Source: Candidatus Altimarinota bacterium
Lineage (GTDB): Bacteria > Patescibacteriota > Gracilibacteria > JAHISY01
Length of the DNA: 64,000 nucleotides
Direction of reading: 5' to 3'
Assembly (NCBI GenBank): GCA_021735425.1
Contig: JAIPGZ010000003.1
Coordinates: forward strand, 1-64,000
The position numbers and the translations under genes are program-made. How positions within the stretch are numbered: the stretch's first letter is position 1; the number at the start of each line of letters is the position of its first letter. A model generated the notes under the pieces. The model searched no databases. It was not told where the DNA came from and saw nothing but the letters and a program-made list of their open reading frames with translations. This document shows positions 1-64,000 of this stretch, one piece after another.

Positions 1-2006
1 TAATAGGCTCCGACTACATTCGTCACCCCAGGGTAAATAAAAATATTGCCATTCAAAATAATCACTCCAAAAGAATTACTGTTGCCGACAGGATAGGTAA
101 GGTTACTTTTGATATGAAGGTCTCCGTTTTCGATCAAGATTGTTTTAGCTCCACTTGGGAGAGCGATAGGACTCACTCCATCGCCTAAAACTACATCAGC
201 ATTTTTGAAATAAAAAATACTGCCTTCGTTATTTTTGCAGCTTAAGTTTGTTAGCTCAATCGTTGTGCTAATCGTCACGTCAGAATCACAAACGTTTGAT
301 GCAGGATTTTTAGTCAAGGTTAAAATATTGGGACCAATCGCATTTTTAAACTCACTTTGCGCGATGTCACCGAAGGACTTATTCAATGCGGCATCAGTTT
401 GTTTCGAAGAAGTGCCTGCGTCGGATTTCACCGAACCGATGATTTCGATGCCAGGATTAAAAAGGCTAGAGCTTACTCCGCTGGTGTCTAGTGTCTCACT
501 CTTGTGACGGACATGTTTACCGCTTGTTCCCACATCATAGCCCACATAATTCACTAATAGCGTGTCGAAATATTCTGGCACAGCTGTTCCAGCAGCAAGC
601 TTGGGAGTGATCTTTAACCTCAAGTCGTTGCTATTGCCAGCAGTGACATTAGTCACCACGCTACTCACATCATTCCAGTTTGCGACGATACCATTGAAAG
701 GGGCCGCTGTATCCAGGGTGAGATCTTCTACACTGGGTGTTTCGATACTGGCAGTGTCGGTATCCCAGATGACATTAGTTTCCGAGGCTTCCACTAGTAA
801 ACCTAGCTCTAGAGCGCTGGCGTTGGCACTGGCACTGGCATTATTCAATCTGGTCCGAAATCGTTTCGGGGCGTTTACAGTGATATTCTGTAGTGCAGAA
901 TAATCTGTGGGTACTATGTAGTTCGTACCATTGTAATTCATTGCTTCTGGTAGTGCAGTGAGAGTGGGGGCGAAAGCGAACATTGTTAGAGCAGGAACGT
1001 TTACTGCAGTATTTCCCAAATTTGGAGGATTAGAGTATGTGATGCTGTAGTCGATGCTCGTAAAATCTAAGTTAAAACTATCACTTGAGATAGGTGTGTA
1101 GCCTGCGCTGGTGGGTGCGTAGGAAGCTATTTCCAGCTCAAACTCTCCGTCTCCACCCACTGCTTTCGTGAGCCAATTAGTATTATTGCCGCCTGGATTT
1201 TTGTTGAAACTAAACTCACTCGATTCATATCGAGCTGAGTCACCAGTACCAGCAATTTGGTCAAGCTTAGTAGTGTTATTAAAATTAAAATTTACTTTTA
1301 CTGTTTTTGTCCCGCTTTCACTTACCACTCGATTGCCATAGCGATCTACGAGTTTCGCGGTGACGGTGTGAAAACTCACCCCATCGGAAATTTGAGTTCC
1401 GCTTGAAGGAGTGATTGTGGAGGGACAGCTAGTTTGATAATTAGCCAAACAGTTGGTGTCGGTCCACTCAGGCACATTGGCGACGACATGGAAAAAATTT
1501 ACTTCAGTCTCCCAGCCAGTATCATTGGTAGCGTTGTCGATTGCCTGCCACTGTAGATTATAATAGCCAGCTTTGCCGAAATCGTGTTGGGGGATGATAG
1601 CGGTTGCGGTATTTGAAAAACTGTAAGAGATGGTGCTGCCGCTGGCGTTTTTGATTTTTAAGTTGAGTGTCTTGATTTCAGAGGTGGCAGCTCCTACAGG
1701 TATCGTATTCTCAGTATCGCTGAAGTTTATAATGATAGGTGCAACATGATTTGCCATGAGGATTTTTTCTTGACCACTCACGAGGGTTGGTACATCCGGA
1801 TCATAATAATATGTTTGAGTATCCTTCACGCCATTATTGTTTTGTGCGTAATGGATATTGATACCCACTGGAGCGGTGATGGGTGTCTCGCCAGTATTGA
1901 AAATACTATAACCTTCTGCGCCCCAACCAGCGAATACTTGGCTAGAGGTAGAGAGCACCACTGCTAAAATGGTAAGCGTAAAGATGGAATTGATTCTGAG
2001 TTTCAT
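1..2006 (-). CDS. Large secreted beta-rich surface protein, 3' end beyond the window
   Basis: I translated this frame by hand: it is open from an ATG at 2006 to the left edge (668 codons, no stop). It begins with a clear signal peptide (MKLRINSIFTLTILAVVLS, cleavage probably after the following Ala-rich stretch ending QVFA). The mature part is rich in Asn, Thr, Ser, Val and Gly with few Lys or Arg, as in extracellular beta-sandwich or beta-helix proteins. A small-residue run NNASASANASA lies near residue 385. The last 80 residues have alternating hydrophobic strands such as SNSFGVIILNGNIFIYPGV, suggesting a solenoid. The start lies 7 nt after the stop of the upstream gene, so the two are probably co-transcribed. 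No family was recognised. Function unknown; an envelope or adhesin-type role is an inference. Confidence 0.8.
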   Translation of the reverse strand, partial: MKLRINSIFTLTILAVVLSTSSQVFAGWGAEGYSIFNTGETPITAPVGINIHYAQNNNGVKDTQTYYYDPDVPTLVSGQEKILMANHVAPIIINFSDTENTIPVGAATSEIKTLNLKIKNASGSTISYSFSNTATAIIPQHDFGKAGYYNLQWQAIDNATNDTGWETEVNFFHVVANVPEWTDTNCLANYQTSCPSTITPSSGTQISDGVSFHTVTAKLVDRYGNRVVSESGTKTVKVNFNFNNTTKLDQIAGTGDSARYESSEFSFNKNPGGNNTNWLTKAVGGDGEFELEIASYAPTSAGYTPISSDSFNLDFTSIDYSITYSNPPNLGNTAVNVPALTMFAFAPTLTALPEAMNYNGTNYIVPTDYSALQNITVNAPKRFRTRLNNASASANASALELGLLVEASETNVIWDTDTASIETPSVEDLTLDTAAPFNGIVANWNDVSSVVTNVTAGNSNDLRLKITPKLAAGTAVPEYFDTLLVNYVGYDVGTSGKHVRHKSETLDTSGVSSSLFNPGIEIIGSVKSDAGTSSKQTDAALNKSFGDIAQSEFKNAIGPNILTLTKNPASNVCDSDVTISTTIELTNLSCKNNEGSIFYFKNADVVLGDGVSPIALPSGAKTILIENGDLHIKSNLTYPVGNSNSFGVIILNGNIFIYPGVTNVVGAY

Positions 2007-2013
2007 TTTGAAT

Positions 2014-2790
2014 TTAATTAAATGAAGGATAATTTTCGATAAAGCGTGTGGTTTCATCGATGTCTATTTTCGCTCCGAAACTAGCAAAAATTTTCTGCAA
2101 AAGACTGATTTTTTCCGTAGCATCTGCAGTCTGTAGTCTCACGAGACTGGCTGGATTGACTGAAACCGAGAGCGGGGAACGCGCAAAAAACTCAGACAGT
2201 AATTTAGTTTGATCGGCAATATTTGCTGTTCTCAGTTCCTTCAAATCAGTAGGGTCCAATTTCACTCCGATTTTGCCAAATACATTATTAAGCGCTTCTA
2301 GTCGCGTAGCGGTATCATCGTAAATAGTGAATATGAGGTCACCCTGAGTTTCTTGCGAGATTACGGTCATTCCGATTTCTTCAAAAATTGAATGAACAAT
2401 CGGTTCAACGTTGGTCGCTGATGCGTGGCTATTTTCCTTTCCAATCGTTGCTTTTTCTTCTTCCAGACTAGTTATTTCACTCCTTTTTCTGACTATCGGA
2501 TTACCCGAGTTTATATATTCAATCTCTTCTGTCGGCGTAAGCTGGGGTGTTGGAAGGTCGAGAGCTTCGATTTCTTCTGTCAGCGTAAGTTGAGGTGCTG
2601 GAAAGTTGAAATCTTCAAGCTCTTTCGTTTCCTCGAGTTCGATTTTTTCAGATATAGGTAAATATTGGATTCTTAGATAATTCACTTCATTACTGCTGCG
2701 ATTCGCAGGAAGAAGCGCTGCTGCTATCGCAAGCATAGCGACTAAAAATCCGCAAAGAGTCATTTTCGCGAATGATTTGAACATGCTCAT
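2014..2790 (-). CDS. Membrane-anchored or secreted repeat protein, unknown function
   Basis: This 258-residue protein has one N-terminal hydrophobic segment (about residues 10-29, CGFLVAMLAIAAALLPA) that could be an uncleaved anchor or signal peptide. It holds two kinds of internal repeat: FPAPQLTLTEEIE followed by LPTPQLTPTEEIE (about residues 63-90), and a C-terminal pair of about 40 residues built as LDPTDLKELRTANIADQTKLLSEFF and VNPASLVRLQTADATEKISLLQKIF. No known family was recognised. It lies between the serine protease gene upstream and the large surface protein 7 nt downstream, and is probably in one operon with them. No clear Shine-Dalgarno sequence is visible. Confidence 0.7.
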   Translation of the reverse strand: MSMFKSFAKMTLCGFLVAMLAIAAALLPANRSSNEVNYLRIQYLPISEKIELEETKELEDFNFPAPQLTLTEEIEALDLPTPQLTPTEEIEYINSGNPIVRKRSEITSLEEEKATIGKENSHASATNVEPIVHSIFEEIGMTVISQETQGDLIFTIYDDTATRLEALNNVFGKIGVKLDPTDLKELRTANIADQTKLLSEFFARSPLSVSVNPASLVRLQTADATEKISLLQKIFASFGAKIDIDETTRFIENYPSFN

Positions 2791-2921
2791 TTATTTTTTG
2801 TTTTATATTTAGTAATACATTCTTCTCATTTTAACATTTTAAGGAAAAAATCGCAACATCTTTTTGCACTTGATTTGACAGGGACGGCAGGACTTGGAAG
2901 TAACCACCAATAGACAAAAAC

Positions 2922-4094
2922 CTAAGGAGCTTGTTTGTAATGCATCTCTACTGTTTTGTCGGGATCTCTCCATGGGCCTTTTTTTATCTTGTCGGCGTGT
3001 TTCTTGAGAGATTCATGGATCGAGTTCAAATCAACCACTGTCCCGCCGACGCGATCTCCCGGTAGTCGTTCTTTGATAGCAGCGACTGCCTCTACGGAAA
3101 GATTACCCTGGGCATCGAAACGGAAGACGACGACAGGGCCTCCACTCTCGCCAGCTCGGATTACGCCATCGGTGAGTTCTTTATCGTTATCAATTTTTTC
3201 TACCGAGTTCATTCCGTCGATACGTAAGCTATGTTTGCCATCCAAAGATAAATTGCTCGCAAAAAAGTAGATTGTTTCACCTGGGGTGACGGGCTTGGTC
3301 GCGAGCGTTAGTCCACCTTGGTACTCTTTTTTATATTGGACCTTCTCTAGGGCTTGCTTATATTCTTTTAAGTATTTTAAGTCTGCTCGGAATTTTTCAT
3401 CTGAAACATCCTGAGGTCGATTTTTTAAGAAGCTTATGATTTTCGCTTCCAAGGCTTGGATCTTTTTCTGTAAGGTATTTTCTCGATTTCTGAGCGCCTG
3501 ATCACGACCTTCGATGCTGGCATATTTGATGTAGGCTAGATCTTTTTCATGATCAATCACGACATCATCCAGATTGATCATTGCTACTTCGTCTGGCCGG
3601 AGGTCGAACTCACAGAGTCCCTCTCCATCGATTTCAGGCGGTAGCCACTTCAAAAACTTCACACCAGCTTCTTTTAATTTTTCAAAACCATGGGCAGCGG
3701 TGACTAGCACCTTGCCCAAGTCAGGATGATTGATAGTGAAGGTTGTACGATTTTGCCATAGCAGGCCTGACGGATAATCTTTTAGATTGATGTCAGTTTC
3801 ATTGGCGTGACGAACGAGGATACCCACATTGAGGTTGAAAATGGTTTTGGCTATCTCGCCAGCTTCGGTATAGATCAATCTCTTTCGATCTTTCTGCATC
3901 TTTTTCCAGGCTGCTATTTCGGCGAGAGTTTCTGTATCACATTCGCTAGCCTGTGGAGAGGCAAAAGCAGCTTCATTTGGAAGTATTGATGCAGCTAGGG
4001 AAACTCCAGCTGTCTTCAGCACATTAACAATCATTTCTCTCTTGCTTTTTCCAAGCTGGGGTAAGACTTCGGGATTTTTTTCTTTACTAGGCAA
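2922..4094 (-). CDS. Secreted trypsin-like serine protease (PA clan)
   Basis: The catalytic triad of a chymotrypsin-fold protease is visible: His135 in VTAAHG, Asp185 in HEKDLAYI and Ser317 in GESGGP. Residues 1-46 look like an export signal with a long N-region containing KSKRE, a hydrophobic stretch and AFA before the mature protein. Between Asp and Ser there is an unusually long Lys/Glu-rich, probably coiled-coil insertion (about 197-255). The likely role is extracytoplasmic protein cleavage. The assigned start is TTG at 4094; an internal ATG (codon 21) would shorten the N-region. It heads the probable operon with the two downstream surface genes, which could be substrates or partners (inference). 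Confidence 0.82.
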   Translation of the reverse strand: MPSKEKNPEVLPQLGKSKREMIVNVLKTAGVSLAASILPNEAAFASPQASECDTETLAEIAAWKKMQKDRKRLIYTEAGEIAKTIFNLNVGILVRHANETDINLKDYPSGLLWQNRTTFTINHPDLGKVLVTAAHGFEKLKEAGVKFLKWLPPEIDGEGLCEFDLRPDEVAMINLDDVVIDHEKDLAYIKYASIEGRDQALRNRENTLQKKIQALEAKIISFLKNRPQDVSDEKFRADLKYLKEYKQALEKVQYKKEYQGGLTLATKPVTPGETIYFFASNLSLDGKHSLRIDGMNSVEKIDNDKELTDGVIRAGESGGPVVVFRFDAQGNLSVEAVAAIKERLPGDRVGGTVVDLNSIHESLKKHADKIKKGPWRDPDKTVEMHYKQAP

Positions 4095-4308
4095 ACTAAA
4101 AAAATAGTAAATAATTTTCTCACACGAAGAGGAATTTTACATAAAAAAATGTTTTTGTCAAAGATAATTTTTGTCTTGAACTATGATTCATTTGATTAGC
4201 CTGATTTCACTGATTCACTACTTTTGAAATTAGCAGGAAAATTATTAGCAACAGGTACTTAAAAAATTTTCAGAAAAGCGATAACCACATAAATCATATT
4301 AATCCGTG

Positions 4309-4354
4309 TAATCACAGTTCCAGACAAAGTAATCACACTAATCACGTTAATCAC
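4309..4354 (+). repeat. Four short direct TAATCAC repeats
   Basis: TAATCAC occurs at 4309-4315, 4330-4336, 4339-4345 and 4348-4354. The same neighbourhood on the left (about 4185-4220) is rich in the opposite-sense word TGATT, so the segment is loosely inverted-repeat in nature. No spacer/repeat regularity of a CRISPR type is present. Function unknown. Confidence 0.7.
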
Positions 4355-4377
4355 AAAAATCAAAGTTCAGGTAGACA

Positions 4378-4461
4378 CGACAAAAAAGAAAGGGGAGGCC
4401 GAGCATGAATATGAAATTCAGCACAGCCTCCCGAAAATTGGCCTCCCCTTTCTTTTTGTCG
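4378..4461 (-). terminator. Long hairpin downstream of the 152-residue secreted protein gene
   Basis: The arms at 4378-4400 and 4440-4461 are complementary over about 22 bp (CGACAAAAAAGAAAGGGGAG side against its complement ending TTTCTTTTTGTCG) with a single A bulge. The loop of about 39 nt holds a further AGCCTCCC copy (4425-4432). On the minus strand it starts 7 nt after the stop at 4468 and ends in a T-rich arm, so it could act as a terminator or mRNA-stabilising trailer. It is much longer than an ordinary intrinsic terminator and shares sequence with the leader of the same gene. Confidence 0.6.
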
Positions 4462-4467
4462 CCTTGA

Positions 4468-4926
4468 TTACTTCGAGGCGGCTTCCATACCAGTAGCCCT
4501 TTTTAGGGTATGGGTGTCACTCCACTTTTTAAACTTTACCTCCCATGTGTCTTCAATAGGATCGTAGGTTAAGCGGAGTGACTTCGTGTCCAGTGTGTTG
4601 TCTTTGGCGACCCAGGACCCTCTCCAGCTTCCGCCAGATCTTTTGCTTCCCTGGAAGCCGTAAAATAATCCAATTTTTTCGCCCACTTTTCTTAATTCAA
4701 GAACCGTTTTTTGTTTGCCGGAAGATCCAGCGAATTTTCCGAAAGCGGCTGGGTTTAAGTCCCCAGCGTTTGATTTTTCCAAAAATTTGTCAGGATTACT
4801 GCGGCTGCCGTTGGTTAAGGCGGCAAAAATCTGATCGGGGCTGTTGCCAGCGAAGGCGGATCCATTACCGCCAACGTAACAAACTGCGATGGCTATAAAA
4901 ATAGCCAAGGTCAAAAATCTTTTCAT
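4468..4926 (-). CDS. Small secreted protein of unknown function with structured mRNA ends
   Basis: The protein has 152 residues with an obvious signal peptide (MKRFLTLAIFIAIAVCYVGG, cleavage probably after SAFA at about residue 27). The mature part is basic, Gly/Ser-rich and ends in a probable beta domain (TKSLRLTYDPIEDTWEVKFK). No family was recognised. It is one of the few genes here with a strong Shine-Dalgarno sequence (AAGGAGGT, 5 nt before the ATG), which fixes the start. A multi-stem potential RNA lies immediately upstream and a long hairpin immediately downstream, so the gene is probably monocistronic and post-transcriptionally regulated (inference). Confidence 0.75.
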   Translation of the reverse strand: MKRFLTLAIFIAIAVCYVGGNGSAFAGNSPDQIFAALTNGSRSNPDKFLEKSNAGDLNPAAFGKFAGSSGKQKTVLELRKVGEKIGLFYGFQGSKRSGGSWRGSWVAKDNTLDTKSLRLTYDPIEDTWEVKFKKWSDTHTLKRATGMEAASK

Positions 4927-4931
4927 AAAAA

Positions 4932-4939
4932 ACCTCCTT
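4932..4939 (-). promoter_or_regulatory. Strong Shine-Dalgarno sequence
   Basis: On the minus strand this reads AAGGAGGT, 5 nt before the ATG at 4926. It stands out because most genes in the window have no recognisable site. It is 3 nt from the 3' arm of the closing stem of the leader structure, so folding could affect ribosome access. Confidence 0.8.
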
Positions 4940-4942
4940 TAA

Positions 4943-5085
4943 GGTTAGCAGAAAGGGGAGCCGACCCCCCATCTGCCAAATGATTGAAGTTTTTCCGTTG
5001 TCTGAAAAGATGTTCCTAGTCGGCGAAACTGGGAACTCAAACAAAGAAAAACCTACTTTTAGGGGTCTACTGCCTTTCTGCTACC
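4943..5085 (-). ncRNA. Candidate structured 5' leader RNA (nested stems, about 143 nt)
   Basis: Four nested complementary pairs are visible. P1: 4943-4956 with 5073-5085 (13 bp, one bulge). P2: 4963-4968 with 5062-5067 (GACCCC/GGGGTC). P3: 4989-4995 with 5046-5052 (GTTTTTC/GAAAAAC). P4: 5012-5016 with 5032-5036 (GTTCC/GGAAC), closed by a 15-nt loop. The stems are separated by asymmetric internal loops. The minus strand is preferred because the element ends 3 nt before the Shine-Dalgarno sequence of the secreted-protein gene. It does not match a riboswitch class I can recall. Sequence alone cannot tell a cis-regulatory leader from a separate small RNA. Confidence 0.55.
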
Positions 5086-5155
5086 GAGATTTCAAAGAAC
5101 GAAGTTTTTAATTAGAGCTGAATTTTATCTAATTTAATACTCCTTGTCAAATTTT

Positions 5156-5163
5156 AAAAGTAT
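5156..5163 (+). repeat. Left copy of the 8-bp IS target duplication
   Basis: AAAAGTAT directly precedes the left inverted repeat and is repeated exactly at 6008-6015 after the right one. Confidence 0.88.
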
Positions 5164-6007
5164 GGGACTACCACTGTTAAGTGTTGGTGGTTGGTCTAGA
5201 GAATCGAGCAGTTAGATAAGCTACCCGCTCAGGATAGCTGAAGTTGAACTGAAAACAAATCTCTCTTAGAAACTCAGTAAGTTTTGGGTAACCACGGTAG
5301 GTGTGAACTGCCTTGGGTTTAGCATGTCCCCACACCCCTTCAATCCCATTTGTATGAATACCAGAACACTCCCTAGAGACAAATTCTCTAGCATGACAGA
5401 TAGTGAAGTGTTTGCGTGAGTATCTCAGTTCATTGTAGCCTCTCCATTCATCAGTAAAGGCAGAGGTGTTTTTATCTAGTAGATTGTCTACAAAATTTGT
5501 GAGAGTTGCAGAGTTACGATTTTGTAGTGGCGAGAGTTTAATTTGCTTTGTGATACGGCTTTTAGCTCCACCAATCCAGATGTGTTTCATAGTAGTCTCA
5601 TCTATTTCAGCCAGTCCAGAGAGTTTTTCTCCTGCAGTAGATGATGGAAGTATCTGACGAACCATACGACGGTAGTGTTGTCCGGTATTGGTATGTTTTT
5701 GGAAAAGCTTGGCAAGATCAGCACCACTAGGACAAGTACGAATGCTGACCAATTGTGCTAATAATCTCCACTGCTGATCAGTTATGCGAGTACGATGACG
5801 AATTGTTCCAGTGCGATTAGTAAAAGTTTTTCTACAGCTTAAACAACGATAACGAATTCGCTTTTGGGTTGTTTTACCCCAGCGAATTACATCGCCGATT
5901 ACGCCACAATGAGGGCAGGTTTTTTGTGCAGGCATACTTTTTGAAGGATTAGGGGCTTAAGTTAGCCCGATTCCTTAGTTTTACCAACACTTAACTGTTG
6001 TTGTCCC
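5164..6007 (-). mobile_element. Complete IS1595-type insertion sequence
   Basis: The 844-bp element is bounded by imperfect 24-bp inverted repeats (5164-5187 and 5984-6007, 21 of 24 identical, both starting GGGAC). It is flanked by a perfect 8-bp direct duplication AAAAGTAT (5156-5163 and 6008-6015). The 8-bp duplication, GG-starting ends and a zinc-ribbon/ISXO2-like transposase fit the IS1595 family. The single gene fills the element and its stop codon lies inside the left repeat. Intact ends and target duplication suggest recent insertion. It lies between the structured-leader gene and the cytochrome b5-like gene. Confidence 0.9.
5177..5935 (-). CDS. IS1595/ISXO2-like transposase
   Basis: The 252-residue enzyme starts with a zinc ribbon (CPHC at 7-10, CLSC at 31-34), followed by a helix-turn-helix-like segment and a DDE-type core: Asp112 in EIDETT, Asp162 in FTDEWRGY and Glu199 in HTNGIEGVW. 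The HTNxIEG motif is characteristic of ISXO2-type transposases. The spacing between the two Asp residues (50) is short for the family, so this is a compact variant. No frameshift or internal stop is present and both inverted repeats are intact, so it may be functional. Confidence 0.9.
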   Translation of the reverse strand: MPAQKTCPHCGVIGDVIRWGKTTQKRIRYRCLSCRKTFTNRTGTIRHRTRITDQQWRLLAQLVSIRTCPSGADLAKLFQKHTNTGQHYRRMVRQILPSSTAGEKLSGLAEIDETTMKHIWIGGAKSRITKQIKLSPLQNRNSATLTNFVDNLLDKNTSAFTDEWRGYNELRYSRKHFTICHAREFVSRECSGIHTNGIEGVWGHAKPKAVHTYRGYPKLTEFLREICFQFNFSYPERVAYLTARFSRPTTNT

Positions 6008-6015
6008 AAAAGTAT
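6008..6015 (+). repeat. Right copy of the 8-bp IS target duplication
   Basis: AAAAGTAT directly follows the right inverted repeat and matches 5156-5163 exactly. Confidence 0.88.
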
Positions 6016-6110
6016 TGTATTAACTATATTTAATAATTTCTCAATAGCGTTCGGAGACTCAGGAGAAGCTTTTTATTCCCATTGAATTTGACTAAAATAG
6101 TTGGGATTTT

Positions 6111-6461
6111 ATGCTTAAAAAAATATTTTCAATCGTTTTTTGTCTTCTGCTGGCGGCCTGCAACCAGACAGAAGCTGAGATAGAAAGTCTCACTCCTGGT
6201 GACTTGTCGGCAGCGAACTTCACGATGACAGAAGTTGCTGCGCATTCCGTGGAGACAGACTGCTGGATGGTGCTGCAAGGTAAAGTTTATGACATCACTA
6301 AGCATATCCCTAAGCATCCTGGAGGTAAGAAAATTATCGAAAGTTGCGGCAAAGACGTGACGGAGATTTTTTATCCTCCAGCCGATTCAGGTATTTCACG
6401 ACACATGCGCGTCGAAGATTCTTTACTGGCAGAATACTTCATCGGCAATCTAACCCCTTAA
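6111..6461 (+). CDS. Lipoprotein with cytochrome b5-like heme-binding domain
   Basis: Residues 1-17 form a lipoprotein signal peptide ending in a lipobox (LLAAC, lipidated Cys17). The rest matches a cytochrome b5 fold: CWMVLQGKVYDITKHIPKHPGG, with His69 of HPGG as one axial heme ligand and probably His98 (ISRHMR) as the other, then LLAEYFIGNL at the end as in the family. The protein would sit outside the membrane, tethered by lipid, and carry electrons. It is followed after 4 nt by a two-helix protein with a possible heme-binding His pair, so the two may form a small electron-transfer unit (inference). Confidence 0.85.
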   Translation: MLKKIFSIVFCLLLAACNQTEAEIESLTPGDLSAANFTMTEVAAHSVETDCWMVLQGKVYDITKHIPKHPGGKKIIESCGKDVTEIFYPPADSGISRHMRVEDSLLAEYFIGNLTP

Positions 6462-6465
6462 TTTT

Positions 6466-6693
6466 ATGCTTTTTCAAATTATGTTTTTGTCAGGAATATT
6501 TGGATTGATGTTTTTTGTGCTGATTTTCTGCACTTGTGTGTGCCTCGGAGGCAAGAGGCTAGTTCAAAAATTGGCTACAAAATCTTGGTATCAAAAATTG
6601 CGCTCTTTTCACTGCTGGTTTTGGTGGGGGCTTTTTGTTTCGATGCTCGTACACATTGCTCTAGCCTTTTATCTTTTCGGTTGGCCCTTCTGA
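6466..6693 (+). CDS. Two-helix membrane protein with His-X13-His, possible heme protein
   Basis: The 75-residue protein has two hydrophobic segments (about 5-27 and 51-72) joined by a short basic loop. At the start of and within the second helix are His49 and His63, separated by 13 residues. That is the spacing that lets one helix ligate two stacked hemes in cytochrome b and ferric reductase families. It is 4 nt downstream of the cytochrome b5-like lipoprotein gene and 7 nt upstream of a methyltransferase gene. No family match was recognised; heme binding is an inference, and it would need to oligomerise to complete the ligand sets. Confidence 0.65.
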   Translation: MLFQIMFLSGIFGLMFFVLIFCTCVCLGGKRLVQKLATKSWYQKLRSFHCWFWWGLFVSMLVHIALAFYLFGWPF

Positions 6694-6700
6694 GTTTTTC

Positions 6701-7339
6701 ATGGACAAGAGTAAAAATAATTCGAACAGTGCTGATACCTTGAAAGCGTACGAGAGGATTTACGCTGAGTCAGAGCAGGCTTACAGCTCACAGCCATTTT
6801 TTTTGGTAAAAAAAATTCATAAATATTTGCAGACTGGTTTGGTCGTGGACTTCGGAGCAGGTGAGGGGAGGAATAGTGTTTTTCTCGCAGAGCAGAGTTT
6901 CTTAGTAGAGGCGATTGATTTTGCCGCCGGGGCTGTCAAAAAGCTGGAAGAGAAAATCAAAAAAAAATCTTTAAACATACGAACGAAGAGAGCTGATCTC
7001 AGTCGGCTGAATTTGGCTGGTAAATTTCATGTAGGGGTTTGCACTTTCGTGCTGCACAATCTCTCAGCCACAGCAGCCAAAAAGTTTATCCTCAAAATGC
7101 AAAAGCACACCGAGATCGGAGGAGTGAATGTATTGGCTTGTTTCACAAAGCAGGGATATTTTTTTCGCAAAGACCCTAAGACTGGAAATTTCTTCCCCAG
7201 CCAGACTGAACTAAAAAAACTTTACACTGGCTGGAAAATCCATGAAATCAATACTAAAAAAATACGCTTGCGTCCGATAGATGCAGCAGGAAAACCGCTT
7301 TTTGGTGACTGCGTGGTGATGTTAGCGCAGAAGCTTTAG
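6701..7339 (+). CDS. Class I SAM-dependent methyltransferase (TehB-like)
   Basis: The 212-residue protein has a Rossmann-type SAM-binding motif I, VVDFGAGEGRNS (about 50-61), an acidic end of strand 2 (EAIDFA) and a motif IV-like segment (HVGVCTFVLHNL). The arrangement resembles TehB and small-molecule methyltransferases. The substrate is unknown. It is the last gene of a plus-strand trio with the cytochrome b5-like lipoprotein and the two-helix protein, and its 3' end overlaps the convergent radical SAM-like gene by 4 bp. Confidence 0.8.
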   Translation: MDKSKNNSNSADTLKAYERIYAESEQAYSSQPFFLVKKIHKYLQTGLVVDFGAGEGRNSVFLAEQSFLVEAIDFAAGAVKKLEEKIKKKSLNIRTKRADLSRLNLAGKFHVGVCTFVLHNLSATAAKKFILKMQKHTEIGGVNVLACFTKQGYFFRKDPKTGNFFPSQTELKKLYTGWKIHEINTKKIRLRPIDAAGKPLFGDCVVMLAQKL

Positions 7340-8097
7340 TTGTTTTTCTGTCTCGAAAAACAAGCTTGTTGCTTCAAGAGTTTAGGTAGAAGTTCTTTTT
7401 CGTACATTGCTCGTAGATCGAGATGATCTGTGAGCTGCGCGGTGAGTGGCAGGAAGCGACAGAGGCTGATGGTATTGCCATCTGGCTGAATCGTGAGATT
7501 CGTGAAGGGGCAATTGTCACACATTAGGTCGGCGTGGGAGTAGCTTGGTGAGGTCGAGAGAATCGCTTTAGTTTTTTCTGCCAAGGTTTTAGCAATTTTT
7601 TGATTGTCAGCCGCTTCGTTTTCTCGTATATAAAAAGCGAGCTTTACGGGGACTCGATTTTCACGATAAAAACGAATTGTTCGCTCAATGTTTGTTCGTA
7701 GCTCAGGATAGTCGAAGTAGACGTGGAGATTTACGACCACGCGGTCAGGTAAAGATTTTTTGGGTGGCAGGATTCCATTGCTGCGTAGAGTTGATCGGAC
7801 ACCCTTACCACGCAAGTAATAAAGTGCCTCGTCGACGTGCTTCCAAAGTGTCGGCTCACCACCACCGAAAGTTATCGAGCGGAGTTTCTGCAGATTGCTG
7901 ATTCTCTCGACAGCCCAGTGAAAGTTTTCGATTTTTAGTTCTGACCGAAATTTTTCTGAAAATTTAGATTTTAGTTTCGGAGCGATTTCTGGATTTAGCT
8001 GGTAAGTCGGGATGACCGAAATTCGTTCAAAATCAGCATAAGTAAAACCACTTACGCCACGTGCCTTTTTTAGTTTTTGGCTAATTTCTGAGTGCAT
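7336..8097 (-). CDS. Degenerate radical SAM homologue lacking the cluster cysteines
   Basis: This 253-residue protein aligns by eye with the active radical SAM enzyme at 15933-16790. VIPTYQLNPEIAPK stands where that enzyme has IVPTYACNLACSYC, ITFGGGEPTLW matches ITFIGGEPTIW, and LRSNGILPPK matches LLSNGMKLPK. The three CX3CX2C cysteines are replaced by Leu34, Ile38 and Lys41, so the SAM-cleaving [4Fe-4S] cluster cannot form in the usual way. The SAM-binding GGGEPT (78-83) remains, as does a C-terminal MCDNC/PDG/LC segment like the SPASM region of its paralogue. It starts 1 nt after the SLH protein stop, so it is translated with that operon. It may act as a scaffold or peptide-binding partner (inference). 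Confidence 0.75.
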   Translation of the reverse strand: MHSEISQKLKKARGVSGFTYADFERISVIPTYQLNPEIAPKLKSKFSEKFRSELKIENFHWAVERISNLQKLRSITFGGGEPTLWKHVDEALYYLRGKGVRSTLRSNGILPPKKSLPDRVVVNLHVYFDYPELRTNIERTIRFYRENRVPVKLAFYIRENEAADNQKIAKTLAEKTKAILSTSPSYSHADLMCDNCPFTNLTIQPDGNTISLCRFLPLTAQLTDHLDLRAMYEKELLPKLLKQQACFSRQKNN

Positions 8098-8098
8098 A

Positions 8099-10012
8099 CT
8101 ATTGAGCCCTTCTTACAGTTTTTTTCAAAATCTGCTTGGCCAGCGAGGCAATCTTAGCAATCTCGGCTCGGTTGATTTGGTCACTAGGTTTGAATTTACC
8201 ATCGGCGTAGCCAGCTACGATTTCTTGAGCATTGGCGAAATCTACAAACTTAGCAAACCAATCGCTGGATGAGACATCAGAAAAATTCGAGCTAGCTGAA
8301 TTGGGGATGTTTACTCCAGAGGCAGTGAGAATCATCTTCATCGCTTCAGCACGATTCACTACTCCACCTGGCTGGAAGCTGCCATCAGGATAACCGCCGA
8401 CAGCTGCGGCGTTTTTGGCAGCGGCGACATAGGGAGCGAACCAGGCGTTTTTGTCGACATCAGGGAAAGGATTCGTAGCGACGCTCGTCGGCACTTCGAG
8501 GTCAAAAAGCTCGACGACAATCTTGGCTATTTCAGCACGATTCAGGGAATTACCTGGTCGGTAAGTCTCATCTGGATAACCAGCAACCACTTCTTTTTCC
8601 ACTAGGTCTGCGACGAAAGGTGCGTACCAAGCATTCACATCGACATCCTTCAGCCCCCTTTGGAGTGCGTTTTTGGCTTCGACCTCAGCGACGACTCGGA
8701 GGTGCTCTGGATAATCTGCGATGTATTCTTCTAGTTCTACATCACTGGCTCCTCCATCGATTAGCGTTTTGAGTCTCCAGAATAATTTTACAGAATCTGT
8801 TTTGTTGGGCTCGGCGGCACCTTCTTCTGCCCCGATACTTACTGCCATATCTACAAATCTATCGATTTGATTATCGAGGTTATTGTCTCGAGCACTGGCG
8901 TCTAGACCGCTTTCTGCTAGAGAAATGCTGTCATTGTAAAAATTGACAATATTATAAAGGTCTTCGCTAGACATGTGAGATAGCCACAGATTAGTCACAT
9001 CAGATTGTCCTAGTTTCACCATCTCTTCCACGAGATAATAGCGAAGCCAAGGAATGTAAGAATATTCATTAATAATTTGATTGTTGAATGTAACTGGGCG
9101 GATGCCATAAACCTTTATTCTGCTGCCGTCTGTATTTATGTAGCCTTCGATTTTTACCTCGCCATCAGAGATAATTTCCTTTGCTATGTCTGACTTACCT
9201 TCGATTTTGGATTCTATCGCTGGGATGAATTTCGTGTAATAACTATTAGTGGCTTCAGCAAAAGCATTCATTAAGATGTAAGGATTGAAGTCAGTCCTGC
9301 TTGACTCTGGTGCTGCCATGATCATGTGCATGGTGTAGATTACTTTGGCGTAGTCTGCATCCATTTTGTCTTTTTCGATGATGATTGTTTTGAAGCTTTT
9401 CCCATCTTTGCTGATATTTGCGACATTTCCACTTACTCTCTGAGGATAGGAATAGTGGACGATGAGTCCGCTGTCTATGTCAGCAGGGGTGATTCCATCT
9501 TCTTTAATCTCCCTCAAAACTGCTTTGCACCACAGAAGCTCTCCATCATCGAGATCATAAGAGAATTCGACGTCAAACAAACTAGTAGTAGAGTTGTTTG
9601 TAGCACTGTCATTACCGAGATTAAGCAGCTCACTTTCTTTGGGAGTGCTGGCGGCTAGGGCTTCACCAAGTTGTAATTTGCGCTTGCGGAAAAGAGGATT
9701 CTTGAAATTAGTTTTTACAGTCGGGGGACCACTAGCAGATTCTTCTTCTATAAAAAGCGATTGATTTAAGCCTGAATAATTATCTGGCAGTAAAGAAAGA
9801 AGAGCTTCTTTTTCTGTAATTGCCAAATCATCAACTTGCTCTAGCAAGAGCGAGTAACAACTTGATTCCAAAGCATTTGATTGTGCAGCGGAAGTGGTAT
9901 CGCTGGTGATAGACACAACGAAAACAAAAACGGTAGCAATAGTCGGAATAAGTATTTTTTTAGTGGTCATAAATTTTAAGTTTAAGTTTTTTGAAATAAC
10001 GGATTTATCCAT
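8099..10012 (-). CDS. Secreted protein with three C-terminal SLH domains
   Basis: The 637-residue protein has a signal peptide (ILIPTIATVFVFVVSIT, cleavage near AAQSNA) and a roughly 400-residue domain of unknown type. Three SLH repeats lie at about 465-630, each with the pattern F/V-x-DV..W(F/Y)A..V.....VxGYPDGxFxPxxxxNRAE. SLH domains bind secondary cell-wall polymers or anchor S-layers at the surface. The start is uncertain: ATG at 10012 lies 6 nt after the Hint gene stop, while Met15 (9970) gives a shorter N-region; neither has a Shine-Dalgarno sequence. It lies in an operon between the Hint protein and the degenerate radical SAM protein. Confidence 0.85.
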   Translation of the reverse strand: MDKSVISKNLNLKFMTTKKILIPTIATVFVFVVSITSDTTSAAQSNALESSCYSLLLEQVDDLAITEKEALLSLLPDNYSGLNQSLFIEEESASGPPTVKTNFKNPLFRKRKLQLGEALAASTPKESELLNLGNDSATNNSTTSLFDVEFSYDLDDGELLWCKAVLREIKEDGITPADIDSGLIVHYSYPQRVSGNVANISKDGKSFKTIIIEKDKMDADYAKVIYTMHMIMAAPESSRTDFNPYILMNAFAEATNSYYTKFIPAIESKIEGKSDIAKEIISDGEVKIEGYINTDGSRIKVYGIRPVTFNNQIINEYSYIPWLRYYLVEEMVKLGQSDVTNLWLSHMSSEDLYNIVNFYNDSISLAESGLDASARDNNLDNQIDRFVDMAVSIGAEEGAAEPNKTDSVKLFWRLKTLIDGGASDVELEEYIADYPEHLRVVAEVEAKNALQRGLKDVDVNAWYAPFVADLVEKEVVAGYPDETYRPGNSLNRAEIAKIVVELFDLEVPTSVATNPFPDVDKNAWFAPYVAAAKNAAAVGGYPDGSFQPGGVVNRAEAMKMILTASGVNIPNSASSNFSDVSSSDWFAKFVDFANAQEIVAGYADGKFKPSDQINRAEIAKIASLAKQILKKTVRRAQ

Positions 10013-10018
10013 TGGTTG

Positions 10019-10789
10019 CTATCCATCATCATCACTATCATCATCGTCATCACCACAGTTGTGTACTACGAATCCTGCGCTGATGTAAGTGTGATCGCCG
10101 TCCAGCTGGAGGTCGTAGACAGTTTCTTCTTCGGGCCTTTCGAAAACGTGCTCTAGGGTCTCGACTTTCTCTTCTCCGTCTGCTGTCTTCAGGACATCTC
10201 CGATCTGGAGCTGAGAAGCTCCCAGGTCGGCGTTGCGCCCAGTCTGCTGGAGTAGCGCTAGATCACAAACTCGCCAGCTGCCATCTGCGGCGAGGAAAGG
10301 ATGATCACCAGTGACTTCGACTTTATCGTTGATTTTGAAAGTACCTCTAGCTCCGATTACTACCCTTTCATAATCTTTGACAGTATTGATGGTCTCGTCA
10401 TCGCCAATCACTTGTTCTCCGACTTCTACATTCTCTATATTTTTTTCGCTACCATCAGCCATTTTTACTTTTGTGCCTGCTACGAAACATGATGCATCAT
10501 CATCACCATCATCATCACCACTACTACTGCCATCAGGACAGTCACAGTCTGTGACGATTACTTGCCAGTTGGGATTATTGGTCCAAGTGTTGGGGTTAGG
10601 GACTGTGTGATATATCGATACTGCTTTCGCTCCTGGGATTAGAGTGCCTAGAGCTCTCTCGACTTGCGCCCAAAAGATAGAGTCACCTTGCGTGACGAAT
10701 GAAAAAGCTGCTGCTCCAGGTATGCTGCCAAGTAGACTAAAAAGAGCAATCTTGGCCGCTAGTTTTTTTTCAATCACTATTTTTGACAT
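10019..10789 (-). CDS. Secreted protein with a complete intein-like Hint domain and Asp-rich flanks
   Basis: Residues 1-30 look like a signal peptide or anchor. Residues 101-244 form a mini-intein-sized Hint domain. It starts at Cys101 (SCFVAGTKVKMADG), has block B VTGDHPF with Thr160/His163, and ends VVHN with His243-Asn244. The next residue is Cys245, a suitable +1 nucleophile, so all residues for protein splicing are present. The flanks are short and acidic: DDDGDDDAS before and CGDDDDDSDDDG after. Splicing would fuse two Asp-rich stretches into one secreted chain. No homing endonuclease is present. It lies in an operon with YbaB-like, SLH and degenerate radical SAM genes. Splicing versus cleavage cannot be decided from sequence. 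Confidence 0.85.
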   Translation of the reverse strand: MSKIVIEKKLAAKIALFSLLGSIPGAAAFSFVTQGDSIFWAQVERALGTLIPGAKAVSIYHTVPNPNTWTNNPNWQVIVTDCDCPDGSSSGDDDGDDDASCFVAGTKVKMADGSEKNIENVEVGEQVIGDDETINTVKDYERVVIGARGTFKINDKVEVTGDHPFLAADGSWRVCDLALLQQTGRNADLGASQLQIGDVLKTADGEEKVETLEHVFERPEEETVYDLQLDGDHTYISAGFVVHNCGDDDDDSDDDG

Positions 10790-10827
10790 AGTTTTGGAGT
10801 TAGATGAGTGGGTACTGAGAATTGTGT

Positions 10828-11079
10828 TTATTTGATGAGTTTTTGAATTGCTTTGAGGTTACCAGCTTGGGCTTTTTTACTCGCACGGTTGAGGATACTC
10901 TTGAGGGATTTTAGCACTTCGGGTGTGATTTTTTTAGGCAGATCGATTTCGAGAAATTTGAGTTCACCGTTGACCACTACTTTGACTCCCTTGCTTTGCA
11001 CCTCGAAAATATTCGCTCTCAGGTCGTCTTGAGTGAGCTTGAGCTGACGAATTTGCTGGAAGGTTATTTGAGGATCCAT
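10828..11079 (-). CDS. YbaB/EbfC-like nucleoid-associated protein (weak match)
   Basis: The 83-residue protein has the layout of the YbaB/EbfC family: an N-terminal helix, a central VKVVVNGELKFLEIDLP hairpin resembling the family's VxVTVNGxxxVxxxxI, and a C-terminal amphipathic helix (EVLKSLKSILNRASKKAQ). Family members are usually about 100 residues and bind DNA as dimers. The match is by pattern only. It is the first gene of the minus-strand operon with the Hint, SLH and degenerate radical SAM genes, an unusual setting for a DNA-binding protein, so another role is possible. Confidence 0.5.
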   Translation of the reverse strand: MDPQITFQQIRQLKLTQDDLRANIFEVQSKGVKVVVNGELKFLEIDLPKKITPEVLKSLKSILNRASKKAQAGNLKAIQKLIK

Positions 11080-11263
11080 GAGTGCATTTTAAGTTTAAAT
11101 ATTTTATTTTTTGAAAAGGGAAACCTTTGGGCAATTTTAATGTTGGTTGAGATGAGATGCAAATTTTGGGATAATGGGGATAATGAAAGAAATAGGATAT
11201 TCAGATTTATCAAAAAACTGTATGTATGCAGTCAGTTTTACTTGGTAATCGCAGGTAGGTTTT

Positions 11264-12820
11264 TTAGTTACTCGCAGGTTTAAATTCACCACTACTTTTT
11301 TTGCCAATAGCGCTAGCAATTTGGTTTCTGACATCAGCCTTTATATCACTGAATTCAAGCGCATAAAATTTTTCAAGATTTATTTTACCTTGATACCATT
11401 TTTCTAATTTCAACATTGCTTTTCCGTCTAGTCCAGTAAGAAGCTCTGTCTCGATATATTTTCCCTCTTCTCCGCTGATATTTATTTTTTTGCCTTCTGT
11501 GGTGGTGACTTCAACCATATTAGGCTGTAAAAATTTTATAGATTTTATAATTGCTTCTGGTTTTTGACTTGTTTGTGCTAGCTTCTTTTCACGCCCTACG
11601 ACCGCTGCTTGACCATTGATTGTTAGTAAATATTCCCCATTCGCGGGGAAAGAAAGCTCTACATTATTAGAGCTGCCGACTGAAAGAGCATCTTCCACAT
11701 TACCAGCTTGGTCAAATAATCTGACAGTATTTACGTCTAACTTCATGCCGAGAATAGCTTTCTGTGTCGCAATCAATTCTGCATTATTAGCTTCAAGGGT
11801 TCCGGGCAGATGGATGGGCTTGTAGCCCAGCATCTCCCTAAGAAGATTTGCCATTTCGCCAGAATCAAACATAGCATTATGTTTACCTGGAACTATTTCT
11901 TTGCGAATAGCTATATTTAATGCTTCTGCTTGTTTTGTAAATGAATCTGCCAAATAAGGGGGGACATTGTCGTCATCGTCACCCATAGCGATGTAAATCG
12001 GGATCTCTCCTGGCTCTCCCTTTTTTGGTGCGTTTTTCAACGCTTCATGGGCGGACATACGGACCCTTCTTTGGGTTGGCTTTTTGCTTTTTTTGCGTCT
12101 TTCAGCATTAAGGTGATTAATCCACTCAGCAGCATTAGGGGGACCGGCCCCCGCCAAAACACCGCTGAGTAAACCTTTATATTTGAGAGCAGTGAGTAGC
12201 CCTAAAACAGCTCCCCCAGAGTGTCCTGCGACGAAAACTTCGCATCCATAATAGTCTTTCAGCGCTTTGATTGCCGGAGCTATGATTTCTAATTCATCGA
12301 GACCCCACTCTCCTCTACCACGACCATCATTGTCATAAGGTCTTTTCTTTAACTTTCTAGACTGTAGTTTTCCGTTTTTCTCTAGTCTTGCACCTGGACG
12401 TGCCATGACAACCGATAATATTTTCCCTGGGTCAATTGTAGCAACTTGATTAGCATTATCTCTATAAGACTCTACGTTGGCACGGTCAGCATTCAAAAAA
12501 ACGACAATCTTTTCTGGTCGTTGACCTAGTTTCATCTCACCATGTTTTTCTATGAGTAGACCATTAATCCATTGCTCATAATCGGTTTTCTCGTTGGAAT
12601 CTAACTTCAGAGTATTCGGATCGACAGGATCGTATTGTTTTTCGTTATCTCCGAAGAAGGCTAGTGCTTCATCAACGAACTTAGGAACTCCCACAGTCGC
12701 CGCGACAGATGCGCCACTGCCAAAAACAATTTTTTTCATGAATTCACGACGACTCATCCGAGGAGCACCTTGTTCTGCCGCTACTGGATTTGCTTCTCGA
12801 CTTTTGTTTGCAGTTTCCAT
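11264..12820 (-). CDS. Tat-exported alpha/beta hydrolase with C-terminal extension
   Basis: Residues 23-55 carry a twin-arginine signal (SRREFMKK followed by a hydrophobic stretch), so the protein is probably exported folded. The hydrolase core shows the nucleophile elbow AGHSGG with Ser201, an acidic loop MGDDDDNVPP (about 279-287) and His314 in PGKHNAMF, which together fit a Ser-Asp-His triad. About 180 residues after the core (340-518) form an extra domain of unknown type. The reaction is an ester, amide or similar hydrolysis; the substrate is unknown. It lies between the radical SAM operon upstream and the Hint/SLH operon downstream on the same strand. Confidence 0.8.
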   Translation of the reverse strand: METANKSREANPVAAEQGAPRMSRREFMKKIVFGSGASVAATVGVPKFVDEALAFFGDNEKQYDPVDPNTLKLDSNEKTDYEQWINGLLIEKHGEMKLGQRPEKIVVFLNADRANVESYRDNANQVATIDPGKILSVVMARPGARLEKNGKLQSRKLKKRPYDNDGRGRGEWGLDELEIIAPAIKALKDYYGCEVFVAGHSGGAVLGLLTALKYKGLLSGVLAGAGPPNAAEWINHLNAERRKKSKKPTQRRVRMSAHEALKNAPKKGEPGEIPIYIAMGDDDDNVPPYLADSFTKQAEALNIAIRKEIVPGKHNAMFDSGEMANLLREMLGYKPIHLPGTLEANNAELIATQKAILGMKLDVNTVRLFDQAGNVEDALSVGSSNNVELSFPANGEYLLTINGQAAVVGREKKLAQTSQKPEAIIKSIKFLQPNMVEVTTTEGKKINISGEEGKYIETELLTGLDGKAMLKLEKWYQGKINLEKFYALEFSDIKADVRNQIASAIGKKSSGEFKPASN

Positions 12821-12940
12821 GAAATAAATTTGAGGGTAGTTTATTTTAACACTAATTAATCTTTATTGTCAACACTTTGTGAAGCTGAAAATAATCTGGT
12901 CGAGGATCAGTAAGTTTGAGTCTGGATGAATAGTTGCATT

Positions 12941-14572
12941 TTATGACTTCATTTTACGGAAAGCAAACAGCCGATTGTCATTAGCCAGAGCGAAGAAGAG
13001 CTTTTGTTTTGGTGAATAAGTGACTGCGTTGGTGATTCTTTCTGGGAAATACAATTTTCCAGAAATTTCATTGCTTTTTGGATTGATTTCATAGATTGCA
13101 CCGTCATTGCTGCCGAAATAAATTTTCCCTAGGATTTCACGAGGAGAAGACAGAATATTGCCGATGGCACGGATTTCTTTGAGGACTTTTCCCGTCTTGA
13201 GATTTATGACATACAGACGTTTGTCGCTCGAAGTCACATAAACTTTATTTCCTACGATTAGAGGAGTGGAGTAGATGATGTCTTCAGTCTGGACACTCCA
13301 ATTTTCTTTACCAGTGCCTAGATCTATAGAATAAATCTTCCCGTCATGACTGCCTGCGAGGACAGCATTATTTTTCAGATCGAAAGTCGGTCGATATTTG
13401 ATTGGACCTCCAGCCTGAAATTCCCAAATTTTGCGTCCAGTTTTTGCTTCGAATAAAAGCAGTGTGGCGTCATTCGTGCCAATCGCGACAATACCTTTTT
13501 CTTTTGAATAAGCTGGCGATCCATGTAGTAGTTCTTTGACGACGTATTCCCACACTTTTTCACCCGTCTGGATATCTAGGGCGAGGACACTACCTTTCTT
13601 GCCCCAGACTCCCTTCTCTATTCCTATGAAAAGCAGTCCGAGTTCGGGAGCTAGAGCAGGAGAGCTGCCGACCCAATCACCCTCGCCGAATTTCCAAATC
13701 AAGCTGCCATTTTTCGTATCGAGACAGTAGACATTGCCATCGTAGCTGCCGAAGAAAACTCGATCACGGTGAAGCGCAGGTGACGAGAAAATACCTTTTT
13801 TCTTTAAGTCTTTTCCGCACTGAAAGTACCAAGCGGGTTTGCCGGTTTTTTGATTCACTGCCCAAAAGATCGCAGCGTCACTACCAAAGTAAAGATTCTG
13901 ACTATCTAGTGCGGGTGTGGATTTTGGTACGACGAAGTAGTGACCCAGTTCAAAAGGTTGGAAATGCCAATCTTGCTTAAATTTAGACTGAGGAATTTTT
14001 TTGGTTTTGCCTCGCTCTAGTCCGAAATCAGCCAGTCGGTAGATGGAAAAAATTTTAATATTATTCTCCTTCAAAAAATTCTGACCCCTAACGTTGTAGT
14101 AATTCACAATCACAAAAACCTCTCGGATTTTTCGATTGATATCCTCTAGCGCGACCCGGACTTTATTTAGTGTGCCGCCAGCATTCATGAGATCATCTAC
14201 TACGACGATTGGATCATTTGTGATCTCACCTTCGATGAGATGTTGTCGACCATGATTTTTTCTTTCCTTCCTGACAAAGAAGCCGTTGACCTTGAGTCCT
14301 CGGTGGCGTCCTTCTAGGATCATCGCGGCGACGAGAGGGACGGATCCAGCCTCTAGTCCACCGACCTGAAAAGGCCATTTTTTTTCAAACTTATCCCAAA
14401 AAACTTTGGCGGATAATTCCAAGCCTTCCGCATCCATAAAAGTCCTACGGAGATCGACGAGCCACTTGCCCTGTTTTCCCTTAGTGCTCATTATTTTGTT
14501 GCCATTCTTGGACAGAATGATGGATTTCTCCATAATGATTTGGAGCAGGCGATCTTTTGATTTGAGAATCAT
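12941..14572 (-). CDS. Fusion of orotate phosphoribosyltransferase-like and PQQ-type propeller domains
   Basis: Residues about 35-190 resemble type I/OPRT phosphoribosyltransferases: GGLEAGSVPLVAAM, FFVRKERKNHG (compare the OPRT FVRKEAKDHG motif) and the PRPP loop VVVDDLMNAGGT (123-134). Residues about 215-540 are a beta-propeller of PQQ/BamB-like repeats (for example GSYDGNVYCLDTKNGSLIWKF-type blades, seven or so). I know of no common protein with this pairing. The ATG overlaps the upstream radical SAM stop as ATGA, which fixes the start and indicates translational coupling. The PRPP-dependent activity and what the propeller binds are unknown. Confidence 0.82.
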   Translation of the reverse strand: MILKSKDRLLQIIMEKSIILSKNGNKIMSTKGKQGKWLVDLRRTFMDAEGLELSAKVFWDKFEKKWPFQVGGLEAGSVPLVAAMILEGRHRGLKVNGFFVRKERKNHGRQHLIEGEITNDPIVVVDDLMNAGGTLNKVRVALEDINRKIREVFVIVNYYNVRGQNFLKENNIKIFSIYRLADFGLERGKTKKIPQSKFKQDWHFQPFELGHYFVVPKSTPALDSQNLYFGSDAAIFWAVNQKTGKPAWYFQCGKDLKKKGIFSSPALHRDRVFFGSYDGNVYCLDTKNGSLIWKFGEGDWVGSSPALAPELGLLFIGIEKGVWGKKGSVLALDIQTGEKVWEYVVKELLHGSPAYSKEKGIVAIGTNDATLLLFEAKTGRKIWEFQAGGPIKYRPTFDLKNNAVLAGSHDGKIYSIDLGTGKENWSVQTEDIIYSTPLIVGNKVYVTSSDKRLYVINLKTGKVLKEIRAIGNILSSPREILGKIYFGSNDGAIYEINPKSNEISGKLYFPERITNAVTYSPKQKLFFALANDNRLFAFRKMKS

Positions 14573-15936
14573 TTATCAAAGCAATATCCGTATTCTGAAA
14601 CTATTTTAAACTTTATTTTTTTAAATTTTTCTCTGGCTTGCATGGCCATTGCGCAGGCTTTTTTTATATCACGAGGCTGCCAATTTTTTGAGCTCTTGAT
14701 CAGTGGCGCGTTGCGGGGAAGTTTCTGTCCGATTTTGATTTTATATTCCGACTGCTTCAGGTCAAGCAATGTGTTGGGATTGAGATAAAGCTGCTTTATC
14801 TGGAGATAGTAGGGACTTAGAGAAGTCGCGAAGTCCAGTGTTTTTCCGAACCACTCTAGTGAATCTCCTGGTAAGCCAAAAATAAGATCAAGCTTGATTA
14901 CGATTTTGTGCTTTTTGCTTTCATGCAAAATCATCTCAAAAATTTTGAAGTCAAAGTTATTTTTTCGGCTCGCTAGATATTGGACATCAGGATTGATTGA
15001 CTGCAGTCCGATGTGTATGTGGTTTACATTTATTGCGCCAAATTTTGCGATTATTTTTTCATCTAATAATTCTGGTCTAGTCATGACTGACAAAGTAGGG
15101 GCTTTTTTTTTGTTTGGAAAGACTTTCTTATAAGCTTTGAGGAAATCATCGAGATGTTTTGGTGAAGCCATGAAGGTGTCGTCCAATACTGAAATTTTTT
15201 TCACGCCTTTTTCGCTCAAGTATTTCATCTCTGCCAAAACACGGTCAATCGGAAAGTTCCGTACTTCCGCAAACTTCACACTACGAAAACAGTAATGACA
15301 CCGATAGGGGCAGCCACGTGCAGTCGTGAGATAAAAGAAAGGATTTTTTTTGGAAGCAAGTTTGGACTTAATAAAATCATCGAATAAGCCTTCTAAATAA
15401 GGTGAGGGAATTTTGGAGAGATTGGTGATTAGATGGGCATCTTTATTTACGACAATCCTTTTGCTTTTACGGTAGCTTATGCCGCTTATTTTCGCTAAAT
15501 CTTTTTGCGTGCAATAGCCCAACAGGGGTACTTCAGCTTCGCCTCTCAGAATGAAATCAAGTTTGGGATTTTTTTCTAGCAGCTCGGTAGATCTTTTTTC
15601 GGCGATTTTGTAGCTTTGAAGACCGACTTTTATTTCTGGTTGGAGTTTTCTCAGCTTGGCAATAATCCTAAGTGTCACCCCTTCATAAAACATACCACTC
15701 CAGATAATGTTGTCGAGAAAAAAGATGACAGTGTCGGATTCGTGACCAGCGATGACGTAGGCATCTTTCGTGAAGTCACTAATTTTTTTCTCCCTACCCA
15801 CCACCACAGGCAAAATTTTCACCGTGGATTGAGGGGCATATTCCCGTAGGTAGGCTACTGCATAGCCCAGATCCAGAGGGGTGTAGTTGACGCCTTTGTG
15901 GTCGAAGTAAACGAGAAGGATTTTATTAGCTTTCAT
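14569..15936 (-). CDS. Radical SAM enzyme with B12-binding-type N-terminal domain
   Basis: The CX3CX2C motif is Cys209, Cys213, Cys216 (ARGCPYRCHYC). The N-terminal 190 residues follow the layout of the B12-binding-domain radical SAM class: PLDLGYAVAYLRE, then DFILRGEAEVP before the core. The cobalamin-ligand DxHxxG motif is not visible, so cobalamin may not be bound. The core continues with VLDDTFM and IKLDLIFGLPGDS. I place the start at ATG 15936, which overlaps the upstream TGA as ATGA; a further in-frame ATG at 15972 would force a 40-bp overlap. The substrate is unknown. Fourth gene of the coupled operon. Confidence 0.85.
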   Translation of the reverse strand: MKANKILLVYFDHKGVNYTPLDLGYAVAYLREYAPQSTVKILPVVVGREKKISDFTKDAYVIAGHESDTVIFFLDNIIWSGMFYEGVTLRIIAKLRKLQPEIKVGLQSYKIAEKRSTELLEKNPKLDFILRGEAEVPLLGYCTQKDLAKISGISYRKSKRIVVNKDAHLITNLSKIPSPYLEGLFDDFIKSKLASKKNPFFYLTTARGCPYRCHYCFRSVKFAEVRNFPIDRVLAEMKYLSEKGVKKISVLDDTFMASPKHLDDFLKAYKKVFPNKKKAPTLSVMTRPELLDEKIIAKFGAINVNHIHIGLQSINPDVQYLASRKNNFDFKIFEMILHESKKHKIVIKLDLIFGLPGDSLEWFGKTLDFATSLSPYYLQIKQLYLNPNTLLDLKQSEYKIKIGQKLPRNAPLIKSSKNWQPRDIKKACAMAMQAREKFKKIKFKIVSEYGYCFDK

Positions 15937-16790
15937 TTTTTGAGTTTCATCGAGAGACAGCCGCCCTGACATTGTTTTGGGAAAAATTCACAGCTCTCAC
16001 AAGCAGCTAGTAGGGGATCACAGCGTAGCTTGTCTACTACTTTCCCGAAATTCAAACAATTTTTCGCTGCTAGGTTGAGATCGACACAGGGCAAAAAAGA
16101 TCCATCTGGATTTATTACTACGGATCTTTTAGCAGGTTCACAACGAGAATACAGTCCACAATTTGTGCGTAAAAATTTCAATTGTTTTTCTGTAAAAAGA
16201 CAAAGTGGTACTGCACGATTGAGCGTGATTTTTTGTTTATTTTTTTTAACCAATTTAGCAAAATCAAATAGGACTTCCCCAAGTTTTTTATCCAAGAGAT
16301 AGGGGACTATCGGAGAAAAAGAAACTGAGCTGGCGTATTTTTTCGCCCAGTCGGCATATTTGTGCAGCTGAGTGGAAGAATCTTTCACTCCGAGGTTGAA
16401 GCGTAATCCAGCTGGAATTTTATGTTCGTGATATTTCGTGAGATTTTTTAAAATTTTTGGACATAGCTTAGGGTCGGTTAGATTTGTTCCATTGATCATC
16501 ACCATGTGCGGCAATACTTTTGGTAGTTTCATGCCATTCGAAAGAAGACCTACTTGCATGCCGAGATTTTGCGAAGCTTCAATGGCCTTATCAATGTGTG
16601 ACCAAATCGTAGGTTCACCGCCGATGAAAGTAATTTTCGACACTCCTTGTGTTACCAGCCAGTCTAATATTTTGCGAAATTTTCCCCAGCTCATTTGCGG
16701 GAACTTCCCACGGTATTTGCTAGCATAGCAATAACTACATGCGAGGTTGCAGGCATAGGTCGGGACGATATGGACACTTTTTAGTTTCAT
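15933..16790 (-). CDS. Radical SAM enzyme with SPASM-like C-terminus
   Basis: Cys14, Cys18 and Cys21 (TYACNLACSYC) form the SAM-binding cluster site and FIGGEPTIW the SAM-binding GGEP motif. The C-terminal third has a SPASM-like Cys set: NCGLYSRCEPAKR, INPDGSFLPC and CESCEFFPKQCQGGC, which would hold auxiliary Fe-S clusters used by peptide- or protein-modifying enzymes. The start is taken as ATG at 16790, overlapping the upstream TGA by one base; a TTG immediately before is possible. It is the closest relative in the window of the cysteine-less protein at 7336-8097. Confidence 0.85.
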   Translation of the reverse strand: MKLKSVHIVPTYACNLACSYCYASKYRGKFPQMSWGKFRKILDWLVTQGVSKITFIGGEPTIWSHIDKAIEASQNLGMQVGLLSNGMKLPKVLPHMVMINGTNLTDPKLCPKILKNLTKYHEHKIPAGLRFNLGVKDSSTQLHKYADWAKKYASSVSFSPIVPYLLDKKLGEVLFDFAKLVKKNKQKITLNRAVPLCLFTEKQLKFLRTNCGLYSRCEPAKRSVVINPDGSFLPCVDLNLAAKNCLNFGKVVDKLRCDPLLAACESCEFFPKQCQGGCLSMKLKK

Positions 16791-17752
16791 CAAAAAGGTG
16801 AGAGAGGAGGGTAGTCATAATTTTCCAAATACTCATTTTGAATTTTATTGCAGACTGGATTGAGCGCGCAGTTGGCACAGGTTTTTTTACTCCAAACTTC
16901 TTCTTGAAAAAGTCTTTGGCGATATCTTTTTCCTTTCCTCATACTTATCCTGAGCTCATGTGGCCAAGGGCTAGTTTGATGAATCACCTGGGGTAAATCT
17001 TGCCAATCCTTGAAATAGCAAAATGGTAAATTAAAAAGAGTTATTTTTATTTTAGAATTAGCTAAGATAATTTTTAGAGATTTTTTTACTGTTTCGATAA
17101 CTTCAGGCTGGCCCAACGGAACAACTTTTTGTTTTTGACCCTCGTTCATCGATGTGCCGAGATAAAGACCGCGAACTACAATCGCGGCTCCGTAGTTGAT
17201 TTTTTTAGTAACGAATTTTACCAACTTTGGCAGTATTTTTAAGTTGTCCTTGGTTATCGCGATGATTACCACTAGCTTAATCTGATTTTTTTGAGAAAAA
17301 TTAATGGCATTTTGTATTCCTGCAATCTTTAGTTTTTCGATTTTTGTTTTCGCTGGCCAGTGATCTACATCGCTCAGCGACAACGCTAACTTCTTTCTTT
17401 TACGAGGATATTTATTAAATAATTGATTGAGCTTGGAAGTGAAATCTTTTTTGACAAATCTAAGTGAATTTGTATTGAGGGAGACCTGCACACGAGTGGG
17501 TTCCTGACTCAGGAGAAAGTCCATGATTTCCCAAAATTCTGGGTGTAGAGTGGGTTCTCCTCCGGAGAGAATCACCTGAGAAATATTCCACTTTTTATAG
17601 GCGAATTGATATCGGTTGATGACCTCCTTGAGAGAATATTCAGGAGCACGATTTAATAAAGCTCGATTAAAGCAAAATTTACAGTTGCTGTTGCAACGAT
17701 AGGTAGTATTCAGCACTAGGGTGGCGAAATCGAAATCTGCGCCTTTCTTCAT
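16790..17752 (-). CDS. Radical SAM enzyme with short auxiliary cysteine cluster
   Basis: Cys20, Cys24 and Cys27 (YRCNSNCKFCF) and ILSGGEPTLHPEF identify a radical SAM core. The C-terminus ends in KTCANCALNPVC, a possible truncated SPASM/Twitch auxiliary cluster site. The start is placed at ATG 17752 because it overlaps the upstream stop as ATGA; an in-frame ATG 9 nt earlier is less likely. Second gene of the operon. Substrate unknown. Confidence 0.84.
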   Translation of the reverse strand: MKKGADFDFATLVLNTTYRCNSNCKFCFNRALLNRAPEYSLKEVINRYQFAYKKWNISQVILSGGEPTLHPEFWEIMDFLLSQEPTRVQVSLNTNSLRFVKKDFTSKLNQLFNKYPRKRKKLALSLSDVDHWPAKTKIEKLKIAGIQNAINFSQKNQIKLVVIIAITKDNLKILPKLVKFVTKKINYGAAIVVRGLYLGTSMNEGQKQKVVPLGQPEVIETVKKSLKIILANSKIKITLFNLPFCYFKDWQDLPQVIHQTSPWPHELRISMRKGKRYRQRLFQEEVWSKKTCANCALNPVCNKIQNEYLENYDYPPLSPF

Positions 17753-18780
17753 TTCCAACATTGGGGATCTTTAGCGAAAAAATTTCCAGTCACGGCTGCA
17801 GAGATACAACTAGCTCCACCTTTGCATTTTTCAAAAACGCTACACTTTGGGCACTCTTTGTCTCTTGGCATATTTGTTACAAGCTTTTTGTAATCGTTTT
17901 CGTAAATCTTATTTAGGGTCTGCTTTTTTATGTTACCAATTTTATTGGGAAAGAGGCGACAAGGATAAACATCGCCATTTGGCATGATGGTGATAATGCT
18001 CATTCTCCTGACACCACAGCTGTGAAAGTTTCCACTGGGCCATTGTGTGTACTTTAGTCCACTCATGCAGGTGTTGGTTTTGAAAACTCCATTCCCATTT
18101 TTTAGTCGATACTTTTGATTTAGTTTTTCGACTTTGATGTAAAAATCACGTAACTCTCTGGGCTTTAGCATCATCGCTATTTCTTTTTTGCCACCGCCGA
18201 TTGGCACGAATCTTCTCAGTGTCATGCGAACATCGTAGATCAATAATAAGTCAACTAGCTCCAAAACTTGCGGGTAATTCATGCGTGAAATCGTAGCTGC
18301 GAGATGCACTGGAATTTCATTTTGTTTGACCAGACTGACCGCTGCCAAGATTTTTTCGAAAGACCCCTTGCCACGAATTTCATCGTTGATTTCCTCTGGG
18401 CCCTCGATACTGATTTGTATTCCGCTCACTATCGGTGCGCGTTTTTTCAATGCTTGTAAAAAGTTTTTAGTTAGCAGGGAACCATTTGTGAGAAGTGTGC
18501 AGTGTTTGAAATATTTTTTGTATTGTGAGATGTATTCCAAAAAATCAAGTAAGTCTTGACGCAAGAGGGGCTCTCCGCCAGTTAAATTCAGTCGACCCTG
18601 CGCGCCTGTTTTTTTCAACAGTGCGATGTATTCATCAAAAACTCGTTTCAAGGCATCTAGGTGCAATTCCTCATTTTCGTAAGTTTCTGCATAACAATGC
18701 TTGCAACGAAAATTACATCTATCTGTGAGGTGCCATTGCAGCGTTAGAGATTTTGGATGATTTAGGGTGGTGAGAGACAC
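17749..18780 (-). CDS. Radical SAM/SPASM enzyme, first gene of the operon
   Basis: Cys22, Cys26 and Cys29 (DRCNFRCKHCY) and NLTGGEPLLR mark the core. The C-terminal part is a canonical SPASM domain: SCGVRR, IMPNGDVYPCRLF, ECPKCSVFEKCKGGASC and a final Cys (DPQCWK). SPASM enzymes such as PqqE, AnSME and ranthipeptide maturases modify peptides or proteins, so a peptide or protein substrate is likely but not shown. It begins a run of five genes joined by 1-4 bp overlaps. Its promoter presumably lies in 18781-18863. Confidence 0.88.
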   Translation of the reverse strand: MSLTTLNHPKSLTLQWHLTDRCNFRCKHCYAETYENEELHLDALKRVFDEYIALLKKTGAQGRLNLTGGEPLLRQDLLDFLEYISQYKKYFKHCTLLTNGSLLTKNFLQALKKRAPIVSGIQISIEGPEEINDEIRGKGSFEKILAAVSLVKQNEIPVHLAATISRMNYPQVLELVDLLLIYDVRMTLRRFVPIGGGKKEIAMMLKPRELRDFYIKVEKLNQKYRLKNGNGVFKTNTCMSGLKYTQWPSGNFHSCGVRRMSIITIMPNGDVYPCRLFPNKIGNIKKQTLNKIYENDYKKLVTNMPRDKECPKCSVFEKCKGGASCISAAVTGNFFAKDPQCWK

Positions 18781-18863
18781 TCTGACATTTTAACAAAATA
18801 CTCAAGCTTTAGGACTGAGCTTATGAAATTGCAGCTGTGATTAATCTTGTTTTGTAAATTTTT

Positions 18864-19679
18864 TTACATCAAATACTCCTCCAGCCCATCCTCCCAACTT
18901 CTCAGTTGCGGTAGCTTGGTGTTTTGCAAGATAGAAACCTTTGGTCGTTGTGCCGCCGTTGGAAATTCACTACTTGGGATGTCGGAAACTTTTGTTGGTA
19001 AATTTTTAATTTCAAAAATCTTTCGTGCGAAATCCGCCCAGCTTGTCGTGCCCGAATTCGTTACGTGGAAAATCCCGCTCACATTTTCGAGAATGATTTT
19101 TTTTGTCGTTTGCGCCAAATCTTTCGCAAAAGTCGGGCAGCCGATTTGATCGGAAACGACTTTAATTTCAGAATTTTTCCGTGCAAGTTCCAACATCTTT
19201 GTCACGAAATTCTGTCCGTCACCAAAGAGCCAACTCGTTCTCAAGATTGCAAATTCGCAACCTGAATCCAAAATTTCTCGCTCGCCAGCGAGCTTTGATT
19301 CTCCATAAAAATTCACCGGCTTCGGCTCGTCGTCTTCTTCAAATCCTTCGTCGTGTTTGCCATCAAAAACATAATCAGTCGAGAAATGAATTAGTTTCAT
19401 TCCAGAATTTTTGCAAATTTTTGCGAGATTTCCGACTGCTTCCGAATTTATTTTCATCGCCAAAGCTTGTTCTGTCTCGGCGCGATCGACAGCGGTGTAG
19501 GCAGCGGCGTTCACGATGAAATCAGGTTTCAACTGTCCGCAAGTTTCCGCGACTTTCGAAAAATCCAAAATGTCGAGTTCATTTTTAGCAAAACTTTTTA
19601 AATCAGAACTACCAGAAAGCTCTTTGCCTAAAGCTTTTCCCAGCTGTCCGTTTTTTCCGAGAAGGAGAATTTTTTGCAT
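18864..19679 (-). CDS. rmlD: dTDP-4-dehydrorhamnose reductase
   Basis: The 271-residue short-chain dehydrogenase-type protein has the N-terminal nucleotide motif GKNGQLG, the FSTDYVFDG segment and the catalytic YGESK (Tyr-X3-Lys) typical of RmlD/RfbD. It reduces dTDP-6-deoxy-L-lyxo-4-hexulose to dTDP-L-rhamnose with NADPH, for surface polysaccharides. rmlA, rmlB and rmlC are not in the window. It lies between ychF and the radical SAM operon on the same strand. Confidence 0.93.
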   Translation of the reverse strand: MQKILLLGKNGQLGKALGKELSGSSDLKSFAKNELDILDFSKVAETCGQLKPDFIVNAAAYTAVDRAETEQALAMKINSEAVGNLAKICKNSGMKLIHFSTDYVFDGKHDEGFEEDDEPKPVNFYGESKLAGEREILDSGCEFAILRTSWLFGDGQNFVTKMLELARKNSEIKVVSDQIGCPTFAKDLAQTTKKIILENVSGIFHVTNSGTTSWADFARKIFEIKNLPTKVSDIPSSEFPTAAQRPKVSILQNTKLPQLRSWEDGLEEYLM

Positions 19680-19719
19680 GTCTGGCTGACTAATTTAATT
19701 AAATAACGAAACAACTCAT

Positions 19720-20817
19720 CTAGACATTAAATTTAAAAACGCAAACATCACCGTCTTTCACAACGTACTCTTTGCCCTCACTACGAATCCAACCTTTTTC
19801 GCGTGCGTTTGCTTCACTGCCGGCTGCTACCAAATTTTCATAACTCATCACATCTGCGCGGATGAAACCTCTCTCAAAATCGGTGTGGATTTTGCCTGCC
19901 GCGACTGGTGCTTTAGAGTTTCTTTGCACTGTCCAAGCGCGAGTTTCTTTTTCTCCGCTTGTGAAAAAAGTAATCAAAGCTAAAGCTTCGTAAGCTTCAC
20001 GGATCAAACGATTCAAGCTTGATTCTGCCAAACCTAAATCAGCAAGGAAAATTTTTGCTTCCTCATCTTCCAGTTCGACCAGTTCAGATTCCACTTTCGC
20101 GGAAATGGGAATCACTTTTGCGTTTGCTCCGAGATTCGCTTTTCGTTTAAATTCGTTGGCATCGAATTTCACCAAATCTTCTTCACTTAGATTAACAGCG
20201 TAAAGAAGCGGTTTTGTCGTAAGTAAGTGCAGCTCGTGCAAAATTTTCTGCTCTTCTTCATTATCCATTTCTACGCTGCTGGCGAGTTTCCCATGCTCCA
20301 AAACTTCCCGAATTTTCGTGATTGCTCCGACCGCGATTCTCGCCTCCTTGTCGCCACCCTTCGCTTTCTTTTCAAAATCGCTGCTGCGTTTTTCCAAAGT
20401 TTGTAAATCCGCGAGAATTAACTCGGTTTCGATGGTTTCGATATCGTCCGCAGGACTAGGATTCACCGAAACATGTTGGATGTCGGGATTCACGAAATCG
20501 CGGACGACTTGCGCGATAGCGTCGACTTCTCGGATATGAGAAAGAAATTTATTGCCCAAACCCTCACCCTCACTTGCGCCTTGGACTAGACCGGCGATGT
20601 CAACGAATTCAATTGCTGTGGGAATTTTCTTTGCCGATTTTGAAATTTCCGCTAATTTGTCCACTCGCTCGTCTGGAATTTCCACGATTCCGATGTTGGG
20701 ATTGATTGTGCAAAAAGGGTAATTTTGCGCGTCGGCGGCGTGCGATTTCGTGAGGGCGTTGAAGAGTGTTGATTTACCGATATTCGGCAACCCCACGATT
20801 CCTATTTTTAAAGTCAT
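19720..20817 (-). CDS. ychF: Ribosome-binding ATPase YchF (Obg family)
   Basis: The 365-residue protein shows the P-loop GLPNIGKSTLFNALT at the N-terminus, YPFCTINPNIG (switch region), DIAGLVQGASEGEGLGNKFL (G3 region) and AVNLSEEDL in the base-recognition position, where YchF differs from true GTPases. The C-terminal TGS domain is visible (ARAWTVQRNSKAPVAAGKIHTDFERGFI). Full length for the family. It binds the ribosome and hydrolyses ATP; the role lies in translation and stress control. Confidence 0.95.
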   Translation of the reverse strand: MTLKIGIVGLPNIGKSTLFNALTKSHAADAQNYPFCTINPNIGIVEIPDERVDKLAEISKSAKKIPTAIEFVDIAGLVQGASEGEGLGNKFLSHIREVDAIAQVVRDFVNPDIQHVSVNPSPADDIETIETELILADLQTLEKRSSDFEKKAKGGDKEARIAVGAITKIREVLEHGKLASSVEMDNEEEQKILHELHLLTTKPLLYAVNLSEEDLVKFDANEFKRKANLGANAKVIPISAKVESELVELEDEEAKIFLADLGLAESSLNRLIREAYEALALITFFTSGEKETRAWTVQRNSKAPVAAGKIHTDFERGFIRADVMSYENLVAAGSEANAREKGWIRSEGKEYVVKDGDVCVFKFNV

Positions 20818-20876
20818 TTTAGTTGCTTTTTAATCTAAAATTTGGTAAAATTAAAAACCAAATTTAACTTATTTTA

Positions 20877-21608
20877 GTGGAATTTGCTTCAAAACTCATT
20901 CGCGGAACAAAAAAGCGTGTCTGCAAGCAGGCAGGCTTCACACTTGTCGAGTTGATTGTGGTGATTGTGATTATCGCAATTATTTCGGTTTTGGCTTTTC
21001 CAGATTTTATGCGATCGCTGCGTCGAGCCAGATTCGAAAAAACAGTCGGCGAGGTGGTGGTTCTGCTCGAAAAGGCTCGGACGCAGGCGCTTGCGAGCGA
21101 GCTTGATTCTGTTTCAAAAATTCCTTCAGGAGGCTATGGAGTTTATTTTGATTTTACCTCTTTTGTTTCTCCGGCTTTACCGACTGCCCAGCAGGCAGTT
21201 CTTTTCATTGACGACTACAATGCTGCTGAAGGCAAGGCTGTCAAAGTTGATTATGCCGATGAGGATATTGTGAATCGTGTTATGCCTGATGAGATTTATA
21301 CTGCTGGTAGTGATTCAGTAATTGAAATAATCGACATTAACGAACCAGATTATATTCAGATAGCTAAGTTAAAAGGCGACAAACTTTTGGACGGAAGTGC
21401 GTGGGCTCACGCTATGAAGAATAAAGTTACTATGATTTTCAGGCCTCCCTATGCCGAAACCACAATTTTTGGTGATGGGGAAGTTACCGATGCTGATCTC
21501 AAAAATTTTGAAATTGAGTTCAAGCTGGTGACGGAAAATATTTGTCGGCAAATTAAATTCAATCGTGTCACTACGACTCCTCAAATTTTTAAAGCCGCTT
21601 GCTCTTGA
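20877..21608 (+). CDS. Prepilin-type minor pilin (GspH/FimT-like)
   Basis: A class III signal is clear: KQAGFTLVELIVVIVIIAIISVLAFPDFMRSLRRARF, with cleavage after Gly and methylation of Phe, and Glu at mature position 5. The long N-helix is followed by a 200-residue globular part. The start is a GTG at 20877. It is the first of four overlapping or abutting genes that match the minor-pilin order FimT/PilV/PilW/PilX of type IV pili, probably forming the pilus tip complex. Confidence 0.85.
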   Translation: MEFASKLIRGTKKRVCKQAGFTLVELIVVIVIIAIISVLAFPDFMRSLRRARFEKTVGEVVVLLEKARTQALASELDSVSKIPSGGYGVYFDFTSFVSPALPTAQQAVLFIDDYNAAEGKAVKVDYADEDIVNRVMPDEIYTAGSDSVIEIIDINEPDYIQIAKLKGDKLLDGSAWAHAMKNKVTMIFRPPYAETTIFGDGEVTDADLKNFEIEFKLVTENICRQIKFNRVTTTPQIFKAACS

Positions 21609-22285
21609 AGCCCATTCTAAAATCTCGTCGGGGAGAAACTTTGATTGAAGTTTTGGTCGCAATCATTATTCTTGTGGTTGGTGCCTTGAGTGCTGTGAAG
21701 CTGCTTGGATTGGCAAGTATTAATTCTCAGCTTACGAAGGAACGGGTCATTGCGACGAATTTGTCTCGTGAAGGTCTCGAGGCAGTTCGTAATATCCGTG
21801 ACACAAATTGGCTCCGTTTCGGGGGGGAGCGGAGACTGTGTTGGAATAATATTGATGTTTCAGAATGTGTTGATACCGACGATGGTGACGGGGTTACCGA
21901 CGATCCGATTGTTCATGAGCAGAATTACATCGTAAAGTTCGATACTGGCACTTTCCGTTGGGAGCTGGAAGAAGTTTCGACGGGGGAGTTAGATCTCTCC
22001 GATGAGCTTGCTGACAATACTGCTTATCGTCTCGAGACTGGTAGCAACGGACTTTATAATCATATCGACGACACACCAGATGACCCTGCCGATGACACAA
22101 TTTATTTTCGCCAGATTTATACAGAATATCTCAATGACGATCAAACTCAAGATGCCACGACGAATGCCAGTAACAATATTCTTCGCGTGACTTCGAAAGT
22201 AGAATGGATGGACCGAGGCAGAATCAGCGATGTCACACTTACCACTATTTTGACCGATTACCTCGGTCGCAAAAATCACGACTAA
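21605..22285 (+). CDS. Prepilin-type minor pilin (PilV-like)
   Basis: RRGETLIEVLVAIIILVVGALSAVKLLGLASI is a type IV prepilin N-terminus with Glu in the +5 position; the +1 residue is Glu rather than the usual Phe. The start is taken as TTG at 21605, which overlaps the previous TGA as TTGA; an in-frame TTG lies at 21599. The globular part is acidic with DTDDGDGVTDDP. It is translated together with its neighbours. Confidence 0.82.
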   Translation: MKPILKSRRGETLIEVLVAIIILVVGALSAVKLLGLASINSQLTKERVIATNLSREGLEAVRNIRDTNWLRFGGERRLCWNNIDVSECVDTDDGDGVTDDPIVHEQNYIVKFDTGTFRWELEEVSTGELDLSDELADNTAYRLETGSNGLYNHIDDTPDDPADDTIYFRQIYTEYLNDDQTQDATTNASNNILRVTSKVEWMDRGRISDVTLTTILTDYLGRKNHD

Positions 22286-23187
22286 TGTCTCAGTTTTCCA
22301 CTAAATTTCGTTCCCAAAAAGGCTTCACGTTGGTTGAGGTGATTGTCGCTATTTCAATTTTTCTAATTGTGATTGCAGCGACGACGGGTATGTTTACCGA
22401 CGCTTTTGCCACCAAGCGCAAAGCGGAATTGTCGCGGACGCTTTACGAGGAGTCACGGATTGTGCTCGAAAGAATTGTGAAAGAGGTGCGGCGGGGGACG
22501 ATTGACTATGAGGAATATTTCAGCAGAACTCAAGTAGGATCAACTGCTCCTGGAAAAAATTATGGTCTGTATGCGGCGAAGTTTTATCAAAATTGCGCGA
22601 TACTTCCCTGTGTCGACGATCTAGCTAAAAGTGAAGTTACTCGCTTTTCCGAAAATATCGGAGAAAACACCTCAGCTCTTGGCTCGGCGCTTAGTACGAA
22701 TTTGCAAACCGAGCTTTATCTCATTACTGCCGAAGGAAATGAAAAAACGATTATTAAAACAGAAAATGATGTCCTCGAAAAACGTATTGTGATGCTGAAG
22801 CTTCCGGGGGGAGATTCAGACGCGGATGGGCAAATAGATGAGTGGATCATTTACAACGGAGCGACAAAGCCAAGTCCTTCTCAGTTTTGGGATTTTTGTT
22901 CGACTTATATCGCCAATGAGTGCTCATTGTTTAAATTCCAAAAAATTCAACCTGACTCGATTAATATTACTTCTCTCAAATTTTACATATCTCCTCTCGA
23001 AGATCCTCGTAAGGCTTTTGCCGAATTTACCGACGATATCCAACAGCAGCCGCATGTCACGATTATCCTGACTGCCGAGCCGAGCGGAGCTTACAGTCGT
23101 GGAATTCGTGGAGATTTGCCGACTGTCACTTTGCAGACCACTGTTGCTGCGCGGGCGCAGAATGAAGTTAAAAGCCTTAATCCTTAA
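22285..23187 (+). CDS. Prepilin-type minor pilin (PilW/PilJ-like)
   Basis: The N-terminus KGFTLVEVIVAISIFLIVIAATTGMF is a standard prepilin signal and helix. The ATG at 22285 shares its A with the previous TAA, which decides the start over an upstream in-frame codon at 22204. The C-terminal region has ITSLKFYISPLEDPR and VTIILTAEP, typical of PilW-like minor pilins. 300 residues. Confidence 0.85.
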   Translation: MSQFSTKFRSQKGFTLVEVIVAISIFLIVIAATTGMFTDAFATKRKAELSRTLYEESRIVLERIVKEVRRGTIDYEEYFSRTQVGSTAPGKNYGLYAAKFYQNCAILPCVDDLAKSEVTRFSENIGENTSALGSALSTNLQTELYLITAEGNEKTIIKTENDVLEKRIVMLKLPGGDSDADGQIDEWIIYNGATKPSPSQFWDFCSTYIANECSLFKFQKIQPDSINITSLKFYISPLEDPRKAFAEFTDDIQQQPHVTIILTAEPSGAYSRGIRGDLPTVTLQTTVAARAQNEVKSLNP

Positions 23188-24438
23188 ATGCCAGATTTTT
23201 TTCACCAACTACGCCAAAAATTTTCCGATACTCGTGGTGTTTCTTTGCTAGTTACATTTGGACTTACGATTGTGCTTGTCACGATTGCGACGGGTGTCAC
23301 TCAGATGATTTTGGGATTTATGCGTACGACGAAGCAGGTCGAGCTGGCGAATGTCGCTTATTCCGCTGCGGAAGGGGGTATTGAAATGGCACTTTACGAT
23401 TTGGCGGCTTACGAAGATGGTTATGAGACTGATCCGGATCAGTTGGTTTGCGGAGCGTCCATCAATGTTGCCCAATCGAGCGATTTTAGTACGGCATGTG
23501 GTCCTACGAAAGAATACCGTTTCGCGAACTTCACTGGAGCGAATCTTTCCGGCGGGCGCGGATTTTGGAGGTTATTTTCGCGGACTTTAGATAGCGATTC
23601 TCTTACTTTGCTTGAGAAGTATTACACCCCTAATCCATATTTCGTGGGTGACAAAGATGGGAATTTGGAAACGGGCGAATGGGGAGAACTGACAAAAAGT
23701 AATCCGATTAGCTTGAGTTTGTTGACCGATAATGGTGATTTAACCGTCTCGCCTTCGGCTAGATTTGATTATCTTTTGAAAAACAAAGATATGAAAATTA
23801 TTTTTGATGCAGGAGCTGATTTTGACGACGACTACGATTCCACGGACGACGACGAAGAATTATTTACCTGGACGCTTTCGGCCTTAGATGTTGGTGGAGA
23901 TGAATTTACACTTCAAGGTGTTGTCTGGGAGTCGGATTTTACCGACGACTGTACCACGAATGGTGGGAGTGCGAATTGCTTCATTTTTGATTTGAAGAAG
24001 TCAACAGTCTTGATTGGTACAAGTGGAGATGCCTACGCTGGTGAGGATATCAACAAAAATCTCGATTTAGATGCTGCTGATGCGTTGCATGTTTCTGGTT
24101 TTCCTGGTGAGCTCAATCGTGTTTCGTCGGTAGAAGAGAGTTTTGCGTACGCTACACCGCAAGAATTTATTGTGGAATTAAATCAAGCGATGACCGACGG
24201 GTTTATCCCAGATTGGGAAAGCGCTCGGCTGACTATCAATCTAATCGCGACGCTTGCTGAAACTTCTGGCGTCACCTCCAATGCTTTGAATTTTAAGCTC
24301 GAAAGTGATGAGCCGTGGGCGGATGAATTTACTTACATTGTCTCAGAGGGTTTCGCTGCCAACATTAAGCAAACAATCCAAACCCGCTTCCGTCGCGAAT
24401 CGGCAATCTCAATTTTCTCTTACGTTATTTTCCAGTAG
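23188..24438 (+). CDS. PilX-like pilus assembly protein
   Basis: The ATG immediately follows the previous stop. After RGVSLLVTFGLTIVLVTIATG, a hydrophobic N-helix without a classical prepilin cleavage Glu, comes YSAAEGGIEMALYDL, the AAEaGie motif common to PilX N-terminal domains. The rest (about 350 residues) is acidic and contains DFDDDYDSTDDDEE. It is last in the operon; no major pilin or assembly ATPase is in the window. Confidence 0.78.
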   Translation: MPDFFHQLRQKFSDTRGVSLLVTFGLTIVLVTIATGVTQMILGFMRTTKQVELANVAYSAAEGGIEMALYDLAAYEDGYETDPDQLVCGASINVAQSSDFSTACGPTKEYRFANFTGANLSGGRGFWRLFSRTLDSDSLTLLEKYYTPNPYFVGDKDGNLETGEWGELTKSNPISLSLLTDNGDLTVSPSARFDYLLKNKDMKIIFDAGADFDDDYDSTDDDEELFTWTLSALDVGGDEFTLQGVVWESDFTDDCTTNGGSANCFIFDLKKSTVLIGTSGDAYAGEDINKNLDLDAADALHVSGFPGELNRVSSVEESFAYATPQEFIVELNQAMTDGFIPDWESARLTINLIATLAETSGVTSNALNFKLESDEPWADEFTYIVSEGFAANIKQTIQTRFRRESAISIFSYVIFQ

Positions 24439-24528
24439 CCTAGACGGCACACAGCATAAAACTTGATGGTGTATGTCTAAAAAGTTTCACTCATATTTTT
24501 TTGATATTTTGAAGTAAAATTCGTCGCG

Positions 24529-24960
24529 ATGAAGTTGACAATTCTCTCTGACGGCGGTGCACGTGGCAATCCTGGTCCTGCGGCGGCGGGTGCAGTTCTC
24601 CGAAACTCCACAGGGGAGACGGTTGGCTCATTTTCCCAGTTTCTCGGTGACGCCACCAATAATCAAGCCGAGTATTTCGCGGCGCTGCTCGGGATTCAAA
24701 AAGCCGCCGAGTTGGGAGCGGTTGAGGTTGAGATTTTGCTTGATTCAAAATTAGTCGTCGAGCAAGTCGCTGGTCGTTGGAAAATTAAAGATTTGGAATT
24801 GAAGAAGCTCGCCGAAAAAATTCACGCTATTTTGCCAAAATTCCAAAGCTGGAAAATCAGCCACATTCCCCGCGAAAAAAATCGGGAGGCAGATGCTCTC
24901 GTCAATCAAGTTTTGGATGCGCGCGGATTCAAAAAAACTTTATTTCACGGTTTTCGCTAA
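24529..24960 (+). CDS. rnhA: Ribonuclease HI family protein
   Basis: The 143-residue protein shows LSDGGARGNPGPAAAGAVL at the N-terminus (first catalytic Asp), NNQAEYFAALLGI (Glu), LLDSKLVVEQV (Asp) and REKNREADALVNQ (last Asp), the DEDD set of RNase HI. It degrades RNA in RNA-DNA hybrids. Its 3' end overlaps the convergent rpsT gene by 21 bp. A TAAAAT box at 24515-24520 lies 8 nt before the ATG. Confidence 0.9.
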   Translation: MKLTILSDGGARGNPGPAAAGAVLRNSTGETVGSFSQFLGDATNNQAEYFAALLGIQKAAELGAVEVEILLDSKLVVEQVAGRWKIKDLELKKLAEKIHAILPKFQSWKISHIPREKNREADALVNQVLDARGFKKTLFHGFR

Positions 24961-25206
24961 TTTTGCGACCTTGGATTTGCGCCGCGCCGCCGTTTTTTTG
25001 TGCAGCAAGTTCTTTTTGGCAGATTTGTCGATTGCCTTGTAGGCCGCCTTGACTGCTTCTGCAATTTTTTCAACCGTGCCTTTTTCTTTCGTGAGTTTTT
25101 CCACGACTTTTATCGCGGCGTTCATTCTGCTTTTACGAATGCGGTTGCGCGCAGTTTTTTTCTTGTCTTTGCGCACTTCCTTGATGGCAGATTTGATTAA
25201 AGGCAT
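24940..25206 (-). CDS. rpsT: 30S ribosomal protein S20
   Basis: 88 residues, very basic, starting MPLIKSAIKEVRKDKKKTARN and containing KKNLLHKKTAARRKSKVAKL, the S20 signature. It binds the 5' domain of 16S rRNA early in 30S assembly. Confidence 0.94.
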   Translation of the reverse strand: MPLIKSAIKEVRKDKKKTARNRIRKSRMNAAIKVVEKLTKEKGTVEKIAEAVKAAYKAIDKSAKKNLLHKKTAARRKSKVAKLAKTVK

Positions 25207-25284
25207 TTTGAGTAATTAAGAATTAAAAATGAATAATTTAAAATGAAGTTGCGAGATTTTAAAGATTTCCTCGAAAAAGCGCAA

Positions 25285-26172
25285 CTAAGACCAGACTACT
25301 AATTCGATATTTTCTCCACAAATTGATTTCAGCATTCTCAAAGTATTCGATTGTGATTGGTCCAATTTTACGACTACGATTTTGGTTTCGCCTTTTCCGA
25401 TTTTTTCGGCATCTTTCGGAATTTCCAAAACTTTGACTCCGAGATTTAATTTTGCGCGCAATTTTTCGACATCGAGATCGGCTCCAATCAAAACCGCTTG
25501 ATGTGATTTTTTGACAAGCTTCTTTAAAAAATTGACTTCGTTTTGTTTGGGATTATGAAAAATAACTGCCGCTTTTACTTTCAAAAGTTGTTCGGCTTCG
25601 TGGACAGAACTCACTTTCCCAGCGAAATAAGAACTCAAAACAATGCCAAGCACGGCAAGTAAGACTCCTCCGATGACTGCTGCCGCGAGAGCTTTCGGTA
25701 GGCTTTCACGCGAGTCACCCAAAGATTCCCCGTGGATGGTGGTTAAAAACTTGAACTTCGAATTCAAATTATATTTTTCGATTTCGTCATTTAAGATTTG
25801 TTTAATCGACTGGGTGACATCTCTTGCGCCGTTTTCACTGAAACGAGCTTCCACCAAGAAATTTTGTTTCGCTTGCGGTGCTGCCGAAAGACTGACAACG
25901 CCACCCGCGATTCCACTGACTCGTTCCGCCAAAGTCGGGGAGCGCATCCAGCCTGCCACTGTTTTGGCGAAGTCGTCAGAAACTTTCGTCGCATCAAAAT
26001 TCCTCTCACCTTCTGTTTCGGCTGCCACTCCGACTGAAAAAAGCAGAGTCAATTTCTTGACTGGTGGTTGCAAAAAAAAGATTGCTGTTGTCGCTAGGAT
26101 TGTTGCCATTGTGATTACCGCGACTGTCAGCCACTGTCGTCGGATGAGGTTGGCGAAAGCTTGTAAATCCAT
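25285..26172 (-). CDS. Wzz-like polysaccharide chain-length/copolymerase protein
   Basis: The 295-residue protein has a short N-terminal segment, TM1 (LTVAVITMATILATTAIFF, about 15-33), a 130-residue extracytoplasmic part with a probable coiled coil, and TM2 (ALAAAVIGGVLLAVLGIVLS). A cytoplasmic tail of about 95 residues follows (LIGADLDVEKLRAKLNLGVK). This is the topology of Wzz/PCP proteins that set polysaccharide chain length; the tail has no Walker motif, so it is not a full tyrosine kinase. Assignment is by topology and local pattern. Confidence 0.7.
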   Translation of the reverse strand: MDLQAFANLIRRQWLTVAVITMATILATTAIFFLQPPVKKLTLLFSVGVAAETEGERNFDATKVSDDFAKTVAGWMRSPTLAERVSGIAGGVVSLSAAPQAKQNFLVEARFSENGARDVTQSIKQILNDEIEKYNLNSKFKFLTTIHGESLGDSRESLPKALAAAVIGGVLLAVLGIVLSSYFAGKVSSVHEAEQLLKVKAAVIFHNPKQNEVNFLKKLVKKSHQAVLIGADLDVEKLRAKLNLGVKVLEIPKDAEKIGKGETKIVVVKLDQSQSNTLRMLKSICGENIELVVWS

Positions 26173-26258
26173 TTTGAAAAAAAGTTAAAAGCGAGGGAAA
26201 GTCTATCGAAAAGGAGTTCAAATTGAAAGCGGGTCTTTCGTTGGAGTGTTTTTTATGC

Positions 26259-26264
26259 TAAAAT
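26259..26264 (+). promoter_or_regulatory. Extended -10 promoter box, probably leaderless start
   Basis: TATGCTAAAAT holds an extended -10 (TGnTAAAAT). It ends 7 nt before the ATG at 26272 and there is no Shine-Dalgarno sequence, so transcription would start at or very near the start codon. Confidence 0.6.
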
Positions 26265-26271
26265 AGGGCTT

Positions 26272-27231
26272 ATGAAGCTCCAAAAACTTTACGAACTTGC
26301 CGTTCAAAAAGGCATTGACGCCGATCCGCGCTCCAAAAGTGAGGTCGCAGATTTTCTCAAAAAAGAAAAAGAGGTTTTCACTAAATTAGAAAAAAAAGAA
26401 AAAGAGTTCTTTGATTCGGCGTGCCTACAAAATCCTTACTCTGACACGCGGATTCTCGTCGGTTCGCTGGATTCCGAAATCAAAAAAATTGCTGTTGGGA
26501 TTGATCTCGAAGCGACAGAGTTGCTGCTCATCCATGAATTAAATAAGTCTGGTGCCAAAATTGATTTGGCGCTTTCGCATCATCCTGAGGGAATTGCTTT
26601 GGCGAAACTCGACGGTGTGATGAAGCTGCAGGAAGATCTTTACGCACAGGCAGGTGTGCCGGTGAATGTGATTGAAAAATTAATGGACAAAGAAATTCAA
26701 AAAATCATCCGGGCGATTCACCCGATTAATCATTCCAAAAATATTGACGTTGCACGGTTGCTCGAGATTCCTTACGCATGCACACACACCGTCGCTGATA
26801 ACATGGCTTATCGTTTCGTGGAAAAATTAATCGCCACCAAAAAGCCGAAAACAGTCGGGGAGGTAATTGATGCCTTGCTGACTGAGCCGGAATTTACAGA
26901 AAGTGCTAAGCGGGGAGTGCCGCCTATTACTTTCGTTGGTAACAAAAATTCGCGTGCTGGAAAAGTCGTCGTCACTGGATTCACTGGTGGGACTTCTGGA
27001 TCAGCCGAAGTTTATGAATCAATGAAACATGCCGGAGTTGGCACCGAGATTGCGATGCACATGAAGCCAGAAGCACAAAAAGAAGCGGAAAAAAACCACA
27101 TCAATGTCGTCATCGCGGGACACATCGCCTCGGACTCGCTCGGGATGAACTTACTCTGCGACGCTTTCCAGAAAGCAGGGGTCAAAGAAATTGTCTCGCT
27201 GGGTGGATTTACTCGTTTCGCACGCAAATAA
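26272..27231 (+). CDS. NIF3-like (DUF34) metal-binding protein
   Basis: The 319-residue protein resembles the NIF3/DUF34 family: GIDLEATELLLIHELN, LALSHHPEGIAL (paired His metal ligands) and, near the end, VVIAGHIASDSLGMNLL (second metal site with His). The middle shows the ACTHTVADNMAYRF helix. NIF3 proteins form toroidal hexamers with a di-metal site; the function is unsettled, and GTP cyclohydrolase-like and tRNA-related roles have been suggested. It is followed by a hairpin terminator shared with the convergent ilvC. Confidence 0.78.
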   Translation: MKLQKLYELAVQKGIDADPRSKSEVADFLKKEKEVFTKLEKKEKEFFDSACLQNPYSDTRILVGSLDSEIKKIAVGIDLEATELLLIHELNKSGAKIDLALSHHPEGIALAKLDGVMKLQEDLYAQAGVPVNVIEKLMDKEIQKIIRAIHPINHSKNIDVARLLEIPYACTHTVADNMAYRFVEKLIATKKPKTVGEVIDALLTEPEFTESAKRGVPPITFVGNKNSRAGKVVVTGFTGGTSGSAEVYESMKHAGVGTEIAMHMKPEAQKEAEKNHINVVIAGHIASDSLGMNLLCDAFQKAGVKEIVSLGGFTRFARK

Positions 27232-27241
27232 TCTCATAATA

Positions 27242-27271
27242 AAAAACCCTCATAATGCAGCGAGGGTTTTT
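27242..27271. terminator. Bidirectional intrinsic terminator
   Basis: AAAAACCCTC (27242-27251) pairs with GAGGGTTTTT (27262-27271) around a 10-nt loop, with an A tract on one side and a T tract on the other. It lies between the convergent NIF3-like and ilvC genes. Confidence 0.85.
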
Positions 27272-27299
27272 GTTTTACTTACCAAAAAATTTGCGGAAA

Positions 27300-28280
27300 T
27301 TATTTCTCGAATAATTTCCGAATCTTTGCTCCGACGATTTCGATTGGGTGCTTCTTTTCTTCGGCACGTAATTTTTTCATTTGTTTCATTCCGTTGGCGT
27401 ATTCCGCCATCCAACCTTTGGCGAATTTACCCGTCTCGATGTCTTTTAGCGCTGTCTTCATTCTCTTTTTTACTCCTGCGTCGATAATCTTCGGACCGAC
27501 GGTGCGTCCGCCCCATTCGGCGGTGTTACTCACGACATCATACATTTTGGCGATGCCGCCTTCATAAATTAAATCCATAATTAATTTTGTTTCGTGGAGG
27601 CATTCGAAATAAGCTAGCTCGGGCGGGTAACCCGCTTCCGTCAAAGTTTCGAACCCGGCTTTGATTAATTCTGCCATTCCGCCACAGAGGACAGTCTGTT
27701 CGCCGAACAAATCTTCGTAAGTCTCTTGTCCGAAAGTACCTTCGAGTACGCCAGCTTTCGTGAAGAACATCGCTTTGGCCATCGCGAGTGCGATTTTCTT
27801 CGCGTTGCCATCTTCATTCCGCTCTATACAAATCAACGCCGGCACGCCGAAGCCTTGCAGATAACATTTACGCTCTTCTGTGCCAGGACATTTTGGCGCT
27901 ACCATGATTATGTTCACACCCTTTGGGGGGACGATTCTTTTGAATATAATTGAAAAGCCGTGGCTGAAGCTTAGCGTTTTATCAGGAGTGACATGTTGCG
28001 CGATTTCTTTCGCATAGACTTCTTTTTGGATTTCATCCGGAATCAAAATATGGATAATGTCACCTTTTTTCGCTGCCTCCGAGATTGTCGCGACCTTCAA
28101 ACCATCCTTCTTCGCCAATTTCGCCGATGGACCGCCTGCTCGCACGCCGACGATGACATCGACTTTCGAATCGTGCAGCATCTGAGCTTGCGCCCGACCT
28201 TGTGCGCCGTAGCCGATCACCGCGATCGTTTTCCCTTTCAAAACCGAGACGTCAGCGTCTTTGTCGTGGAGGAGTTTCAT
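27300..28280 (-). CDS. ilvC: Ketol-acid reductoisomerase
   Basis: The 326-residue class I enzyme shows the NADPH-binding motif VIGYGAQGRAQA, HGFSI, VAPKCPGTEER and TFGQETYEDLFGEQTVLCGGM with the Mg-binding acidic residues, followed by YFECLHETKLIMDLIYEGG. It converts acetolactate to dihydroxyisovalerate in valine and isoleucine synthesis. The acetolactate synthase small subunit gene lies 1.1 kb upstream; the large subunit is not in the window. Confidence 0.96.
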   Translation of the reverse strand: MKLLHDKDADVSVLKGKTIAVIGYGAQGRAQAQMLHDSKVDVIVGVRAGGPSAKLAKKDGLKVATISEAAKKGDIIHILIPDEIQKEVYAKEIAQHVTPDKTLSFSHGFSIIFKRIVPPKGVNIIMVAPKCPGTEERKCYLQGFGVPALICIERNEDGNAKKIALAMAKAMFFTKAGVLEGTFGQETYEDLFGEQTVLCGGMAELIKAGFETLTEAGYPPELAYFECLHETKLIMDLIYEGGIAKMYDVVSNTAEWGGRTVGPKIIDAGVKKRMKTALKDIETGKFAKGWMAEYANGMKQMKKLRAEEKKHPIEIVGAKIRKLFEK

Positions 28281-28301
28281 GGAAGTTAGGATTAAGGATT
28301 A

Positions 28302-28328
28302 AGCCCCGAAGGGGGCCCTTGGGGGGCT
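28302..28328 (-). terminator. GC-rich hairpin between two minus-strand genes
   Basis: AGCCCC (28302-28307) pairs with GGGGCT (28323-28328), with an inner AAGGG/CCCTT pairing. On the minus strand it follows the stop at 28359. No proper T tract follows, so termination is uncertain; it could also act in the ilvC leader. Confidence 0.5.
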
Positions 28329-28358
28329 AAGATAATAAGTAGAAAAATTAAAAAACTT

Positions 28359-29393
28359 TTACTCCAAATTTTCCTCGGTTTCAAGCTCGGTCGCGACCTC
28401 CGCTGGAGCGGGGATTAGCGTCAATGGATCGATTTCTTCGAATTCTGTCGGTGCGAAGATTTCCTGTGGCTTGCCGATTCCAGAAATTTTCGTGTCGGCG
28501 TAGATCGTAATCTGTCCGTCCGGTAAAGATTCCAAACTTAAATCCGTCAAATTCAAATTTAGCACGACCGTTTCTCGTTGGATTAGTCCGTTTTTTTTGC
28601 CGATTTCTAGAGTGCCACTCGAATTTTTGGCGATGGTCAGTAAAACTTTTTTGATTAAATTTTTAATCTCTTCAGTTAACGCAAAAGGACTTTCTGTTCC
28701 TTCTGACAGCTGGGGTGTTAACATTTTTTCAATTATCGTAAAAAATTGATTCGAAGCCAAAAATTCCGAATTTAATTCGACCTTAAATTTTTGATTCTGA
28801 CCAAAACTGAACGGTAGACTTTTCACCAAAAAAATATCGTTTGTCGCGAACAAATTTTTCAATTCCGTTCGCAGCGCTAGCTGCTTGTTTTTTTGCTCCT
28901 CAAAAAGTTTTTCAATCTCTGGATCAGCGGATTTCAGTTTTGCGAATGAAATCGCAAACCATTTTTCCGCGAAGGCACCTGCTGCACCGACTGCTGCTGC
29001 GATTTCATTCGGCGCTCCAGTCAGATTCGCGCGCGCCAATTTGCCGTAAAAAACTTCGTCCAAAATTAACAATTCACCAGCTAAATCAATCGTCGCGCCT
29101 CCAGCAGTTCCGGTCACCGCGAGATTATAATCGAGATTGGGGAGATATTTTTTCAGCTCATTCCCGCGACCAGAAAAACTCAAAACTAAATTGCCTGCCA
29201 GATTTTCTGCTCCAGAAATGCTCAAATTTACGGAACTTTCAAAAGCGGCCGATTCTGTCTCGAAATAATTAGCGACAGCTTGATTCACAAAAGCCTGTGG
29301 ATCAGCTGGTCGGTCGAGAAAGACCGCTTTCATCATGAAGCTGACGCCGCCGATGATTGTCACCGCGAGGATGCCCAAAACTATTTTTTTCAT
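28359..29393 (-). CDS. Membrane-anchored extracytoplasmic protein, unknown function
   Basis: The 344-residue protein begins MKKIVLGILAVTIIGGVSFMM, one N-terminal helix with no lipobox. The rest looks like a beta-rich periplasm-type domain (NLAGNLVLSFSGRG, ATIDLAGELLILDEVFYGKLA) with a later helical part, loosely recalling LolA/LppX-type folds, and an acidic tail ending ELETEENLE. The ATG at 29393 is preferred over a TTG two codons earlier. No family was identified with confidence. Confidence 0.7.
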   Translation of the reverse strand: MKKIVLGILAVTIIGGVSFMMKAVFLDRPADPQAFVNQAVANYFETESAAFESSVNLSISGAENLAGNLVLSFSGRGNELKKYLPNLDYNLAVTGTAGGATIDLAGELLILDEVFYGKLARANLTGAPNEIAAAVGAAGAFAEKWFAISFAKLKSADPEIEKLFEEQKNKQLALRTELKNLFATNDIFLVKSLPFSFGQNQKFKVELNSEFLASNQFFTIIEKMLTPQLSEGTESPFALTEEIKNLIKKVLLTIAKNSSGTLEIGKKNGLIQRETVVLNLNLTDLSLESLPDGQITIYADTKISGIGKPQEIFAPTEFEEIDPLTLIPAPAEVATELETEENLE

Positions 29394-29435
29394 TTCCAAA
29401 AATTAAAAGCTCGGCAATTTTAACTCAATTTCAGC

Positions 29436-29909
29436 TCAACCAGAAACAGCGGTCGCGCCTGTCCGTGAAATCTCCAAAATTCCGAAATCAGAGACAATCG
29501 CTAAAAAACTTTCGATTTTGCGCGGCTCGCCGCAAATTTCCGCGATTAAATAATGCGAATTCTGTTTGGCAATTTTCGCGCCAAAAAGTTTCAAATTCTT
29601 CAAAACGGCGGCTTTATTTTTAGCCGTAATTTTGATTTTCACCAAGGCGAGATCGCGAATTGTCGCATTTTCTTCGTCCAGCTTTTTGATTTTAATCACC
29701 TCGACGACTTTGTACATTTGACGAAAAACTTGGTCGACGTTGGTTGATGCGTTGACCACGATTGTCATTCGGCTCAAGCCTTCCTTCTCCGAGTGGCCGA
29801 CGGTGAGGCTCTCGATATTAAACCGCCTCCGACGAAAAAGGCTGGCGATGCGATTCAGTACGCCGGCTTTGTTTTCCACGAGGGCGACGAGGGTGTGAGT
29901 CTTAGACAT
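29436..29909 (-). CDS. ilvN: Acetolactate synthase small (regulatory) subunit
   Basis: The 157-residue protein has the N-terminal ACT domain (TLVALVENKAGVLNRIASLFRRRRFNIESLTVG) and the second domain (IRDLALVKIKITAKNKAAVL) of IlvN/IlvH. It binds valine for feedback control of acetolactate synthase. The catalytic subunit gene is not adjacent. A TAAAAT box at 29943-29948 on the minus strand gives a leader of about 26 nt. Confidence 0.93.
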   Translation of the reverse strand: MSKTHTLVALVENKAGVLNRIASLFRRRRFNIESLTVGHSEKEGLSRMTIVVNASTNVDQVFRQMYKVVEVIKIKKLDEENATIRDLALVKIKITAKNKAAVLKNLKLFGAKIAKQNSHYLIAEICGEPRKIESFLAIVSDFGILEISRTGATAVSG

Positions 29910-29942
29910 GGAACATGGAACACATAACTTGAAACAAAAGTT

Positions 29943-29948
29943 ATTTTA
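29943..29948 (-). promoter_or_regulatory. Putative -10 box of ilvN
   Basis: The minus strand reads GCTAAAATAA, just after the dnaK terminator hairpin and 33 nt before the ilvN ATG. It separates ilvN transcription from dnaK. Confidence 0.5.
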
Positions 29949-29950
29949 GC

Positions 29951-29977
29951 AAAAAGCCCGACTGAAGCCGAGCTTTT
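29951..29977 (-). terminator. Intrinsic terminator of dnaK
   Basis: On the minus strand AAAAGCTCGGC pairs with GTCGGGCTTTT (one GT wobble at the T/G position) around a TTCA loop and ends in T5. It starts 21 nt after the dnaK stop. Confidence 0.82.
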
Positions 29978-29997
29978 CTCCAAAATTTTCCTGAGAA

Positions 29998-31920
29998 TTA
30001 CTTCTTCTCCTCATCCACCACTTCTCCCTCAACCGTTTCGTCACCCTCTTTCTTTGGCTCGTTTTTGTCGTCGACTTTTACATCGTCGGTCGATTGTGTC
30101 GCCTGATTTTCGTAAAGTTTCGCGAAGGTGGTTTGGGCGACCTTATTTAGCTCGTCCATCGCTGTTTTCAATTTCTCGGCATTCAAATCTTTTTCGCCGA
30201 GTTCATTTTTCAATTTTTCCAGCGCTTCTTTGATTGCCTTAGTGTCGGCTTCCGCGATTTTCGATTCGTGCTCTTTCAGAGTTTTTTCCGTTGAATAAAC
30301 GAGTGCATCGGCTTCGTTCACGACAGTCACGCTTTCCTTTTTCTTCTTGTCATCCTCGGCGTGCGACTCGGCTTCTTTTCGCATTTTCTCGACTTCTTCA
30401 TCACTCAATCCTGAGCTGCCCTGAATGGTAATCTTCTGTTCTTTGTTTGTGCCTTTGTCTTTGGCCGAAACATTCAAAATTCCGCTCGCGTCAATGTCAA
30501 AAGTGACTTCGACCTGCGGAACGCCGCGGGGAGCAGGAGGGATTCCGTCGAGGATGAATTTCCCCAAGCTTTTGTTGTCTGCTGCCATTTCTCGTTCGCC
30601 CTGCAGGACATGAATTTCCACGCTTGGCTGATTATCTGCTGCGGTCGAAAAAACCTGGCTCTTGCTGGTTGGGATCGTTGTATTTCTTTCAATTAGCGGC
30701 GTTCGGACACTGCCGAGAGTTTCAATTCCTAGTGTCAACGGTGTGACATCGAGGAGTAAAACATCTTTCACGTCTCCGCCTAGGATGCCGCCTTGGACCG
30801 CCGCGCCGATCGCGACTGCTTCGTCGGGGTTCACATCTTGCAATGGTTCTTTGCCAAAAATCTCTTTCACTTTGGCTTGCACCGCTGGCATGCGTGTCTG
30901 TCCGCCGACCAAAATTATGGCGTCAATTTCGCTAGCCTTGATTTTGGAATCGGCAATCGCTTTTTTGCAGGGCTCGACTGATCGTTCAATCAAATCGGCG
31001 ACGAGGGCTTCGAGTTTCGCGCGGGAGAGCTTGATGCTGAAATGTTTTGGACCGTTGGCGTCGGCGGTGATGAAAGGCAGACTAATCTCTGTCTCAGTCG
31101 CGCTCGACAGCTCCTTTTTCGCTTTTTCTGCTGCTTCTTTTAGTCTTTGCAGCGCTAGTTTGTCTTCTCGCAAATTAATCCCGTCGGATTTCTGAAACTC
31201 ATCGACCAGGAAATTCATAATTTTTTGATCGAAATCGTCGCCGCCGAGATGGGTATCGCCATTCGTCGAAATCACCTCGAACTGCTTTTGTCCATCGACA
31301 TCGGCGATTTCCAAAATCGAAATATCGAAAGTTCCGCCGCCAAGATCGTAAACCGCGATTTTTTGATCCTTCGCTAATTTTTTTTCAAGACCATAAGCGA
31401 TGGCCGCCGCGGTTGGCTCGTTGATAATCCGTTTCACGTCGAGACCAGCGATTTTGCCGGCGTCTTTGGTCGCGCTGCGCTGGGAGTCGTTGAAATAAGC
31501 GGGCACGGTTATTACCGCTTCTGTGATCGTCACACCCAGTTTCGCCTCAGCGTCTTTCTTCATTTTTTGCAAAACCATCGCGGCGATTTCAGATGGTCGA
31601 TGATTTTTGCCATCTAACATAATTTCGCATTCGCCTTTCCCGCCAGCGACGACGCTGAAAGGGATTTCCTTGATTTCCTCCGTAACCTCCGAAAACATTC
31701 TCCCGATGAATCTTTTTGAGCTAAAAATCGTATTTTCCGGATTGATTGTCGCCTGATTTTTTGCTGGTGTGCCGACGAGGCGGTTACCGTCTTTTACCGC
31801 GACGACAGAGGGGGTAGTTCGATTGCCTTCGGAATTTTCTAAAACGGTCGGTTTACCAGCCTGCATCACCGCCATACAAGAATTTGTCGTACCGAGGTCA
31901 ATTCCTAAAATGTAGCTCAT
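29998..31920 (-). CDS. dnaK: Chaperone protein DnaK (Hsp70)
   Basis: 640 residues, full length. N-terminus [16 protein letters not shown], phosphate motifs [14 protein letters not shown] and [13 protein letters not shown], the linker region [16 protein letters not shown] and the substrate-binding domain with [14 protein letters not shown]. The C-terminus is an acidic lid tail ending [11 protein letters not shown], like the EEVD-type bacterial tail. It folds nascent and stress-damaged proteins with DnaJ and GrpE, which are not nearby. No CIRCE operator was seen upstream. Confidence 0.98.
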
Positions 31921-32008
31921 TTTTTAAGGGGTTAAATTTCACGAAACGCCGAACATTCCGCGGTGATTCGCGCCAGGAATTTTAATCCCAAATTTTTTAA
32001 AAATCAAG

Positions 32009-32437
32009 TTATTTTGGGAGGTTGCCGAGTATTTTTAGTTCATCCGGGCTGAGAGTGTCAATTTCTTCTTTATACATTTGATCTAAAGTTTCTTCGCCTG
32101 TTTTATTTGGGCTGAGAGTATCAGTCGCTTCTTTATAAATTTGATCCAAAAGTTTTTTGTTTCTTATCTCTTCCCAGATTTCTTCAAAAGTAGCGTTTAA
32201 ATTTTTACGAAAATTAGATCTATCCTCTTGAGTAATTTGATTCTCTTGAACAGAAACAGACTGAGAAATAGATTTGCTCAACTGGATTTTAAGTTTTTTA
32301 ATGCCGATGATTTCCCTTTTTTGTATTTTGCAATTTTCTTCGATTATTTCGCGAAATTTTTTACGAAGTTCTTTTTTACTCAGGCTTAAAATATTATCGA
32401 TTTCTTCGAATGGATTTGATTTGGGAGTTTTTTGCAT
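32009..32437 (-). CDS. Small helical protein with duplicated C-terminal motif, unknown
   Basis: From ATG 32437 the protein has 142 residues, highly charged and probably coiled-coil (ELRKKFREIIEENCKIQKREI). Its C-terminus contains a tandem repeat: LDQIYKEATDTLSPNKTGEE and LDQMYKEEIDTLSPDEL. Upstream in-frame starts exist at 32485 (ATG) and 32503 (TTG), but they add a hydrophobic unpatterned stretch. A minus-strand TAAAAT lies just inside that stretch (about 32475). No family was recognised. It lies upstream of dnaK on the same strand and diverges from alr. Confidence 0.6.
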   Translation of the reverse strand: MQKTPKSNPFEEIDNILSLSKKELRKKFREIIEENCKIQKREIIGIKKLKIQLSKSISQSVSVQENQITQEDRSNFRKNLNATFEEIWEEIRNKKLLDQIYKEATDTLSPNKTGEETLDQMYKEEIDTLSPDELKILGNLPK

Positions 32438-32517
32438 TTTTGGTTGCAAAAGCAAATTAAAACTTTGAGAGTGATATTTTAACATAAAAATAATAAAATT
32501 CAATTCTGCTCGCGTGT

Positions 32518-32523
32518 TAAAAT
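32518..32523 (+). promoter_or_regulatory. Putative -10 box of alr
   Basis: TAAAAT ends 10 nt before the ATG at 32534, leaving room for only a few leader nucleotides. Confidence 0.5.
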
Positions 32524-32533
32524 GACCTAACTT

Positions 32534-33673
32534 ATGAATTCCGATAACCTACTTATTTGGGTCGAAATCTCGAGGTCGGCGTTGCAAAAAAATTTTCAAA
32601 TTTTGCGCGAAATTGTTGGTGCCAAAGTTCAGCTTGCGCCGATGGTGAAGTCGAATGCTTACGGTCATGGACTCGAGATTTGCGCCAAAATCTTTCGCGA
32701 GGTGGAGGCGGATTATCTTGCCGTCAATTCAATTTTCGAGGCGCAGAAAATTCGTGACTTAGGCGACTCTGGCAAAATTTATATCGCTGGTTACACTTCG
32801 ATCTCTGAATTAGAAAAGGCGGTTGAGCTAGACGCCGAGTTTGTTGTTTTTAATTTTGAGACTTTGGAAGCGATTGAGAAATTAAATTTACCAGCCAAAA
32901 TTCATCTCAAAGTCGAGACGGGGACGAATCGGCAGGGGATTCAAAAATCTGAAATTTCGAAATTTCTCGCTAAAATTTCCGAGCTCAAAAAAATTCAGCT
33001 CGTCGGTGTGGCGATGCATTTTGCTGACATTGAGGACACGACGAATCATGATTTCGCGAAAAAGCAGCTCGTCGAGTTCCAAAAAATTAAAACCGAAATT
33101 GAGGCGGCAGGATTCCAAAACCTGAAATTTCACGCCGCCAATTCAGCCGCGACGCTTTTGTGGGATTCGACGCATTTCGAGATTTGCCGGACGGGGATTG
33201 CGAATTGCGGCATGTGGCCAAGCGAGGAGACTTTTCTTTCGCTTGCTGAGGATAAGAAAGAGAAAATTGTTCTCATGCCAGCTTTGACTTGGAAAACCAA
33301 AATTGCCCAAATCAAAAAAATCGCAGCGGGGGAGTCGGTTGGTTATGGGCGTTCTTTCGTCGCTGAAAAAGATTCGACAATCGCGATTCTGCCGGTTGGT
33401 TACTACGATGGTTTTGCGCGAAATTACGCTGAAAAGGGAGAAGTTTTAGTTGCCGGAAAACGCGCCAAAATTCTCGGACGAATCTGTATGAATATCTTAA
33501 TGGTCGACGTTTCCAAAATTCCAAATCTCAAAATTGAGGACGAGGTCGTTTTGCTTGGCAAATCGGGTGACGACGAAATTACCGCTGAAGAAATTGCTGA
33601 CTGGGGTGGGACGATTAATTATGAAGTGACGACGCGGATTCGAGAAAATATTTTGCGAAAAGTTGTTGATTGA
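32534..33673 (+). CDS. alr: Alanine racemase
   Basis: The 379-residue fold-type III PLP enzyme has the cofactor lysine Lys39 in [11 protein letters not shown], the conserved [23 protein letters not shown], and [10 protein letters not shown] near the second catalytic Tyr, then [13 protein letters not shown]. It makes D-alanine for peptidoglycan. It is followed by tRNA-Ala on the same strand. Confidence 0.95.
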
Positions 33674-33695
33674 AATAGAATCCATCGGCTTTTTT

Positions 33696-33771
33696 GGGGC
33701 TGTAGCTCAGTTGGTAGAGCGCACGGTTCGCAATCGTGAGGTCAGGGGTTCGATCCCCCTCAGCTCCACCA
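33696..33771 (+). tRNA. tRNA-Ala (anticodon CGC), CCA encoded
   Basis: A complete 76-nt cloverleaf: acceptor GGGGCTG with CAGCTCC, including the G3:U70 pair that marks alanine tRNAs, D arm GCTC/GAGC, anticodon arm CACGG-TTCGCAA-TCGTG, T arm AGGGG-TTCGATC-CCCCT and an encoded CCA. The anticodon CGC reads GCG. Confidence 0.95.
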
Positions 33772-33823
33772 GCCTTCGCCTTTCGGGCTTCGGTTGGCTG
33801 CCGCCAAAATTAAAATTCCAAAA

Positions 33824-34090
33824 ATGAAAGTCCTCAAGTTTGGTTCGATTGGCTGTCTCGGCTGTCTCGTGATGAAACCACGCTGGGCAGAAATTGAAAA
33901 AGAAAATCCGTGGCTCGCGGCGGAATTTATTGACGTTGATGAAAATCCAGACTTGGTCGAAAAATGGGAAATTAAAGAAATTCCGGAATTTATTTTTCTC
34001 GATAAAAATGAGGTCGAGATTGAAAGAATGGCGGGCGAGATTAAAAAAGAGATCCTCGTCGCAAAGATTCTCGAATTGCGCAATCGCTAA
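33824..34090 (+). CDS. Thioredoxin-like protein
   Basis: From ATG 33824 the protein has 88 residues: MKVLKFGSIGCLGCLVMKPRW with a CLGC redox motif, IDVDENPDLVEKWEIKEIPEFIFLD with the cis-Pro segment (IPEF) of thioredoxins, and a final helix. It is shorter than standard thioredoxin (about 105). It probably acts as a dithiol reductant in the cytoplasm. An upstream TTG (33794) would add ten residues of low quality. It lies between two tRNA genes. Confidence 0.75.
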   Translation: MKVLKFGSIGCLGCLVMKPRWAEIEKENPWLAAEFIDVDENPDLVEKWEIKEIPEFIFLDKNEVEIERMAGEIKKEILVAKILELRNR

Positions 34091-34120
34091 TTTTTAGGCA
34101 AAATCCACAGGATTCAACTT

Positions 34121-34215
34121 GCGGAGAGGTACTCAAGTGGTTGAAGAGGCGGCTTTGCTAAAGCTGTAGGGGGGTGAATGCTCCCGCGAGGGTTCGAATC
34201 CCTCCCTCTCCGCCA
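34121..34215 (+). tRNA. tRNA-Ser (anticodon GCT), CCA encoded
   Basis: A 95-nt class II tRNA: acceptor GCGGAGA with TCTCCGC, anticodon loop TTGCTAA giving GCT (reads AGC/AGT), a long variable arm (about 34164-34184) and T arm GAGGG-TTCGAAT-CCCTC, then GCCA. Confidence 0.95.
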
Positions 34216-34286
34216 ACCAAAAAATTTCAAAAACTAGAAGACGGTTCACGGCATCGAACCGAATTTTTTTTATCAGCTCCCTCTCT

Positions 34287-34727
34287 ATGCAATTCCAAAA
34301 ATTTTCCGACACATACTTTATTCGATTTGATCGAGGCGAGGAAATAGTCGTTTTGCTACAAAAATTTTGTGAGGCTGAAAAAATTTCGCTCGCGGAAATT
34401 TCTGGTATTGGTGCGGTAGGTGAGCTCGAAGTCGGATTATTCGATGTTGCGACGAAAAAATATTTCTCAAAGCAGTTCACAGGTGATTTCGAAGTCGCGC
34501 CACTGCTTGGAAGTGCCACGACGAAAGGTGGCGTAGTTTACCTCCATCTCCACATCAATTTCGCTGATCGCGAACAAAATTCTCGCGGCGGACATCTCAA
34601 TTCGGCTGTTGTGAGTGCGACCTTCGAGGTGATGCTTAGAGCTTTGCCAGGGAAATTAAATCGAAAGTTCAGCGAAGAGGTTGGTTTGAATTTGCTCGAC
34701 TTAGATTCATCTGATTTACAAAACTAG
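34287..34727 (+). CDS. PPC/DUF296 domain protein
   Basis: The 146-residue protein matches the PPC (DUF296) fold: FIRFDRGEEIVVLLQKFC, ISGIGAVGELEVGLFD, the metal-site HLHINFADREQNSRGGHLNSAVV and an ending VGLNLLDL. Bacterial single-domain members are trimeric with a possible Zn site; the function is not established, although plant relatives with AT-hooks bind DNA. Confidence 0.85.
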   Translation: MQFQKFSDTYFIRFDRGEEIVVLLQKFCEAEKISLAEISGIGAVGELEVGLFDVATKKYFSKQFTGDFEVAPLLGSATTKGGVVYLHLHINFADREQNSRGGHLNSAVVSATFEVMLRALPGKLNRKFSEEVGLNLLDLDSSDLQN

Positions 34728-34760
34728 GGAAAACAGTAGAATTATCTTCGAAACCACACG

Positions 34761-35096
34761 ATGAGCAATCATCCGCTTTACCACCTCCATCGCCAAAATC
34801 GTTTGCTCAAATTGCGCAAGCCGTTTTTTCAGTCGAAATGGGTAAAAATTCTCGACAGAATCGCGATGATGGTCGCAGTGCTAGGACCTGCCTTTACGCT
34901 TCCGCAAATTTACAAAATTTATTCTCTCCAAAACGCTGAGGGTCTGTCTTTGATCTCATGGGGCAGCTATCTTGCCTTCAATTTTCCGATGCTGCTTTAC
35001 GGTATTGCGCACCGTGAAAAAGTCATGATTCGGATGTATATTTTATGGATTTTGGTGAATGCTTCGGTTGTTTTAGGGATTGTTCTGTTTGGCTGA
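34761..35096 (+). CDS. SemiSWEET/PQ-loop family membrane protein
   Basis: The 111-residue protein has three predicted membrane helices: IAMMVAVLGPAFTLPQIYKIY with the PQ motif, SLISWGSYLAFNFPMLLYGI, and YILWILVNASVVLGIVLFG. Three helices plus a PQ loop is the SemiSWEET unit that dimerises to transport sugars. The N-terminal 30 residues are a basic extension. Confidence 0.8.
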   Translation: MSNHPLYHLHRQNRLLKLRKPFFQSKWVKILDRIAMMVAVLGPAFTLPQIYKIYSLQNAEGLSLISWGSYLAFNFPMLLYGIAHREKVMIRMYILWILVNASVVLGIVLFG

Positions 35097-35147
35097 AAGT
35101 TACCTTTTTTGTCTTTTCTCGTAATATTTTTTAGCAAAGCTTTTCGA

Positions 35148-35705
35148 ATGGAGCTTCCAGAAAATGAAATTGTTTCCCGAGTGCAAAACGGTGAAACCCA
35201 ATTTTTTGGTGCGCTTTACGAGCTTTATCTAAAAAAGATTTTTGTCTTCATTTATTACAAAACCCATCATCGTGAAACTGCGCAAGACTTGACTTCGCAA
35301 ACATTTATGAAAGCTTTGGAAAAAATTTCGACTTTCGATTCAGGTAGAGGCAGGTTTAATTCTTGGATTTACGGTATCGCCCGCAATTCCGTCACCGACC
35401 ATTTTCGGAGCTTCCATTTCGCCAAAAACATCGAAGATGTTTGGGATCTCACTACTGGTGAGGATGTTGTTCGCGATGTCAGCAATAAAATCCAACTTGA
35501 AGAAATTCGCGTAGGCTTACAAAAACTTTCTCCACAACAACGTGAAATCATTATTCTGCGTGTTTGGCAGGGCCTCAAATTTTCTGAAATTTCCGAGATT
35601 CTCGGAAAATCCGAAGCGGCTTGTAAAATGGAGTTCTCGCGTGGAATTAAAAATTTAGAAAAGGAGGTAATTTTGGTGCTTTTACTTGTCTCTTTAACTT
35701 TTTGA
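35148..35705 (+). CDS. ECF-type RNA polymerase sigma factor
   Basis: From ATG 35148 the protein has 185 residues: region 2 (FFGALYELYLKKIFVFIYYKT, AQDLTSQTFMKALEKI, FNSWIYGIARNSVTDHFR) and region 4 (LSPQQREIIILRVWQGLKFSEISEILGKSEAACKMEFSRGIKNL), with no regions 1 or 3. It directs core polymerase to a stress or envelope regulon. The gene for a single-pass membrane protein starts 1 nt after its stop and is the probable anti-sigma factor. Confidence 0.92.
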   Translation: MELPENEIVSRVQNGETQFFGALYELYLKKIFVFIYYKTHHRETAQDLTSQTFMKALEKISTFDSGRGRFNSWIYGIARNSVTDHFRSFHFAKNIEDVWDLTTGEDVVRDVSNKIQLEEIRVGLQKLSPQQREIIILRVWQGLKFSEISEILGKSEAACKMEFSRGIKNLEKEVILVLLLVSLTF

Positions 35706-35706
35706 A

Positions 35707-37317
35707 ATGGAAAATTTAATTGATAAGATCGTGAGCGATCTAATTCAGCTCAATCCAGAATTTGTAGGGCTAGAAGAGGATTTGCGTAAACTTGTTCAGA
35801 AGCTCCTGGCAGCGAAGCCAGATGTAGAGATTGATGAGGCTTTCAAAAAGCGTTTGCAAAGCGAGCTTTATGCCAAAGCTTTAGAATTACAAAAAGTCCA
35901 AAAGGATTCACCAAAATTTTATTTTTTAAACCCTTTTAAAATGCAAAAACTCTCCTACACTTTCGGGGGAATCTTGCTCGCCACACTTGTTTTCTTCACT
36001 TATCAAAATTTCGACAAAATTAATTTCTATAATCAGTCTGGTCAAAACGAAATCGCAGTAGTCGCTCCTCGCGCGTTTGGTAGTTTGGCGCAAGAGACGG
36101 CGGATACGATGGCGGTTGGTAAAGGTGGCGGTGGTAGCGGTGAGGGAATGGCCTACCGTGAAGGGGACATGCCTCCTTATGAAGCTACAGCTTATAAATA
36201 TGTTTACGACGGCCCAATCGATCTACCCTCAGGTGATATCGAAGTTTTGCAAAGAGTTCGTAATTTCGCCGAGGGTGGAAGTACAGTTAATGCACTCACC
36301 AAATCTAATTTTGGTTTAGCTAATTTCCGCAACTTCGAAAATTTAAAATTGCGCAATTTTGCGATTTTTGAGGACAAAGATTTTGGTTATGAAGCCTATG
36401 TAAATTTCGACGAAGGTAGCGTGAGCTTCAATCAAAATTATCAAAAGTGGCCAGATCCTTATCGCGATTGTCGAGACGATAAATGTTACGAGGATCTGCG
36501 TTTAAGTGAAAAAGATATGCTAAGTGAGACCGAATTGATTAGTCTCGCAGATGATTTCATCCGTAAGTTTGAAATTGACTTAGGCAATTACGGCAGTCCG
36601 ATTGTCCAAAATTCTTGGCAAGAGCAGGTAGCGCAACAGGTGCAGAATTCCGGAGAGCTTTATTATCCTGATGCGATTTCGCTCATTTATCCGCTCCAAA
36701 TTAACGGAGAAACTATTTATAACGAAAACGGAGACGCGGATGGGATTAGTATCAGCATCAACCAGCGTTCGAAAAAAGTGTCGAATGTTTGGGGATTATT
36801 TCTCCAAAAATATCAAGCTTCCGTTTATGCGGGGGTTCAAGACGAAACGCTTTTTCGCAAAGTTTTAGAAAAGGGTGGAGCTTGGGGTTGGTATCCTGAA
36901 AATTCCACTAAAGTCACTGAAATCAAATTAGGAGCTCCCGAGCAGGTTTTGGTAAAACACTGGATTTACAAAAACGGAGAGAGTGGTGAATTAGTCATTC
37001 CGGCTTTGCGTTTCCCGATTCTCGAGAAACCTGAAGAAGAATATTTTTACCAAAAGGCGGTGGTGATTCCACTTGCTCAAGAAATTCTGGCGGAAAGCCA
37101 AAATAACATTCCGGTTCCTATTTTATTGGATACAAAAAAGGAAGCATCTAGTATTGCCAATCCTGCTTCCGAGAAATGTGAGGCGGACGGTTACATACTC
37201 GAGATTATCAAAGATGCCGAAGGTAATGAGTCCGGCTTTTGTAAAAACGAGGAGGGCAAAGGTTGCGACGAGTGGGAGTATTTCCGCGGGGAATGCGAAA
37301 TTCCGGCAGTCGGATAA
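35707..37317 (+). CDS. Probable membrane anti-sigma factor with DUF333-like C-terminus
   Basis: The 536-residue protein has a cytoplasmic N-terminal 75 residues with a PDVEIDEAFKKRLQSEL segment like anti-sigma domains and one membrane helix (about 80-98, LSYTFGGILLATLVFFTYQNF). A 430-residue outer part includes a Gly-rich linker (VGKGGGGSGEGMAY). The last 50 residues (CEADGYILEI, GFCKNEEGKGCDEWEYFRGEC) match DUF333, a small Cys-rich domain. Position 1 nt after the ECF sigma gene and topology suggest it holds the sigma factor at the membrane and releases it on an outside signal (inference). Confidence 0.75.
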   Translation: MENLIDKIVSDLIQLNPEFVGLEEDLRKLVQKLLAAKPDVEIDEAFKKRLQSELYAKALELQKVQKDSPKFYFLNPFKMQKLSYTFGGILLATLVFFTYQNFDKINFYNQSGQNEIAVVAPRAFGSLAQETADTMAVGKGGGGSGEGMAYREGDMPPYEATAYKYVYDGPIDLPSGDIEVLQRVRNFAEGGSTVNALTKSNFGLANFRNFENLKLRNFAIFEDKDFGYEAYVNFDEGSVSFNQNYQKWPDPYRDCRDDKCYEDLRLSEKDMLSETELISLADDFIRKFEIDLGNYGSPIVQNSWQEQVAQQVQNSGELYYPDAISLIYPLQINGETIYNENGDADGISISINQRSKKVSNVWGLFLQKYQASVYAGVQDETLFRKVLEKGGAWGWYPENSTKVTEIKLGAPEQVLVKHWIYKNGESGELVIPALRFPILEKPEEEYFYQKAVVIPLAQEILAESQNNIPVPILLDTKKEASSIANPASEKCEADGYILEIIKDAEGNESGFCKNEEGKGCDEWEYFRGECEIPAVG

Positions 37318-37320
37318 TTC

Positions 37321-38271
37321 TTAACCGACGAAATTAAACCCGAATCCGATTAAAATTATTCCCGTTGCGACGATTCCGAAAAAGAGGACGAGAAGTTTCA
37401 GCGGGATGATTCGTTTCAGCATTATCGCTTCGGGGAGAGATAATCCTGCGGCGGACATCATCAGTGCGAGTGCTGTCCCGAGTGGCAAACCTTTTACCGT
37501 TAAGGCGAAAATAATTGGAACAATTGACGCCGAGCGGGCGTAAATCGGGATACCCAAAATAACAGCGAGCGGGACGCCCCAGATTTTAGAGCTCTCGCCT
37601 AAAATTTTTAAAAAGAATTCCGCTGGAATGAAACCGTGGATTGCCGCGCCGATTGCGACACCGATTAACAAAATCCACCACATTTTCCCAAAAATCGCGA
37701 GTGCACGATTTGCCGAATATTTCATGCGTCCCGCGAATTCCGTCGGCAAATTCGATTGTGTTCCGAAAACATTTTCACCTTTTTTCACTAACTCAATTGG
37801 TCGCCGACCCCAAATTTTTTCAATCAAAATTCCAGCGACGACTCCCAAGATTATTCCGCTTGCGGCGTAAATCCCGGCAATGCGCCATCCGAATTTTCCG
37901 ACCATTACAGCGAAAACAACTTCATTTACAAGCGGCGAGGTTGCGAGAAAAGCGAAGGCGACGCCGACTGGTGCGTTGGCTTCGAGGAAGCCGAGGAAGA
38001 GGGGGATTGAGCTGCAAGAGCAAAACGGTGTGACTGCGCCGAGGATTGCAGCGAGGAAATAGGCGATTCCGAATTTCGATTTCCGGAAAAGTTTTTCTAG
38101 TTTGTCGGTCGGCAAAAAAGTTCTCACAAAAGAAATCGCGAAGATTACGACAAGCATTAAAATTGCGATTTTCAAAGCGTCTGCGACGAAAAATTCCAAA
38201 CTTGCGGAAAACTGGCTCGGTTCAAGTTTCAAAATTTCAAAAACGAAAAAGTTGGCAAAAGTTTCAAACAT
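37321..38271 (-). CDS. DUF318/ArsP-type permease
   Basis: The 316-residue membrane protein has about eight helices and the signature TPFCSCSSIPLFLGF (about 81-95), with LATSPLVNEVVF following and a second half-repeat (IPIYARSASIVPIIFAL, SAAGLSLPEAIML). These define the UPF0718/DUF318 permeases, whose studied members export organoarsenicals or other metal compounds. The paired Cys of the CSC motif could bind the metal or metalloid. Substrate unknown. Confidence 0.85.
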   Translation of the reverse strand: MFETFANFFVFEILKLEPSQFSASLEFFVADALKIAILMLVVIFAISFVRTFLPTDKLEKLFRKSKFGIAYFLAAILGAVTPFCSCSSIPLFLGFLEANAPVGVAFAFLATSPLVNEVVFAVMVGKFGWRIAGIYAASGIILGVVAGILIEKIWGRRPIELVKKGENVFGTQSNLPTEFAGRMKYSANRALAIFGKMWWILLIGVAIGAAIHGFIPAEFFLKILGESSKIWGVPLAVILGIPIYARSASIVPIIFALTVKGLPLGTALALMMSAAGLSLPEAIMLKRIIPLKLLVLFFGIVATGIILIGFGFNFVG

Positions 38272-38303
38272 GCCGAAAGTTTAACACAAGTTTTGTGTTA
38301 AAT

Positions 38304-38780
38304 CTATTTTTCTTTCCGCATTTCTCCTTCGACTTTGTCCACAAAGAGAATTCCGTCGAGGTGATCGATTTCGTGTTGCGCGGCGCGGGCGTTGATTCCG
38401 TCGAGTGCCAAAATTCGATTCGCACCATTTTCATCACAAAATTTCAGACTAATCTGTACTGGTCGGGAGACCTTGCCAAAAATTCCCGGCAGCGAAAGGC
38501 AGCCCTCTTCGATTGATTCTGTCGTGAGACTTTTTTCGATAATTTCGGGATTCAAAAATGCAGTTGGTCGGAAATTTTTCGAATCAAGTCGGAAGTTCAC
38601 AATTACCAATCTTTCGTTCACCCCGACCTGTGGAGCCGCCAAACCCAAGCCATCTTTTTTTAACATCGTTTCAGTCATATCTTTGACGAATTTTTTTAAT
38701 TTTTTATCAAACTTTGAAATAGCTGTGGATTTTTTTCGCAGAATGGGATTGTCGGTGCCAGTTTGAATTTCCAAAATCAT
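38304..38780 (-). CDS. def: Peptide deformylase
   Basis: The three motifs are present: GLGLAAPQVGV, EEGCLSLPG (metal-binding Cys) and QHEIDHLDG (two His ligands and the catalytic Glu). 158 residues. It removes the formyl group from nascent proteins. Its ATG overlaps the prfB stop as ATGA, so the two are coupled. Confidence 0.96.
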   Translation of the reverse strand: MILEIQTGTDNPILRKKSTAISKFDKKLKKFVKDMTETMLKKDGLGLAAPQVGVNERLVIVNFRLDSKNFRPTAFLNPEIIEKSLTTESIEEGCLSLPGIFGKVSRPVQISLKFCDENGANRILALDGINARAAQHEIDHLDGILFVDKVEGEMRKEK

Positions 38781-39865
38781 TTTTGAGTAATTAAAAATGC
38801 TCGTAAAAATTCTTCTAGATCTCCGTTCAAAACTCTTTCTGGGTCGAAAGTCTCGAAGCCAGTTCGGGCGTCTTTCACTCTTTTGTCATCCAAAACATAA
38901 CTGCGAATTGTGTCTCCACCGAAGTCGGCCTTTGGAGTTTCGCCGCGAAGTTTCGCTTCCTCCGCTTCACTTTCCTCTATTTTTCGTTCCATCAATTTTC
39001 CTCGCAAAATTTCGAGCGCCTTTTCTTTATTTTGATGCTGGCTCCTTTCATTTTGGCAGCTTACAACGATGTCACTCGGCAGGTGGGTGATGCGCACTGC
39101 GCTCTCGGTTCGATTGACATGCTGACCGCCTGCACCGCTCGCACAGAAGGTGTCGATTTTTAAATCTTCATTTCGAATCTCGATTTCCTTGGCGTCCTTG
39201 ATTAATGGCAAAACTTCGACTTTCGCGAAACTAGTTTCCCGCGAATGTGCTGAATTAAAAGGACTTCTCCTCACTAGACGGTGTCCGCCTTTTTCACCTT
39301 TTAATAAGCCAAAAGCGAACTCTCCTTGAATTTCAACGGTCGCGGATTTCAGTCCATCCTCTTCACCTTCGGATTTTTCTAAAATCTCAGTTTTCCAATT
39401 TTTTTTTTCGCAAAACCTCAAATACATCCGCAAAACCATCGCCGCCCAATCTGCCGCGTCGACTCCGCCAGCTCCGGCGTGAATCGTCAAAATTGCGTCG
39501 TTCCGATCGAATTCTCCGCCCAAGAAAAGGGTGATTTCCGCCTCCTTCAATTTCTCCTCGAAATTCGCTGCTTCCTGTCGAATTTCTTCGACTGCTTTTA
39601 AATCTTCTTCTTTAGTTAATTTCACCAACTCTAAAAGATCGGCGTGCTGCGTTTCCAAGTTTTGCCAAGTCTCGATTGTTTTTTTCAAACCGGCAACTTC
39701 GCGGGAAATTTTTTCCGCCTGCTGTGGTTCATTCCAAAAATCGGGCGCTTCCATTTTCTTTTCCAGCTCCGCAATTTTCTCGACGAGGTGGTCGTTTTCC
39801 ACTCGACCTTTTCCTTCCAAAATCAACTCCGTCGCGTCGTGAAGAATTTTTTTGATATTCTGCAT
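38777..39865 (-). CDS. prfB: Peptide chain release factor 2
   Basis: The 362-residue protein has the SPF tripeptide (VRRSPFNSAHSRE) that reads UGA/UAA stops and the catalytic GGQ in ASGAGGQHVNRTESAVR. The N-terminal domain starts QNIKKILHDATELI. The programmed frameshift (in-frame UGA after about codon 25) found in many prfB genes is absent: the frame is continuous. The start is ATG 39865, with GTG one codon earlier. An RF2 gene fits TGA being a stop codon here. Confidence 0.95.
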   Translation of the reverse strand: MQNIKKILHDATELILEGKGRVENDHLVEKIAELEKKMEAPDFWNEPQQAEKISREVAGLKKTIETWQNLETQHADLLELVKLTKEEDLKAVEEIRQEAANFEEKLKEAEITLFLGGEFDRNDAILTIHAGAGGVDAADWAAMVLRMYLRFCEKKNWKTEILEKSEGEEDGLKSATVEIQGEFAFGLLKGEKGGHRLVRRSPFNSAHSRETSFAKVEVLPLIKDAKEIEIRNEDLKIDTFCASGAGGQHVNRTESAVRITHLPSDIVVSCQNERSQHQNKEKALEILRGKLMERKIEESEAEEAKLRGETPKADFGGDTIRSYVLDDKRVKDARTGFETFDPERVLNGDLEEFLRAFLITQK

Positions 39866-39871
39866 CACAAA

Positions 39872-41221
39872 TTATTTCACCAATTTTATCGCAATCCCTA
39901 CATACTTCTCTGGCGTGAGTTCGAGTAATCTTTTTTTGTCGGCTGTCGGAATTTTTAATTCTGTGACGAATTTACGAATTCGCTCGACTGATAACTTTTC
40001 ACCGCGGGTAAGTTTCTTGAGCTTCTCATAAGCTTGCGGTTCACCGTTCTTACGCAGGATGGTTTGAATCGCCTCCGCGAGGACTTCAGGATTATCGCGT
40101 AAAGCTACAAGCAGCTTAGCTTTGTTGACTTCGAGCTTACTGATTCCTGTCTGCAAGCTTCGCCAACCGAGAAATGAATGTCCGACCGCGACTCCCAAAT
40201 TTCGCAAAACTGTCGAATCGGTGAGATCTCGTTGCATCCGGCTAATGGGTAATTTGTCAGACAAAAAACTCAAAAGTGAATTCGCGATTCCAAAATTTCC
40301 CTCCGCATTTTCGAAGTCGATTGGATTCACTTTGTGTGGCATCGTGGAGCTGCCGACTTCGCCCTCTTTTTTTTTCAATTTGAAATAATTCAGCGAAATG
40401 TAGTTCCAAACATCTCTCGAAAAGTCGATTAGAATGTTATTTGCACCACGCAGTTCATCGCAAGTTTCGGCAATCCAATCGTGAGGCTCGATTTGGGTTG
40501 TCGCGAGATTAGGAGTGAGCCCGAGTTTCCGCACAAATTTCCGTGAAAAATTCTCCCAATTTACTTCTGGAAAGGCGATTTGGTGGGCAGCGAAAGTTCC
40601 GGTCGCGCCGTTTAATTTCCCAAAAATTTCTTGCTTTTTCAATTGCTCGATTTTTCGATCGAGACGCTTCGCAAAAACAAAAAATTCCTTCCCTAAGGTT
40701 GTCGGTGTGGCAGGTTGGCCGTGAGTTCGCGCGAGCAGCGGGATTTTTTTCCAAGCTTTGGCTCGTCGCAAAATCTCGGCATGAACTTTTTTCAGCTCCG
40801 GCAAAATTACATTTTTCAAAGCATTCGCTGTCATTTTGGCCGTTGCGAGATTATTCACATCTTCCGAAGTTAAGGCGAAATGCAGGAAGGGGATTCGATT
40901 TTTCAAACTCGTTTTCGTTAGCTTCTGCTGCAAAAAATATTCGACGGCTTTGACGTCGTGATTGGTAGTCGCCTCTATTTTTTTAATCTCAGCACCGTCT
41001 TTTTCGTCAAAATTCTCGATAATTTTCTCGATTAATTTCAGCTCTGCCGCCGAAAATTTTCGTACTTCTTGAATTTTTACTTCGTCACCGAGGGCTGCTA
41101 AATATTTCAACTCGACCGCGACGCGATATTTCTGCAGCGCAAATTCCGAAAAAAACTCTCGTAGAGGGTCGAGTTTAGCGGCGTAGCGACCGTCGAGCGG
41201 GGAGAGGGAGAGTAAATTCAA
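39872..41221 (-). CDS. purB: Adenylosuccinate lyase
   Basis: The 449-residue fumarase/aspartase-superfamily enzyme starts LSLSPLDGRYAAKLDPLREFFSE and has the signature loop GSSTMPHKVNPIDFENAEGN, plus ARTHGQPATPTTLGKEF with the catalytic His. It acts twice in purine synthesis (SAICAR to AICAR, adenylosuccinate to AMP). It starts with TTG at 41221. Order: purB, prfB, def. Confidence 0.95.
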   Translation of the reverse strand: MNLLSLSPLDGRYAAKLDPLREFFSEFALQKYRVAVELKYLAALGDEVKIQEVRKFSAAELKLIEKIIENFDEKDGAEIKKIEATTNHDVKAVEYFLQQKLTKTSLKNRIPFLHFALTSEDVNNLATAKMTANALKNVILPELKKVHAEILRRAKAWKKIPLLARTHGQPATPTTLGKEFFVFAKRLDRKIEQLKKQEIFGKLNGATGTFAAHQIAFPEVNWENFSRKFVRKLGLTPNLATTQIEPHDWIAETCDELRGANNILIDFSRDVWNYISLNYFKLKKKEGEVGSSTMPHKVNPIDFENAEGNFGIANSLLSFLSDKLPISRMQRDLTDSTVLRNLGVAVGHSFLGWRSLQTGISKLEVNKAKLLVALRDNPEVLAEAIQTILRKNGEPQAYEKLKKLTRGEKLSVERIRKFVTELKIPTADKKRLLELTPEKYVGIAIKLVK

Positions 41222-41244
41222 AATTTAAAATTAAAAATGCAAAA

Positions 41245-41652
41245 TTATTCAGCGTTCTCGCTGAAGTATTTCTCAACAAGGTCATCATATTTCTGTTTTT
41301 TTGGCAGTATGTTTTCGCAATTTTCGTTTGTCTCGGTTGCGCAGTTTGAAATGGCAAAAGATTTTTCGTCGTAAGAAAATTTTTCTCCGGTTAGAAGATT
41401 CTCCATTGAATTATAGGTGTTGCTGTTCGTAAAAATGTTAATTTTCAAAAAACAAGTATCTTCTTTCAATGCATATCTTGAAGTAGATGTCAGTTTTGCA
41501 TTTTTAAAATCAATATCTTTATCCAAATCATTTTGGACTTCTTCAATTCTTTTGTCTGCCAAATTTTTACATTTAATTTTTTCGTCCAAATAATTATTGG
41601 AGCAACCAGCCAAGATTGTGGCGGCGAGAGCGAAAAGAATAAATTTTTTCAT
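41245..41652 (-). CDS. Small lipoprotein, unknown function
   Basis: MKKFILFALAATILAGCSNN is a lipoprotein signal with lipobox LAGC (Cys17). The mature 118 residues contain four further Cys and many Lys/Glu/Asn residues and end in EKYFSENAE. No family recognised. Confidence 0.7.
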   Translation of the reverse strand: MKKFILFALAATILAGCSNNYLDEKIKCKNLADKRIEEVQNDLDKDIDFKNAKLTSTSRYALKEDTCFLKINIFTNSNTYNSMENLLTGEKFSYDEKSFAISNCATETNENCENILPKKQKYDDLVEKYFSENAE

Positions 41653-41720
41653 TTGATTTAAAAACGGACTTCATTTTACCCGATTTTTTGCGCGAAATCG
41701 CGTTCTCCGAAATTTTTCGC

Positions 41721-41726
41721 TAAAAT
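41721..41726 (+). promoter_or_regulatory. -10 box of pheT, probably leaderless
   Basis: CGCTAAAAT, with TAAAAT ending 6 nt before the GTG at 41733 and no Shine-Dalgarno sequence between. Confidence 0.6.
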
Positions 41727-41732
41727 CTCCGG

Positions 41733-44066
41733 GTGATTCTTTCGCTCGATTGGCTTTCGGACTTCGTCGACCTCTCCCAAATTTCCGCGGAAAATTTGGC
41801 TGCGCTGCTCACCGAGCGGGTTGCCGAGGTCGAAAAAATTCAAAGCTCGGGTTGTGCGATTCCGCTCGTCGTTGTCGGACAGATTCTAAAAATTGAACCG
41901 ATTATCGGTGCGGACAAAATTCAACTGACGACTGTCGATGTTGGGACAGAAAAATTACAAATTATTTGCGGGGCCAAAAATATTCATGAAGACGCGAAAG
42001 TTCCGGTCGCTTTGGTCGGTTGTGTTTTGCCCGGTGATTTTAAAATCGAGAAACGGAAAATGAAGGGGGTCGAAAGCAACGGGATGATTTGTTCGGAATC
42101 AGAATTAGGATTGAAAGAAAAGTCAGAAGGAATTTTGCTACTCGACGATTCCGCCCAGATTGGACAAAAATTCTCTGAATTTTTTGGTGGCTCGACTGTC
42201 TTCGAGATCGATAATCACGCGATTACCCATCGTTCGGATCTTTTCTCACAGCTGGGTTTCGGTCGGGAAGTTGCCGTTTTGCTTGATCAGAAGTTCGAAA
42301 ATCGTCCGGTTGCGCTTCCTGTCATTTCTGCCAAAATCGACGTCGAGGTCGCCGAACCGAAACTTTGTTCTCGTTACACTGCTCTCAAAATTTCTGGAAT
42401 CAAAGTTCAACCGTCTTCGCAGAAAATTCGCGAACGACTCGAAAGTTGCGGGGTTCGCTCGATTAATAACGTCGTCGATGCGACGAATTACGTTCTCCTC
42501 GAGCTTGGTCAGCCGCTCCATTCTTTCGATGCCAAAAAAATCGCGGGCGGGTGGTTAATCGTCCGCAAAGCCAAATCCGGCGAAGAATTGAAAGCTCTCG
42601 ATGGCACGACTCTCGAATTGTCTCCCGAAAATCTGGTCATTGCCGATGCCGAAAAACCAGTCGCGCTCGCTGGTGTGATGGGCGGAGCGAATTCTGAAGT
42701 CGATGACGCCACGACCGAAATAATTCTCGAATCCGCTAATTTCGACGCCGTCTCGATTCGCCGCACTTCCCTCGAATTCGCTTTGCGCAGCGAATCTTCC
42801 CTCCGTTTCGAAAAGCGTCTCGATCCCAATTTGCCGCCGCAAGCTTTGGCGCGTTTCGTAGAAGTTCTGCGCGAGACTTTTCCGGAGCTCAAAATTACCG
42901 CTGCCGCTGATGTCCAAAATTTCACAGCGGAAAAAAGAATTATCGATTTTGCTCTCAAAAATTTAAACCAAAAATTGGGTCAAAAAGTTCCCGCCGAAAA
43001 AGCTGCCAAGATTTTAACTGAGCTCGGTTTCAAAGTTCAAAAAAATTCTCCCGAAAATTGGAAAGTTGAGGTGCCTTCTTTTCGGGCTGGTCGCGATGTC
43101 GAAAGGGAAATTGATTTGATTGAAGAAGTCGTTCGGCATCTCGGTTACTCCGATTTGCCCGCCGAGTTTCCATCCATTCGGATGACGCCACCGCGATTTT
43201 CCTCCGCGAATGAGCTGAAAAAGGAAATCGAAGATGCGTTGGTTGGTTTCGGTTTTCACGAGACGGCGACATTGGCGATGGTTTCTACAGATTTATTGAA
43301 TTGCGCAAATCAAAAGTCGGAGACAGCCATGCGACTCCAGAATCCGCCTAGCGAAGATTATCGTTTTCTCCGCAATTCTTTGCTCGCGAGTTTGCTCGAA
43401 GTCGCTGCCCACAATGTGAAAAACGAGAACGCTTTTCGGCTTTTTGAAATTTCAACTATTTTTGAAGATGGAGTCGAAAAAAATCGACTGGTAGCTTTGC
43501 TCATCGGGGAGTCGAATGCTTTTCTCAAAATTCGGGGCGTGCTCGAAAAATTACTCGCCAGCCTTCAATTTTCCTTCGAGCTCAACGAAGCTGTCGAGAT
43601 TCCGACTACCGCTCATCCCGGTCGAGTCGTCGGAATTAAAATCGCTGGTAAAAATATTGGTACAGTCGCCGAGCTGCATCCTGCTGTCGTCAAAAATTTC
43701 GGACTTCCGCAGTCGGCCTTCCTCGAAATCGATTTCGACACTCTTTCTCAAATTTCTCGCTCAGTCGCCAAAGTTAAAGATTTACCCAAATTTCCCGGGG
43801 TGCCGCGCGATCTCGCGATTCTCGTTGATTGCAAAAAAACAGTTCGCGAAGTCGAAAATGCGATTCTCACGGCGGATTCAAAGATTCAAGACTTGAAACT
43901 TTTCGACATTTACGTTGGTGACAAGATTCCTACCGATTCAAAATCGCTTGCTTTTTCTTTCATGATTCGCGATTCTGAAAAAACTTTAGAAGAAGTCGAG
44001 GCGGAAGAAATTCTCCAAAAAATTGTTGCGAACTTGACGCAAATTGGGGGAAAATTGAGAAGCTAA
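41733..44066 (+). CDS. pheT: Phenylalanine-tRNA ligase beta subunit
   Basis: The 777-residue subunit has the N-terminal LSLDWLSDFVDL, the EMAP/OB tRNA-binding domain (VVVGQILKIEPIIGADKIQLTTVDVG), the B3/B4 editing region (GVRSINNVVDATNYVLLELGQPLHSFDAKKI), B5 domains and a C-terminal anticodon-binding domain (KFPGVPRDLAILVDCKKTVREVE). It pairs with PheS, whose gene is not adjacent, contrary to the usual pheST arrangement. Start codon GTG. Confidence 0.96.
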   Translation: MILSLDWLSDFVDLSQISAENLAALLTERVAEVEKIQSSGCAIPLVVVGQILKIEPIIGADKIQLTTVDVGTEKLQIICGAKNIHEDAKVPVALVGCVLPGDFKIEKRKMKGVESNGMICSESELGLKEKSEGILLLDDSAQIGQKFSEFFGGSTVFEIDNHAITHRSDLFSQLGFGREVAVLLDQKFENRPVALPVISAKIDVEVAEPKLCSRYTALKISGIKVQPSSQKIRERLESCGVRSINNVVDATNYVLLELGQPLHSFDAKKIAGGWLIVRKAKSGEELKALDGTTLELSPENLVIADAEKPVALAGVMGGANSEVDDATTEIILESANFDAVSIRRTSLEFALRSESSLRFEKRLDPNLPPQALARFVEVLRETFPELKITAAADVQNFTAEKRIIDFALKNLNQKLGQKVPAEKAAKILTELGFKVQKNSPENWKVEVPSFRAGRDVEREIDLIEEVVRHLGYSDLPAEFPSIRMTPPRFSSANELKKEIEDALVGFGFHETATLAMVSTDLLNCANQKSETAMRLQNPPSEDYRFLRNSLLASLLEVAAHNVKNENAFRLFEISTIFEDGVEKNRLVALLIGESNAFLKIRGVLEKLLASLQFSFELNEAVEIPTTAHPGRVVGIKIAGKNIGTVAELHPAVVKNFGLPQSAFLEIDFDTLSQISRSVAKVKDLPKFPGVPRDLAILVDCKKTVREVENAILTADSKIQDLKLFDIYVGDKIPTDSKSLAFSFMIRDSEKTLEEVEAEEILQKIVANLTQIGGKLRS

Positions 44067-44120
44067 AGATTGCAATTTGACTCGAAATTTGCTAGAATCA
44101 CCCGATAGCAAAAATTATAA

Positions 44121-44753
44121 ATGCCCTCCCAGAACTCAAAATCTTCGCAGCCGTCTGGTAATTATCTCGTTCCGACGGTGATCGAAAAATCGCCGACAGG
44201 GGAGCGGGCTTACGATATTTATTCCCGGTTGCTCAAAGACCGTATTATTTTCCTCGGGTCGGCTATCGACGATGGCGTTGCCAACAATGTCATCGCGCAG
44301 CTCCTCTTCCTCGAAAATGAGAATCCGAAAAAAGACATTACACTTTACATTCATTCGCCAGGTGGGCATGTGACTGCTGGATTGGCGATTTATGACACGA
44401 TGCAGTTCGTCCAACCAGATGTTTCCACTGTTTGCGTTGGAATGGCGGCGTCGATGGGGGCAGTGCTGCTCGCTGGTGGCGCGAAAGGTAAAAGGTTTGC
44501 GCTTCCGAATTCAGAAATTATGATTCATCAGCCGCTTGGTGGGATGGAGGGGCAGGCGAGCGATATCGCGATTCATGCCAAGCACATTCTCCAAACCAAA
44601 AAAAGATTAAATGAAATTCTGGCGAAACATTCTGGTGCTTCATTCGCTCAAATCGAAAAAGATACAGACCGGGACAATTTTCTTTCTTCCGAAGCAGCAA
44701 AAAAATACGGTAAATTCGGATTAATCGATGCCATCGTGGCGAAGCGAAAATAA
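44121..44753 (+). CDS. clpP: ATP-dependent Clp protease proteolytic subunit
   Basis: 210 residues with the serine-protease triad of ClpP: Ser in [14 protein letters not shown], His in [14 protein letters not shown] and Asp in [15 protein letters not shown]. The N-terminus carries [19 protein letters not shown], the usual hydrophobic-pocket helix. It forms the tetradecameric chamber used with ClpX or ClpC. Confidence 0.96.
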
Positions 44754-44795
44754 AGTAATCTGAGATCTCAGATTTATAAAAACCAAAACAAAAAA

Positions 44796-45059
44796 TTGCC
44801 AACCACTATCCACACCTCTTCTCGTGATGTCCTGATTGCTCGCATGCCGCGGATGCTTGAGTTGGAGGTTTTTGAGCTGAAAGATGCTAATCCGGATTAT
44901 GAAAAATCCGTGAAATATCAAAATTTTATTCGCGAATATTCCGATTGGTTTGAGGATGAATTGATTTCACGACTGCGAATTCTTTGCGTCAGTTCCCGTC
45001 GCAATGCTCTCGAAATTTGTGCCGTTTATGATGAGTTTCAGTTCCGCCAAGATGCGTAA
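44796..45059 (+). CDS. Small acidic protein, unknown function
   Basis: Eighty-seven residues from a TTG start, with a helical central part (YEKSVKYQNFIREYSDWFEDELISRL) and no membrane segment. The next gene starts inside its last codons (ATGCGTAA), which supports real translation. No family recognised; the exact start is uncertain, with a later ATG at codon 17. Confidence 0.5.
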   Translation: MPTTIHTSSRDVLIARMPRMLELEVFELKDANPDYEKSVKYQNFIREYSDWFEDELISRLRILCVSSRRNALEICAVYDEFQFRQDA

Positions 45060-45510
45060 ATATCTTTTTCTCGGCTGTATTTTTTTACTCGCGATATTCG
45101 CAGTTTTGGATTTCGACTTCAACCTCGCCGTTGACAAATTCTCGCATCTCAAAATTTCACTCCTACTTTTCACGCTGATTTTTGCGGTTCGCCTGACTTT
45201 TCGTCGACATCTTTCCGAGGCGGTAGCTTTAGTGCTCGCCTTGCGTGACGTTCTCATAATCGGGATTTTCAAAGAACTGCTTGATGGGGCTATCGGAACG
45301 GGCATACCAGAACTTGCCGACTTGATTGCAGACGTGATTGGCATTGCGATTCCGTTGATTGGCTTGCTGCTTGCAGAATTTTTCGGCATTGGTTACGAAT
45401 CTTTTGTTCACGCTGGTTCTCCCAAACTGCTTCGTGCCGAAAAAAATTATTTCAAAAAACAAATCCACTTTCTGCGTCACGCTGGTTTCAAACTTTTTTA
45501 TCAAATTTAA
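45052..45510 (+). CDS. VanZ-like small membrane protein
   Basis: From ATG 45052, which overlaps the previous stop, the protein has 152 residues and about four helices. DKFSHLKISLLLFTLIFA followed by IFKELLDGAIGTGIPELADLIADVIG resembles VanZ-type proteins (DKxxH ... E ... D..AD...G). The C-terminal 35 residues are cytosolic and basic. Role unknown; VanZ relatives affect the cell envelope. Confidence 0.65.
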   Translation: MRKYLFLGCIFLLAIFAVLDFDFNLAVDKFSHLKISLLLFTLIFAVRLTFRRHLSEAVALVLALRDVLIIGIFKELLDGAIGTGIPELADLIADVIGIAIPLIGLLLAEFFGIGYESFVHAGSPKLLRAEKNYFKKQIHFLRHAGFKLFYQI

Positions 45511-45538
45511 TTCTAAAATCAGAATAATTTAAATTGTA

Positions 45539-46921
45539 ATGAAAATTACCTCTTTCGGCGGCGCAGAGACGGTGACGGGCAGTAAGCACTTGCTCGAATT
45601 TCAAAATGGTAAAAAGTTGTTACTCGACTGTGGCTTATTCCAGGGTAGGCGCAAGGAAAGTATGATTCATAATCAGAATTTTCCACCAGAAGTTCTCGCG
45701 GCGGATGCAGTGATTCTCTCGCATGCGCACATTGATCATTCTGGTGCGCTGCCATCTTTAGTCAAAAACGGCTTCGCTAATCCGATTTATGCTACGCCAC
45801 CGACGCGTGATTTGTGTGAAATTATGTTGCAGGATTCGGCCTATATTCATGAGCAGGACGCTCGTTACCTTGCTAAAAAAGTTTGGCCCAAACCTCAGCC
45901 GCTTTATACCAAAGAGGATGCGACTGCGACGATGCAGTTTTTTCAAACACAGAAATACGACGAAGTTTTTGAGCCGGTTGATGGTGTGAAAGTTCGTTTT
46001 ATCGAGGCTGGTCATATTCTCGGTTCTGCTCAGGTCGAAATCGAATTTAAGGAAAATGGGAAAACGCGGCAACTTGGATTCACAGGAGACTTGGGCCGGA
46101 AGCATCTCCCGATTCTTCGTGATCCTGCCCAGCTTCAGAATCTCGACGTTCTGATTACCGAGTCGACCTACGCGAATCGTCTCCACGATGACATTCAAAA
46201 AGTTGGCGAAAGATTGCTCGAGATTGTGAAAAAAACTGCAAAAAGAGGGGGCAAAATTATTATCCCGTCTTTTTCAGTCGAACGCACCCAAGAAATTATC
46301 TATGTGCTCCACAATTTACACGCCTCTGGAAAGCTCGGTTTTGACCTCCCGATTTTCGTTGATTCGCCACTCGCGGTGAATGCTACCGATATTTTTAAAA
46401 AGCATCGGGAATGTTATGATGCTGAAACTTTTTCTGACTTCATTGAAAAAGGAAAAGGTCCGTTCACGATGAGTTCGCTGGAATATGTTCGTGATGTTGA
46501 ACGTTCCAAAGAATTAAACAGCTTGAACTATCCGGCTATTGTAATCTCTGCTTCGGGAATGTGTGAGGCTGGTCGAATTCGTCATCATCTCCGCAACAAC
46601 ATTTCCGATCCCAAAAACACGGTTCTCATTGTCGGTTTTCAGGCGGAAAACACTTTGGGACGGCGGCTAGTCGAAAAAGTTCCCGAGGTTCGTATTTTCG
46701 GTAAACCAGTCGTACGACGCTGTGAAGTTGAGGTTCTCAACGCTTTTTCAGCGCATGCCGATTCAGTTGAGCTTTTCGAAAACATCAAAAATTCCGGAGC
46801 TAAAAAAGTTATTTGTGTGCACGGAGAGCCAAATTCAGTCAGCTTTCTTGCGGAGCGTGCCCAGAAAGAATTGAAGTTGGAGGCGATTTATACCGAGGAA
46901 GGCAAGGCGATTGAAATTTAG
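45539..46921 (+). CDS. Beta-CASP metallo-beta-lactamase RNA-processing exonuclease
   Basis: The 460-residue protein has the metal motif LSHAHIDHSGALP, then GHILGSAQVEIE, FTGDLGR and ITESTYANRLH in the MBL part. The beta-CASP insert and final motifs follow: SASGMCEAGRIRHHL, NAFSAHAD and VCVHGEP. It resembles CPSF-73/Ysh1-type and archaeal-like nucleases more than RNase J, in length and order. It probably acts in RNA maturation or decay in the cytoplasm. Confidence 0.9.
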   Translation: MKITSFGGAETVTGSKHLLEFQNGKKLLLDCGLFQGRRKESMIHNQNFPPEVLAADAVILSHAHIDHSGALPSLVKNGFANPIYATPPTRDLCEIMLQDSAYIHEQDARYLAKKVWPKPQPLYTKEDATATMQFFQTQKYDEVFEPVDGVKVRFIEAGHILGSAQVEIEFKENGKTRQLGFTGDLGRKHLPILRDPAQLQNLDVLITESTYANRLHDDIQKVGERLLEIVKKTAKRGGKIIIPSFSVERTQEIIYVLHNLHASGKLGFDLPIFVDSPLAVNATDIFKKHRECYDAETFSDFIEKGKGPFTMSSLEYVRDVERSKELNSLNYPAIVISASGMCEAGRIRHHLRNNISDPKNTVLIVGFQAENTLGRRLVEKVPEVRIFGKPVVRRCEVEVLNAFSAHADSVELFENIKNSGAKKVICVHGEPNSVSFLAERAQKELKLEAIYTEEGKAIEI

Positions 46922-46944
46922 TTGGCAGTTGTCGAGCTCTCAGT

Positions 46945-46950
46945 TAAAAT
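46945..46950 (+). promoter_or_regulatory. Putative -10 box of tRNA-Val
   Basis: TAAAAT lies 15 nt before the tRNA 5' end, a normal distance for a short 5' trailer. Confidence 0.5.
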
Positions 46951-46965
46951 CACCCAGCTTTTTAT

Positions 46966-47042
46966 GGGTGTTTAGCTCAGTTGGTTAGAGCATCTCGTTT
47001 ACACCGAGAGGGTCGGGGGTTCGAATCCCTCAACACCCACCA
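46966..47042 (+). tRNA. tRNA-Val (anticodon TAC), CCA encoded
   Basis: A 77-nt cloverleaf: acceptor GGGTGTT with AACACCC, D arm GCTC/GAGC, anticodon arm CTCGT-TTACACC-GAG with anticodon TAC, T arm GGGGG-TTCGAAT-CCCTC and encoded CCA. Confidence 0.95.
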
Positions 47043-47092
47043 AATAATTTAGAATTTAGAATTAAGGATATAGGGTCTAGAATTATTGTTTT

Positions 47093-47590
47093 TTGAAAAA
47101 ATTTTTTCTAATCGCGTTCACCATTTTTCTCTTCGGTTGTGGTTTGTCGTCCGAAAATATTTTGCCTCTGAGCAATACGGTTAAACTCGGAGAGGTTGAG
47201 AGTTCCACAATTTCTCTTTCGACAGTTTTCGCACAACAGCTTGCTGTCGCCGGTTTCGAGTTCGGAAATTTCGCGACCGAGTCTAAGTTTCTTGGCTGGC
47301 TGCCTTTCCAAACCACTCGAATCGAGATTCTCAAAAATGAAATTCCACTTTTCACGGTTTTTGAATTTCAGCTGTCCCCGCAAGATTCTTACGCCGACAT
47401 TATCCAAAAAATTCGCGAGAAAGTTGATTTGAAAGATGCCATTTTTGGCGAGGACTCTTTTTATTTTCTCCGAAATAATCTTACGACGAACATTTTGTTG
47501 CTCAGTGAACACATTTTGGCTTTTCAATTTTCTCCTCAAAACTTTGAAGAAATTCGCGATTTTATTTCTTCGCTTCTGATTTTGCGGTAA
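47093..47590 (+). CDS. Small lipoprotein, unknown function
   Basis: Starts at TTG: MKKFFLIAFTIFLFGCG is a lipoprotein signal with lipobox LFGC (Cys16). The mature 149 residues look alpha/beta (FEFQLSPQDSYADIIQKIREKV, FYFLRNNLTTNILLLSEHILAFQF). It overlaps the convergent nucleotidyltransferase-like gene by 29 bp at the 3' end. No family recognised. Confidence 0.65.
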   Translation: MKKFFLIAFTIFLFGCGLSSENILPLSNTVKLGEVESSTISLSTVFAQQLAVAGFEFGNFATESKFLGWLPFQTTRIEILKNEIPLFTVFEFQLSPQDSYADIIQKIREKVDLKDAIFGEDSFYFLRNNLTTNILLLSEHILAFQFSPQNFEEIRDFISSLLILR

Positions 47591-48455
47591 CCCGTTTTTT
47601 CCACCGTTCCTGGAAATCTTTTCGTTGATCAGTTTCATGAAATTTTAAAATATCCTCTGAGATTATTACCGCATTTTTTTCACGGTTTTTCTGTTTGCGC
47701 ATTGCTCGATTTAACTGCCAATTTCGCAAAATTCGCTCCAAAAAATCTCCAAACTTTCCGCTTAAAATTCGCTCCAAAAAATTCTTTTTCCGGAATTTTT
47801 TTTGCGTAGTTTTTAACTTCAAATTTGGGAAATATTCTCTCACCCAATTATTAGCCGCAAAAATTTCGCTGGAGTCGCCAAAAATAGGAGTCAGAGTGGC
47901 GACCCAGAATGCGAGATAAATATCTTCGCGTGCGATTTTTATTTTCTCGAGATTCAAAGAATTTTCCGTGAGGAAAAAACTTAAACAAAATCTGCCGCGG
48001 ATTTTCCGTTCGCTGCGTCGCATTCGAAAAATATGAGCGAAGAAAGTTAAGAAAGCGCGAGTTGTGAAAAGTCGATTTTGTTTCGTGACAACCAGCAGGT
48101 CAATGTCGGAATTTCGTTCTGGAAAACCCATCGCTAGTGTGTTGCCGACGGCAACTAGTTTCAAAAATGGCGTGAAACGCAAAATGAAAAGGTGCCGCAA
48201 AACGCGTTTCCATAATTTTCCGGCGTGGTATTGTTTTCCACATCTTTTCAAAACCGAGGCATTTTTGCCGCGCACAAAATAAAAACCAAAACTTTTCCCG
48301 ACTCTCGAATCCTTTGCCAAACTTTTCTCGACTTCCTTTTTGCTGGCTTTGGAGGAAAGTAGGAAACGATGGATTTCTTCGAGGGAAACAGGTTGCGCAA
48401 AAAGATCGAACCAACAAATCGTTTTCCAGACATTTTCTTTTAAATCTGATTTCAT
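47562..48455 (-). CDS. Nucleotidyltransferase-fold protein
   Basis: The 297-residue protein has a winged-helix-like N-terminus (CWFDLFAQPVSLEEIHRFLL) and a nucleotidyltransferase-type motif VGNTLAMGFPERNSDIDLLVV. GN replaces the usual GS, and the SDIDL acidic pair is retained. A very basic C-terminal 80 residues follows (KFRKKNFLERILSGK, RAMRKQKNREK), suggesting nucleic acid contact. The specific reaction is unknown. Its promoter appears to be divergent from that of uvrC. Confidence 0.7.
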   Translation of the reverse strand: MKSDLKENVWKTICWFDLFAQPVSLEEIHRFLLSSKASKKEVEKSLAKDSRVGKSFGFYFVRGKNASVLKRCGKQYHAGKLWKRVLRHLFILRFTPFLKLVAVGNTLAMGFPERNSDIDLLVVTKQNRLFTTRAFLTFFAHIFRMRRSERKIRGRFCLSFFLTENSLNLEKIKIAREDIYLAFWVATLTPIFGDSSEIFAANNWVREYFPNLKLKTTQKKFRKKNFLERILSGKFGDFLERILRNWQLNRAMRKQKNREKNAVIISEDILKFHETDQRKDFQERWKKRVTAKSEAKK

Positions 48456-48462
48456 CAGAGTT

Positions 48463-48468
48463 ATTTTA
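48463..48468 (-). promoter_or_regulatory. -10 box of the nucleotidyltransferase gene, probably leaderless
   Basis: The minus strand reads CGCTAAAAT ending 7 nt before the ATG at 48455. It is back to back with the uvrC box at 48479-48484 in a 35-bp gap. Confidence 0.6.
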
Positions 48469-48478
48469 GCGGAAGCGG

Positions 48479-48484
48479 TAAAAT
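48479..48484 (+). promoter_or_regulatory. -10 box of uvrC, probably leaderless
   Basis: TAAAAT ends 6 nt before the GTG at 48491; no Shine-Dalgarno sequence. Confidence 0.6.
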
Positions 48485-48490
48485 TCAGTC

Positions 48491-50512
48491 GTGACCAAAA
48501 TTCAAAATCTGCTTCGTAAAATTCCGTCGACGCCTGGTGTTTACCAATTTTTCGATTTGGCGGGGGAGATTATTTATATCGGAAAGGCGAAAAACTTAAA
48601 AAATAGAGTTCGTAGCTATTTTCAAAAAAATTCCAAAACTCTTAAAATTGAAAAATTAGTTGAGCTTGCGGCTGATTTGAAATGGATTGAGACGAATTCT
48701 GAGACAGAGGCGCTGACGCTCGAGGCGAATTTAGTCAAAGAATTTCAGCCAAAATTTAACGCACTGCTGCGTGACGATAAACACTTTTTATATTTCAAAA
48801 TTACGGCGGAGGATTTCCCGCAGCTACTTACAGTTCGTCAGATTGAACAAGATGGCGCGAAATATTTTGGGCCCAAGACTGATTCGCGGGCGGTTCGTAA
48901 AACGATTCAGCTGTTGCAAAAACTTTTCCAAATTCGAACCTGCAATTTAGGAATTCGTAGCAAAAATGTTGGGGTTGAGGTTTTCAAAAAAACCCTAAAA
49001 TTTCCCTGTCTTTATTCCCACATTGGTCTTTGCACTGCTCCTTGTGATTCGAAAATTTCACAAAAAGATTATGCCAGACAAGTTGACGAGGTAGCGGATT
49101 TTCTTGCCGGTGATACCTTCAAAATTATCCAAAATTTACGTCAAAAAATGTCGGCTGCCGCTGTCGTAAAAAATTTCGAATTAGCCGGACAGTTGCGCGA
49201 CAAAATTTTTGCAGTCGAAAATTCGTCCGCGCGGCAGCTTGTTTCGACACCTGATTTGGCCAGTCGGGATATTGTCGGTGTTCAGCTTGATTTTTCAAAA
49301 GCCTATTTCGCATTGCTTCAGGTTCGTAACGGTAAATTGGTCGATGTAAAAAATTTCGTTTTTAAAATCGGAGAAAGCGAATTGCCAGAAATTCTCGAAA
49401 GTTTTTTGACGCAGTTTTTTTTAATTTCGACGAATTTTCCAGACGAGGTTTTCCTTCCGCAAAAAATAGAAAATGCTGCTTCTCTTGAAAAATGGTTGAC
49501 TGAGCGCGCTTCCAAAAAAGTGAAAATTCTCATTCCAAAAAAAGGGGACAAGGGTGGTTTGGTTAAGCTTGCCGAAAAAAATGCGGCGGCATTTGCGAGT
49601 CAAAATAAAGCTAAATTCGAAAACGCGACTGAAAAAACTATTGGTGCGGCGGCTGAATTAGCTAAAAAACTAGACATTAAGATAGAGCTACAGCGAATTG
49701 AGGCTTACGACATTTCTCATTTTTCCGGTGATGCGACGGTTGGTTCGATGGTTGTTTTTGAAAAGGGCGAGCCGGTAAATTCCGCTTACCGTCACTTCAA
49801 AATTCGTTCTCTTAAGAAAGGAGAAGTTGATGATTGTGCGAGTTTGGTCGAGATTCTTGGAAGGCGAATGGAATATTTGACTTCACAAAATTTGGCGATT
49901 CAGATTCGCAAAGCTTCGAAAAAACAAATTCTCGAAACGAAAATTCCTCCACAAAAAAATGCTGAAATTTTCGTTGCGCTCGAAAATAAAAAAATTGTGG
50001 GTGGGTTCCGCCTGATTTTCCACGACAAAAAACATGCCCAAGTTGATTCAATTTTTGATGAGAATTTAACCGAAAATTTTCTTAAATTTGCACTCAAAAA
50101 GATTGTTGGCAAGGTTTATTTTGACGGTAGTCCGGAAATTTGTGAGCGGCTCGGATTCCGCGAAGTTCAAAAAAATCCGTTCTTTTTTGCCAAAAAATCG
50201 CGCGTTTTTGTCGGTGAGGCAAAAAATTTAATCGATAATTCTTTCTCTGCGAAGCCAAATTTGATAATTCTTGATGGTGGCAAACCGCAACTTTCGAGCG
50301 TTCTTAAGAAAGTTCGTTTTCCAAAAAATGTCGCGGTAATCGGTTTAGCTAAAAAGGAAGAAACAATTTTTAAAATGCAGGACGGTAAGTTCGAAAAAAT
50401 TTTACTACCGAAGAATTCACAAGCTTTATTCTTGGTCCAACGCATTCGTGATGAGGCGCATCGGTTCGCAAATTCCTTGAGAGAAAAATTGCAAAATTCG
50501 TTCGAAAAATGA
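48491..50512 (+). CDS. uvrC: Excinuclease ABC subunit C with an inserted GNAT-like domain
   Basis: The 673-residue protein has the GIY-YIG nuclease at the N-terminus (GVYQF at 16-20, YIGKAKNLKNRVRSYF), the Cys pair region (FPCLYSHIGLCTAPC), a UVR motif and the RNase H-like nuclease core with YDISHFSG (Asp407), LDGGKPQLS (Asp595) and RDEAHRFA (His657). Between the halves of the core, residues about 464-585 are extra. They contain AEIFVALENKKIVGGFRLIF, VYFDGSPEICERLGFREV and look like an acetyltransferase (GNAT) fold. The protein ends soon after RDEAHRF, so the usual C-terminal helix-hairpin-helix pair is missing. It makes both incisions in nucleotide excision repair. Start GTG. Confidence 0.92.
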   Translation: MTKIQNLLRKIPSTPGVYQFFDLAGEIIYIGKAKNLKNRVRSYFQKNSKTLKIEKLVELAADLKWIETNSETEALTLEANLVKEFQPKFNALLRDDKHFLYFKITAEDFPQLLTVRQIEQDGAKYFGPKTDSRAVRKTIQLLQKLFQIRTCNLGIRSKNVGVEVFKKTLKFPCLYSHIGLCTAPCDSKISQKDYARQVDEVADFLAGDTFKIIQNLRQKMSAAAVVKNFELAGQLRDKIFAVENSSARQLVSTPDLASRDIVGVQLDFSKAYFALLQVRNGKLVDVKNFVFKIGESELPEILESFLTQFFLISTNFPDEVFLPQKIENAASLEKWLTERASKKVKILIPKKGDKGGLVKLAEKNAAAFASQNKAKFENATEKTIGAAAELAKKLDIKIELQRIEAYDISHFSGDATVGSMVVFEKGEPVNSAYRHFKIRSLKKGEVDDCASLVEILGRRMEYLTSQNLAIQIRKASKKQILETKIPPQKNAEIFVALENKKIVGGFRLIFHDKKHAQVDSIFDENLTENFLKFALKKIVGKVYFDGSPEICERLGFREVQKNPFFFAKKSRVFVGEAKNLIDNSFSAKPNLIILDGGKPQLSSVLKKVRFPKNVAVIGLAKKEETIFKMQDGKFEKILLPKNSQALFLVQRIRDEAHRFANSLREKLQNSFEK

Positions 50513-50514
50513 AT

Positions 50515-50520
50515 TAAAAT
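50515..50520 (+). promoter_or_regulatory. -10 box of the diguanylate cyclase gene, probably leaderless
   Basis: TAAAAT ends 6 nt before the GTG at 50527 and directly follows the uvrC stop. Confidence 0.5.
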
Positions 50521-50526
50521 ATTGAT

Positions 50527-51315
50527 GTGGAAAAAGAAAATTTGCGTAGGTTTCGCTACGAGTTGATTTTTCTCATCGCGGCGACGGTGGCTGCTTTTTT
50601 TCTCGTTTGGGTTTTATTGGCTCATGATGATGAGATGAGAGCACTTTGCCAACATAATTTTCATAATGTGATGCTTGCCGCAATTTTTCTATTTGTGGCA
50701 GTCGTGGGTCTAGCTGGCTGGGCGATTCAAAAAATAGGCAAGGATCAAATTATCCATGCGCGTGAGTTGGAAGCACGCAACCGCAAAATGCACGAATTTG
50801 CGATTACGGATGGACTGATGAAAGTTTTTAATCATCGTTATTTCGAGCATAAGCTCGAAAAAGAATGGGAAAGGTTCGAACGTTTTCACCATGTGCTCGC
50901 CTGCGTGATGATTGATATCGACAACTTCAAAAGCGTGAATGACACTTTCGGGCATCGCGGCGGAGATGTGGTTTTGCGCGGTGTCGCTGATTTGCTTCGC
51001 GAGAATTTGCGTGAGATCGACATAATTTCCCGTTACGGCGGGGAGGAGTTTACCCTTCTTCTTTTTGAAAGACCGTCCAGTTCTGTGGGTTTAATGAAGA
51101 TTATGGAAAAAATTCGCCAGTCTATCGAAGAAAAGGAATTTTCTTTTGACAGAAAAAAGATCAAAGTTACCGCGAGTTTGGGGGGAAGCTTAGTTCCGAA
51201 TCCCAAAATTCATTCTCCTGAAAAACTCATCCATTTTGCCGACAAGGCGATGTATCATGCCAAAACTCACGGGAAAAATAATTGCGCGGTTTTTGGCGAA
51301 AAGGGCTGTTGTTGA
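50527..51315 (+). CDS. Membrane diguanylate cyclase (GGDEF domain)
   Basis: 262 residues: two N-terminal helices (YELIFLIAATVAAFFLVWVLL; VMLAAIFLFVAVVGLAGWAI) followed by a short coil and a GGDEF domain. It has DIDNFKSVNDTFGHRGGD and the active-site RYGGEEF. RxxD (REID) lies five residues before GGEEF, the position of the product-inhibition I-site. It should make cyclic di-GMP. No sensor domain is present outside the membrane beyond a short loop. Confidence 0.93.
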   Translation: MEKENLRRFRYELIFLIAATVAAFFLVWVLLAHDDEMRALCQHNFHNVMLAAIFLFVAVVGLAGWAIQKIGKDQIIHARELEARNRKMHEFAITDGLMKVFNHRYFEHKLEKEWERFERFHHVLACVMIDIDNFKSVNDTFGHRGGDVVLRGVADLLRENLREIDIISRYGGEEFTLLLFERPSSSVGLMKIMEKIRQSIEEKEFSFDRKKIKVTASLGGSLVPNPKIHSPEKLIHFADKAMYHAKTHGKNNCAVFGEKGCC

Positions 51316-51346
51316 TAATTCTCGACATTAATTGATAATTTTTCGC

Positions 51347-51352
51347 TAAAAT
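51347..51352 (+). promoter_or_regulatory. -10 box of the FemAB-like gene, probably leaderless
   Basis: CGCTAAAAT, the box ending 6 nt before the ATG at 51359. Confidence 0.6.
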
Positions 51353-51358
51353 CAAAGA

Positions 51359-52354
51359 ATGGAAGTTGTCCGAATTGTGGATTTCGAAAACTCGAAAGTC
51401 AAGAATTTTATTGTGGCTCAAAAATTTCTCCCGATTCAACAAACGCCGACTTGGGCAAAATTTCAAAAAAGCTTGGGCATCGAAAGTTTGCGGTTTGCGG
51501 TTTTTGACGTCGACGAAATCGTCGCATTTGTCCAGATTTTTGTAAAAAAACTGCCTTTCGGTCTGACCAAGATGGAAGTACCGCGCGGTCCGCTTTTCGC
51601 GGAGTCGGCAGCTGGCAGTTATCGGTTAGCAGAAATCTCGAATTTATTGTTGACCGAAATTCAGAAAGTTGCTCATTCAAAGAACGCAGTTTTTGCTCGT
51701 TTTGATTTTCAAAAAGATTGCGAAATTGATTCGCCGAAGCTCCAAACAGTTCGGGAGGAAAATTTTCCGCTTGCGACGATTCGACTTGACTTGAGTTTAA
51801 GTGAGGAGGAAATTCTTGCGGCGATGCAGTCCAAAGGGCGTTACAATATTCGTTTGGCGCAAAAACATGGTGTTACAGTTTCTGTCGAAAACGACGTAGG
51901 AGAGTTTTTTACCTTGCTACAAAAAACGACAGCTCGCGACGGTTTTGCTGGGCATGCTCAAAATTTTTACCAAAAATTTGTTGAGATTCTCAGTAAAAAT
52001 TGTGTGTTGCTAGTCGCCAGAAAAAATTCAACTCCGCTTGCTGCGATTCTTGTCACCTTCGCTGGTGATACCGCGACTTATTATTTCGGTGCGAGCGATC
52101 ACGCCTTTCGCAATTTAATGGCGCCCTATTTGGTTCAATTCGAAGCAATAAAAATCGCTCAAAAACGTGGTTGCCAATTTTACGATTTTCTTGGCATTGC
52201 TCCGCCGGGTTCTCAAAAACATCGTTTATCGGGAGTTTCAAGTTTCAAAAAAAAGTTTGGCGGAGAGATCGTAGAATTTCCCTCACCTAAAATTTTAGTT
52301 TTTAAGCCGATTTTTTACGCACTTTTTCGGCTCGCGAAATTTTTGCGGCCTTAA
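51359..52354 (+). CDS. FemAB/FemX-type peptidoglycan branching aminoacyltransferase
   Basis: The 331-residue double-GNAT protein has the Fem signatures: QTPTWAKFQKSLG, KMEVPRGPLF, MQSKGRYNIRLAQKHGV, YYFGASDHAFRNLMAPYLVQFEAIKIA and FYDFLGIAPPGSQKHRLSGVSSFKKKFGG. Such enzymes add amino acids from aminoacyl-tRNA to lipid II. The central coiled-coil arm of FemA is short. Its 3' end overlaps the convergent mazG gene by 53 bp. Confidence 0.88.
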   Translation: MEVVRIVDFENSKVKNFIVAQKFLPIQQTPTWAKFQKSLGIESLRFAVFDVDEIVAFVQIFVKKLPFGLTKMEVPRGPLFAESAAGSYRLAEISNLLLTEIQKVAHSKNAVFARFDFQKDCEIDSPKLQTVREENFPLATIRLDLSLSEEEILAAMQSKGRYNIRLAQKHGVTVSVENDVGEFFTLLQKTTARDGFAGHAQNFYQKFVEILSKNCVLLVARKNSTPLAAILVTFAGDTATYYFGASDHAFRNLMAPYLVQFEAIKIAQKRGCQFYDFLGIAPPGSQKHRLSGVSSFKKKFGGEIVEFPSPKILVFKPIFYALFRLAKFLRP

Positions 52355-52721
52355 TTTTATTTTTATTCTCGCGCCAAAATTTCAAAGCGTCGGCAGCGGT
52401 TTTGACTTTTTCCCGATCTGGACCAAAGACCCAACTGTGACGCGCAATAATTTTTTGCTCAATTTTTCGTAAAACTCCTGCTATTCGAAATTTCTTTGTT
52501 TCGCCAGCGATTTGGCAAATCATCACAATATTAAAAAGTAAATCGCCGAGCTCTTCCTCCAGATTTTCAAAATCTTTTTTGCGAATTGCTACCAAAACTT
52601 CATCGGACTCTTCTTCCAAACTTTTTGCCAGCGAAAGAATCGTCTGCTTTCGGTCCCAAGGGCAGCCTTTAGATGAGCGCAACTTTTTGGCGAGACTGAG
52701 TAGTTTATCGAAGGTTTTCAT
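52302..52721 (-). CDS. mazG: MazG-type nucleotide pyrophosphohydrolase
   Basis: From ATG 52721 the protein has 139 residues: LLSLAKKLRSSKGCPWDRKQT, SLEEESDEVLVAI and LEEELGDLLFNIVMICQI, the EExxE/ExxD metal motifs of MazG. It is a single-domain form, about half of E. coli MazG. It hydrolyses (d)NTPs to monophosphates and PPi, and has a basic tail. In-frame upstream codons to 52757 are unlikely to be translated. Confidence 0.87.
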   Translation of the reverse strand: MKTFDKLLSLAKKLRSSKGCPWDRKQTILSLAKSLEEESDEVLVAIRKKDFENLEEELGDLLFNIVMICQIAGETKKFRIAGVLRKIEQKIIARHSWVFGPDREKVKTAADALKFWRENKNKIKAAKISRAEKVRKKSA

Positions 52722-52769
52722 TGTATGGAGTGAGGTGTGGGAATTTTCAATGTGCAATGTACAATGATC

Positions 52770-53447
52770 TTATTTTCCGAAGGTTCTCTGTTGCTTGTGA
52801 AACCAGCTAAGTGCCTCGACGAGTTCTTTTTTACCAAATTCTGGCCACATCTTTTCTGTGAAGTAGAGCTCTGCATAGGCGAGTTGCCAAAGCAGAAAAT
52901 TCGAAATTCTTCGTTTCCCGCCAGTTCGAATCAAAAGATCGGGATTGGGTTGGTTCTCCGAAAATAAAAATTTTGCGAAATTTTTCTCTGTCGCACGTTG
53001 TCCTGATTTCACAAAAAAATTTGCGGCACGGACAATCTCAGCGCGGCTACCGTAACCAACGGCGAGATTGAAAACGAGGTTATGATGTTGCTGAGTTTTT
53101 GCCACCAAATTTCGTAAGGCTTTTTTAGTTGAATTGGGAAAATTTCGCAGTTCGCCAAAAATATTTACCCGAATTTCATTCTCTAAGAAAATTGCGTCGT
53201 CTGCTGCGAATTTCTCAATTAGCCGAAAAAGATTTCGCAGCTCGTTTGCGGTTCTTTCCTGCAAATTCTCCGTCGAAAGTGCATAGGCGGTGAGGTGGGA
53301 AATCCCGTTTGCGACGAAAATCGGCAAAAGTTTCCGTAAGTTCTCGACTCCGCGGCGGTGACCAAAGGCAACAGGAAGGTGGTTTTTTTTTGCCCAGCGG
53401 CGATTACCGTCTAAAATTATCGCGAGATGAAAATCTTTTTTCTTCAA
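52770..53447 (-). CDS. uppS: Isoprenyl transferase (undecaprenyl diphosphate synthase)
   Basis: The 225-residue cis-prenyltransferase has the catalytic AIILDGNRRWAKK, GHRRGVENL, TAYALSTENLQER and the C-terminal DLLIRTGGKRRISNFLLWQLAYAELYFTEKMWPEF. It makes the lipid carrier for peptidoglycan and surface glycans. It starts with TTG, 8 nt after the gyrA stop. Confidence 0.94.
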   Translation of the reverse strand: MKKKDFHLAIILDGNRRWAKKNHLPVAFGHRRGVENLRKLLPIFVANGISHLTAYALSTENLQERTANELRNLFRLIEKFAADDAIFLENEIRVNIFGELRNFPNSTKKALRNLVAKTQQHHNLVFNLAVGYGSRAEIVRAANFFVKSGQRATEKNFAKFLFSENQPNPDLLIRTGGKRRISNFLLWQLAYAELYFTEKMWPEFGKKELVEALSWFHKQQRTFGK

Positions 53448-53455
53448 AAAAGAAT

Positions 53456-56311
53456 TTATTTCTTCCGCTTTTTCAGTGCAGTCTTCCCCTTTTTGTCGTC
53501 CGCTTTTTTCTTAGAATCATTTTTCTTCTCTTTCTTTTGTGCCGCGACATCTTTTTTAGCAACTTTAACAAGTTTGGCTAAATCTGCTTTTACCGCAGAT
53601 TTTTCTGCTTGTAGCATTGCCTCCTCGGGAGTCGGTAGTTGCTTTTTGGTTACCTTAGCTGGTTTAGAATTGTCCTTTTTTAGATTGCCGTTCAAAATTT
53701 TGTCCACTTCACTCGAGACTTCCGCCATCGCAATCTGAATTGCTTCGGGCATTTTTTCCAAAAGCGAAACTGACGCGACGGAATCATTCTTCATGCGCAT
53801 TAAAATTACGCCTTGTGTCGCGCGACCGCGTGTCGGGATACTTTTCACATCCATCCGGATGGTCTGTCCACGCTTCGAGATTAGCAGCAAATCGGCGTCG
53901 AGATCCGGCTGCAAAACTTTCGCGCCGACGACCTTTCCGGTTTTGGCGGTGACATTCACTGTCTTTACGCCACCAGCTCCGCGATGAGTGGCACGGTATT
54001 CTGAAATTAAAGTCGCTTTCCCTAAACCTTTTTCACAAACAGTCAGCAACCTTTCTTTGCTTGGATCTTTCACAATATCCATCTCGACGACTCGATCGTT
54101 TGCTCCGAGCTTAATTCCTCTAACGCCTGCGGCCGAGCGACCCATTGCGCGCACATCTTTTTCTCTGAAGCGGCAACATTTCCCGTCGTAAGAAATAATC
54201 ACAATCTCGCTTTCTCCGCTGGTGCCTTTGACCCATTTTAGTTCGTCGCCGCTGTTTAATTTAATCGCAATCAAACCGCTCTTTCTTACGTTCGCAAAAT
54301 CTTCCATCGCGGTTTTTTTCACAGTTCCGAGTTTCGTGCAGAAAAAGAGAAAGTTTTTCGCGGCCTCACCTTCCTCGCGGAGGATTCTCATGGCGGTAAT
54401 ATATTCGCCATTTTGTGTTTGAATGAGGTTCGCAATCGCCGTTCCTTTCGCTTGTCGTGTCGCTTGCGGAATCTCATAAACTGGTAAGCGGAAAACTCGA
54501 CCGGTATTCGTGAAGAACATTACATCGTCGTGATTCTTGGCGTGGCGGATGATGCTGACTTCGTCCTCTTCTTTCGTAGTCAATCCGATGACGCCCTTGC
54601 CGCCACGTTTCTGCGCCCTGAAAGAGTTCGGTGCGACTCGCTTCAGATAATTCTCGGTGGTGAGCATGATAATCATTTCCTCGTTCGGAATCGTGTCCTT
54701 GGCGCTAAATTCTCCAATTCCGCGTGCCAAAACCTTCGTTCTACGCTCGTCGGTGTATTTTTCCTTTATTTCAGCAAGCTCACCTTTGATTACCCCCATC
54801 AGTTTCGTTTTGCTGGCGAGCAGGCTTTCCAAATATTTAATCAATTTATATTTTTCTTTCAACTCGTCCTCGATTTTCTCTCGTTCCAATCCAGCGAGCG
54901 CTTGCAGCCGCATTTCCAAAATCGCTTTGGCCTGTGCTTCGGAAAGTTTAAATTGCTTCATTAATGCCGCGTGGGCGTCTTCTCGAGTCTTACTTTTACG
55001 AATTGTCGAAATAACTTTGTCGATGTTGTCCAGCGCGAGTTTCAATCCCTCCAAAATGTGGGCGCGATCTTGCGCGACTCGCAAATCATATTTTGTCCTC
55101 CGAGTGACGACCTCGATGCGGTGCCCGACGAATTCCTCCAAAATTTGTTTCAAAGTCAAAAGATGGGGCTGCAAACCGCGATCGGTCAGGGCAATCATAT
55201 TGACATTGAAATTGCCCTGCAGTTCAGTCAGCTTATAAAGCTGATTCAAAATCTTGTTCGGATAGGAATCTTTTTTTAACTCAATCACGACGCGAATACC
55301 GACACGGGTCGATTCGTCCCGGATGTCGGTGATGCCAACCAACTTCTTATTCTTCACTAAATCGGCAATTTTGATTACAAGATTAGCTTTGTTTACCTGA
55401 TAGGGGATTTCCGTGATAATAATATTCGGCTTGCCGGCGCGGCCTTCCTCAATTTTTGCGACACCGCGGCAGGGGATGCTGCCTTTGCCGGTCGAATAAG
55501 CTTCAAAAACTGCTTTTTTGTTGTAAATAATTCCCCCTGTCGGGAAGTCCGGACCTTTGATAAATTCCATCAAATCATTGATTTCACAGTCAGGATTGTC
55601 GATAAGGTGAATCGTGCCGTCAATTAATTCACCCAAATTGTGCGGTGGGATATTTGTCGCCATTCCGACGGCGATTCCGACCGTCCCATTCAAAAGCAAA
55701 ACTGGTAGGCGTGTCGGTAAAACAGATGGTTCTTTTCGGCTGGCATCATAATTATCTCTCCAGTCGATAGTTTCTTTGTCGATGTCGGCAAGCAACTCCT
55801 CCGTAATTTTCTGCATTTTGGCTTCGGTGTATCGATAAGCTGCTGCCGAGTCTCCGTCGATTGAGCCGAAGTTGCCTTGTCCGTTGACGAGCTGGTAGCG
55901 CATCGCAAAATCTTGAGCCATTCGAACCATCGCACCGTAAACTGAGGCGTCGCCGTGCGGGTGGTATTTTCCCAAAACTTCACCGACGACATTCGCCGAC
56001 TTTTTAAATTTTGCGCCAGCGCGCAGTCCCATCTCGTGCATTACAAAAAGAATCCTTCGGTGCACCGGTTTTAGTCCGTCGCGGACATCTGGCAAGGCGC
56101 GCGAAACAATTACGCTCATCGCATATTCGAGGTAGCTCTTTTGCATTTCATCTACTACCTCGCGAGTCGGCGCACCGTCGTCAGGAGCTTTGACGGAATC
56201 TTCCGCTGGGGTCTCTTCCACATCCTCCGTCGAATCATCTTCCAGGTTTTCAGAATCGTCGGCAGGGATTTCCTCCTCATTTTCTTCCGGAATGGTGTTT
56301 TCTTCAGCCAA
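53456..56311 (-). CDS. gyrA: DNA gyrase subunit A
   Basis: The 951-residue protein has the catalytic Tyr161 in [26 protein letters not shown], and the GyrA box as QKRGGKG in the C-terminal propeller, which favours gyrase over topoisomerase IV. Two features are odd: a 48-residue acidic N-terminal extension ([19 protein letters not shown]) and a Lys/Ala-rich C-terminal tail (about 110 residues, ending ALKKRKK). At the positions equivalent to E. coli Ser83 and Asp87 it has Ala122 and Gly126. It starts with TTG at 56311. gyrB is not nearby. Confidence 0.97.
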
Positions 56312-56396
56312 GTTTAAAAAGTTTTAAAATAATAATTTCGCTGATTTTACAGCATAAAAGCTTACAAAAGAAGTAGTTTGCGAGATAATTCTAAAA

Positions 56397-56660
56397 CTAT
56401 TTCCGCAAACCGAGTTTCGCGACTAGCTCGTCGTAAACTTTCCGTTTTTTCATTTTGAGATAATTCAAAAGTTTCCTCCGTTTCCCAACTAACATCAAAA
56501 GTCCGCGGCGTGAGTGCTCGTCCTTTTTGTGAGTTTTGAGGTGCTCAGTGAGCTGACTGATGCGACCGGTGATGATGGCGACCTGTACTTCTGGACTGCC
56601 GGTGTCTTTCGCGTGTCTGCCATGATCAGCGAACGCCGCTTTTTTGGCTTCTCTTTTCAT
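56397..56660 (-). CDS. rpsO: 30S ribosomal protein S15
   Basis: From ATG 56660 the protein has 87 residues, the usual length: [51 protein letters not shown]. An upstream in-frame start (56708) would add 16 residues not found in S15. It binds the central domain of 16S rRNA. Confidence 0.95.
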
Positions 56661-56796
56661 TTTAAGGGGGTTAAGGAGCAACTTGCGTACCGATAATCGA
56701 ATACCCAAGAAGCCTAAAGTGTGGGGATTTTAAGGTAGTTGTTCTTAATTTTCAATTTTCAATTTACAATTTTCAAATAATTCTAAAATTTTGAAT

Positions 56797-58479
56797 TTAA
56801 TAACTTCCTAGTTCGACCACGCTTACTATTTTCTTCAGTTTTTTTAAGGTCTGCGAGAGCTTGGTGTTTTTTTCACACTCTGTGAAAAAGAAAAATTCGC
56901 CCTGTTTTTTCTCGGTCGGGATGCTTTCGAGGCGAGACAAATTAATGCGCGCTTCTGCAAAAATCTGTAAAGCGGCAAAGAGTTGGCCAGATTTATTCTC
57001 TCGGAAAAAGAAAGCGAGCGCTGTTTTCCTTGTTTTTTCTTTCGACGGAAAATTTTTACTAATCGCGACGAAGCGAGTTTTATTTTCTTTTGAATCTTCG
57101 ATGTTTTTTGCCAGAATTTCAGACTTGTTTTCTGCGAATTCTGCGGAGGTAATCGCGGCAGAGTTTCGTGTCGTGCGGGCGAGTACGAGTGCGCGACCAG
57201 CGTTTTCGACTGCGATGATCTCAGCGTGTGGCAGATTCCGTGCCAAAAATTTCGCTGATTGAGCCGCGGCTTGGGGATGCGCGAAAACTTTCTCGATTTT
57301 TGAAATTTTCGCTTCGCATGAAATCAACGCATGTTCGATTTTTCGCTCGAATTCAGCAAAAATTTGGACATTCCCTTTTGCCTCAAAAAGATTCAGAAGT
57401 GTCTCGCGGACGAGTCCGACGCTCGAATTTTCAATCGGTACAATTCCAAATTTTGCCCGATTTTTCGCGACTGCTGCAAAAATTTCGCTGTTTGTCGTGA
57501 GGTTCGCGAGCGGATTTTTCAATTTCCGGCGCGCCAAAAATTCCGTCGCGGCGAGCTCGGTTTGCGTGTTTTTGCCCAAAATCGCAATCGAGTTTTTTGC
57601 AAAAGTTTTCGTCTTAATTTCTTTCAAATTTGTTTTGACAACTAAATTTTCAAAAATGCGACTGCTTTCTTGCGCGGCGAAATCACTCCACTTGCCGAAG
57701 AACTTGCCAGCTTGGTTGAAGCTTTTTAATAAAATTTTCCTCTCGTCTCCAGCGACATCACAGGCGAGATTGGCGAGTATTTCAGCTAATTCCACCACGG
57801 TTTTTTTCGCCCGCGGATTCAACAACTGGATGTCGGTGTACATTTCTAAATTTTGAGCGAGCATCCTGCCACTTGTCAGTAATAAAAGCTGAGTCGATGG
57901 TGAGGCTATTCCAAATAGTTTTTGCGGAGCTATTTTTTTCTTTTTTAATAATAAGGCAAAAGCAAGAGAGAGGAGATGGGCGGAGGCTTGATGGATGGCG
58001 GCTAATTCATCGTGCTGCTTGACTGAAACTTCGTGAATTTGCAGGCCGAAACTTTCGAGCTGTCCTCGTAAAATTTGCCATAATTTCCCGCCTCGAATTT
58101 TGCAGGCAAAAATATTTTTACCTCGTAAATTCGCGATTTCGCCAAACATGGGATGTAATCCGACAACCTCCGATTTCGCCTTTTCCATGATTTCAAGCGG
58201 TTGGATTTTGACACTCGTAAAATCAACGAGCAGCTGATTTTTGCGCATTTTTGGGACGACTTCCGCTAGAACTTTTTCCGTTGATTTCAAAAAGACCGAG
58301 ACAATGACGATGTCCGATTTGCGGATTAAGTCCTCAGCTGTCAGAACTTTTTTGCCATCTGGTTTTCTCCCTGAAATCAAAACTTTAATCCCGGCGGCTT
58401 CGAAATTCTGCTGAAAAATTTTTCCCAAAATACCGCGTCCTCCGACGATTCCAATCGTGATTTTTTTCGAGTCTTGCAC
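56797..58479 (-). CDS. Fused prephenate dehydrogenase and prephenate dehydratase
   Basis: The 560-residue fusion has a TyrA domain (residues 1-275: VGGRGILGKIF NAD motif, DFTSVK, VVGLHPMFGE). It is followed by a PheA dehydratase domain (about 298-475: FGIVPIENSSVGLV, KTRFVAI with the catalytic Thr) and a C-terminal ACT domain (LFAALQIFAEARINLSRLESIPT) for feedback by phenylalanine. It would give both hydroxyphenylpyruvate and phenylpyruvate from prephenate. No chorismate mutase domain is visible. The start is GTG at 58479 with a TAAAAT box 6 nt upstream. Confidence 0.88.
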   Translation of the reverse strand: MQDSKKITIGIVGGRGILGKIFQQNFEAAGIKVLISGRKPDGKKVLTAEDLIRKSDIVIVSVFLKSTEKVLAEVVPKMRKNQLLVDFTSVKIQPLEIMEKAKSEVVGLHPMFGEIANLRGKNIFACKIRGGKLWQILRGQLESFGLQIHEVSVKQHDELAAIHQASAHLLSLAFALLLKKKKIAPQKLFGIASPSTQLLLLTSGRMLAQNLEMYTDIQLLNPRAKKTVVELAEILANLACDVAGDERKILLKSFNQAGKFFGKWSDFAAQESSRIFENLVVKTNLKEIKTKTFAKNSIAILGKNTQTELAATEFLARRKLKNPLANLTTNSEIFAAVAKNRAKFGIVPIENSSVGLVRETLLNLFEAKGNVQIFAEFERKIEHALISCEAKISKIEKVFAHPQAAAQSAKFLARNLPHAEIIAVENAGRALVLARTTRNSAAITSAEFAENKSEILAKNIEDSKENKTRFVAISKNFPSKEKTRKTALAFFFRENKSGQLFAALQIFAEARINLSRLESIPTEKKQGEFFFFTECEKNTKLSQTLKKLKKIVSVVELGSY

Positions 58480-58485
58480 TCCTCG

Positions 58486-58491
58486 ATTTTA
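58486..58491 (-). promoter_or_regulatory. -10 box of the TyrA-PheA gene, overlapping the rsmE stop
   Basis: The minus strand reads GGGTAAAAT ending 6 nt before the GTG at 58479. The TAA of the box is the rsmE stop codon. Confidence 0.55.
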
Positions 58492-59202
58492 CCCGAAAAA
58501 AATGGCGCTCGCGATTGCGACGCCGGCTGTTTCAGTTCGCAAAATTCTCCGCCCGAGTGAAAAAGTTTGTGCTCTAAATTTCCGTGCTGTCATGATTTCT
58601 TTTTCACTGAAGCCGCCCTCCGGACCGACAAAAATATTCGTCGTCGCGACTTCCTGAATTTCCGAAAAAAATTTCGCCAGTAGTGGCTCGGTTGAAAAAC
58701 TGTCGGCAATTAAATTCAATCCCGCCGGCGGCTCATCCCAGATTTTCCCGAATTTCACTGGCTCAGCGAGTGTCGGAATCTTTCCGCGTTCAGACTGTTC
58801 CGCTGCCTCGGTCAAAATCTTCGCGAGCCGTTCCGGATTGCGTAATTTGCGCGTCTCGCTGCGCTCACAAATTATTGGCCAAAAGCCGGAGACACCAACT
58901 TCTGTCGCGTGTTGCAAAATTTCTTCAAACTTCGTAGTTGAATTCGGCAAGGCCTGGAAAAGGTTGATTTTCAAATTCGGTTCAGCGAGATTTTCGCGTT
59001 TTTCTAAAATCTTCAAACTGATTTCTTGTCGCGAAATCTTCAAAATTTCCGCCGGAAATTCAAAGCCGGAGTTATCAAGCAAGATTATTTTTTCACCGAC
59101 CTTCGCTCGCAAAACTTTGCGAATTTGAAAAACGGTGGCGGGATTCCGCAAAACGAAGTTTTCATCGAGGATTGAATTCGGAGGAATGAAAAAACGGTTC
59201 AA
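58489..59202 (-). CDS. rsmE: 16S rRNA (uracil-1498-N3)-methyltransferase
   Basis: The 237-residue SPOUT methyltransferase has an N-terminal PUA-like domain (RFFIPPNSI, FQIRKVLRAKVGEKIIL) and knot motifs NIFVGPEGGFSEKEI and FSLGRRILRTETAGVAI. It methylates U1498 of 16S rRNA. The start is TTG. Confidence 0.93.
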   Translation of the reverse strand: MNRFFIPPNSILDENFVLRNPATVFQIRKVLRAKVGEKIILLDNSGFEFPAEILKISRQEISLKILEKRENLAEPNLKINLFQALPNSTTKFEEILQHATEVGVSGFWPIICERSETRKLRNPERLAKILTEAAEQSERGKIPTLAEPVKFGKIWDEPPAGLNLIADSFSTEPLLAKFFSEIQEVATTNIFVGPEGGFSEKEIMTARKFRAQTFSLGRRILRTETAGVAIASAIFFG

Positions 59203-59291
59203 AACAGGGTTTAGGTTTTAGGGAATAGGGGATAGGAAAATTTTCAATTTACTAATTTACGAATTTTCAAATAAATTACAAAATCCAAATA

Positions 59292-59501
59292 TCAATTCAA
59301 ATTTAGAATCGTGATTCCGAGATTGATTGCCGTCAGACCGACAATCGTTGCCGTCAGCCAAAAAATTCTCCGCGAATTTTGATCGCTCGCCGCGACGAAA
59401 CGGCGCATCATTTCGGCGTGTGCGGCTTCCGTAAATTGCCGCGATTCGTTTTCCGCCAATTTTGCGACGATTTCCGACGAACTTAAATTTTGAATTTCCA
59501 T
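59292..59501 (-). CDS. Small single-pass membrane protein, unknown
   Basis: The 69-residue protein has a polar helical N-terminal half (SSSEIVAKLAENESRQFTEAAHAEMMRRF) and one C-terminal helix (IFWLTATIVGLTAINLGITIL). The ATG shares its A with the TAA of the aminotransferase gene, so it is translated with it. No family recognised. Confidence 0.65.
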   Translation of the reverse strand: MEIQNLSSSEIVAKLAENESRQFTEAAHAEMMRRFVAASDQNSRRIFWLTATIVGLTAINLGITILNLN

Positions 59502-60676
59502 TAAATTTTCAAATTATTCCGAATCCGGTCTGCTGCCTCACGAACTTGCTCGACGGTCGGCACTAAAGCGAAACGGACGAAACCTTCGCCGGGGTTCAAT
59601 CCTTCCGCTGTCTCATCCGAAATCCAACTGCCCGGTGTTGCGACGACTGCGATTTCTGGTGCCAGTAATTTTTTTGCGAAATCTTCTGAAGACATTCCGT
59701 CTGGTACTTTTTGCCAAACATAAAAAGTCGCTTCGGACTGGGCTTTCTCCAGGCCGACTGCTTCGAGCGCTGAAATCAAAATATCTCTTTTCTCCCGATA
59801 TTCCTCGATTGAATCTGTGACGTGTTTTTCATCAGCGAAAGCTGCGATGGCGGCTGCTTGCAAAAAATTGGGTGTGCCGGAATCTATGTTCGTTTTCACT
59901 TTTTTAAACGCGTCCACAATCTCCGAATCGCCGACGACGAATCCGACGCGGTAGCCAGTCATTCGACTTCTTTTTGAAAGCGAGTGAAATTCCACTACAT
60001 TTTTTCGCGCGAACTGCAAAATGGATTTCGGTTTCGCGTCAAAATAAATTTCAGAATAAGCCAAATCACTTGCCAAAATTATTTCGTTTGTCTCGCAAAA
60101 TTTAACCGCTTTTTCAAAAAACTCGTCCGGTGCATTTCGTCCGGTCGGGGAGTTGGGATAATTCAACCATAAAATTTTTGCTCGTTTCGCAATCTCCGCC
60201 GGAATTTTCTCAAGGTCAGGCAAAAAATTATTCTCTGGTAAAAGCGGTAAGAAATAAGGTTCTCCGCCCGCAAATTCTGTCCCGCGGGCGTAAGGTGGGT
60301 AGCCGGGAGTCGGGATTAAAACAACATCGCCGGCATCGATGAAAGCGAGAGGGAAATTAAAAACAGCCTCTTTGCCACCGATTGAAGAAGTAACCTCTGT
60401 TGCGGGGTTGAGCCTGATTTCGAATCTTTTTTCAAACCAGGCTGCGATTGTCTCGCGAAAATCTTCGCTGCCGATGTAGCTCGGATAGCCTGCTGCGGCG
60501 AAATCGTCGATTGCCTTTTTTGTCGCCTCTCGGATAAATTTTGGTGTCGGGTCGACTGGGTCGCCGACACCAAAGTCGATTGGTTCGACACCCTTTTCTC
60601 TCAGGCTCTCGACGATTCCCTCTAGCTCGGCGAAGGGATAAGGTGAGAGGTTGGCGATTCTTTGGGAAAGTTTCAT
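59501..60676 (-). CDS. Class I/II aminotransferase (LL-diaminopimelate aminotransferase-like)
   Basis: From ATG 60676 the protein has 391 residues: IDFGVGDPVDPTPKFI, YPSYIGSEDFRETIAAWF, SSIGGKEAVF, NYPNSPTG, ASDLAYSEIYFDAKP and the PLP lysine in SLSKRSRMTGYRVGF. The pattern fits the DapL/AlaT branch of fold-type I enzymes, so lysine/diaminopimelate synthesis is plausible, but substrate cannot be fixed by eye. Upstream in-frame codons from 60715 fall in a repeat-like intergenic sequence and are unlikely to be coding. Confidence 0.85.
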   Translation of the reverse strand: MKLSQRIANLSPYPFAELEGIVESLREKGVEPIDFGVGDPVDPTPKFIREATKKAIDDFAAAGYPSYIGSEDFRETIAAWFEKRFEIRLNPATEVTSSIGGKEAVFNFPLAFIDAGDVVLIPTPGYPPYARGTEFAGGEPYFLPLLPENNFLPDLEKIPAEIAKRAKILWLNYPNSPTGRNAPDEFFEKAVKFCETNEIILASDLAYSEIYFDAKPKSILQFARKNVVEFHSLSKRSRMTGYRVGFVVGDSEIVDAFKKVKTNIDSGTPNFLQAAAIAAFADEKHVTDSIEEYREKRDILISALEAVGLEKAQSEATFYVWQKVPDGMSSEDFAKKLLAPEIAVVATPGSWISDETAEGLNPGEGFVRFALVPTVEQVREAADRIRNNLKI

Positions 60677-60806
60677 AGGGAAAGTATAAAGGATGGAGCA
60701 TGAAACATGAAACACAGAGCAGGAAAAATCCTAAATTCCTTTCCTTTTTCTGTCTGTATCACCTTCCTCAAACATTTCAAAACGACCACCTTCATTCGTC
60801 TTTGGC

Positions 60807-60825
60807 TACGGTGGGCTTCGCCCAA
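60807..60825 (+). repeat. 19-bp direct repeat, copy 1
   Basis: TACGGTGGGCTTCGCCCAA, itself containing the palindrome GGGCTTCGCCC, recurs exactly at 61130-61148. Confidence 0.85.
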
Positions 60826-60895
60826 ACTCCACTTCCGAGCTACTTTCGCTGCGCGAGGCTCCTGAAACGAAAATTTTCGTTCCCTACAATTCTCA

Positions 60896-60921
60896 CTACT
60901 TTTTTGGCAGCAAAAAAGTAG
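60896..60921. terminator. Perfect hairpin with T/A tracts
   Basis: CTACTTTTTT (60896-60905) pairs with AAAAAAGTAG (60912-60921) around GGCAGC. It could terminate weakly in either direction, or be a remnant of a mobile repeat. Confidence 0.45.
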
Positions 60922-61129
60922 ATCAAAAAACTGCCCGACAATCTCAAAAATTCGGCGACTTTGTCGTTCTCTCGCTAAAAATTCAAAACTCCCCCCGCTG
61001 CGGCGGGACTCAAACATTGAATTTTCTTAACGCTCACTCACGAGTCGTCGCCCCAATTTTTTCGAAGGTCGGGGATTTCTTTTAATCTTGAACCACAAAC
61101 GGTTTCGAAATGGGTCACGCACCTTCCGT

Positions 61130-61148
61130 TACGGTGGGCTTCGCCCAA
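61130..61148 (+). repeat. 19-bp direct repeat, copy 2
   Basis: Exact copy of 60807-60825, 323 bp away in the same orientation. Confidence 0.85.
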
Positions 61149-61244
61149 CCTTCGCCAAGGCTATGGCGGACTCCGCAAAAATTTCACAATGTCGAGTAAC
61201 CTTTTTAAATTTTCTAACAGCGATTTTTGGCATTAAGCCAAAAT

Positions 61245-62138
61245 TTATTTAAACAAACTTTCAAGTGCGTTGACTAAAATGACGGCAATTTCGGCACGAT
61301 TCACTGGATTGGCTGGGCGGAAGGATCCGTCGGGGTAGCCATTCACGAAACTGAGACAATTCGCCTGATCGACAAACTCAGTGAACCAGGCGTCGTGGGG
61401 GACATCGGTAAATCCGGAGGGGAGGCAGACTGTCTCTTCGACTCTTCGGTCGACTAAATCCTGAAAAGCAATCAGCGCCATTTTGACTGCCTCGGCTCGA
61501 TTCACCGGCATAGTGGGGCGGAAAACTCTTCCTTTCCCGCAATCTGTCGAGGGGTAGCCGGACAACCAGCCGTGATTAAACATAAACTCTATCGCTGGTG
61601 CGAAATCATCTTCGGCGGCGATGTCGCAAAAATTAGTTTTCTCAACCGGCTCTGGTAGAAATCCGGCAACCTTCACTCCCAAAACGGCGAGCTCGCCACG
61701 CGTCAGATTTTCGCTTGGGAAAAATTTCCCCCGCTCGCTCGTGCCGAGAGTTTGAGTCTCGTAAAGTTCGCGCACCGCCGGCTCAAACCAGGCGTATTCC
61801 GGTACGTCCTCGTAAACTTGATGGGCGGATTCTAAGCGCCAAACGGGGGCGAGCTGAAATTCGAAAATATCATTGCTGCTTTCTGCGATGGCCGAAGTAC
61901 CAACATAGTCATCTTTCCTCACCCGAATGACATCACCTTCTGCTGCTCCCAAAATCTGGAACTCGCCATTCAAATTGGTGTGCGAATGAAATTCTCCATT
62001 TAGCCAAACTTCAGCTCGGACTAGTTTTTCGTCCGACGCGCTCGAAAGAACACTTCCAGAAGTTGCAATCGTCCCGGCAAAAGCCGTCGAGACAAAAATC
62101 GAAACCGAAACGAAAAGAAGGAGTGCTCGAAATTTCAT
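61245..62138 (-). CDS. Secreted SLH protein with carboxypeptidase-regulatory-like domain
   Basis: The 297-residue protein starts with a signal peptide (RALLLFVSVSIFVSTAFA) and a short beta domain of the carboxypeptidase regulatory type (SGSVLSSASDEKLVRAEVWL, NLNGEFQILGAAEGD). Three SLH repeats fill the rest (LTRGELAVLGVKVAGF; PVNRAEAVKMALIAF; GYPDGSFRPANPVNRAEIAVILVNAL). It is probably anchored to the cell-wall polymer. It starts 5 nt after the YtxH-like gene. Confidence 0.85.
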   Translation of the reverse strand: MKFRALLLFVSVSIFVSTAFAGTIATSGSVLSSASDEKLVRAEVWLNGEFHSHTNLNGEFQILGAAEGDVIRVRKDDYVGTSAIAESSNDIFEFQLAPVWRLESAHQVYEDVPEYAWFEPAVRELYETQTLGTSERGKFFPSENLTRGELAVLGVKVAGFLPEPVEKTNFCDIAAEDDFAPAIEFMFNHGWLSGYPSTDCGKGRVFRPTMPVNRAEAVKMALIAFQDLVDRRVEETVCLPSGFTDVPHDAWFTEFVDQANCLSFVNGYPDGSFRPANPVNRAEIAVILVNALESLFK

Positions 62139-62143
62139 CGTAA

Positions 62144-62683
62144 TTATTTCTTGCGGGAGACTTTTTTCTTGACCGCCTTTTTGGCAGATTTTTTTACTGA
62201 GGCGACTTTGCGGGCGACCTTCTTTTTGGAATTTAATTTCCCGATGGCTCGCTTGACTTTTTTCCGCGCGGTCGCTGTTTTTTGCGAAACTTTATTTTTT
62301 GCTGCCGCGACTTTTCTCCGCGTCTTTTTTTCTAATCCGTTGGCTTGCCTTTCAACCTCTTTCATAACTTCCGTAGCTTTTTTGTGGGCGAATTTAATTG
62401 CGCTACCACCTTCATTTTCAGCTTTTTTTTTCAATTCTGCGATAATTTCTTTCCCGCCTTTTAGCAATTCTTTGATCGTTTCGCTTTCTTGTGCCTCCGC
62501 GATGGCGGATTTGCCCACCTTCAAATATTCTTGAAAAAGAGCCTCAAATTTTTTCTGGGGAGTTTTGGCAGATTTCAGTTTCCCGCGAATGGTCGCGCCG
62601 CTTTCTTTAGCGAAAAGTAATCCGATCACGCTGCCAATCAGACCTCCTATAACGAAGGTTGATTTTTTAGAAAAGAGATTCAT
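62144..62683 (-). CDS. YtxH-like protein with histone H1-like tail
   Basis: The 179-residue protein begins with a short helix (TFVIGGLIGSVIGLLFA) followed by KESGATIRGKLK, the YtxH domain pattern, then a helical coil. The last 70 residues are almost only Lys, Ala, Arg, Val and Ser (KKVARKVASVKKSAKKAVKKK), like histone H1/Hc1 tails. It may be membrane-tethered and bind nucleic acid (inference). Confidence 0.75.
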   Translation of the reverse strand: MNLFSKKSTFVIGGLIGSVIGLLFAKESGATIRGKLKSAKTPQKKFEALFQEYLKVGKSAIAEAQESETIKELLKGGKEIIAELKKKAENEGGSAIKFAHKKATEVMKEVERQANGLEKKTRRKVAAAKNKVSQKTATARKKVKRAIGKLNSKKKVARKVASVKKSAKKAVKKKVSRKK

Positions 62684-62708
62684 TTGTAAGTGCGTTAAGT
62701 CGAGTAAA

Positions 62709-62714
62709 ATTTTA
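62709..62714 (-). promoter_or_regulatory. Putative -10 box of the YtxH-like gene within the trpF end
   Basis: The minus strand reads GCTAAAAT; the TAA is the trpF stop codon. It gives a leader of about 18 nt before the ATG at 62683. Confidence 0.45.
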
Positions 62715-63350
62715 GCTCAAGTCACGCAACTCTTCAAACAGATTTTTTAATTTCGCTGGATCTTTTTTACATGGGTCATCATTCATCTCGACTCCGCTGC
62801 AGACATCTATGACGTCTGGCTTCAATTGCTGTGCGGCCTTTTTTACATTCTGGGGATTGATGCCTCCGGCGAGAATAAAAAATGGAATTTCATCACGGAT
62901 GCGGTGGATTAATTCCCAATCAAAAGTTTGGCCAGTACCTCCAAATTGACCTTTTTTGAAGGCATCTAAAACAATTCCATCCAGAGCTAAAAATTGCTCT
63001 AAATCTCCGAAGGAGTTTTCATTTTTTACTCGAAAGGCTTTCCAGACGGGGAGATTCCACTGCGCACAAAATTTCGGAGTTTCGTTTCCGTGGCACTGCA
63101 AAATATCGAGCTCGCAGATTTCCGAGATTAAACGAATTTTTGCTAGGCTCTCGTCGACAAAAACTCCTACTAGCTTCACTCGCGGGAATTTCGATTTAAT
63201 AGCAAGAGAAAGATTGGCGGCTGTATTCGGGTCTAGGCTTCTCGGAGAAGCTTCAAAAAAATTCAGACCAAGATAATGAGCTCCCAACTTCACCGCTAGC
63301 TCTGCATCCGCAAAGTTGGTGATTCCGCAAATTTTTACTTTTGGAGGCAA
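62712..63350 (-). CDS. trpF: Phosphoribosylanthranilate isomerase
   Basis: The 212-residue TIM barrel has KVKICGITN with the catalytic Cys, VGVFVDES, LQCHGNE, GIVLDAFKKGQFGGTGQTFDW with the catalytic Asp, and LAGGINPQNV. It performs the third step of tryptophan synthesis. The trpC gene lies 311 bp upstream on the same strand. Confidence 0.95.
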   Translation of the reverse strand: MPPKVKICGITNFADAELAVKLGAHYLGLNFFEASPRSLDPNTAANLSLAIKSKFPRVKLVGVFVDESLAKIRLISEICELDILQCHGNETPKFCAQWNLPVWKAFRVKNENSFGDLEQFLALDGIVLDAFKKGQFGGTGQTFDWELIHRIRDEIPFFILAGGINPQNVKKAAQQLKPDVIDVCSGVEMNDDPCKKDPAKLKNLFEELRDLS

Positions 63351-63661
63351 TTAATAATCTTAAGACCTGTTCAAAATATTTTGTGTGAAATTACAAGGGT
63401 AGCCTATTTTTAAGCCTAAATTTCCATTTTCCAATTCACCAATTTCCAAATAAATTCTAAATCCTAAGTAGATTTAAGCTTGTTTAAATTATCGATGATT
63501 TTATTTTTAGAACATATATGAATCTATTTAGTGCTTGGAAATTACTTATTGGTACTTGGGAATTAAGCCTATGTAAGATCGACAATCTTGATGTTGGACT
63601 AGATATAGGACAGGCCATTAAACCCTGAAAATTTTCTTAAACCTAAATTAAAATTCAAAAA
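63351..63661. other. Intergenic region, 311 bases, between trpC and trpF
   Basis: AT-rich with no gene. It includes a word pattern seen in other gaps of this window (TTCCAATTTxCxAAATAAATTC, about 63430-63460). No trp leader peptide with tandem Trp codons or T-box was recognised on the minus strand. Confidence 0.5.
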
Positions 63662-64000
63662 CTAACAGGTTAACTCTCGTAATTTACTCTTAACATTGTT
63701 TCCTTGCAAAAGGGCAGTTCCCACTAAGACGGCATCGACTTTACCACTCAATTTTTCCACATCTGCACGCGAGGAAATTCCGCTTTCACTCACGATTATT
63801 TTTTCTGGTGGAATTTTATTCACCAGATTGAGGGTGGTATTCAGGTCGATTGCCAGCGTGTCAAGATTGCGATTATTCACACCAATAATTTCCGCGGATG
63901 TTTGTAGAACTTTTTGCAAATCAGTCTCGTCATGGACTTCCACTAGACAGTCCAAACCTAATTTTCGTGCTTGCGCAAGTAGTTTCTCCAACTCTTCAAT
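63662..64000 (-). CDS. trpC: Indole-3-glycerol phosphate synthase, C-terminal part (5' end beyond the window)
   Basis: The frame is open to the right edge (113 codons). LDCLVEVHDETDLQKVL, IIGVNNRNLDTLAIDL, IIVSESGISSRADVE and AVLVGTALLQGNN are the last strands of the TrpC barrel, including the Asn of INNRDL and the Glu of SESGI. It converts CdRP to indole-3-glycerol phosphate. The first codons seen (ATT GAA GAG TTG) are internal, so no start is in view. Confidence 0.93.
   Translation of the reverse strand: MEELEKLLAQARKLGLDCLVEVHDETDLQKVLQTSAEIIGVNNRNLDTLAIDLNTTLNLVNKIPPEKIIVSESGISSRADVEKLSGKVDAVLVGTALLQGNNVKSKLRELTC

Follow-up and report, generated by a model that had tools for sequence, protein, structure and literature searches.

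The window, a 64,000-nucleotide stretch of Candidatus Altimarinota DNA, harbors an ORF (10019–10789, −) for a 256-aa exported protein that contains a Hint domain, as recognized from its translation and from Pfam and NCBIfam searches. On its residues and relatives, this domain is an A-type-BIL-like (bacterial intein-like) Hint carrying an intein-type +1 Cys, and it probably works as an intein of the BIL type. Its BIL-like kin, host and fold, taken together with the +1 residue of an intein, make class 1 splicing of a mini-intein of BIL ancestry, which would join two acidic stretches into one tail, the likeliest reading, held with moderate confidence.

Domain architecture and fold

Class 1 inteins possess Cys/Ser at position 1, the block B motif TxxH, a terminal His-Asn, and Cys/Ser/Thr at position +1. 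Translation of the ORF revealed C101, T160-G-D-H163, H243-N244, and C245, exactly as the first-pass annotation had listed them. The N-part (residues 1–100; 10490–10789, −) consists of a probable signal peptide and a conserved region up to a DCDC motif, followed by SSSGDDDGDDDAS. The Hint domain (residues 101–244; 10058–10489, −) extends over 144 residues from C101 to N244, and the C-flank (residues 245–256; 10022–10057, −) contains the +1 Cys and the acidic tail CGDDDDDSDDDG. The Asp-rich stretches on both sides of the Hint are encoded by GAT runs, in agreement with the earlier description. The signal peptide was called by eye, and the charged start and hydrophobic stretch at the N-terminus were also present in Hint-less relatives; the host is a small exported protein with a probable signal peptide, which supports the secretion proposed previously.

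Pfam analysis of the 256-aa protein identified Hom_end_hint (2e-10, above the cut-off) and Intein_splicing (5e-8, just under the cut-off), and the NCBIfam model intein_Cterm matched above its cut-off (4.5e-7). The Hint assignment of residues 101–244 is far above chance. No endonuclease domain was found in the Hint with Pfam or NCBIfam, and a domain of 144 residues is too small for one; the first-pass description of a mini domain was correct, and an endonuclease-bearing intein was ruled out as there is no room for it. The predicted model of the Hint was confident (10-residue mean pLDDT of about 83–98 across the domain). Its top match among solved folds was the Tetrahymena BUBL1 BIL2 domain 6y75 (Z 20.9, 1.8 Å across 139 residues), and the Clostridium thermocellum BIL domain 2lwy gave Z 17.6. 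After the BIL domains, the model matched the mini-inteins gp41-1 (6qaz), Npu DnaB (4o1r), and Mtu RecA (3igd) as well as the Hedgehog autoprocessing domain (1at0, Z 16.1); the gp41-1 match (Z 17.2–17.4 across 122–123 residues) identifies the Hint fold. The residues, the Pfam and NCBIfam matches and the modeled fold all support the splicing-competent Hint suggested by the first-pass annotation.

BIL domains occupy variable stretches of proteins that are not conserved (PMC7765530), mostly cleave, and are defined by the absence of a +1 nucleophile (PMC4031507, PMC7664689). The window Hint resembles A-type BIL domains, its best fold matches, in size, in its C-terminal His-Asn, and in its location, a variable segment of an exported protein that is not conserved, but differs from them in possessing C245. 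With class 1 mini-inteins it shares the full catalytic set including the +1 Cys, the lack of an endonuclease, and the existence of host relatives without the insertion; however, its host is small, poorly conserved, and exported, its nearest Hint relatives are BIL-like, and its C-flank is only 12 residues long. The Hedgehog domain and the PT-HINT domains of polymorphic toxins have the same fold and, as in the window, belong to exported proteins, but the window Hint has neither the sterol-recognition region of the former nor the downstream toxin domain of the latter. A polymorphic-toxin reading was ruled out, as only the 12-residue flank follows the Hint and the PT-HINT match in Pfam was weak and below the cut-off.

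The host protein and its gene neighborhood

Inteins usually, though not strictly, occupy a conserved position within a conserved protein. The host described here deviates from this, as the first-pass annotation had remarked: a host profile built from the first three members (the window protein, the relative in genome G005, and the first copy in genome G015) found convincing members in only 3 of 353 class genomes, namely, these three, and their tails differ. A search with residues 1–100 showed that the N-part occurs without a Hint in both G005 and G015. The relative in G005, which belongs to the same family, is 46% identical, 107 aa long, and ends in DCDCPPPPPPVDNTGGGGGGADGDS; that in G015, of the same class, is 114 aa long and ends in DCDCNCRWINDDCGDDDGDDDDGA. 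A second G015 copy has a poly-Pro tail reaching the contig end, the sequence beyond lying off the contig. As other genomes encode the host protein with no Hint, the Hint looks like an insertion. The acidic C-flank is likewise ascribed to the host gene and not to the Hint module, because Hint-less host copies exist, one of them with an Asp tail.

In the first G015 copy, the final 12 residues, CGDDDGDDDDGA, are similar to the C-extein predicted here, CGDDDDDSDDDG, and share its Cys. The likeness is suggestive only, given that the tails are of low complexity and that the DNA of the G015 tail is closer to the window N-flank, from which it differs once in 27 bases, than to the C-flank. At the DNA level, the GAT repeats around the empty site align in more than one way, giving more than one possible insertion point. 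Two origins fit: the Hint may have entered a single Asp tail, or it may have arrived with a duplication of the tail.

The gene is placed directly upstream of an SLH-domain secreted protein (8099–10012, −), and a 41% identical protein directly follows the Hint-less relative in G005. Directly upstream is a YbaB-like small protein (10828–11079, −), with a 39% identical counterpart before the Hint-less relative in G015. Farther upstream are a phosphoribosyltransferase/propeller gene and four radical-SAM genes (12941–18780, −), four of these five with counterparts before the G015 relative; an esterase-like gene also lies upstream on the same strand. In all, five counterparts of the window upstream genes (35, 45, 33, 39, and 39% identity) precede the small protein on G015 contig C41. 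Since this upstream radical-SAM operon is common to the window and the G015 relative, the host is placed, from gene order, as the small exported protein of a radical-SAM cassette. On the G015 side, the shared cassette (several radical-SAM genes, the phosphoribosyltransferase-propeller, the YbaB-like protein, and the small exported DCDC protein) is positioned at L094:365–5986 (+). One window radical-SAM protein contains a SPASM domain, its likeness to peptide maturases falling below family cut-offs. From gene order alone, the small protein may be a radical-SAM substrate.

Other genes close to the locus encode a radical-SAM-like protein (7336–8097, −) that matches only from about residue 63, shows no CxxxCxxC motif on visual inspection, and may be a non-catalytic partner; an IS1595-type transposase (5177–5935, −); and a small lipoprotein-like ORF (6111–6461, +) that by eye resembles a cytochrome b5-type domain (HPGG motif).

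Hint relatives and the +1 residue

The Hint was compared within a set of 56 Hint domains obtained from searches of 353 class and 379 phylum genomes. Relatives of the same class recode TGA, which suggests Gracilibacteria within the Patescibacteria. The window genome harbors three further Hints, including the nearest relative, L002, which is 55% identical across the domain and also carries Cys at +1. The L002 Hint lies at the C-terminal end of another secreted protein and is followed by just CQN. At +1, the set had Lys in 16 domains, Asp in 14, Glu in eight, Ala in four, Ser in three, Cys, Asn, and Gln in two each, and Val in one; four domains were without a recognized His-Asn, one of these being cut off by a contig end. 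Within this set, Cys at +1 was confined to the window Hint and L002. In a quick tree, these two were sisters (SH-aLRT 97) nested in a 14-row set (SH-aLRT 99) of Hints from secreted proteins, with K in nine rows, C in two, S and V in one each, and one row without His-Asn, the prevailing Lys being in line with the missing +1 nucleophile of BIL domains; most inner branches were weak, and no direction of +1 change is claimed from it. The first-pass annotation had taken altered terminal residues or a missing C-terminal flank in homologues as arguments against splicing, and both points are only partly borne out. Cys1, TxxH, and Asn show little or no variation in the alignment, but the +1 nucleophile is often absent (mostly Lys) and L006 has lost His-Asn. 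Similarly, the tails of L010 and L002 amount to 1–3 residues, yet one Hint-less host copy has an Asp tail. The Asp-Hint-Asp layout, for which a search had been suggested, does not characterize the Hint family.

The window and L002 Hints are 60, 76, and 38% identical at the three codon positions, and silent change is saturated, so dN/dS is unusable for this pair; the active site has thus persisted through saturated silent change. The GC content of the two Hints (48.6 and 32.4%, respectively) differs mutually and from the surroundings, as expected of captured modules. No close relatives of the window Hint were found in phages, IMG/VR, or genome_contigs (the last two searched with peptide patterns), and plasmid matches were just distant polymorphic-toxin HINTs. 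A Hint-less homologue bearing the L002 tail was not found, the L002 paralogue having a different C-terminus. No report of inteins in Patescibacteria was found among the literature matches listed.

In the window genome, the genes of two proteins begin identically (100% over the first 130 bases at the 5′ end; L002:1–889, L113:1–679, and the end of L121), but the C-termini of the proteins differ, one of them being a Hint. The assembly break falls in the shared repeat, and the pair sits just ahead of tuf- and rpoB-like genes. The other two Hints of the window genome lie in tandem in a single ORF, L003 (G000:C28:1959–2954, −), both with Lys at +1. In many Patescibacteria, alpha-2-macroglobulin-like proteins also contain a Hint, placed after the bait-region domain and before the A2M domain. 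In L013:961–2280, the order is A2M_BRD (325–461), Hint (about 501–632), A2M (647–735), and then TED, and the same A2M-Hint stretch was observed in L011, L015, L031, L032, L034, L039, L040, L041, L043, L051, and L054. In 12 aligned A2M Hints, Cys1, TxxH, and His-Asn were invariant and +1 was D, E, Q, or A. The confidence of an A2M-Hint structure model was too low to place the Hint, and the terms tried retrieved no literature pairing "Hint domain" with "macroglobulin".

Proposed splicing and alternative outcomes

The proposed model draws on the residues, the fold, the Hint-less host relatives, and the conserved neighbors, all seen in the sequence. A small exported protein of the radical-SAM cassette would carry a mini-intein of BIL ancestry in its tail. 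A thioester would form at Cys101, aided by T160/H163, the acyl group would pass to Cys245, and Asn244 would cyclize with the aid of His243. This would release the 144-residue Hint and leave the product ...GDDDGDDDAS-CGDDDDDSDDDG, which would measure about 112 residues with its signal peptide still attached. The occurrence of this reaction, its order relative to export, and any role of the acidic tail, such as the cation binding that the first-pass annotation considered possible, are inferences. Splicing is favored because all the class 1 residues are present, because the fold matches both BIL domains and mini-inteins, and because the host persists without the Hint, with the same neighbors, in G005 and G015. 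The resemblance of the Hint-less tail CGDDDGDDDDGA to the predicted C-extein and the retention of the active site in a pair of Hints whose silent sites are saturated point the same way. According to reviews, BIL domains splice when a +1 Cys is added to them (PMC4031507, PMC7664689). Against splicing, most Hint relatives are without a +1 nucleophile, the tails are of low complexity with the G015 tail DNA nearer to the N-flank, and the sister L002 has so short a tail that the +1 Cys is not generally for joining long exteins.

BIL-style self-cleavage is the main rival, a tenable but less probable reading in which the Hint acts in C-terminal processing and frees the N-part, Asn cyclization sheds the short tail, and the +1 Cys is incidental. 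The N-part would be freed by hydrolysis or by transfer of its thioester to a different amine or hydroxyl, an attachment of the Hedgehog kind. BIL domains, the nearest solved folds, mostly cleave (PMC4031507, PMC7664689), 16 of the 56 domains have Lys at +1, and L002, L010, and L007 have tails of just 1–6 residues past His-Asn. Judging from L002 and from relatives such as L010, in which a single residue follows the retained His-Asn, the family plainly accepts cleavage as an outcome. Nevertheless, the +1 Cys is retained in both the window Hint and L002 despite saturated silent sites, the acidic tail that follows the Hint is similar to that of a Hint-less relative, and attachment has no known acceptor. 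Of the first-pass proposal of a BIL domain used for maturation or attachment, the BIL kinship holds in view of 6y75 and 2lwy, whereas attachment figures only within this rival. An inactive domain, i.e., a captured module staying as a folded C-terminal domain, is unlikely and is given very little weight: the loss of His-Asn in L006 and a GC content unlike the surroundings, as for captured DNA, would fit it, but a complete active site is kept at 55% identity to the sister, and the catalytic positions hardly vary across the aligned set.

Class 1 splicing could be extended to a picture in which a BIL-derived intein interrupts a radical-SAM-modified exported peptide precursor (RiPP-like), splicing being a maturation, perhaps timing, step; this extension is speculative and rather improbable. 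The +1 nucleophile whose laboratory restoration makes BIL domains splice (PMC4031507, PMC7664689) occurs naturally here, in a pair of BIL-like Hints whose clade usually has Lys at this position, and Hint-less forms of the host are present. If splicing is true, the window Hint would be a natural intermediate between BIL domains and inteins, residing in a small exported protein and not in a conserved enzyme.

Follow-up and report, generated by a model that had tools for sequence, protein, structure and literature searches.

What could be made by an operon in which four dissimilar radical SAM enzymes are followed by a protein that joins an OPRT-like domain to a beta-propeller? The window analysed here, a stretch of 64,000 nucleotides from a Candidatus Altimarinota bacterium, carries such an operon on the minus strand, at 18780-12941. 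Its genes are P1 (17749..18780; 343 aa, GTG start), encoding a SPASM radical SAM enzyme; P2 (16790..17752; another ATG lies at 17761), an HxsC-like radical SAM enzyme whose C-terminal Cys set is short; P3 (15933..16790; another TTG at 16793), a radical SAM enzyme ending in a SPASM-like Cys set; P4 (14569..15936; a longer ORF runs from an ATG at 15972), a radical SAM enzyme with a predicted B12-class architecture of Rossmann domain and barrel; and P5 (12941..14572), with an OPRT-like domain at about residues 1-190 and a predicted 8-bladed beta-propeller at about 200-540. The four junctions, read directly from the sequence, overlap by 4, 1, 4 and 4 bases in order: P1/P2, P3/P4 and P4/P5 each have ATGA in common and P2/P3 has TGATG, while the overlap grows to 13 bp at P1/P2 with the upstream ATG of P2 and to 4 bp at P2/P3 if counted from the TTG. 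The initial annotation had described five genes coupled by overlaps, and the ORFs and their junctions bear this out. It was also right that the operon ends at 12941, but it left out the genes down to 7336, to which the functional locus very probably extends.

All four enzymes contain a CxxxCxxC motif and exceed the Pfam cut-off for Radical_SAM PF04055 (80.8 bits for P1, 53.9 for P2, 55.6 for P3 and 77.0 for P4), and only P1 among the set has a SPASM Pfam domain (34.8 bits against a cut-off of 21.5). None of P1-P4 reaches the curated equivalog cut-off of the NCBIfam profiles reported here; the top NCBIfam match of P2 is HxsC (TIGR03977), at 58.4 bits against a cut-off of 267.9. For P4, Radical_SAM is the only Pfam domain recognised, with no match to a B12-binding domain. 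Its AlphaFold2 model (pLDDT 84.6), however, has both the N-terminal Rossmann domain and the radical SAM barrel, and its best Foldseek matches are CysS, TokK, TsrM and AprD4, with E values from 1e-25 (CysS) to 6e-18 (AprD4). The B12-class layout assigned to P4 from its sequence is therefore supported by a predicted fold like that of B12-dependent radical SAM methyltransferases and the related diol dehydratase AprD4, although identity to these enzymes is just 16-19%, the B12-binding Pfam match is missing, and cobalamin use is putative.

It might be supposed that radical SAM enzymes beside a nucleotide-handling protein form an anti-phage defence locus of viperin type, as PADLOC pVip models match P1-P3 and its candidate model PDC-M51A matches P4 (1.7e-35). 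We consider this extremely unlikely. Any radical SAM domain is expected to give such matches, and against the prokaryotic viperin model NF038283 (cut-off 180) the SPASM-bearing P1 scores 83.8 bits, P3 50.0 and P2 39.7, so that none reaches it. Furthermore, P5 has no PADLOC match, those downstream are limited to one Hint/homing-endonuclease match and weak viperin matches of the dead P3 copy described below, and the neighbouring genes resemble peptide maturation. The PADLOC matches were accordingly judged generic to radical SAM, and the defence assignment was dropped. In a viral sequence scan, P3 gave only partial phage matches, at 25-34% identity.

The presence of P5 raises the question of whether the pathway acts on nucleotides. 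Its first domain matches the Mycobacterium tuberculosis OPRT in structure (1.3e-13), and its C-terminal part matches PQQ_2/ACSF4 propellers; in the structure model (pLDDT 86.5) the propeller resembles 8-bladed designs and BamB. The likeness to OPRT (PyrE) and to BamB/PQQ-type propellers is thus one of separate domains. P5 differs from PyrE in that the OPRT-like domain is joined to a propeller and falls below the TIGR00336 cut-off of 106.8 (73.3 bits when the annotated protein is scored and 76.6 when the genome is searched). It is also not a periplasmic quinoprotein or BamB, since no signal peptide could be recognised by eye. A collection scan with P5 alone did not recover the fusion and returned propeller-only relatives, aligned from query residue 179 onward and mostly from 207.

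One possibility is that P5 is an active phosphoribosyltransferase that puts ribose phosphate on or takes it off, that the product is a small molecule or modified nucleotide, and that the genes next to the operon are unrelated neighbors. The putative catalytic loop of the window copy, RKxxKxHG in OPRT, reads RKERKNHG and its PRPP loop VVVDDLMNAGGT; R-K-x-(R/K)-K is conserved in all P5 copies that cover this loop, and a VDDLxN(S/A)G PRPP-like loop in the majority. In addition, P5 of genome G622 lies beside PRPP synthetase, pyrE, pyrF and pyrD. However, in the P5 alignment the loop Lys is kept in other copies while the His of the OPRT loop is found in the window copy only, and the PRPP-like loop is eroded in G015. 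P5 was also rejected as the housekeeping enzyme, because the window genome encodes a separate, true OPRT above the cut-off. G622 is the sole case of nucleotide-gene company; elsewhere P4 and P5 accompany HxsA/HxsB/HxsD peptide genes, and a small precursor gene is conserved beside the set in G015. A small-molecule or nucleotide product is therefore very unlikely, and the earlier suggestion of a modified nucleotide made and sensed by the propeller finds no support. The locus is most likely a diverged radical-SAM peptide or protein maturation system rather than a nucleotide pathway.

Gene neighborhoods in relatives point in the same direction. Among 353 genomes of the class, P4 occurs in 10 and P5 in 13, with both in seven (hypergeometric p 1.5e-9). 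P1, P5 and P4 stand together in G198 (locus L086), P1 and P5 in G184 (L087; the P1 relatives adjoining P5 in these two genomes are close, at 34-35% identity), and P4 and P5 in G165 and G078. In G015 (L040), a P5-type gene, P3 (45-47% identical), an adjacent P2 relative and P4 form a run. These recurring sets, together with a co-occurrence of P4 and P5 far beyond chance, support the earlier view that the genes serve one pathway. On the other hand, scattering, which would speak against that view, is seen in part: P5 has none of P1-P4 nearby in six genomes (G087, G093, G339, G622, G096 and G144), and its role cannot for that reason be specific to P1-P4. A multi-pass membrane protein is encoded near P5 in at least four of these six; an HTTM/SdpB-like identity, considered for it in G087, G093, G339 and G096, was dropped for lack of a Pfam match.

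In recoded relatives, P5 is found within or close to His-Xaa-Ser (HxsA/B/D) peptide loci. The P5 contig of G198 encodes an HxsA3-like precursor, HxsB (489 bits, cut-off 370) and HxsD (57 bits, cut-off 50); an HxsA3-like precursor adjoins P5 in G165, HxsB is near P5 in G078 and about 20 kb away in G096, and P3 relatives of 29-34% identity occur in the His-Xaa-Ser loci L069 and L070. These genes and a conserved small exported protein encoded next to the operon support the other early suggestion, that of peptide or protein modification.

That small protein (10019..10789, minus strand, as are all genes below) is the likely target of the P1-P5 set. It has an N-terminal hydrophobic segment, a WTNxPNWxVIVTDCDC motif and an acidic tail, and it is interrupted by a Hint domain. 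DCDC itself (residues 81-84; 10538..10549) is common to all four copies of the protein and occurs in one alone of the window's 67 non-overlapping ORFs. The relatives in L128 (111-434; 49% identical) and L129 (11731-12075), from G005 and G015, have no Hint domain and stand beside similar kinds of partner. Similarity between the window and G015 precursors is weak (6e-4 pairwise, 7e-5 in the genome search).

The precursor gene is flanked by several others. Next to P5 lies an exported alpha/beta-hydrolase-like protein, ABH (11264..12820; PF00756 20.3 bits, below cut-off), whose Tat-like N terminus shows a twin-Arg motif and which would belong to the system by position only. It is followed by a small YbaB-like protein (10828..11079; PF02575 25.2 bits), a divergent second genomic copy that was rejected as the normal YbaB, the ordinary one being G000:C35:25594-25842. 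After the precursor come a secreted partner with three SLH domains (8099..10012; SLH 120 bits), whose N-terminal part is weakly homologous to TM-anchored proteins in L086, L087 and L129, and a P3 paralogue (7336..8097) that is 27% identical to P3 across the length and has no CxxxCxxC motif, hereafter the pseudo-radical-SAM protein.

It is conceivable, yet quite unlikely, that these are two independent adjacent operons, with P1-P5 acting on an unlinked target and the YbaB-like, DCDC, SLH and pseudo-radical-SAM genes forming a separate surface operon. A promoter-like site ahead of ABH (TTGACA-18-TAAAAT; 12843..12872, minus strand) separates P5 from the precursor unit and probably starts a second transcription unit; it is called from its 11/12 consensus match alone, and 27 such sites were found against 21.3 expected in shuffles. 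Moreover, in G005 (L128) the DCDC protein is directly followed by an SLH partner orthologue (41% identical), and no P3, P4 or P5 was found in the genome search, so that either the substrate there can perhaps do without them or they are missing from the assembly. One DCDC protein of G015 is on a different contig (C38, L129), where an exported partner and a pseudo-radical-SAM follow it as they do in the window. However, on contig C41 of G015 the P5/P3/P2/P4 run in L040 continues directly into a YbaB-like gene (39% identical), located between P4 and a second DCDC gene. The two units are also tied together because the pseudo-radical-SAM protein is related to P3 itself; in L129 the gene behind the partner encodes a homologue of it (29% identical) that likewise has no Cys motif.

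Among described systems, the locus is closest to the His-Xaa-Ser (Hxs) radical SAM RiPP system of HxsA, HxsB, HxsC and HxsD (Haft and Basu, cited in PMC9062424). In both, two or more radical SAM enzymes accompany a small precursor that has a hydrophobic segment at its N terminus. HxsC is the nearest family for P2, and relatives of P3, P4 and P5 occur in or near genuine HxsA/HxsB/HxsD loci of recoded relatives. Nevertheless, the window locus is most likely not a member of that system, because HxsB (TIGR03978), present in 49 of the 353 class genomes, has no match in the window genome at E <= 1e-60. P2 is also far under the HxsC cut-off, and the candidate precursor carries DCDC and acidic runs in place of a His-Xaa-Ser repeat. 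What the locus adds is P5, the B12-fold P4, the SLH partner and the pseudo-radical-SAM protein. A second comparison is with radical SAM/SPASM peptide maturases that form Cys thioethers, such as SbtM and PapB, the latter making Cys-Asp/Glu links (PMC9413430). P1 shares the radical SAM core and SPASM Cys set with them, and DCDC supplies both Cys and Asp, but P1 stays below both cut-offs (106 bits against 340 for PapB, 157 against 350 for SbtM). The Cys/Asp spacing in known PapB substrates is also longer than in DCDC. We found no report of this gene set in the open-access literature on radical SAM RiPPs of Patescibacteria/Gracilibacteria or on RiPPs with a phosphoribosyltransferase.

Many radical-SAM RiPP loci produce antimicrobials, and P1-P5 might similarly mature a bacteriocin-like peptide against neighbor or host cells, for antagonism rather than structural surface modification. 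A small exported product with a TM- or SLH-anchored partner and a patchy distribution within the genus would be compatible with this idea. We regard it as unlikely, in that inspection of the cluster ORFs revealed neither an immunity gene nor an ABC exporter dedicated to peptides, the precursors end in low-complexity acidic, Gly or Pro tails, and the partner has S-layer anchoring domains.

Thus, we suggest that the locus, with somewhat better than even probability, serves the radical-SAM maturation of a surface protein that is small, exported, acidic and rich in Cys and Asp. P1-P3 (SPASM, Twitch-like) and the B12-fold P4 would act on the DCDC precursor while it is still in the cytoplasm; the site they modify would probably be the Cys/Asp motif or else the acidic tail. 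P5 could be the centre around which the maturation complex assembles: its propeller would dock proteins, and its OPRT-derived domain would bind PRPP or a nucleotide, either to gate the process or, with lower probability, as a transferase. Delivery of the precursor may be the task of the YbaB-like protein and of the catalytically dead pseudo-radical-SAM protein. In the window genome, self-excision of the Hint domain would join '...DDDAS' to 'CGDDDDDSDDDG', and the product would then exit by way of its N-terminal hydrophobic segment and join the SLH-anchored partner in a role at the cell surface. A fuller version has the target of several radical SAM enzymes put together by protein splicing and the complex organised by an OPRT-derived domain on a propeller, perhaps with transfer of phosphoribose to that target or with PRPP gating; it seems rather unlikely. 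The locus nonetheless provides a candidate substrate that can be tested with the four radical SAM enzymes of this reduced-genome bacterium, and it is tied to the little-characterised loci of His-Xaa-Ser type, in which the OPRT/propeller fusion is a recurrent partner. Such surface proteins could also bear on the contacts of small bacteria with other cells.

The Hint domain (residues 101-244; 10058..10489) scores above the cut-off for PF05203 (41.4 bits against 32.1) and for the C-terminal model TIGR01443 (29.9 against 15.6), and below it for the N-terminal model (18.7 against 24.5). It has the residues needed for splicing, namely those of class 1 inteins (C101 as C1, TGDH, HN244 and C245 as Cys+1), and self-splicing is predicted on these grounds. 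Its removal from the window precursor restores a 'CGDDD' tail as in G015. If it splices, a candidate radical SAM substrate would undergo cutting and rejoining, either ahead of its modification or following it, and this would offer a natural switch for study. Hint blocks A, B, F and G are present, as in inteins and bacterial intein-like (BIL) domains (PMC7765530). The domain has Cys+1 as in inteins, whereas in three of the four other Hint domains of the alignment HN-Lys forms the end, as in A-type BILs, and it differs from both groups in that its insertion site is a candidate radical-SAM substrate. The window genome encodes three more Hint domains, all in secreted proteins.

The five coupled minus-strand genes P1 to P5 (18780-12941) lie exactly where the initial annotation had placed them, and its claim of tight translational coupling holds, since consecutive genes overlap at ATGA, TGATG, ATGA and ATGA. 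P1 is a radical SAM/SPASM protein by profile matches, in P2 and P3, likewise radical SAM proteins, the cysteines of the C-terminal part fall short of the SPASM model, and P4 carries ~200 residues before its radical SAM core; among the matches listed, none of the four reaches a curated NCBIfam equivalog cut-off. P5 combines an OPRT-like domain and a propeller in one chain, and is the sole such fusion found in the genome (G000; about 1.0 Mb, 38 contigs, 97% complete). No report of this gene set was found among open-access papers. On balance, we favor the idea that P1-P5 would act on and modify the DCDC protein encoded downstream, with P5 serving as a scaffold responsive to PRPP or a nucleotide; by this proposed mechanism the locus would work like a radical-SAM RiPP locus. 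In PADLOC, the candidate model PDC-M51A aligns with P4 (14569-15936) along the length of the protein, at 120.6 bits.

The P4 model (pLDDT 84.6) predicts a B12-class fold, best matched by CysS, TokK, TsrM and AprD4; no B12-binding Pfam domain was found in P4, so cobalamin binding is only a possibility. For P5, the AlphaFold2 model built from a 14-sequence alignment has a mean pLDDT of 86.5, and its propeller matches 8-bladed designs and BamB. In sequence comparison, the first domain is closest to M. tuberculosis OPRT (5hkf; 1.3e-13). The OPRT loop R-K-E-R-K-N-H-G and the PRPP-like loop VVVDDLMNAGGT are kept in the window P5; other copies keep the OPRT-loop lysines and not the histidine, and the PRPP loop is eroded in one copy from genome G015. 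Since a separate OPRT scoring above the family cut-off is encoded on another G000 contig, P5 is a specialized relative. Inspection of P5 by eye shows no signal peptide, which makes a periplasmic quinoprotein unlikely.

The candidate substrate (10789-10019, minus strand) is the only protein with a DCDC motif among the 67 non-overlapping ORFs of the window. It has a hydrophobic segment at its N terminus and a tail of acidic residues, and contains the stretch WTNNPNWQVIVTDCDC. The SPASM enzyme PapB links Cys to Asp/Glu (PMC9413430), and the DCDC motif supplies both Cys and Asp. However, the DCDC spacing differs and P1 scores far below the PapB cut-off, so PapB-type Cys-Asp linking is a lead only. 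Residues 101-244 of the DCDC protein form a Hint domain with the blocks of an intein (Cys1, TGDH, the block F Asp, His-Asn and Cys+1), scoring above cut-off for both PF05203 (41.4; cut-off 32.1) and TIGR01443 (29.9; cut-off 15.6). Without it, the protein would read ...DDDAS-CGDDDDDSDDDG, resembling the uninterrupted G015 tail NDDCGDDDGDDDDGA; the G005 tail is without the corresponding Cys. Four related Hint domains align with it, three from G000 and the other from G005. Three of them end in HN-Lys, as A-type BIL domains do (PMC7765530), and the remaining one in HN-Cys. We infer that the domain of the DCDC protein would splice rather than cleave only. The four further Hint/BIL domains lie at G000:C28 (L131, 3-3332), G000:C29 (L130, 2-889) and G005:C12 (L132, 3478-6462), in secreted-looking proteins of this genome and its family, one of which carries two domains.

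Hint-free DCDC copies occur elsewhere. That of G005:C5 has 107 residues, is 49% identical over the N-terminal part, and contains WTNSPNWHVIVTDCDCPPPPPP; a copy of the window SLH protein, at 41% identity, comes immediately after it, and this precursor and partner stand at the contig start (L128, 111-2321). No P3, P4 or P5 was found in G005, a 98% complete genome. After the copy on G015:C38 (114 residues, ending VSDCDCNCRWINDDCGDDDGDDDDGA) come an exported protein with a TM anchor and a pseudo-radical-SAM protein. Weak relatedness (profile E 1.8e-7, hhalign 2e-4) links the N-terminal part of the window SLH protein with the TM-anchored partners in G015, G198 and G184. The first gene past the SLH gene, psRS (8097-7336, minus strand), aligns with P3 along its length and is without CxxxCxxC, as is its G015 counterpart. 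The order precursor, exported partner, pseudo-radical-SAM is common to two genera of different families. In G015, a DCDC gene stands both in this setting (C38) and behind P4 and a YbaB-like gene (C41). Locus L040 of this genome begins with a P5-type gene whose propeller is eroded and runs on through P3, P2, P4, the YbaB-like gene and a DCDC gene.

Between P5 and ABH, the gene for an exported alpha/beta-hydrolase-like protein, lies the region's top promoter-like site in a consensus scan (TTGACA-18-TAAAAT, 12872-12843). Because the scan overall was near the shuffled expectation, the site no more than hints at P1-P5 and ABH-psRS being two transcription units.

In other genomes, relatives of these genes keep company with genes of the Hxs (His-Xaa-Ser radical SAM RiPP) family. 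In G198 (L086), P1, P5, P4 and a second P4 accompany an exported TM-anchored protein, an HxsA3-like precursor, and HxsB and HxsD, both above cut-off; HxsA3 matches in the relatives' loci are below cut-off. G184 has P1, a second P1-like gene and P5 contiguously, and on another small contig two P4-like genes, HxsB and an HxsD-like ORF. Two fused P2-like domains, P4, an HxsA3-like precursor and P5 occur in G165 (L089), P5, P4 and HxsB in G078 (L042), and P3 relatives in the Hxs loci of G172 and G151. The locus itself is no member of the Hxs family, because HxsB was not found in G000 and the candidate precursor has no His-Xaa-Ser repeat. The G151 locus (L070, C15:230001-250000; 669-19545), in a genome where TGA encodes an amino acid, is of His-Xaa-Ser type and contains roughly nine radical SAM genes, three related proteins in tandem (8412-11381), an HxsA-like precursor with terminal GHSSHGSHGSHGSHGSRW, and HxsB and HxsD-like genes.

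P5 occurs in 13 out of 353 genomes of the class, 12 strongly and one weakly (G331), and outside the class in one genome, G622. A search of the other four genomes in the genus found no P3, P4 or P5; the locus is therefore patchy in distribution. P4 occurs in 10 out of 353, seven of them P5 genomes, an overlap whose probability by chance is about 1.5e-9; this counts genomes as independent, so that the true significance is lower. A transposase-like ORF (5177-5935) that starts with a zinc ribbon and, judged by eye, is IS1595-like lies about 1.4 kb from the locus end and is a possible route of transfer.

In G087, G093, G339, G096 and G144, P5 is present and P1-P4 are not nearby; in at least four of these, P5 has near it a multi-pass membrane protein that matches nothing in Pfam. 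P5 of G622 is likewise without P1-P4 nearby and stands beside pyr genes: PRPP synthetase, pyrE, pyrF and pyrD precede it (L114, 8780-16760), and it is followed by a glycosyltransferase, by a weak match, and by an exported protein rich in Gly and Ser that the contig end truncates. Rhodanese and thioredoxin-like exported proteins lie near P5 in G096 (L041, 4509-10200) and G144 (L085, 13772-16329), and the G096 locus also encodes a pair of small exported paralogs, their tails rich in Gly and Asp, and a multi-pass membrane protein that belongs to no known family.
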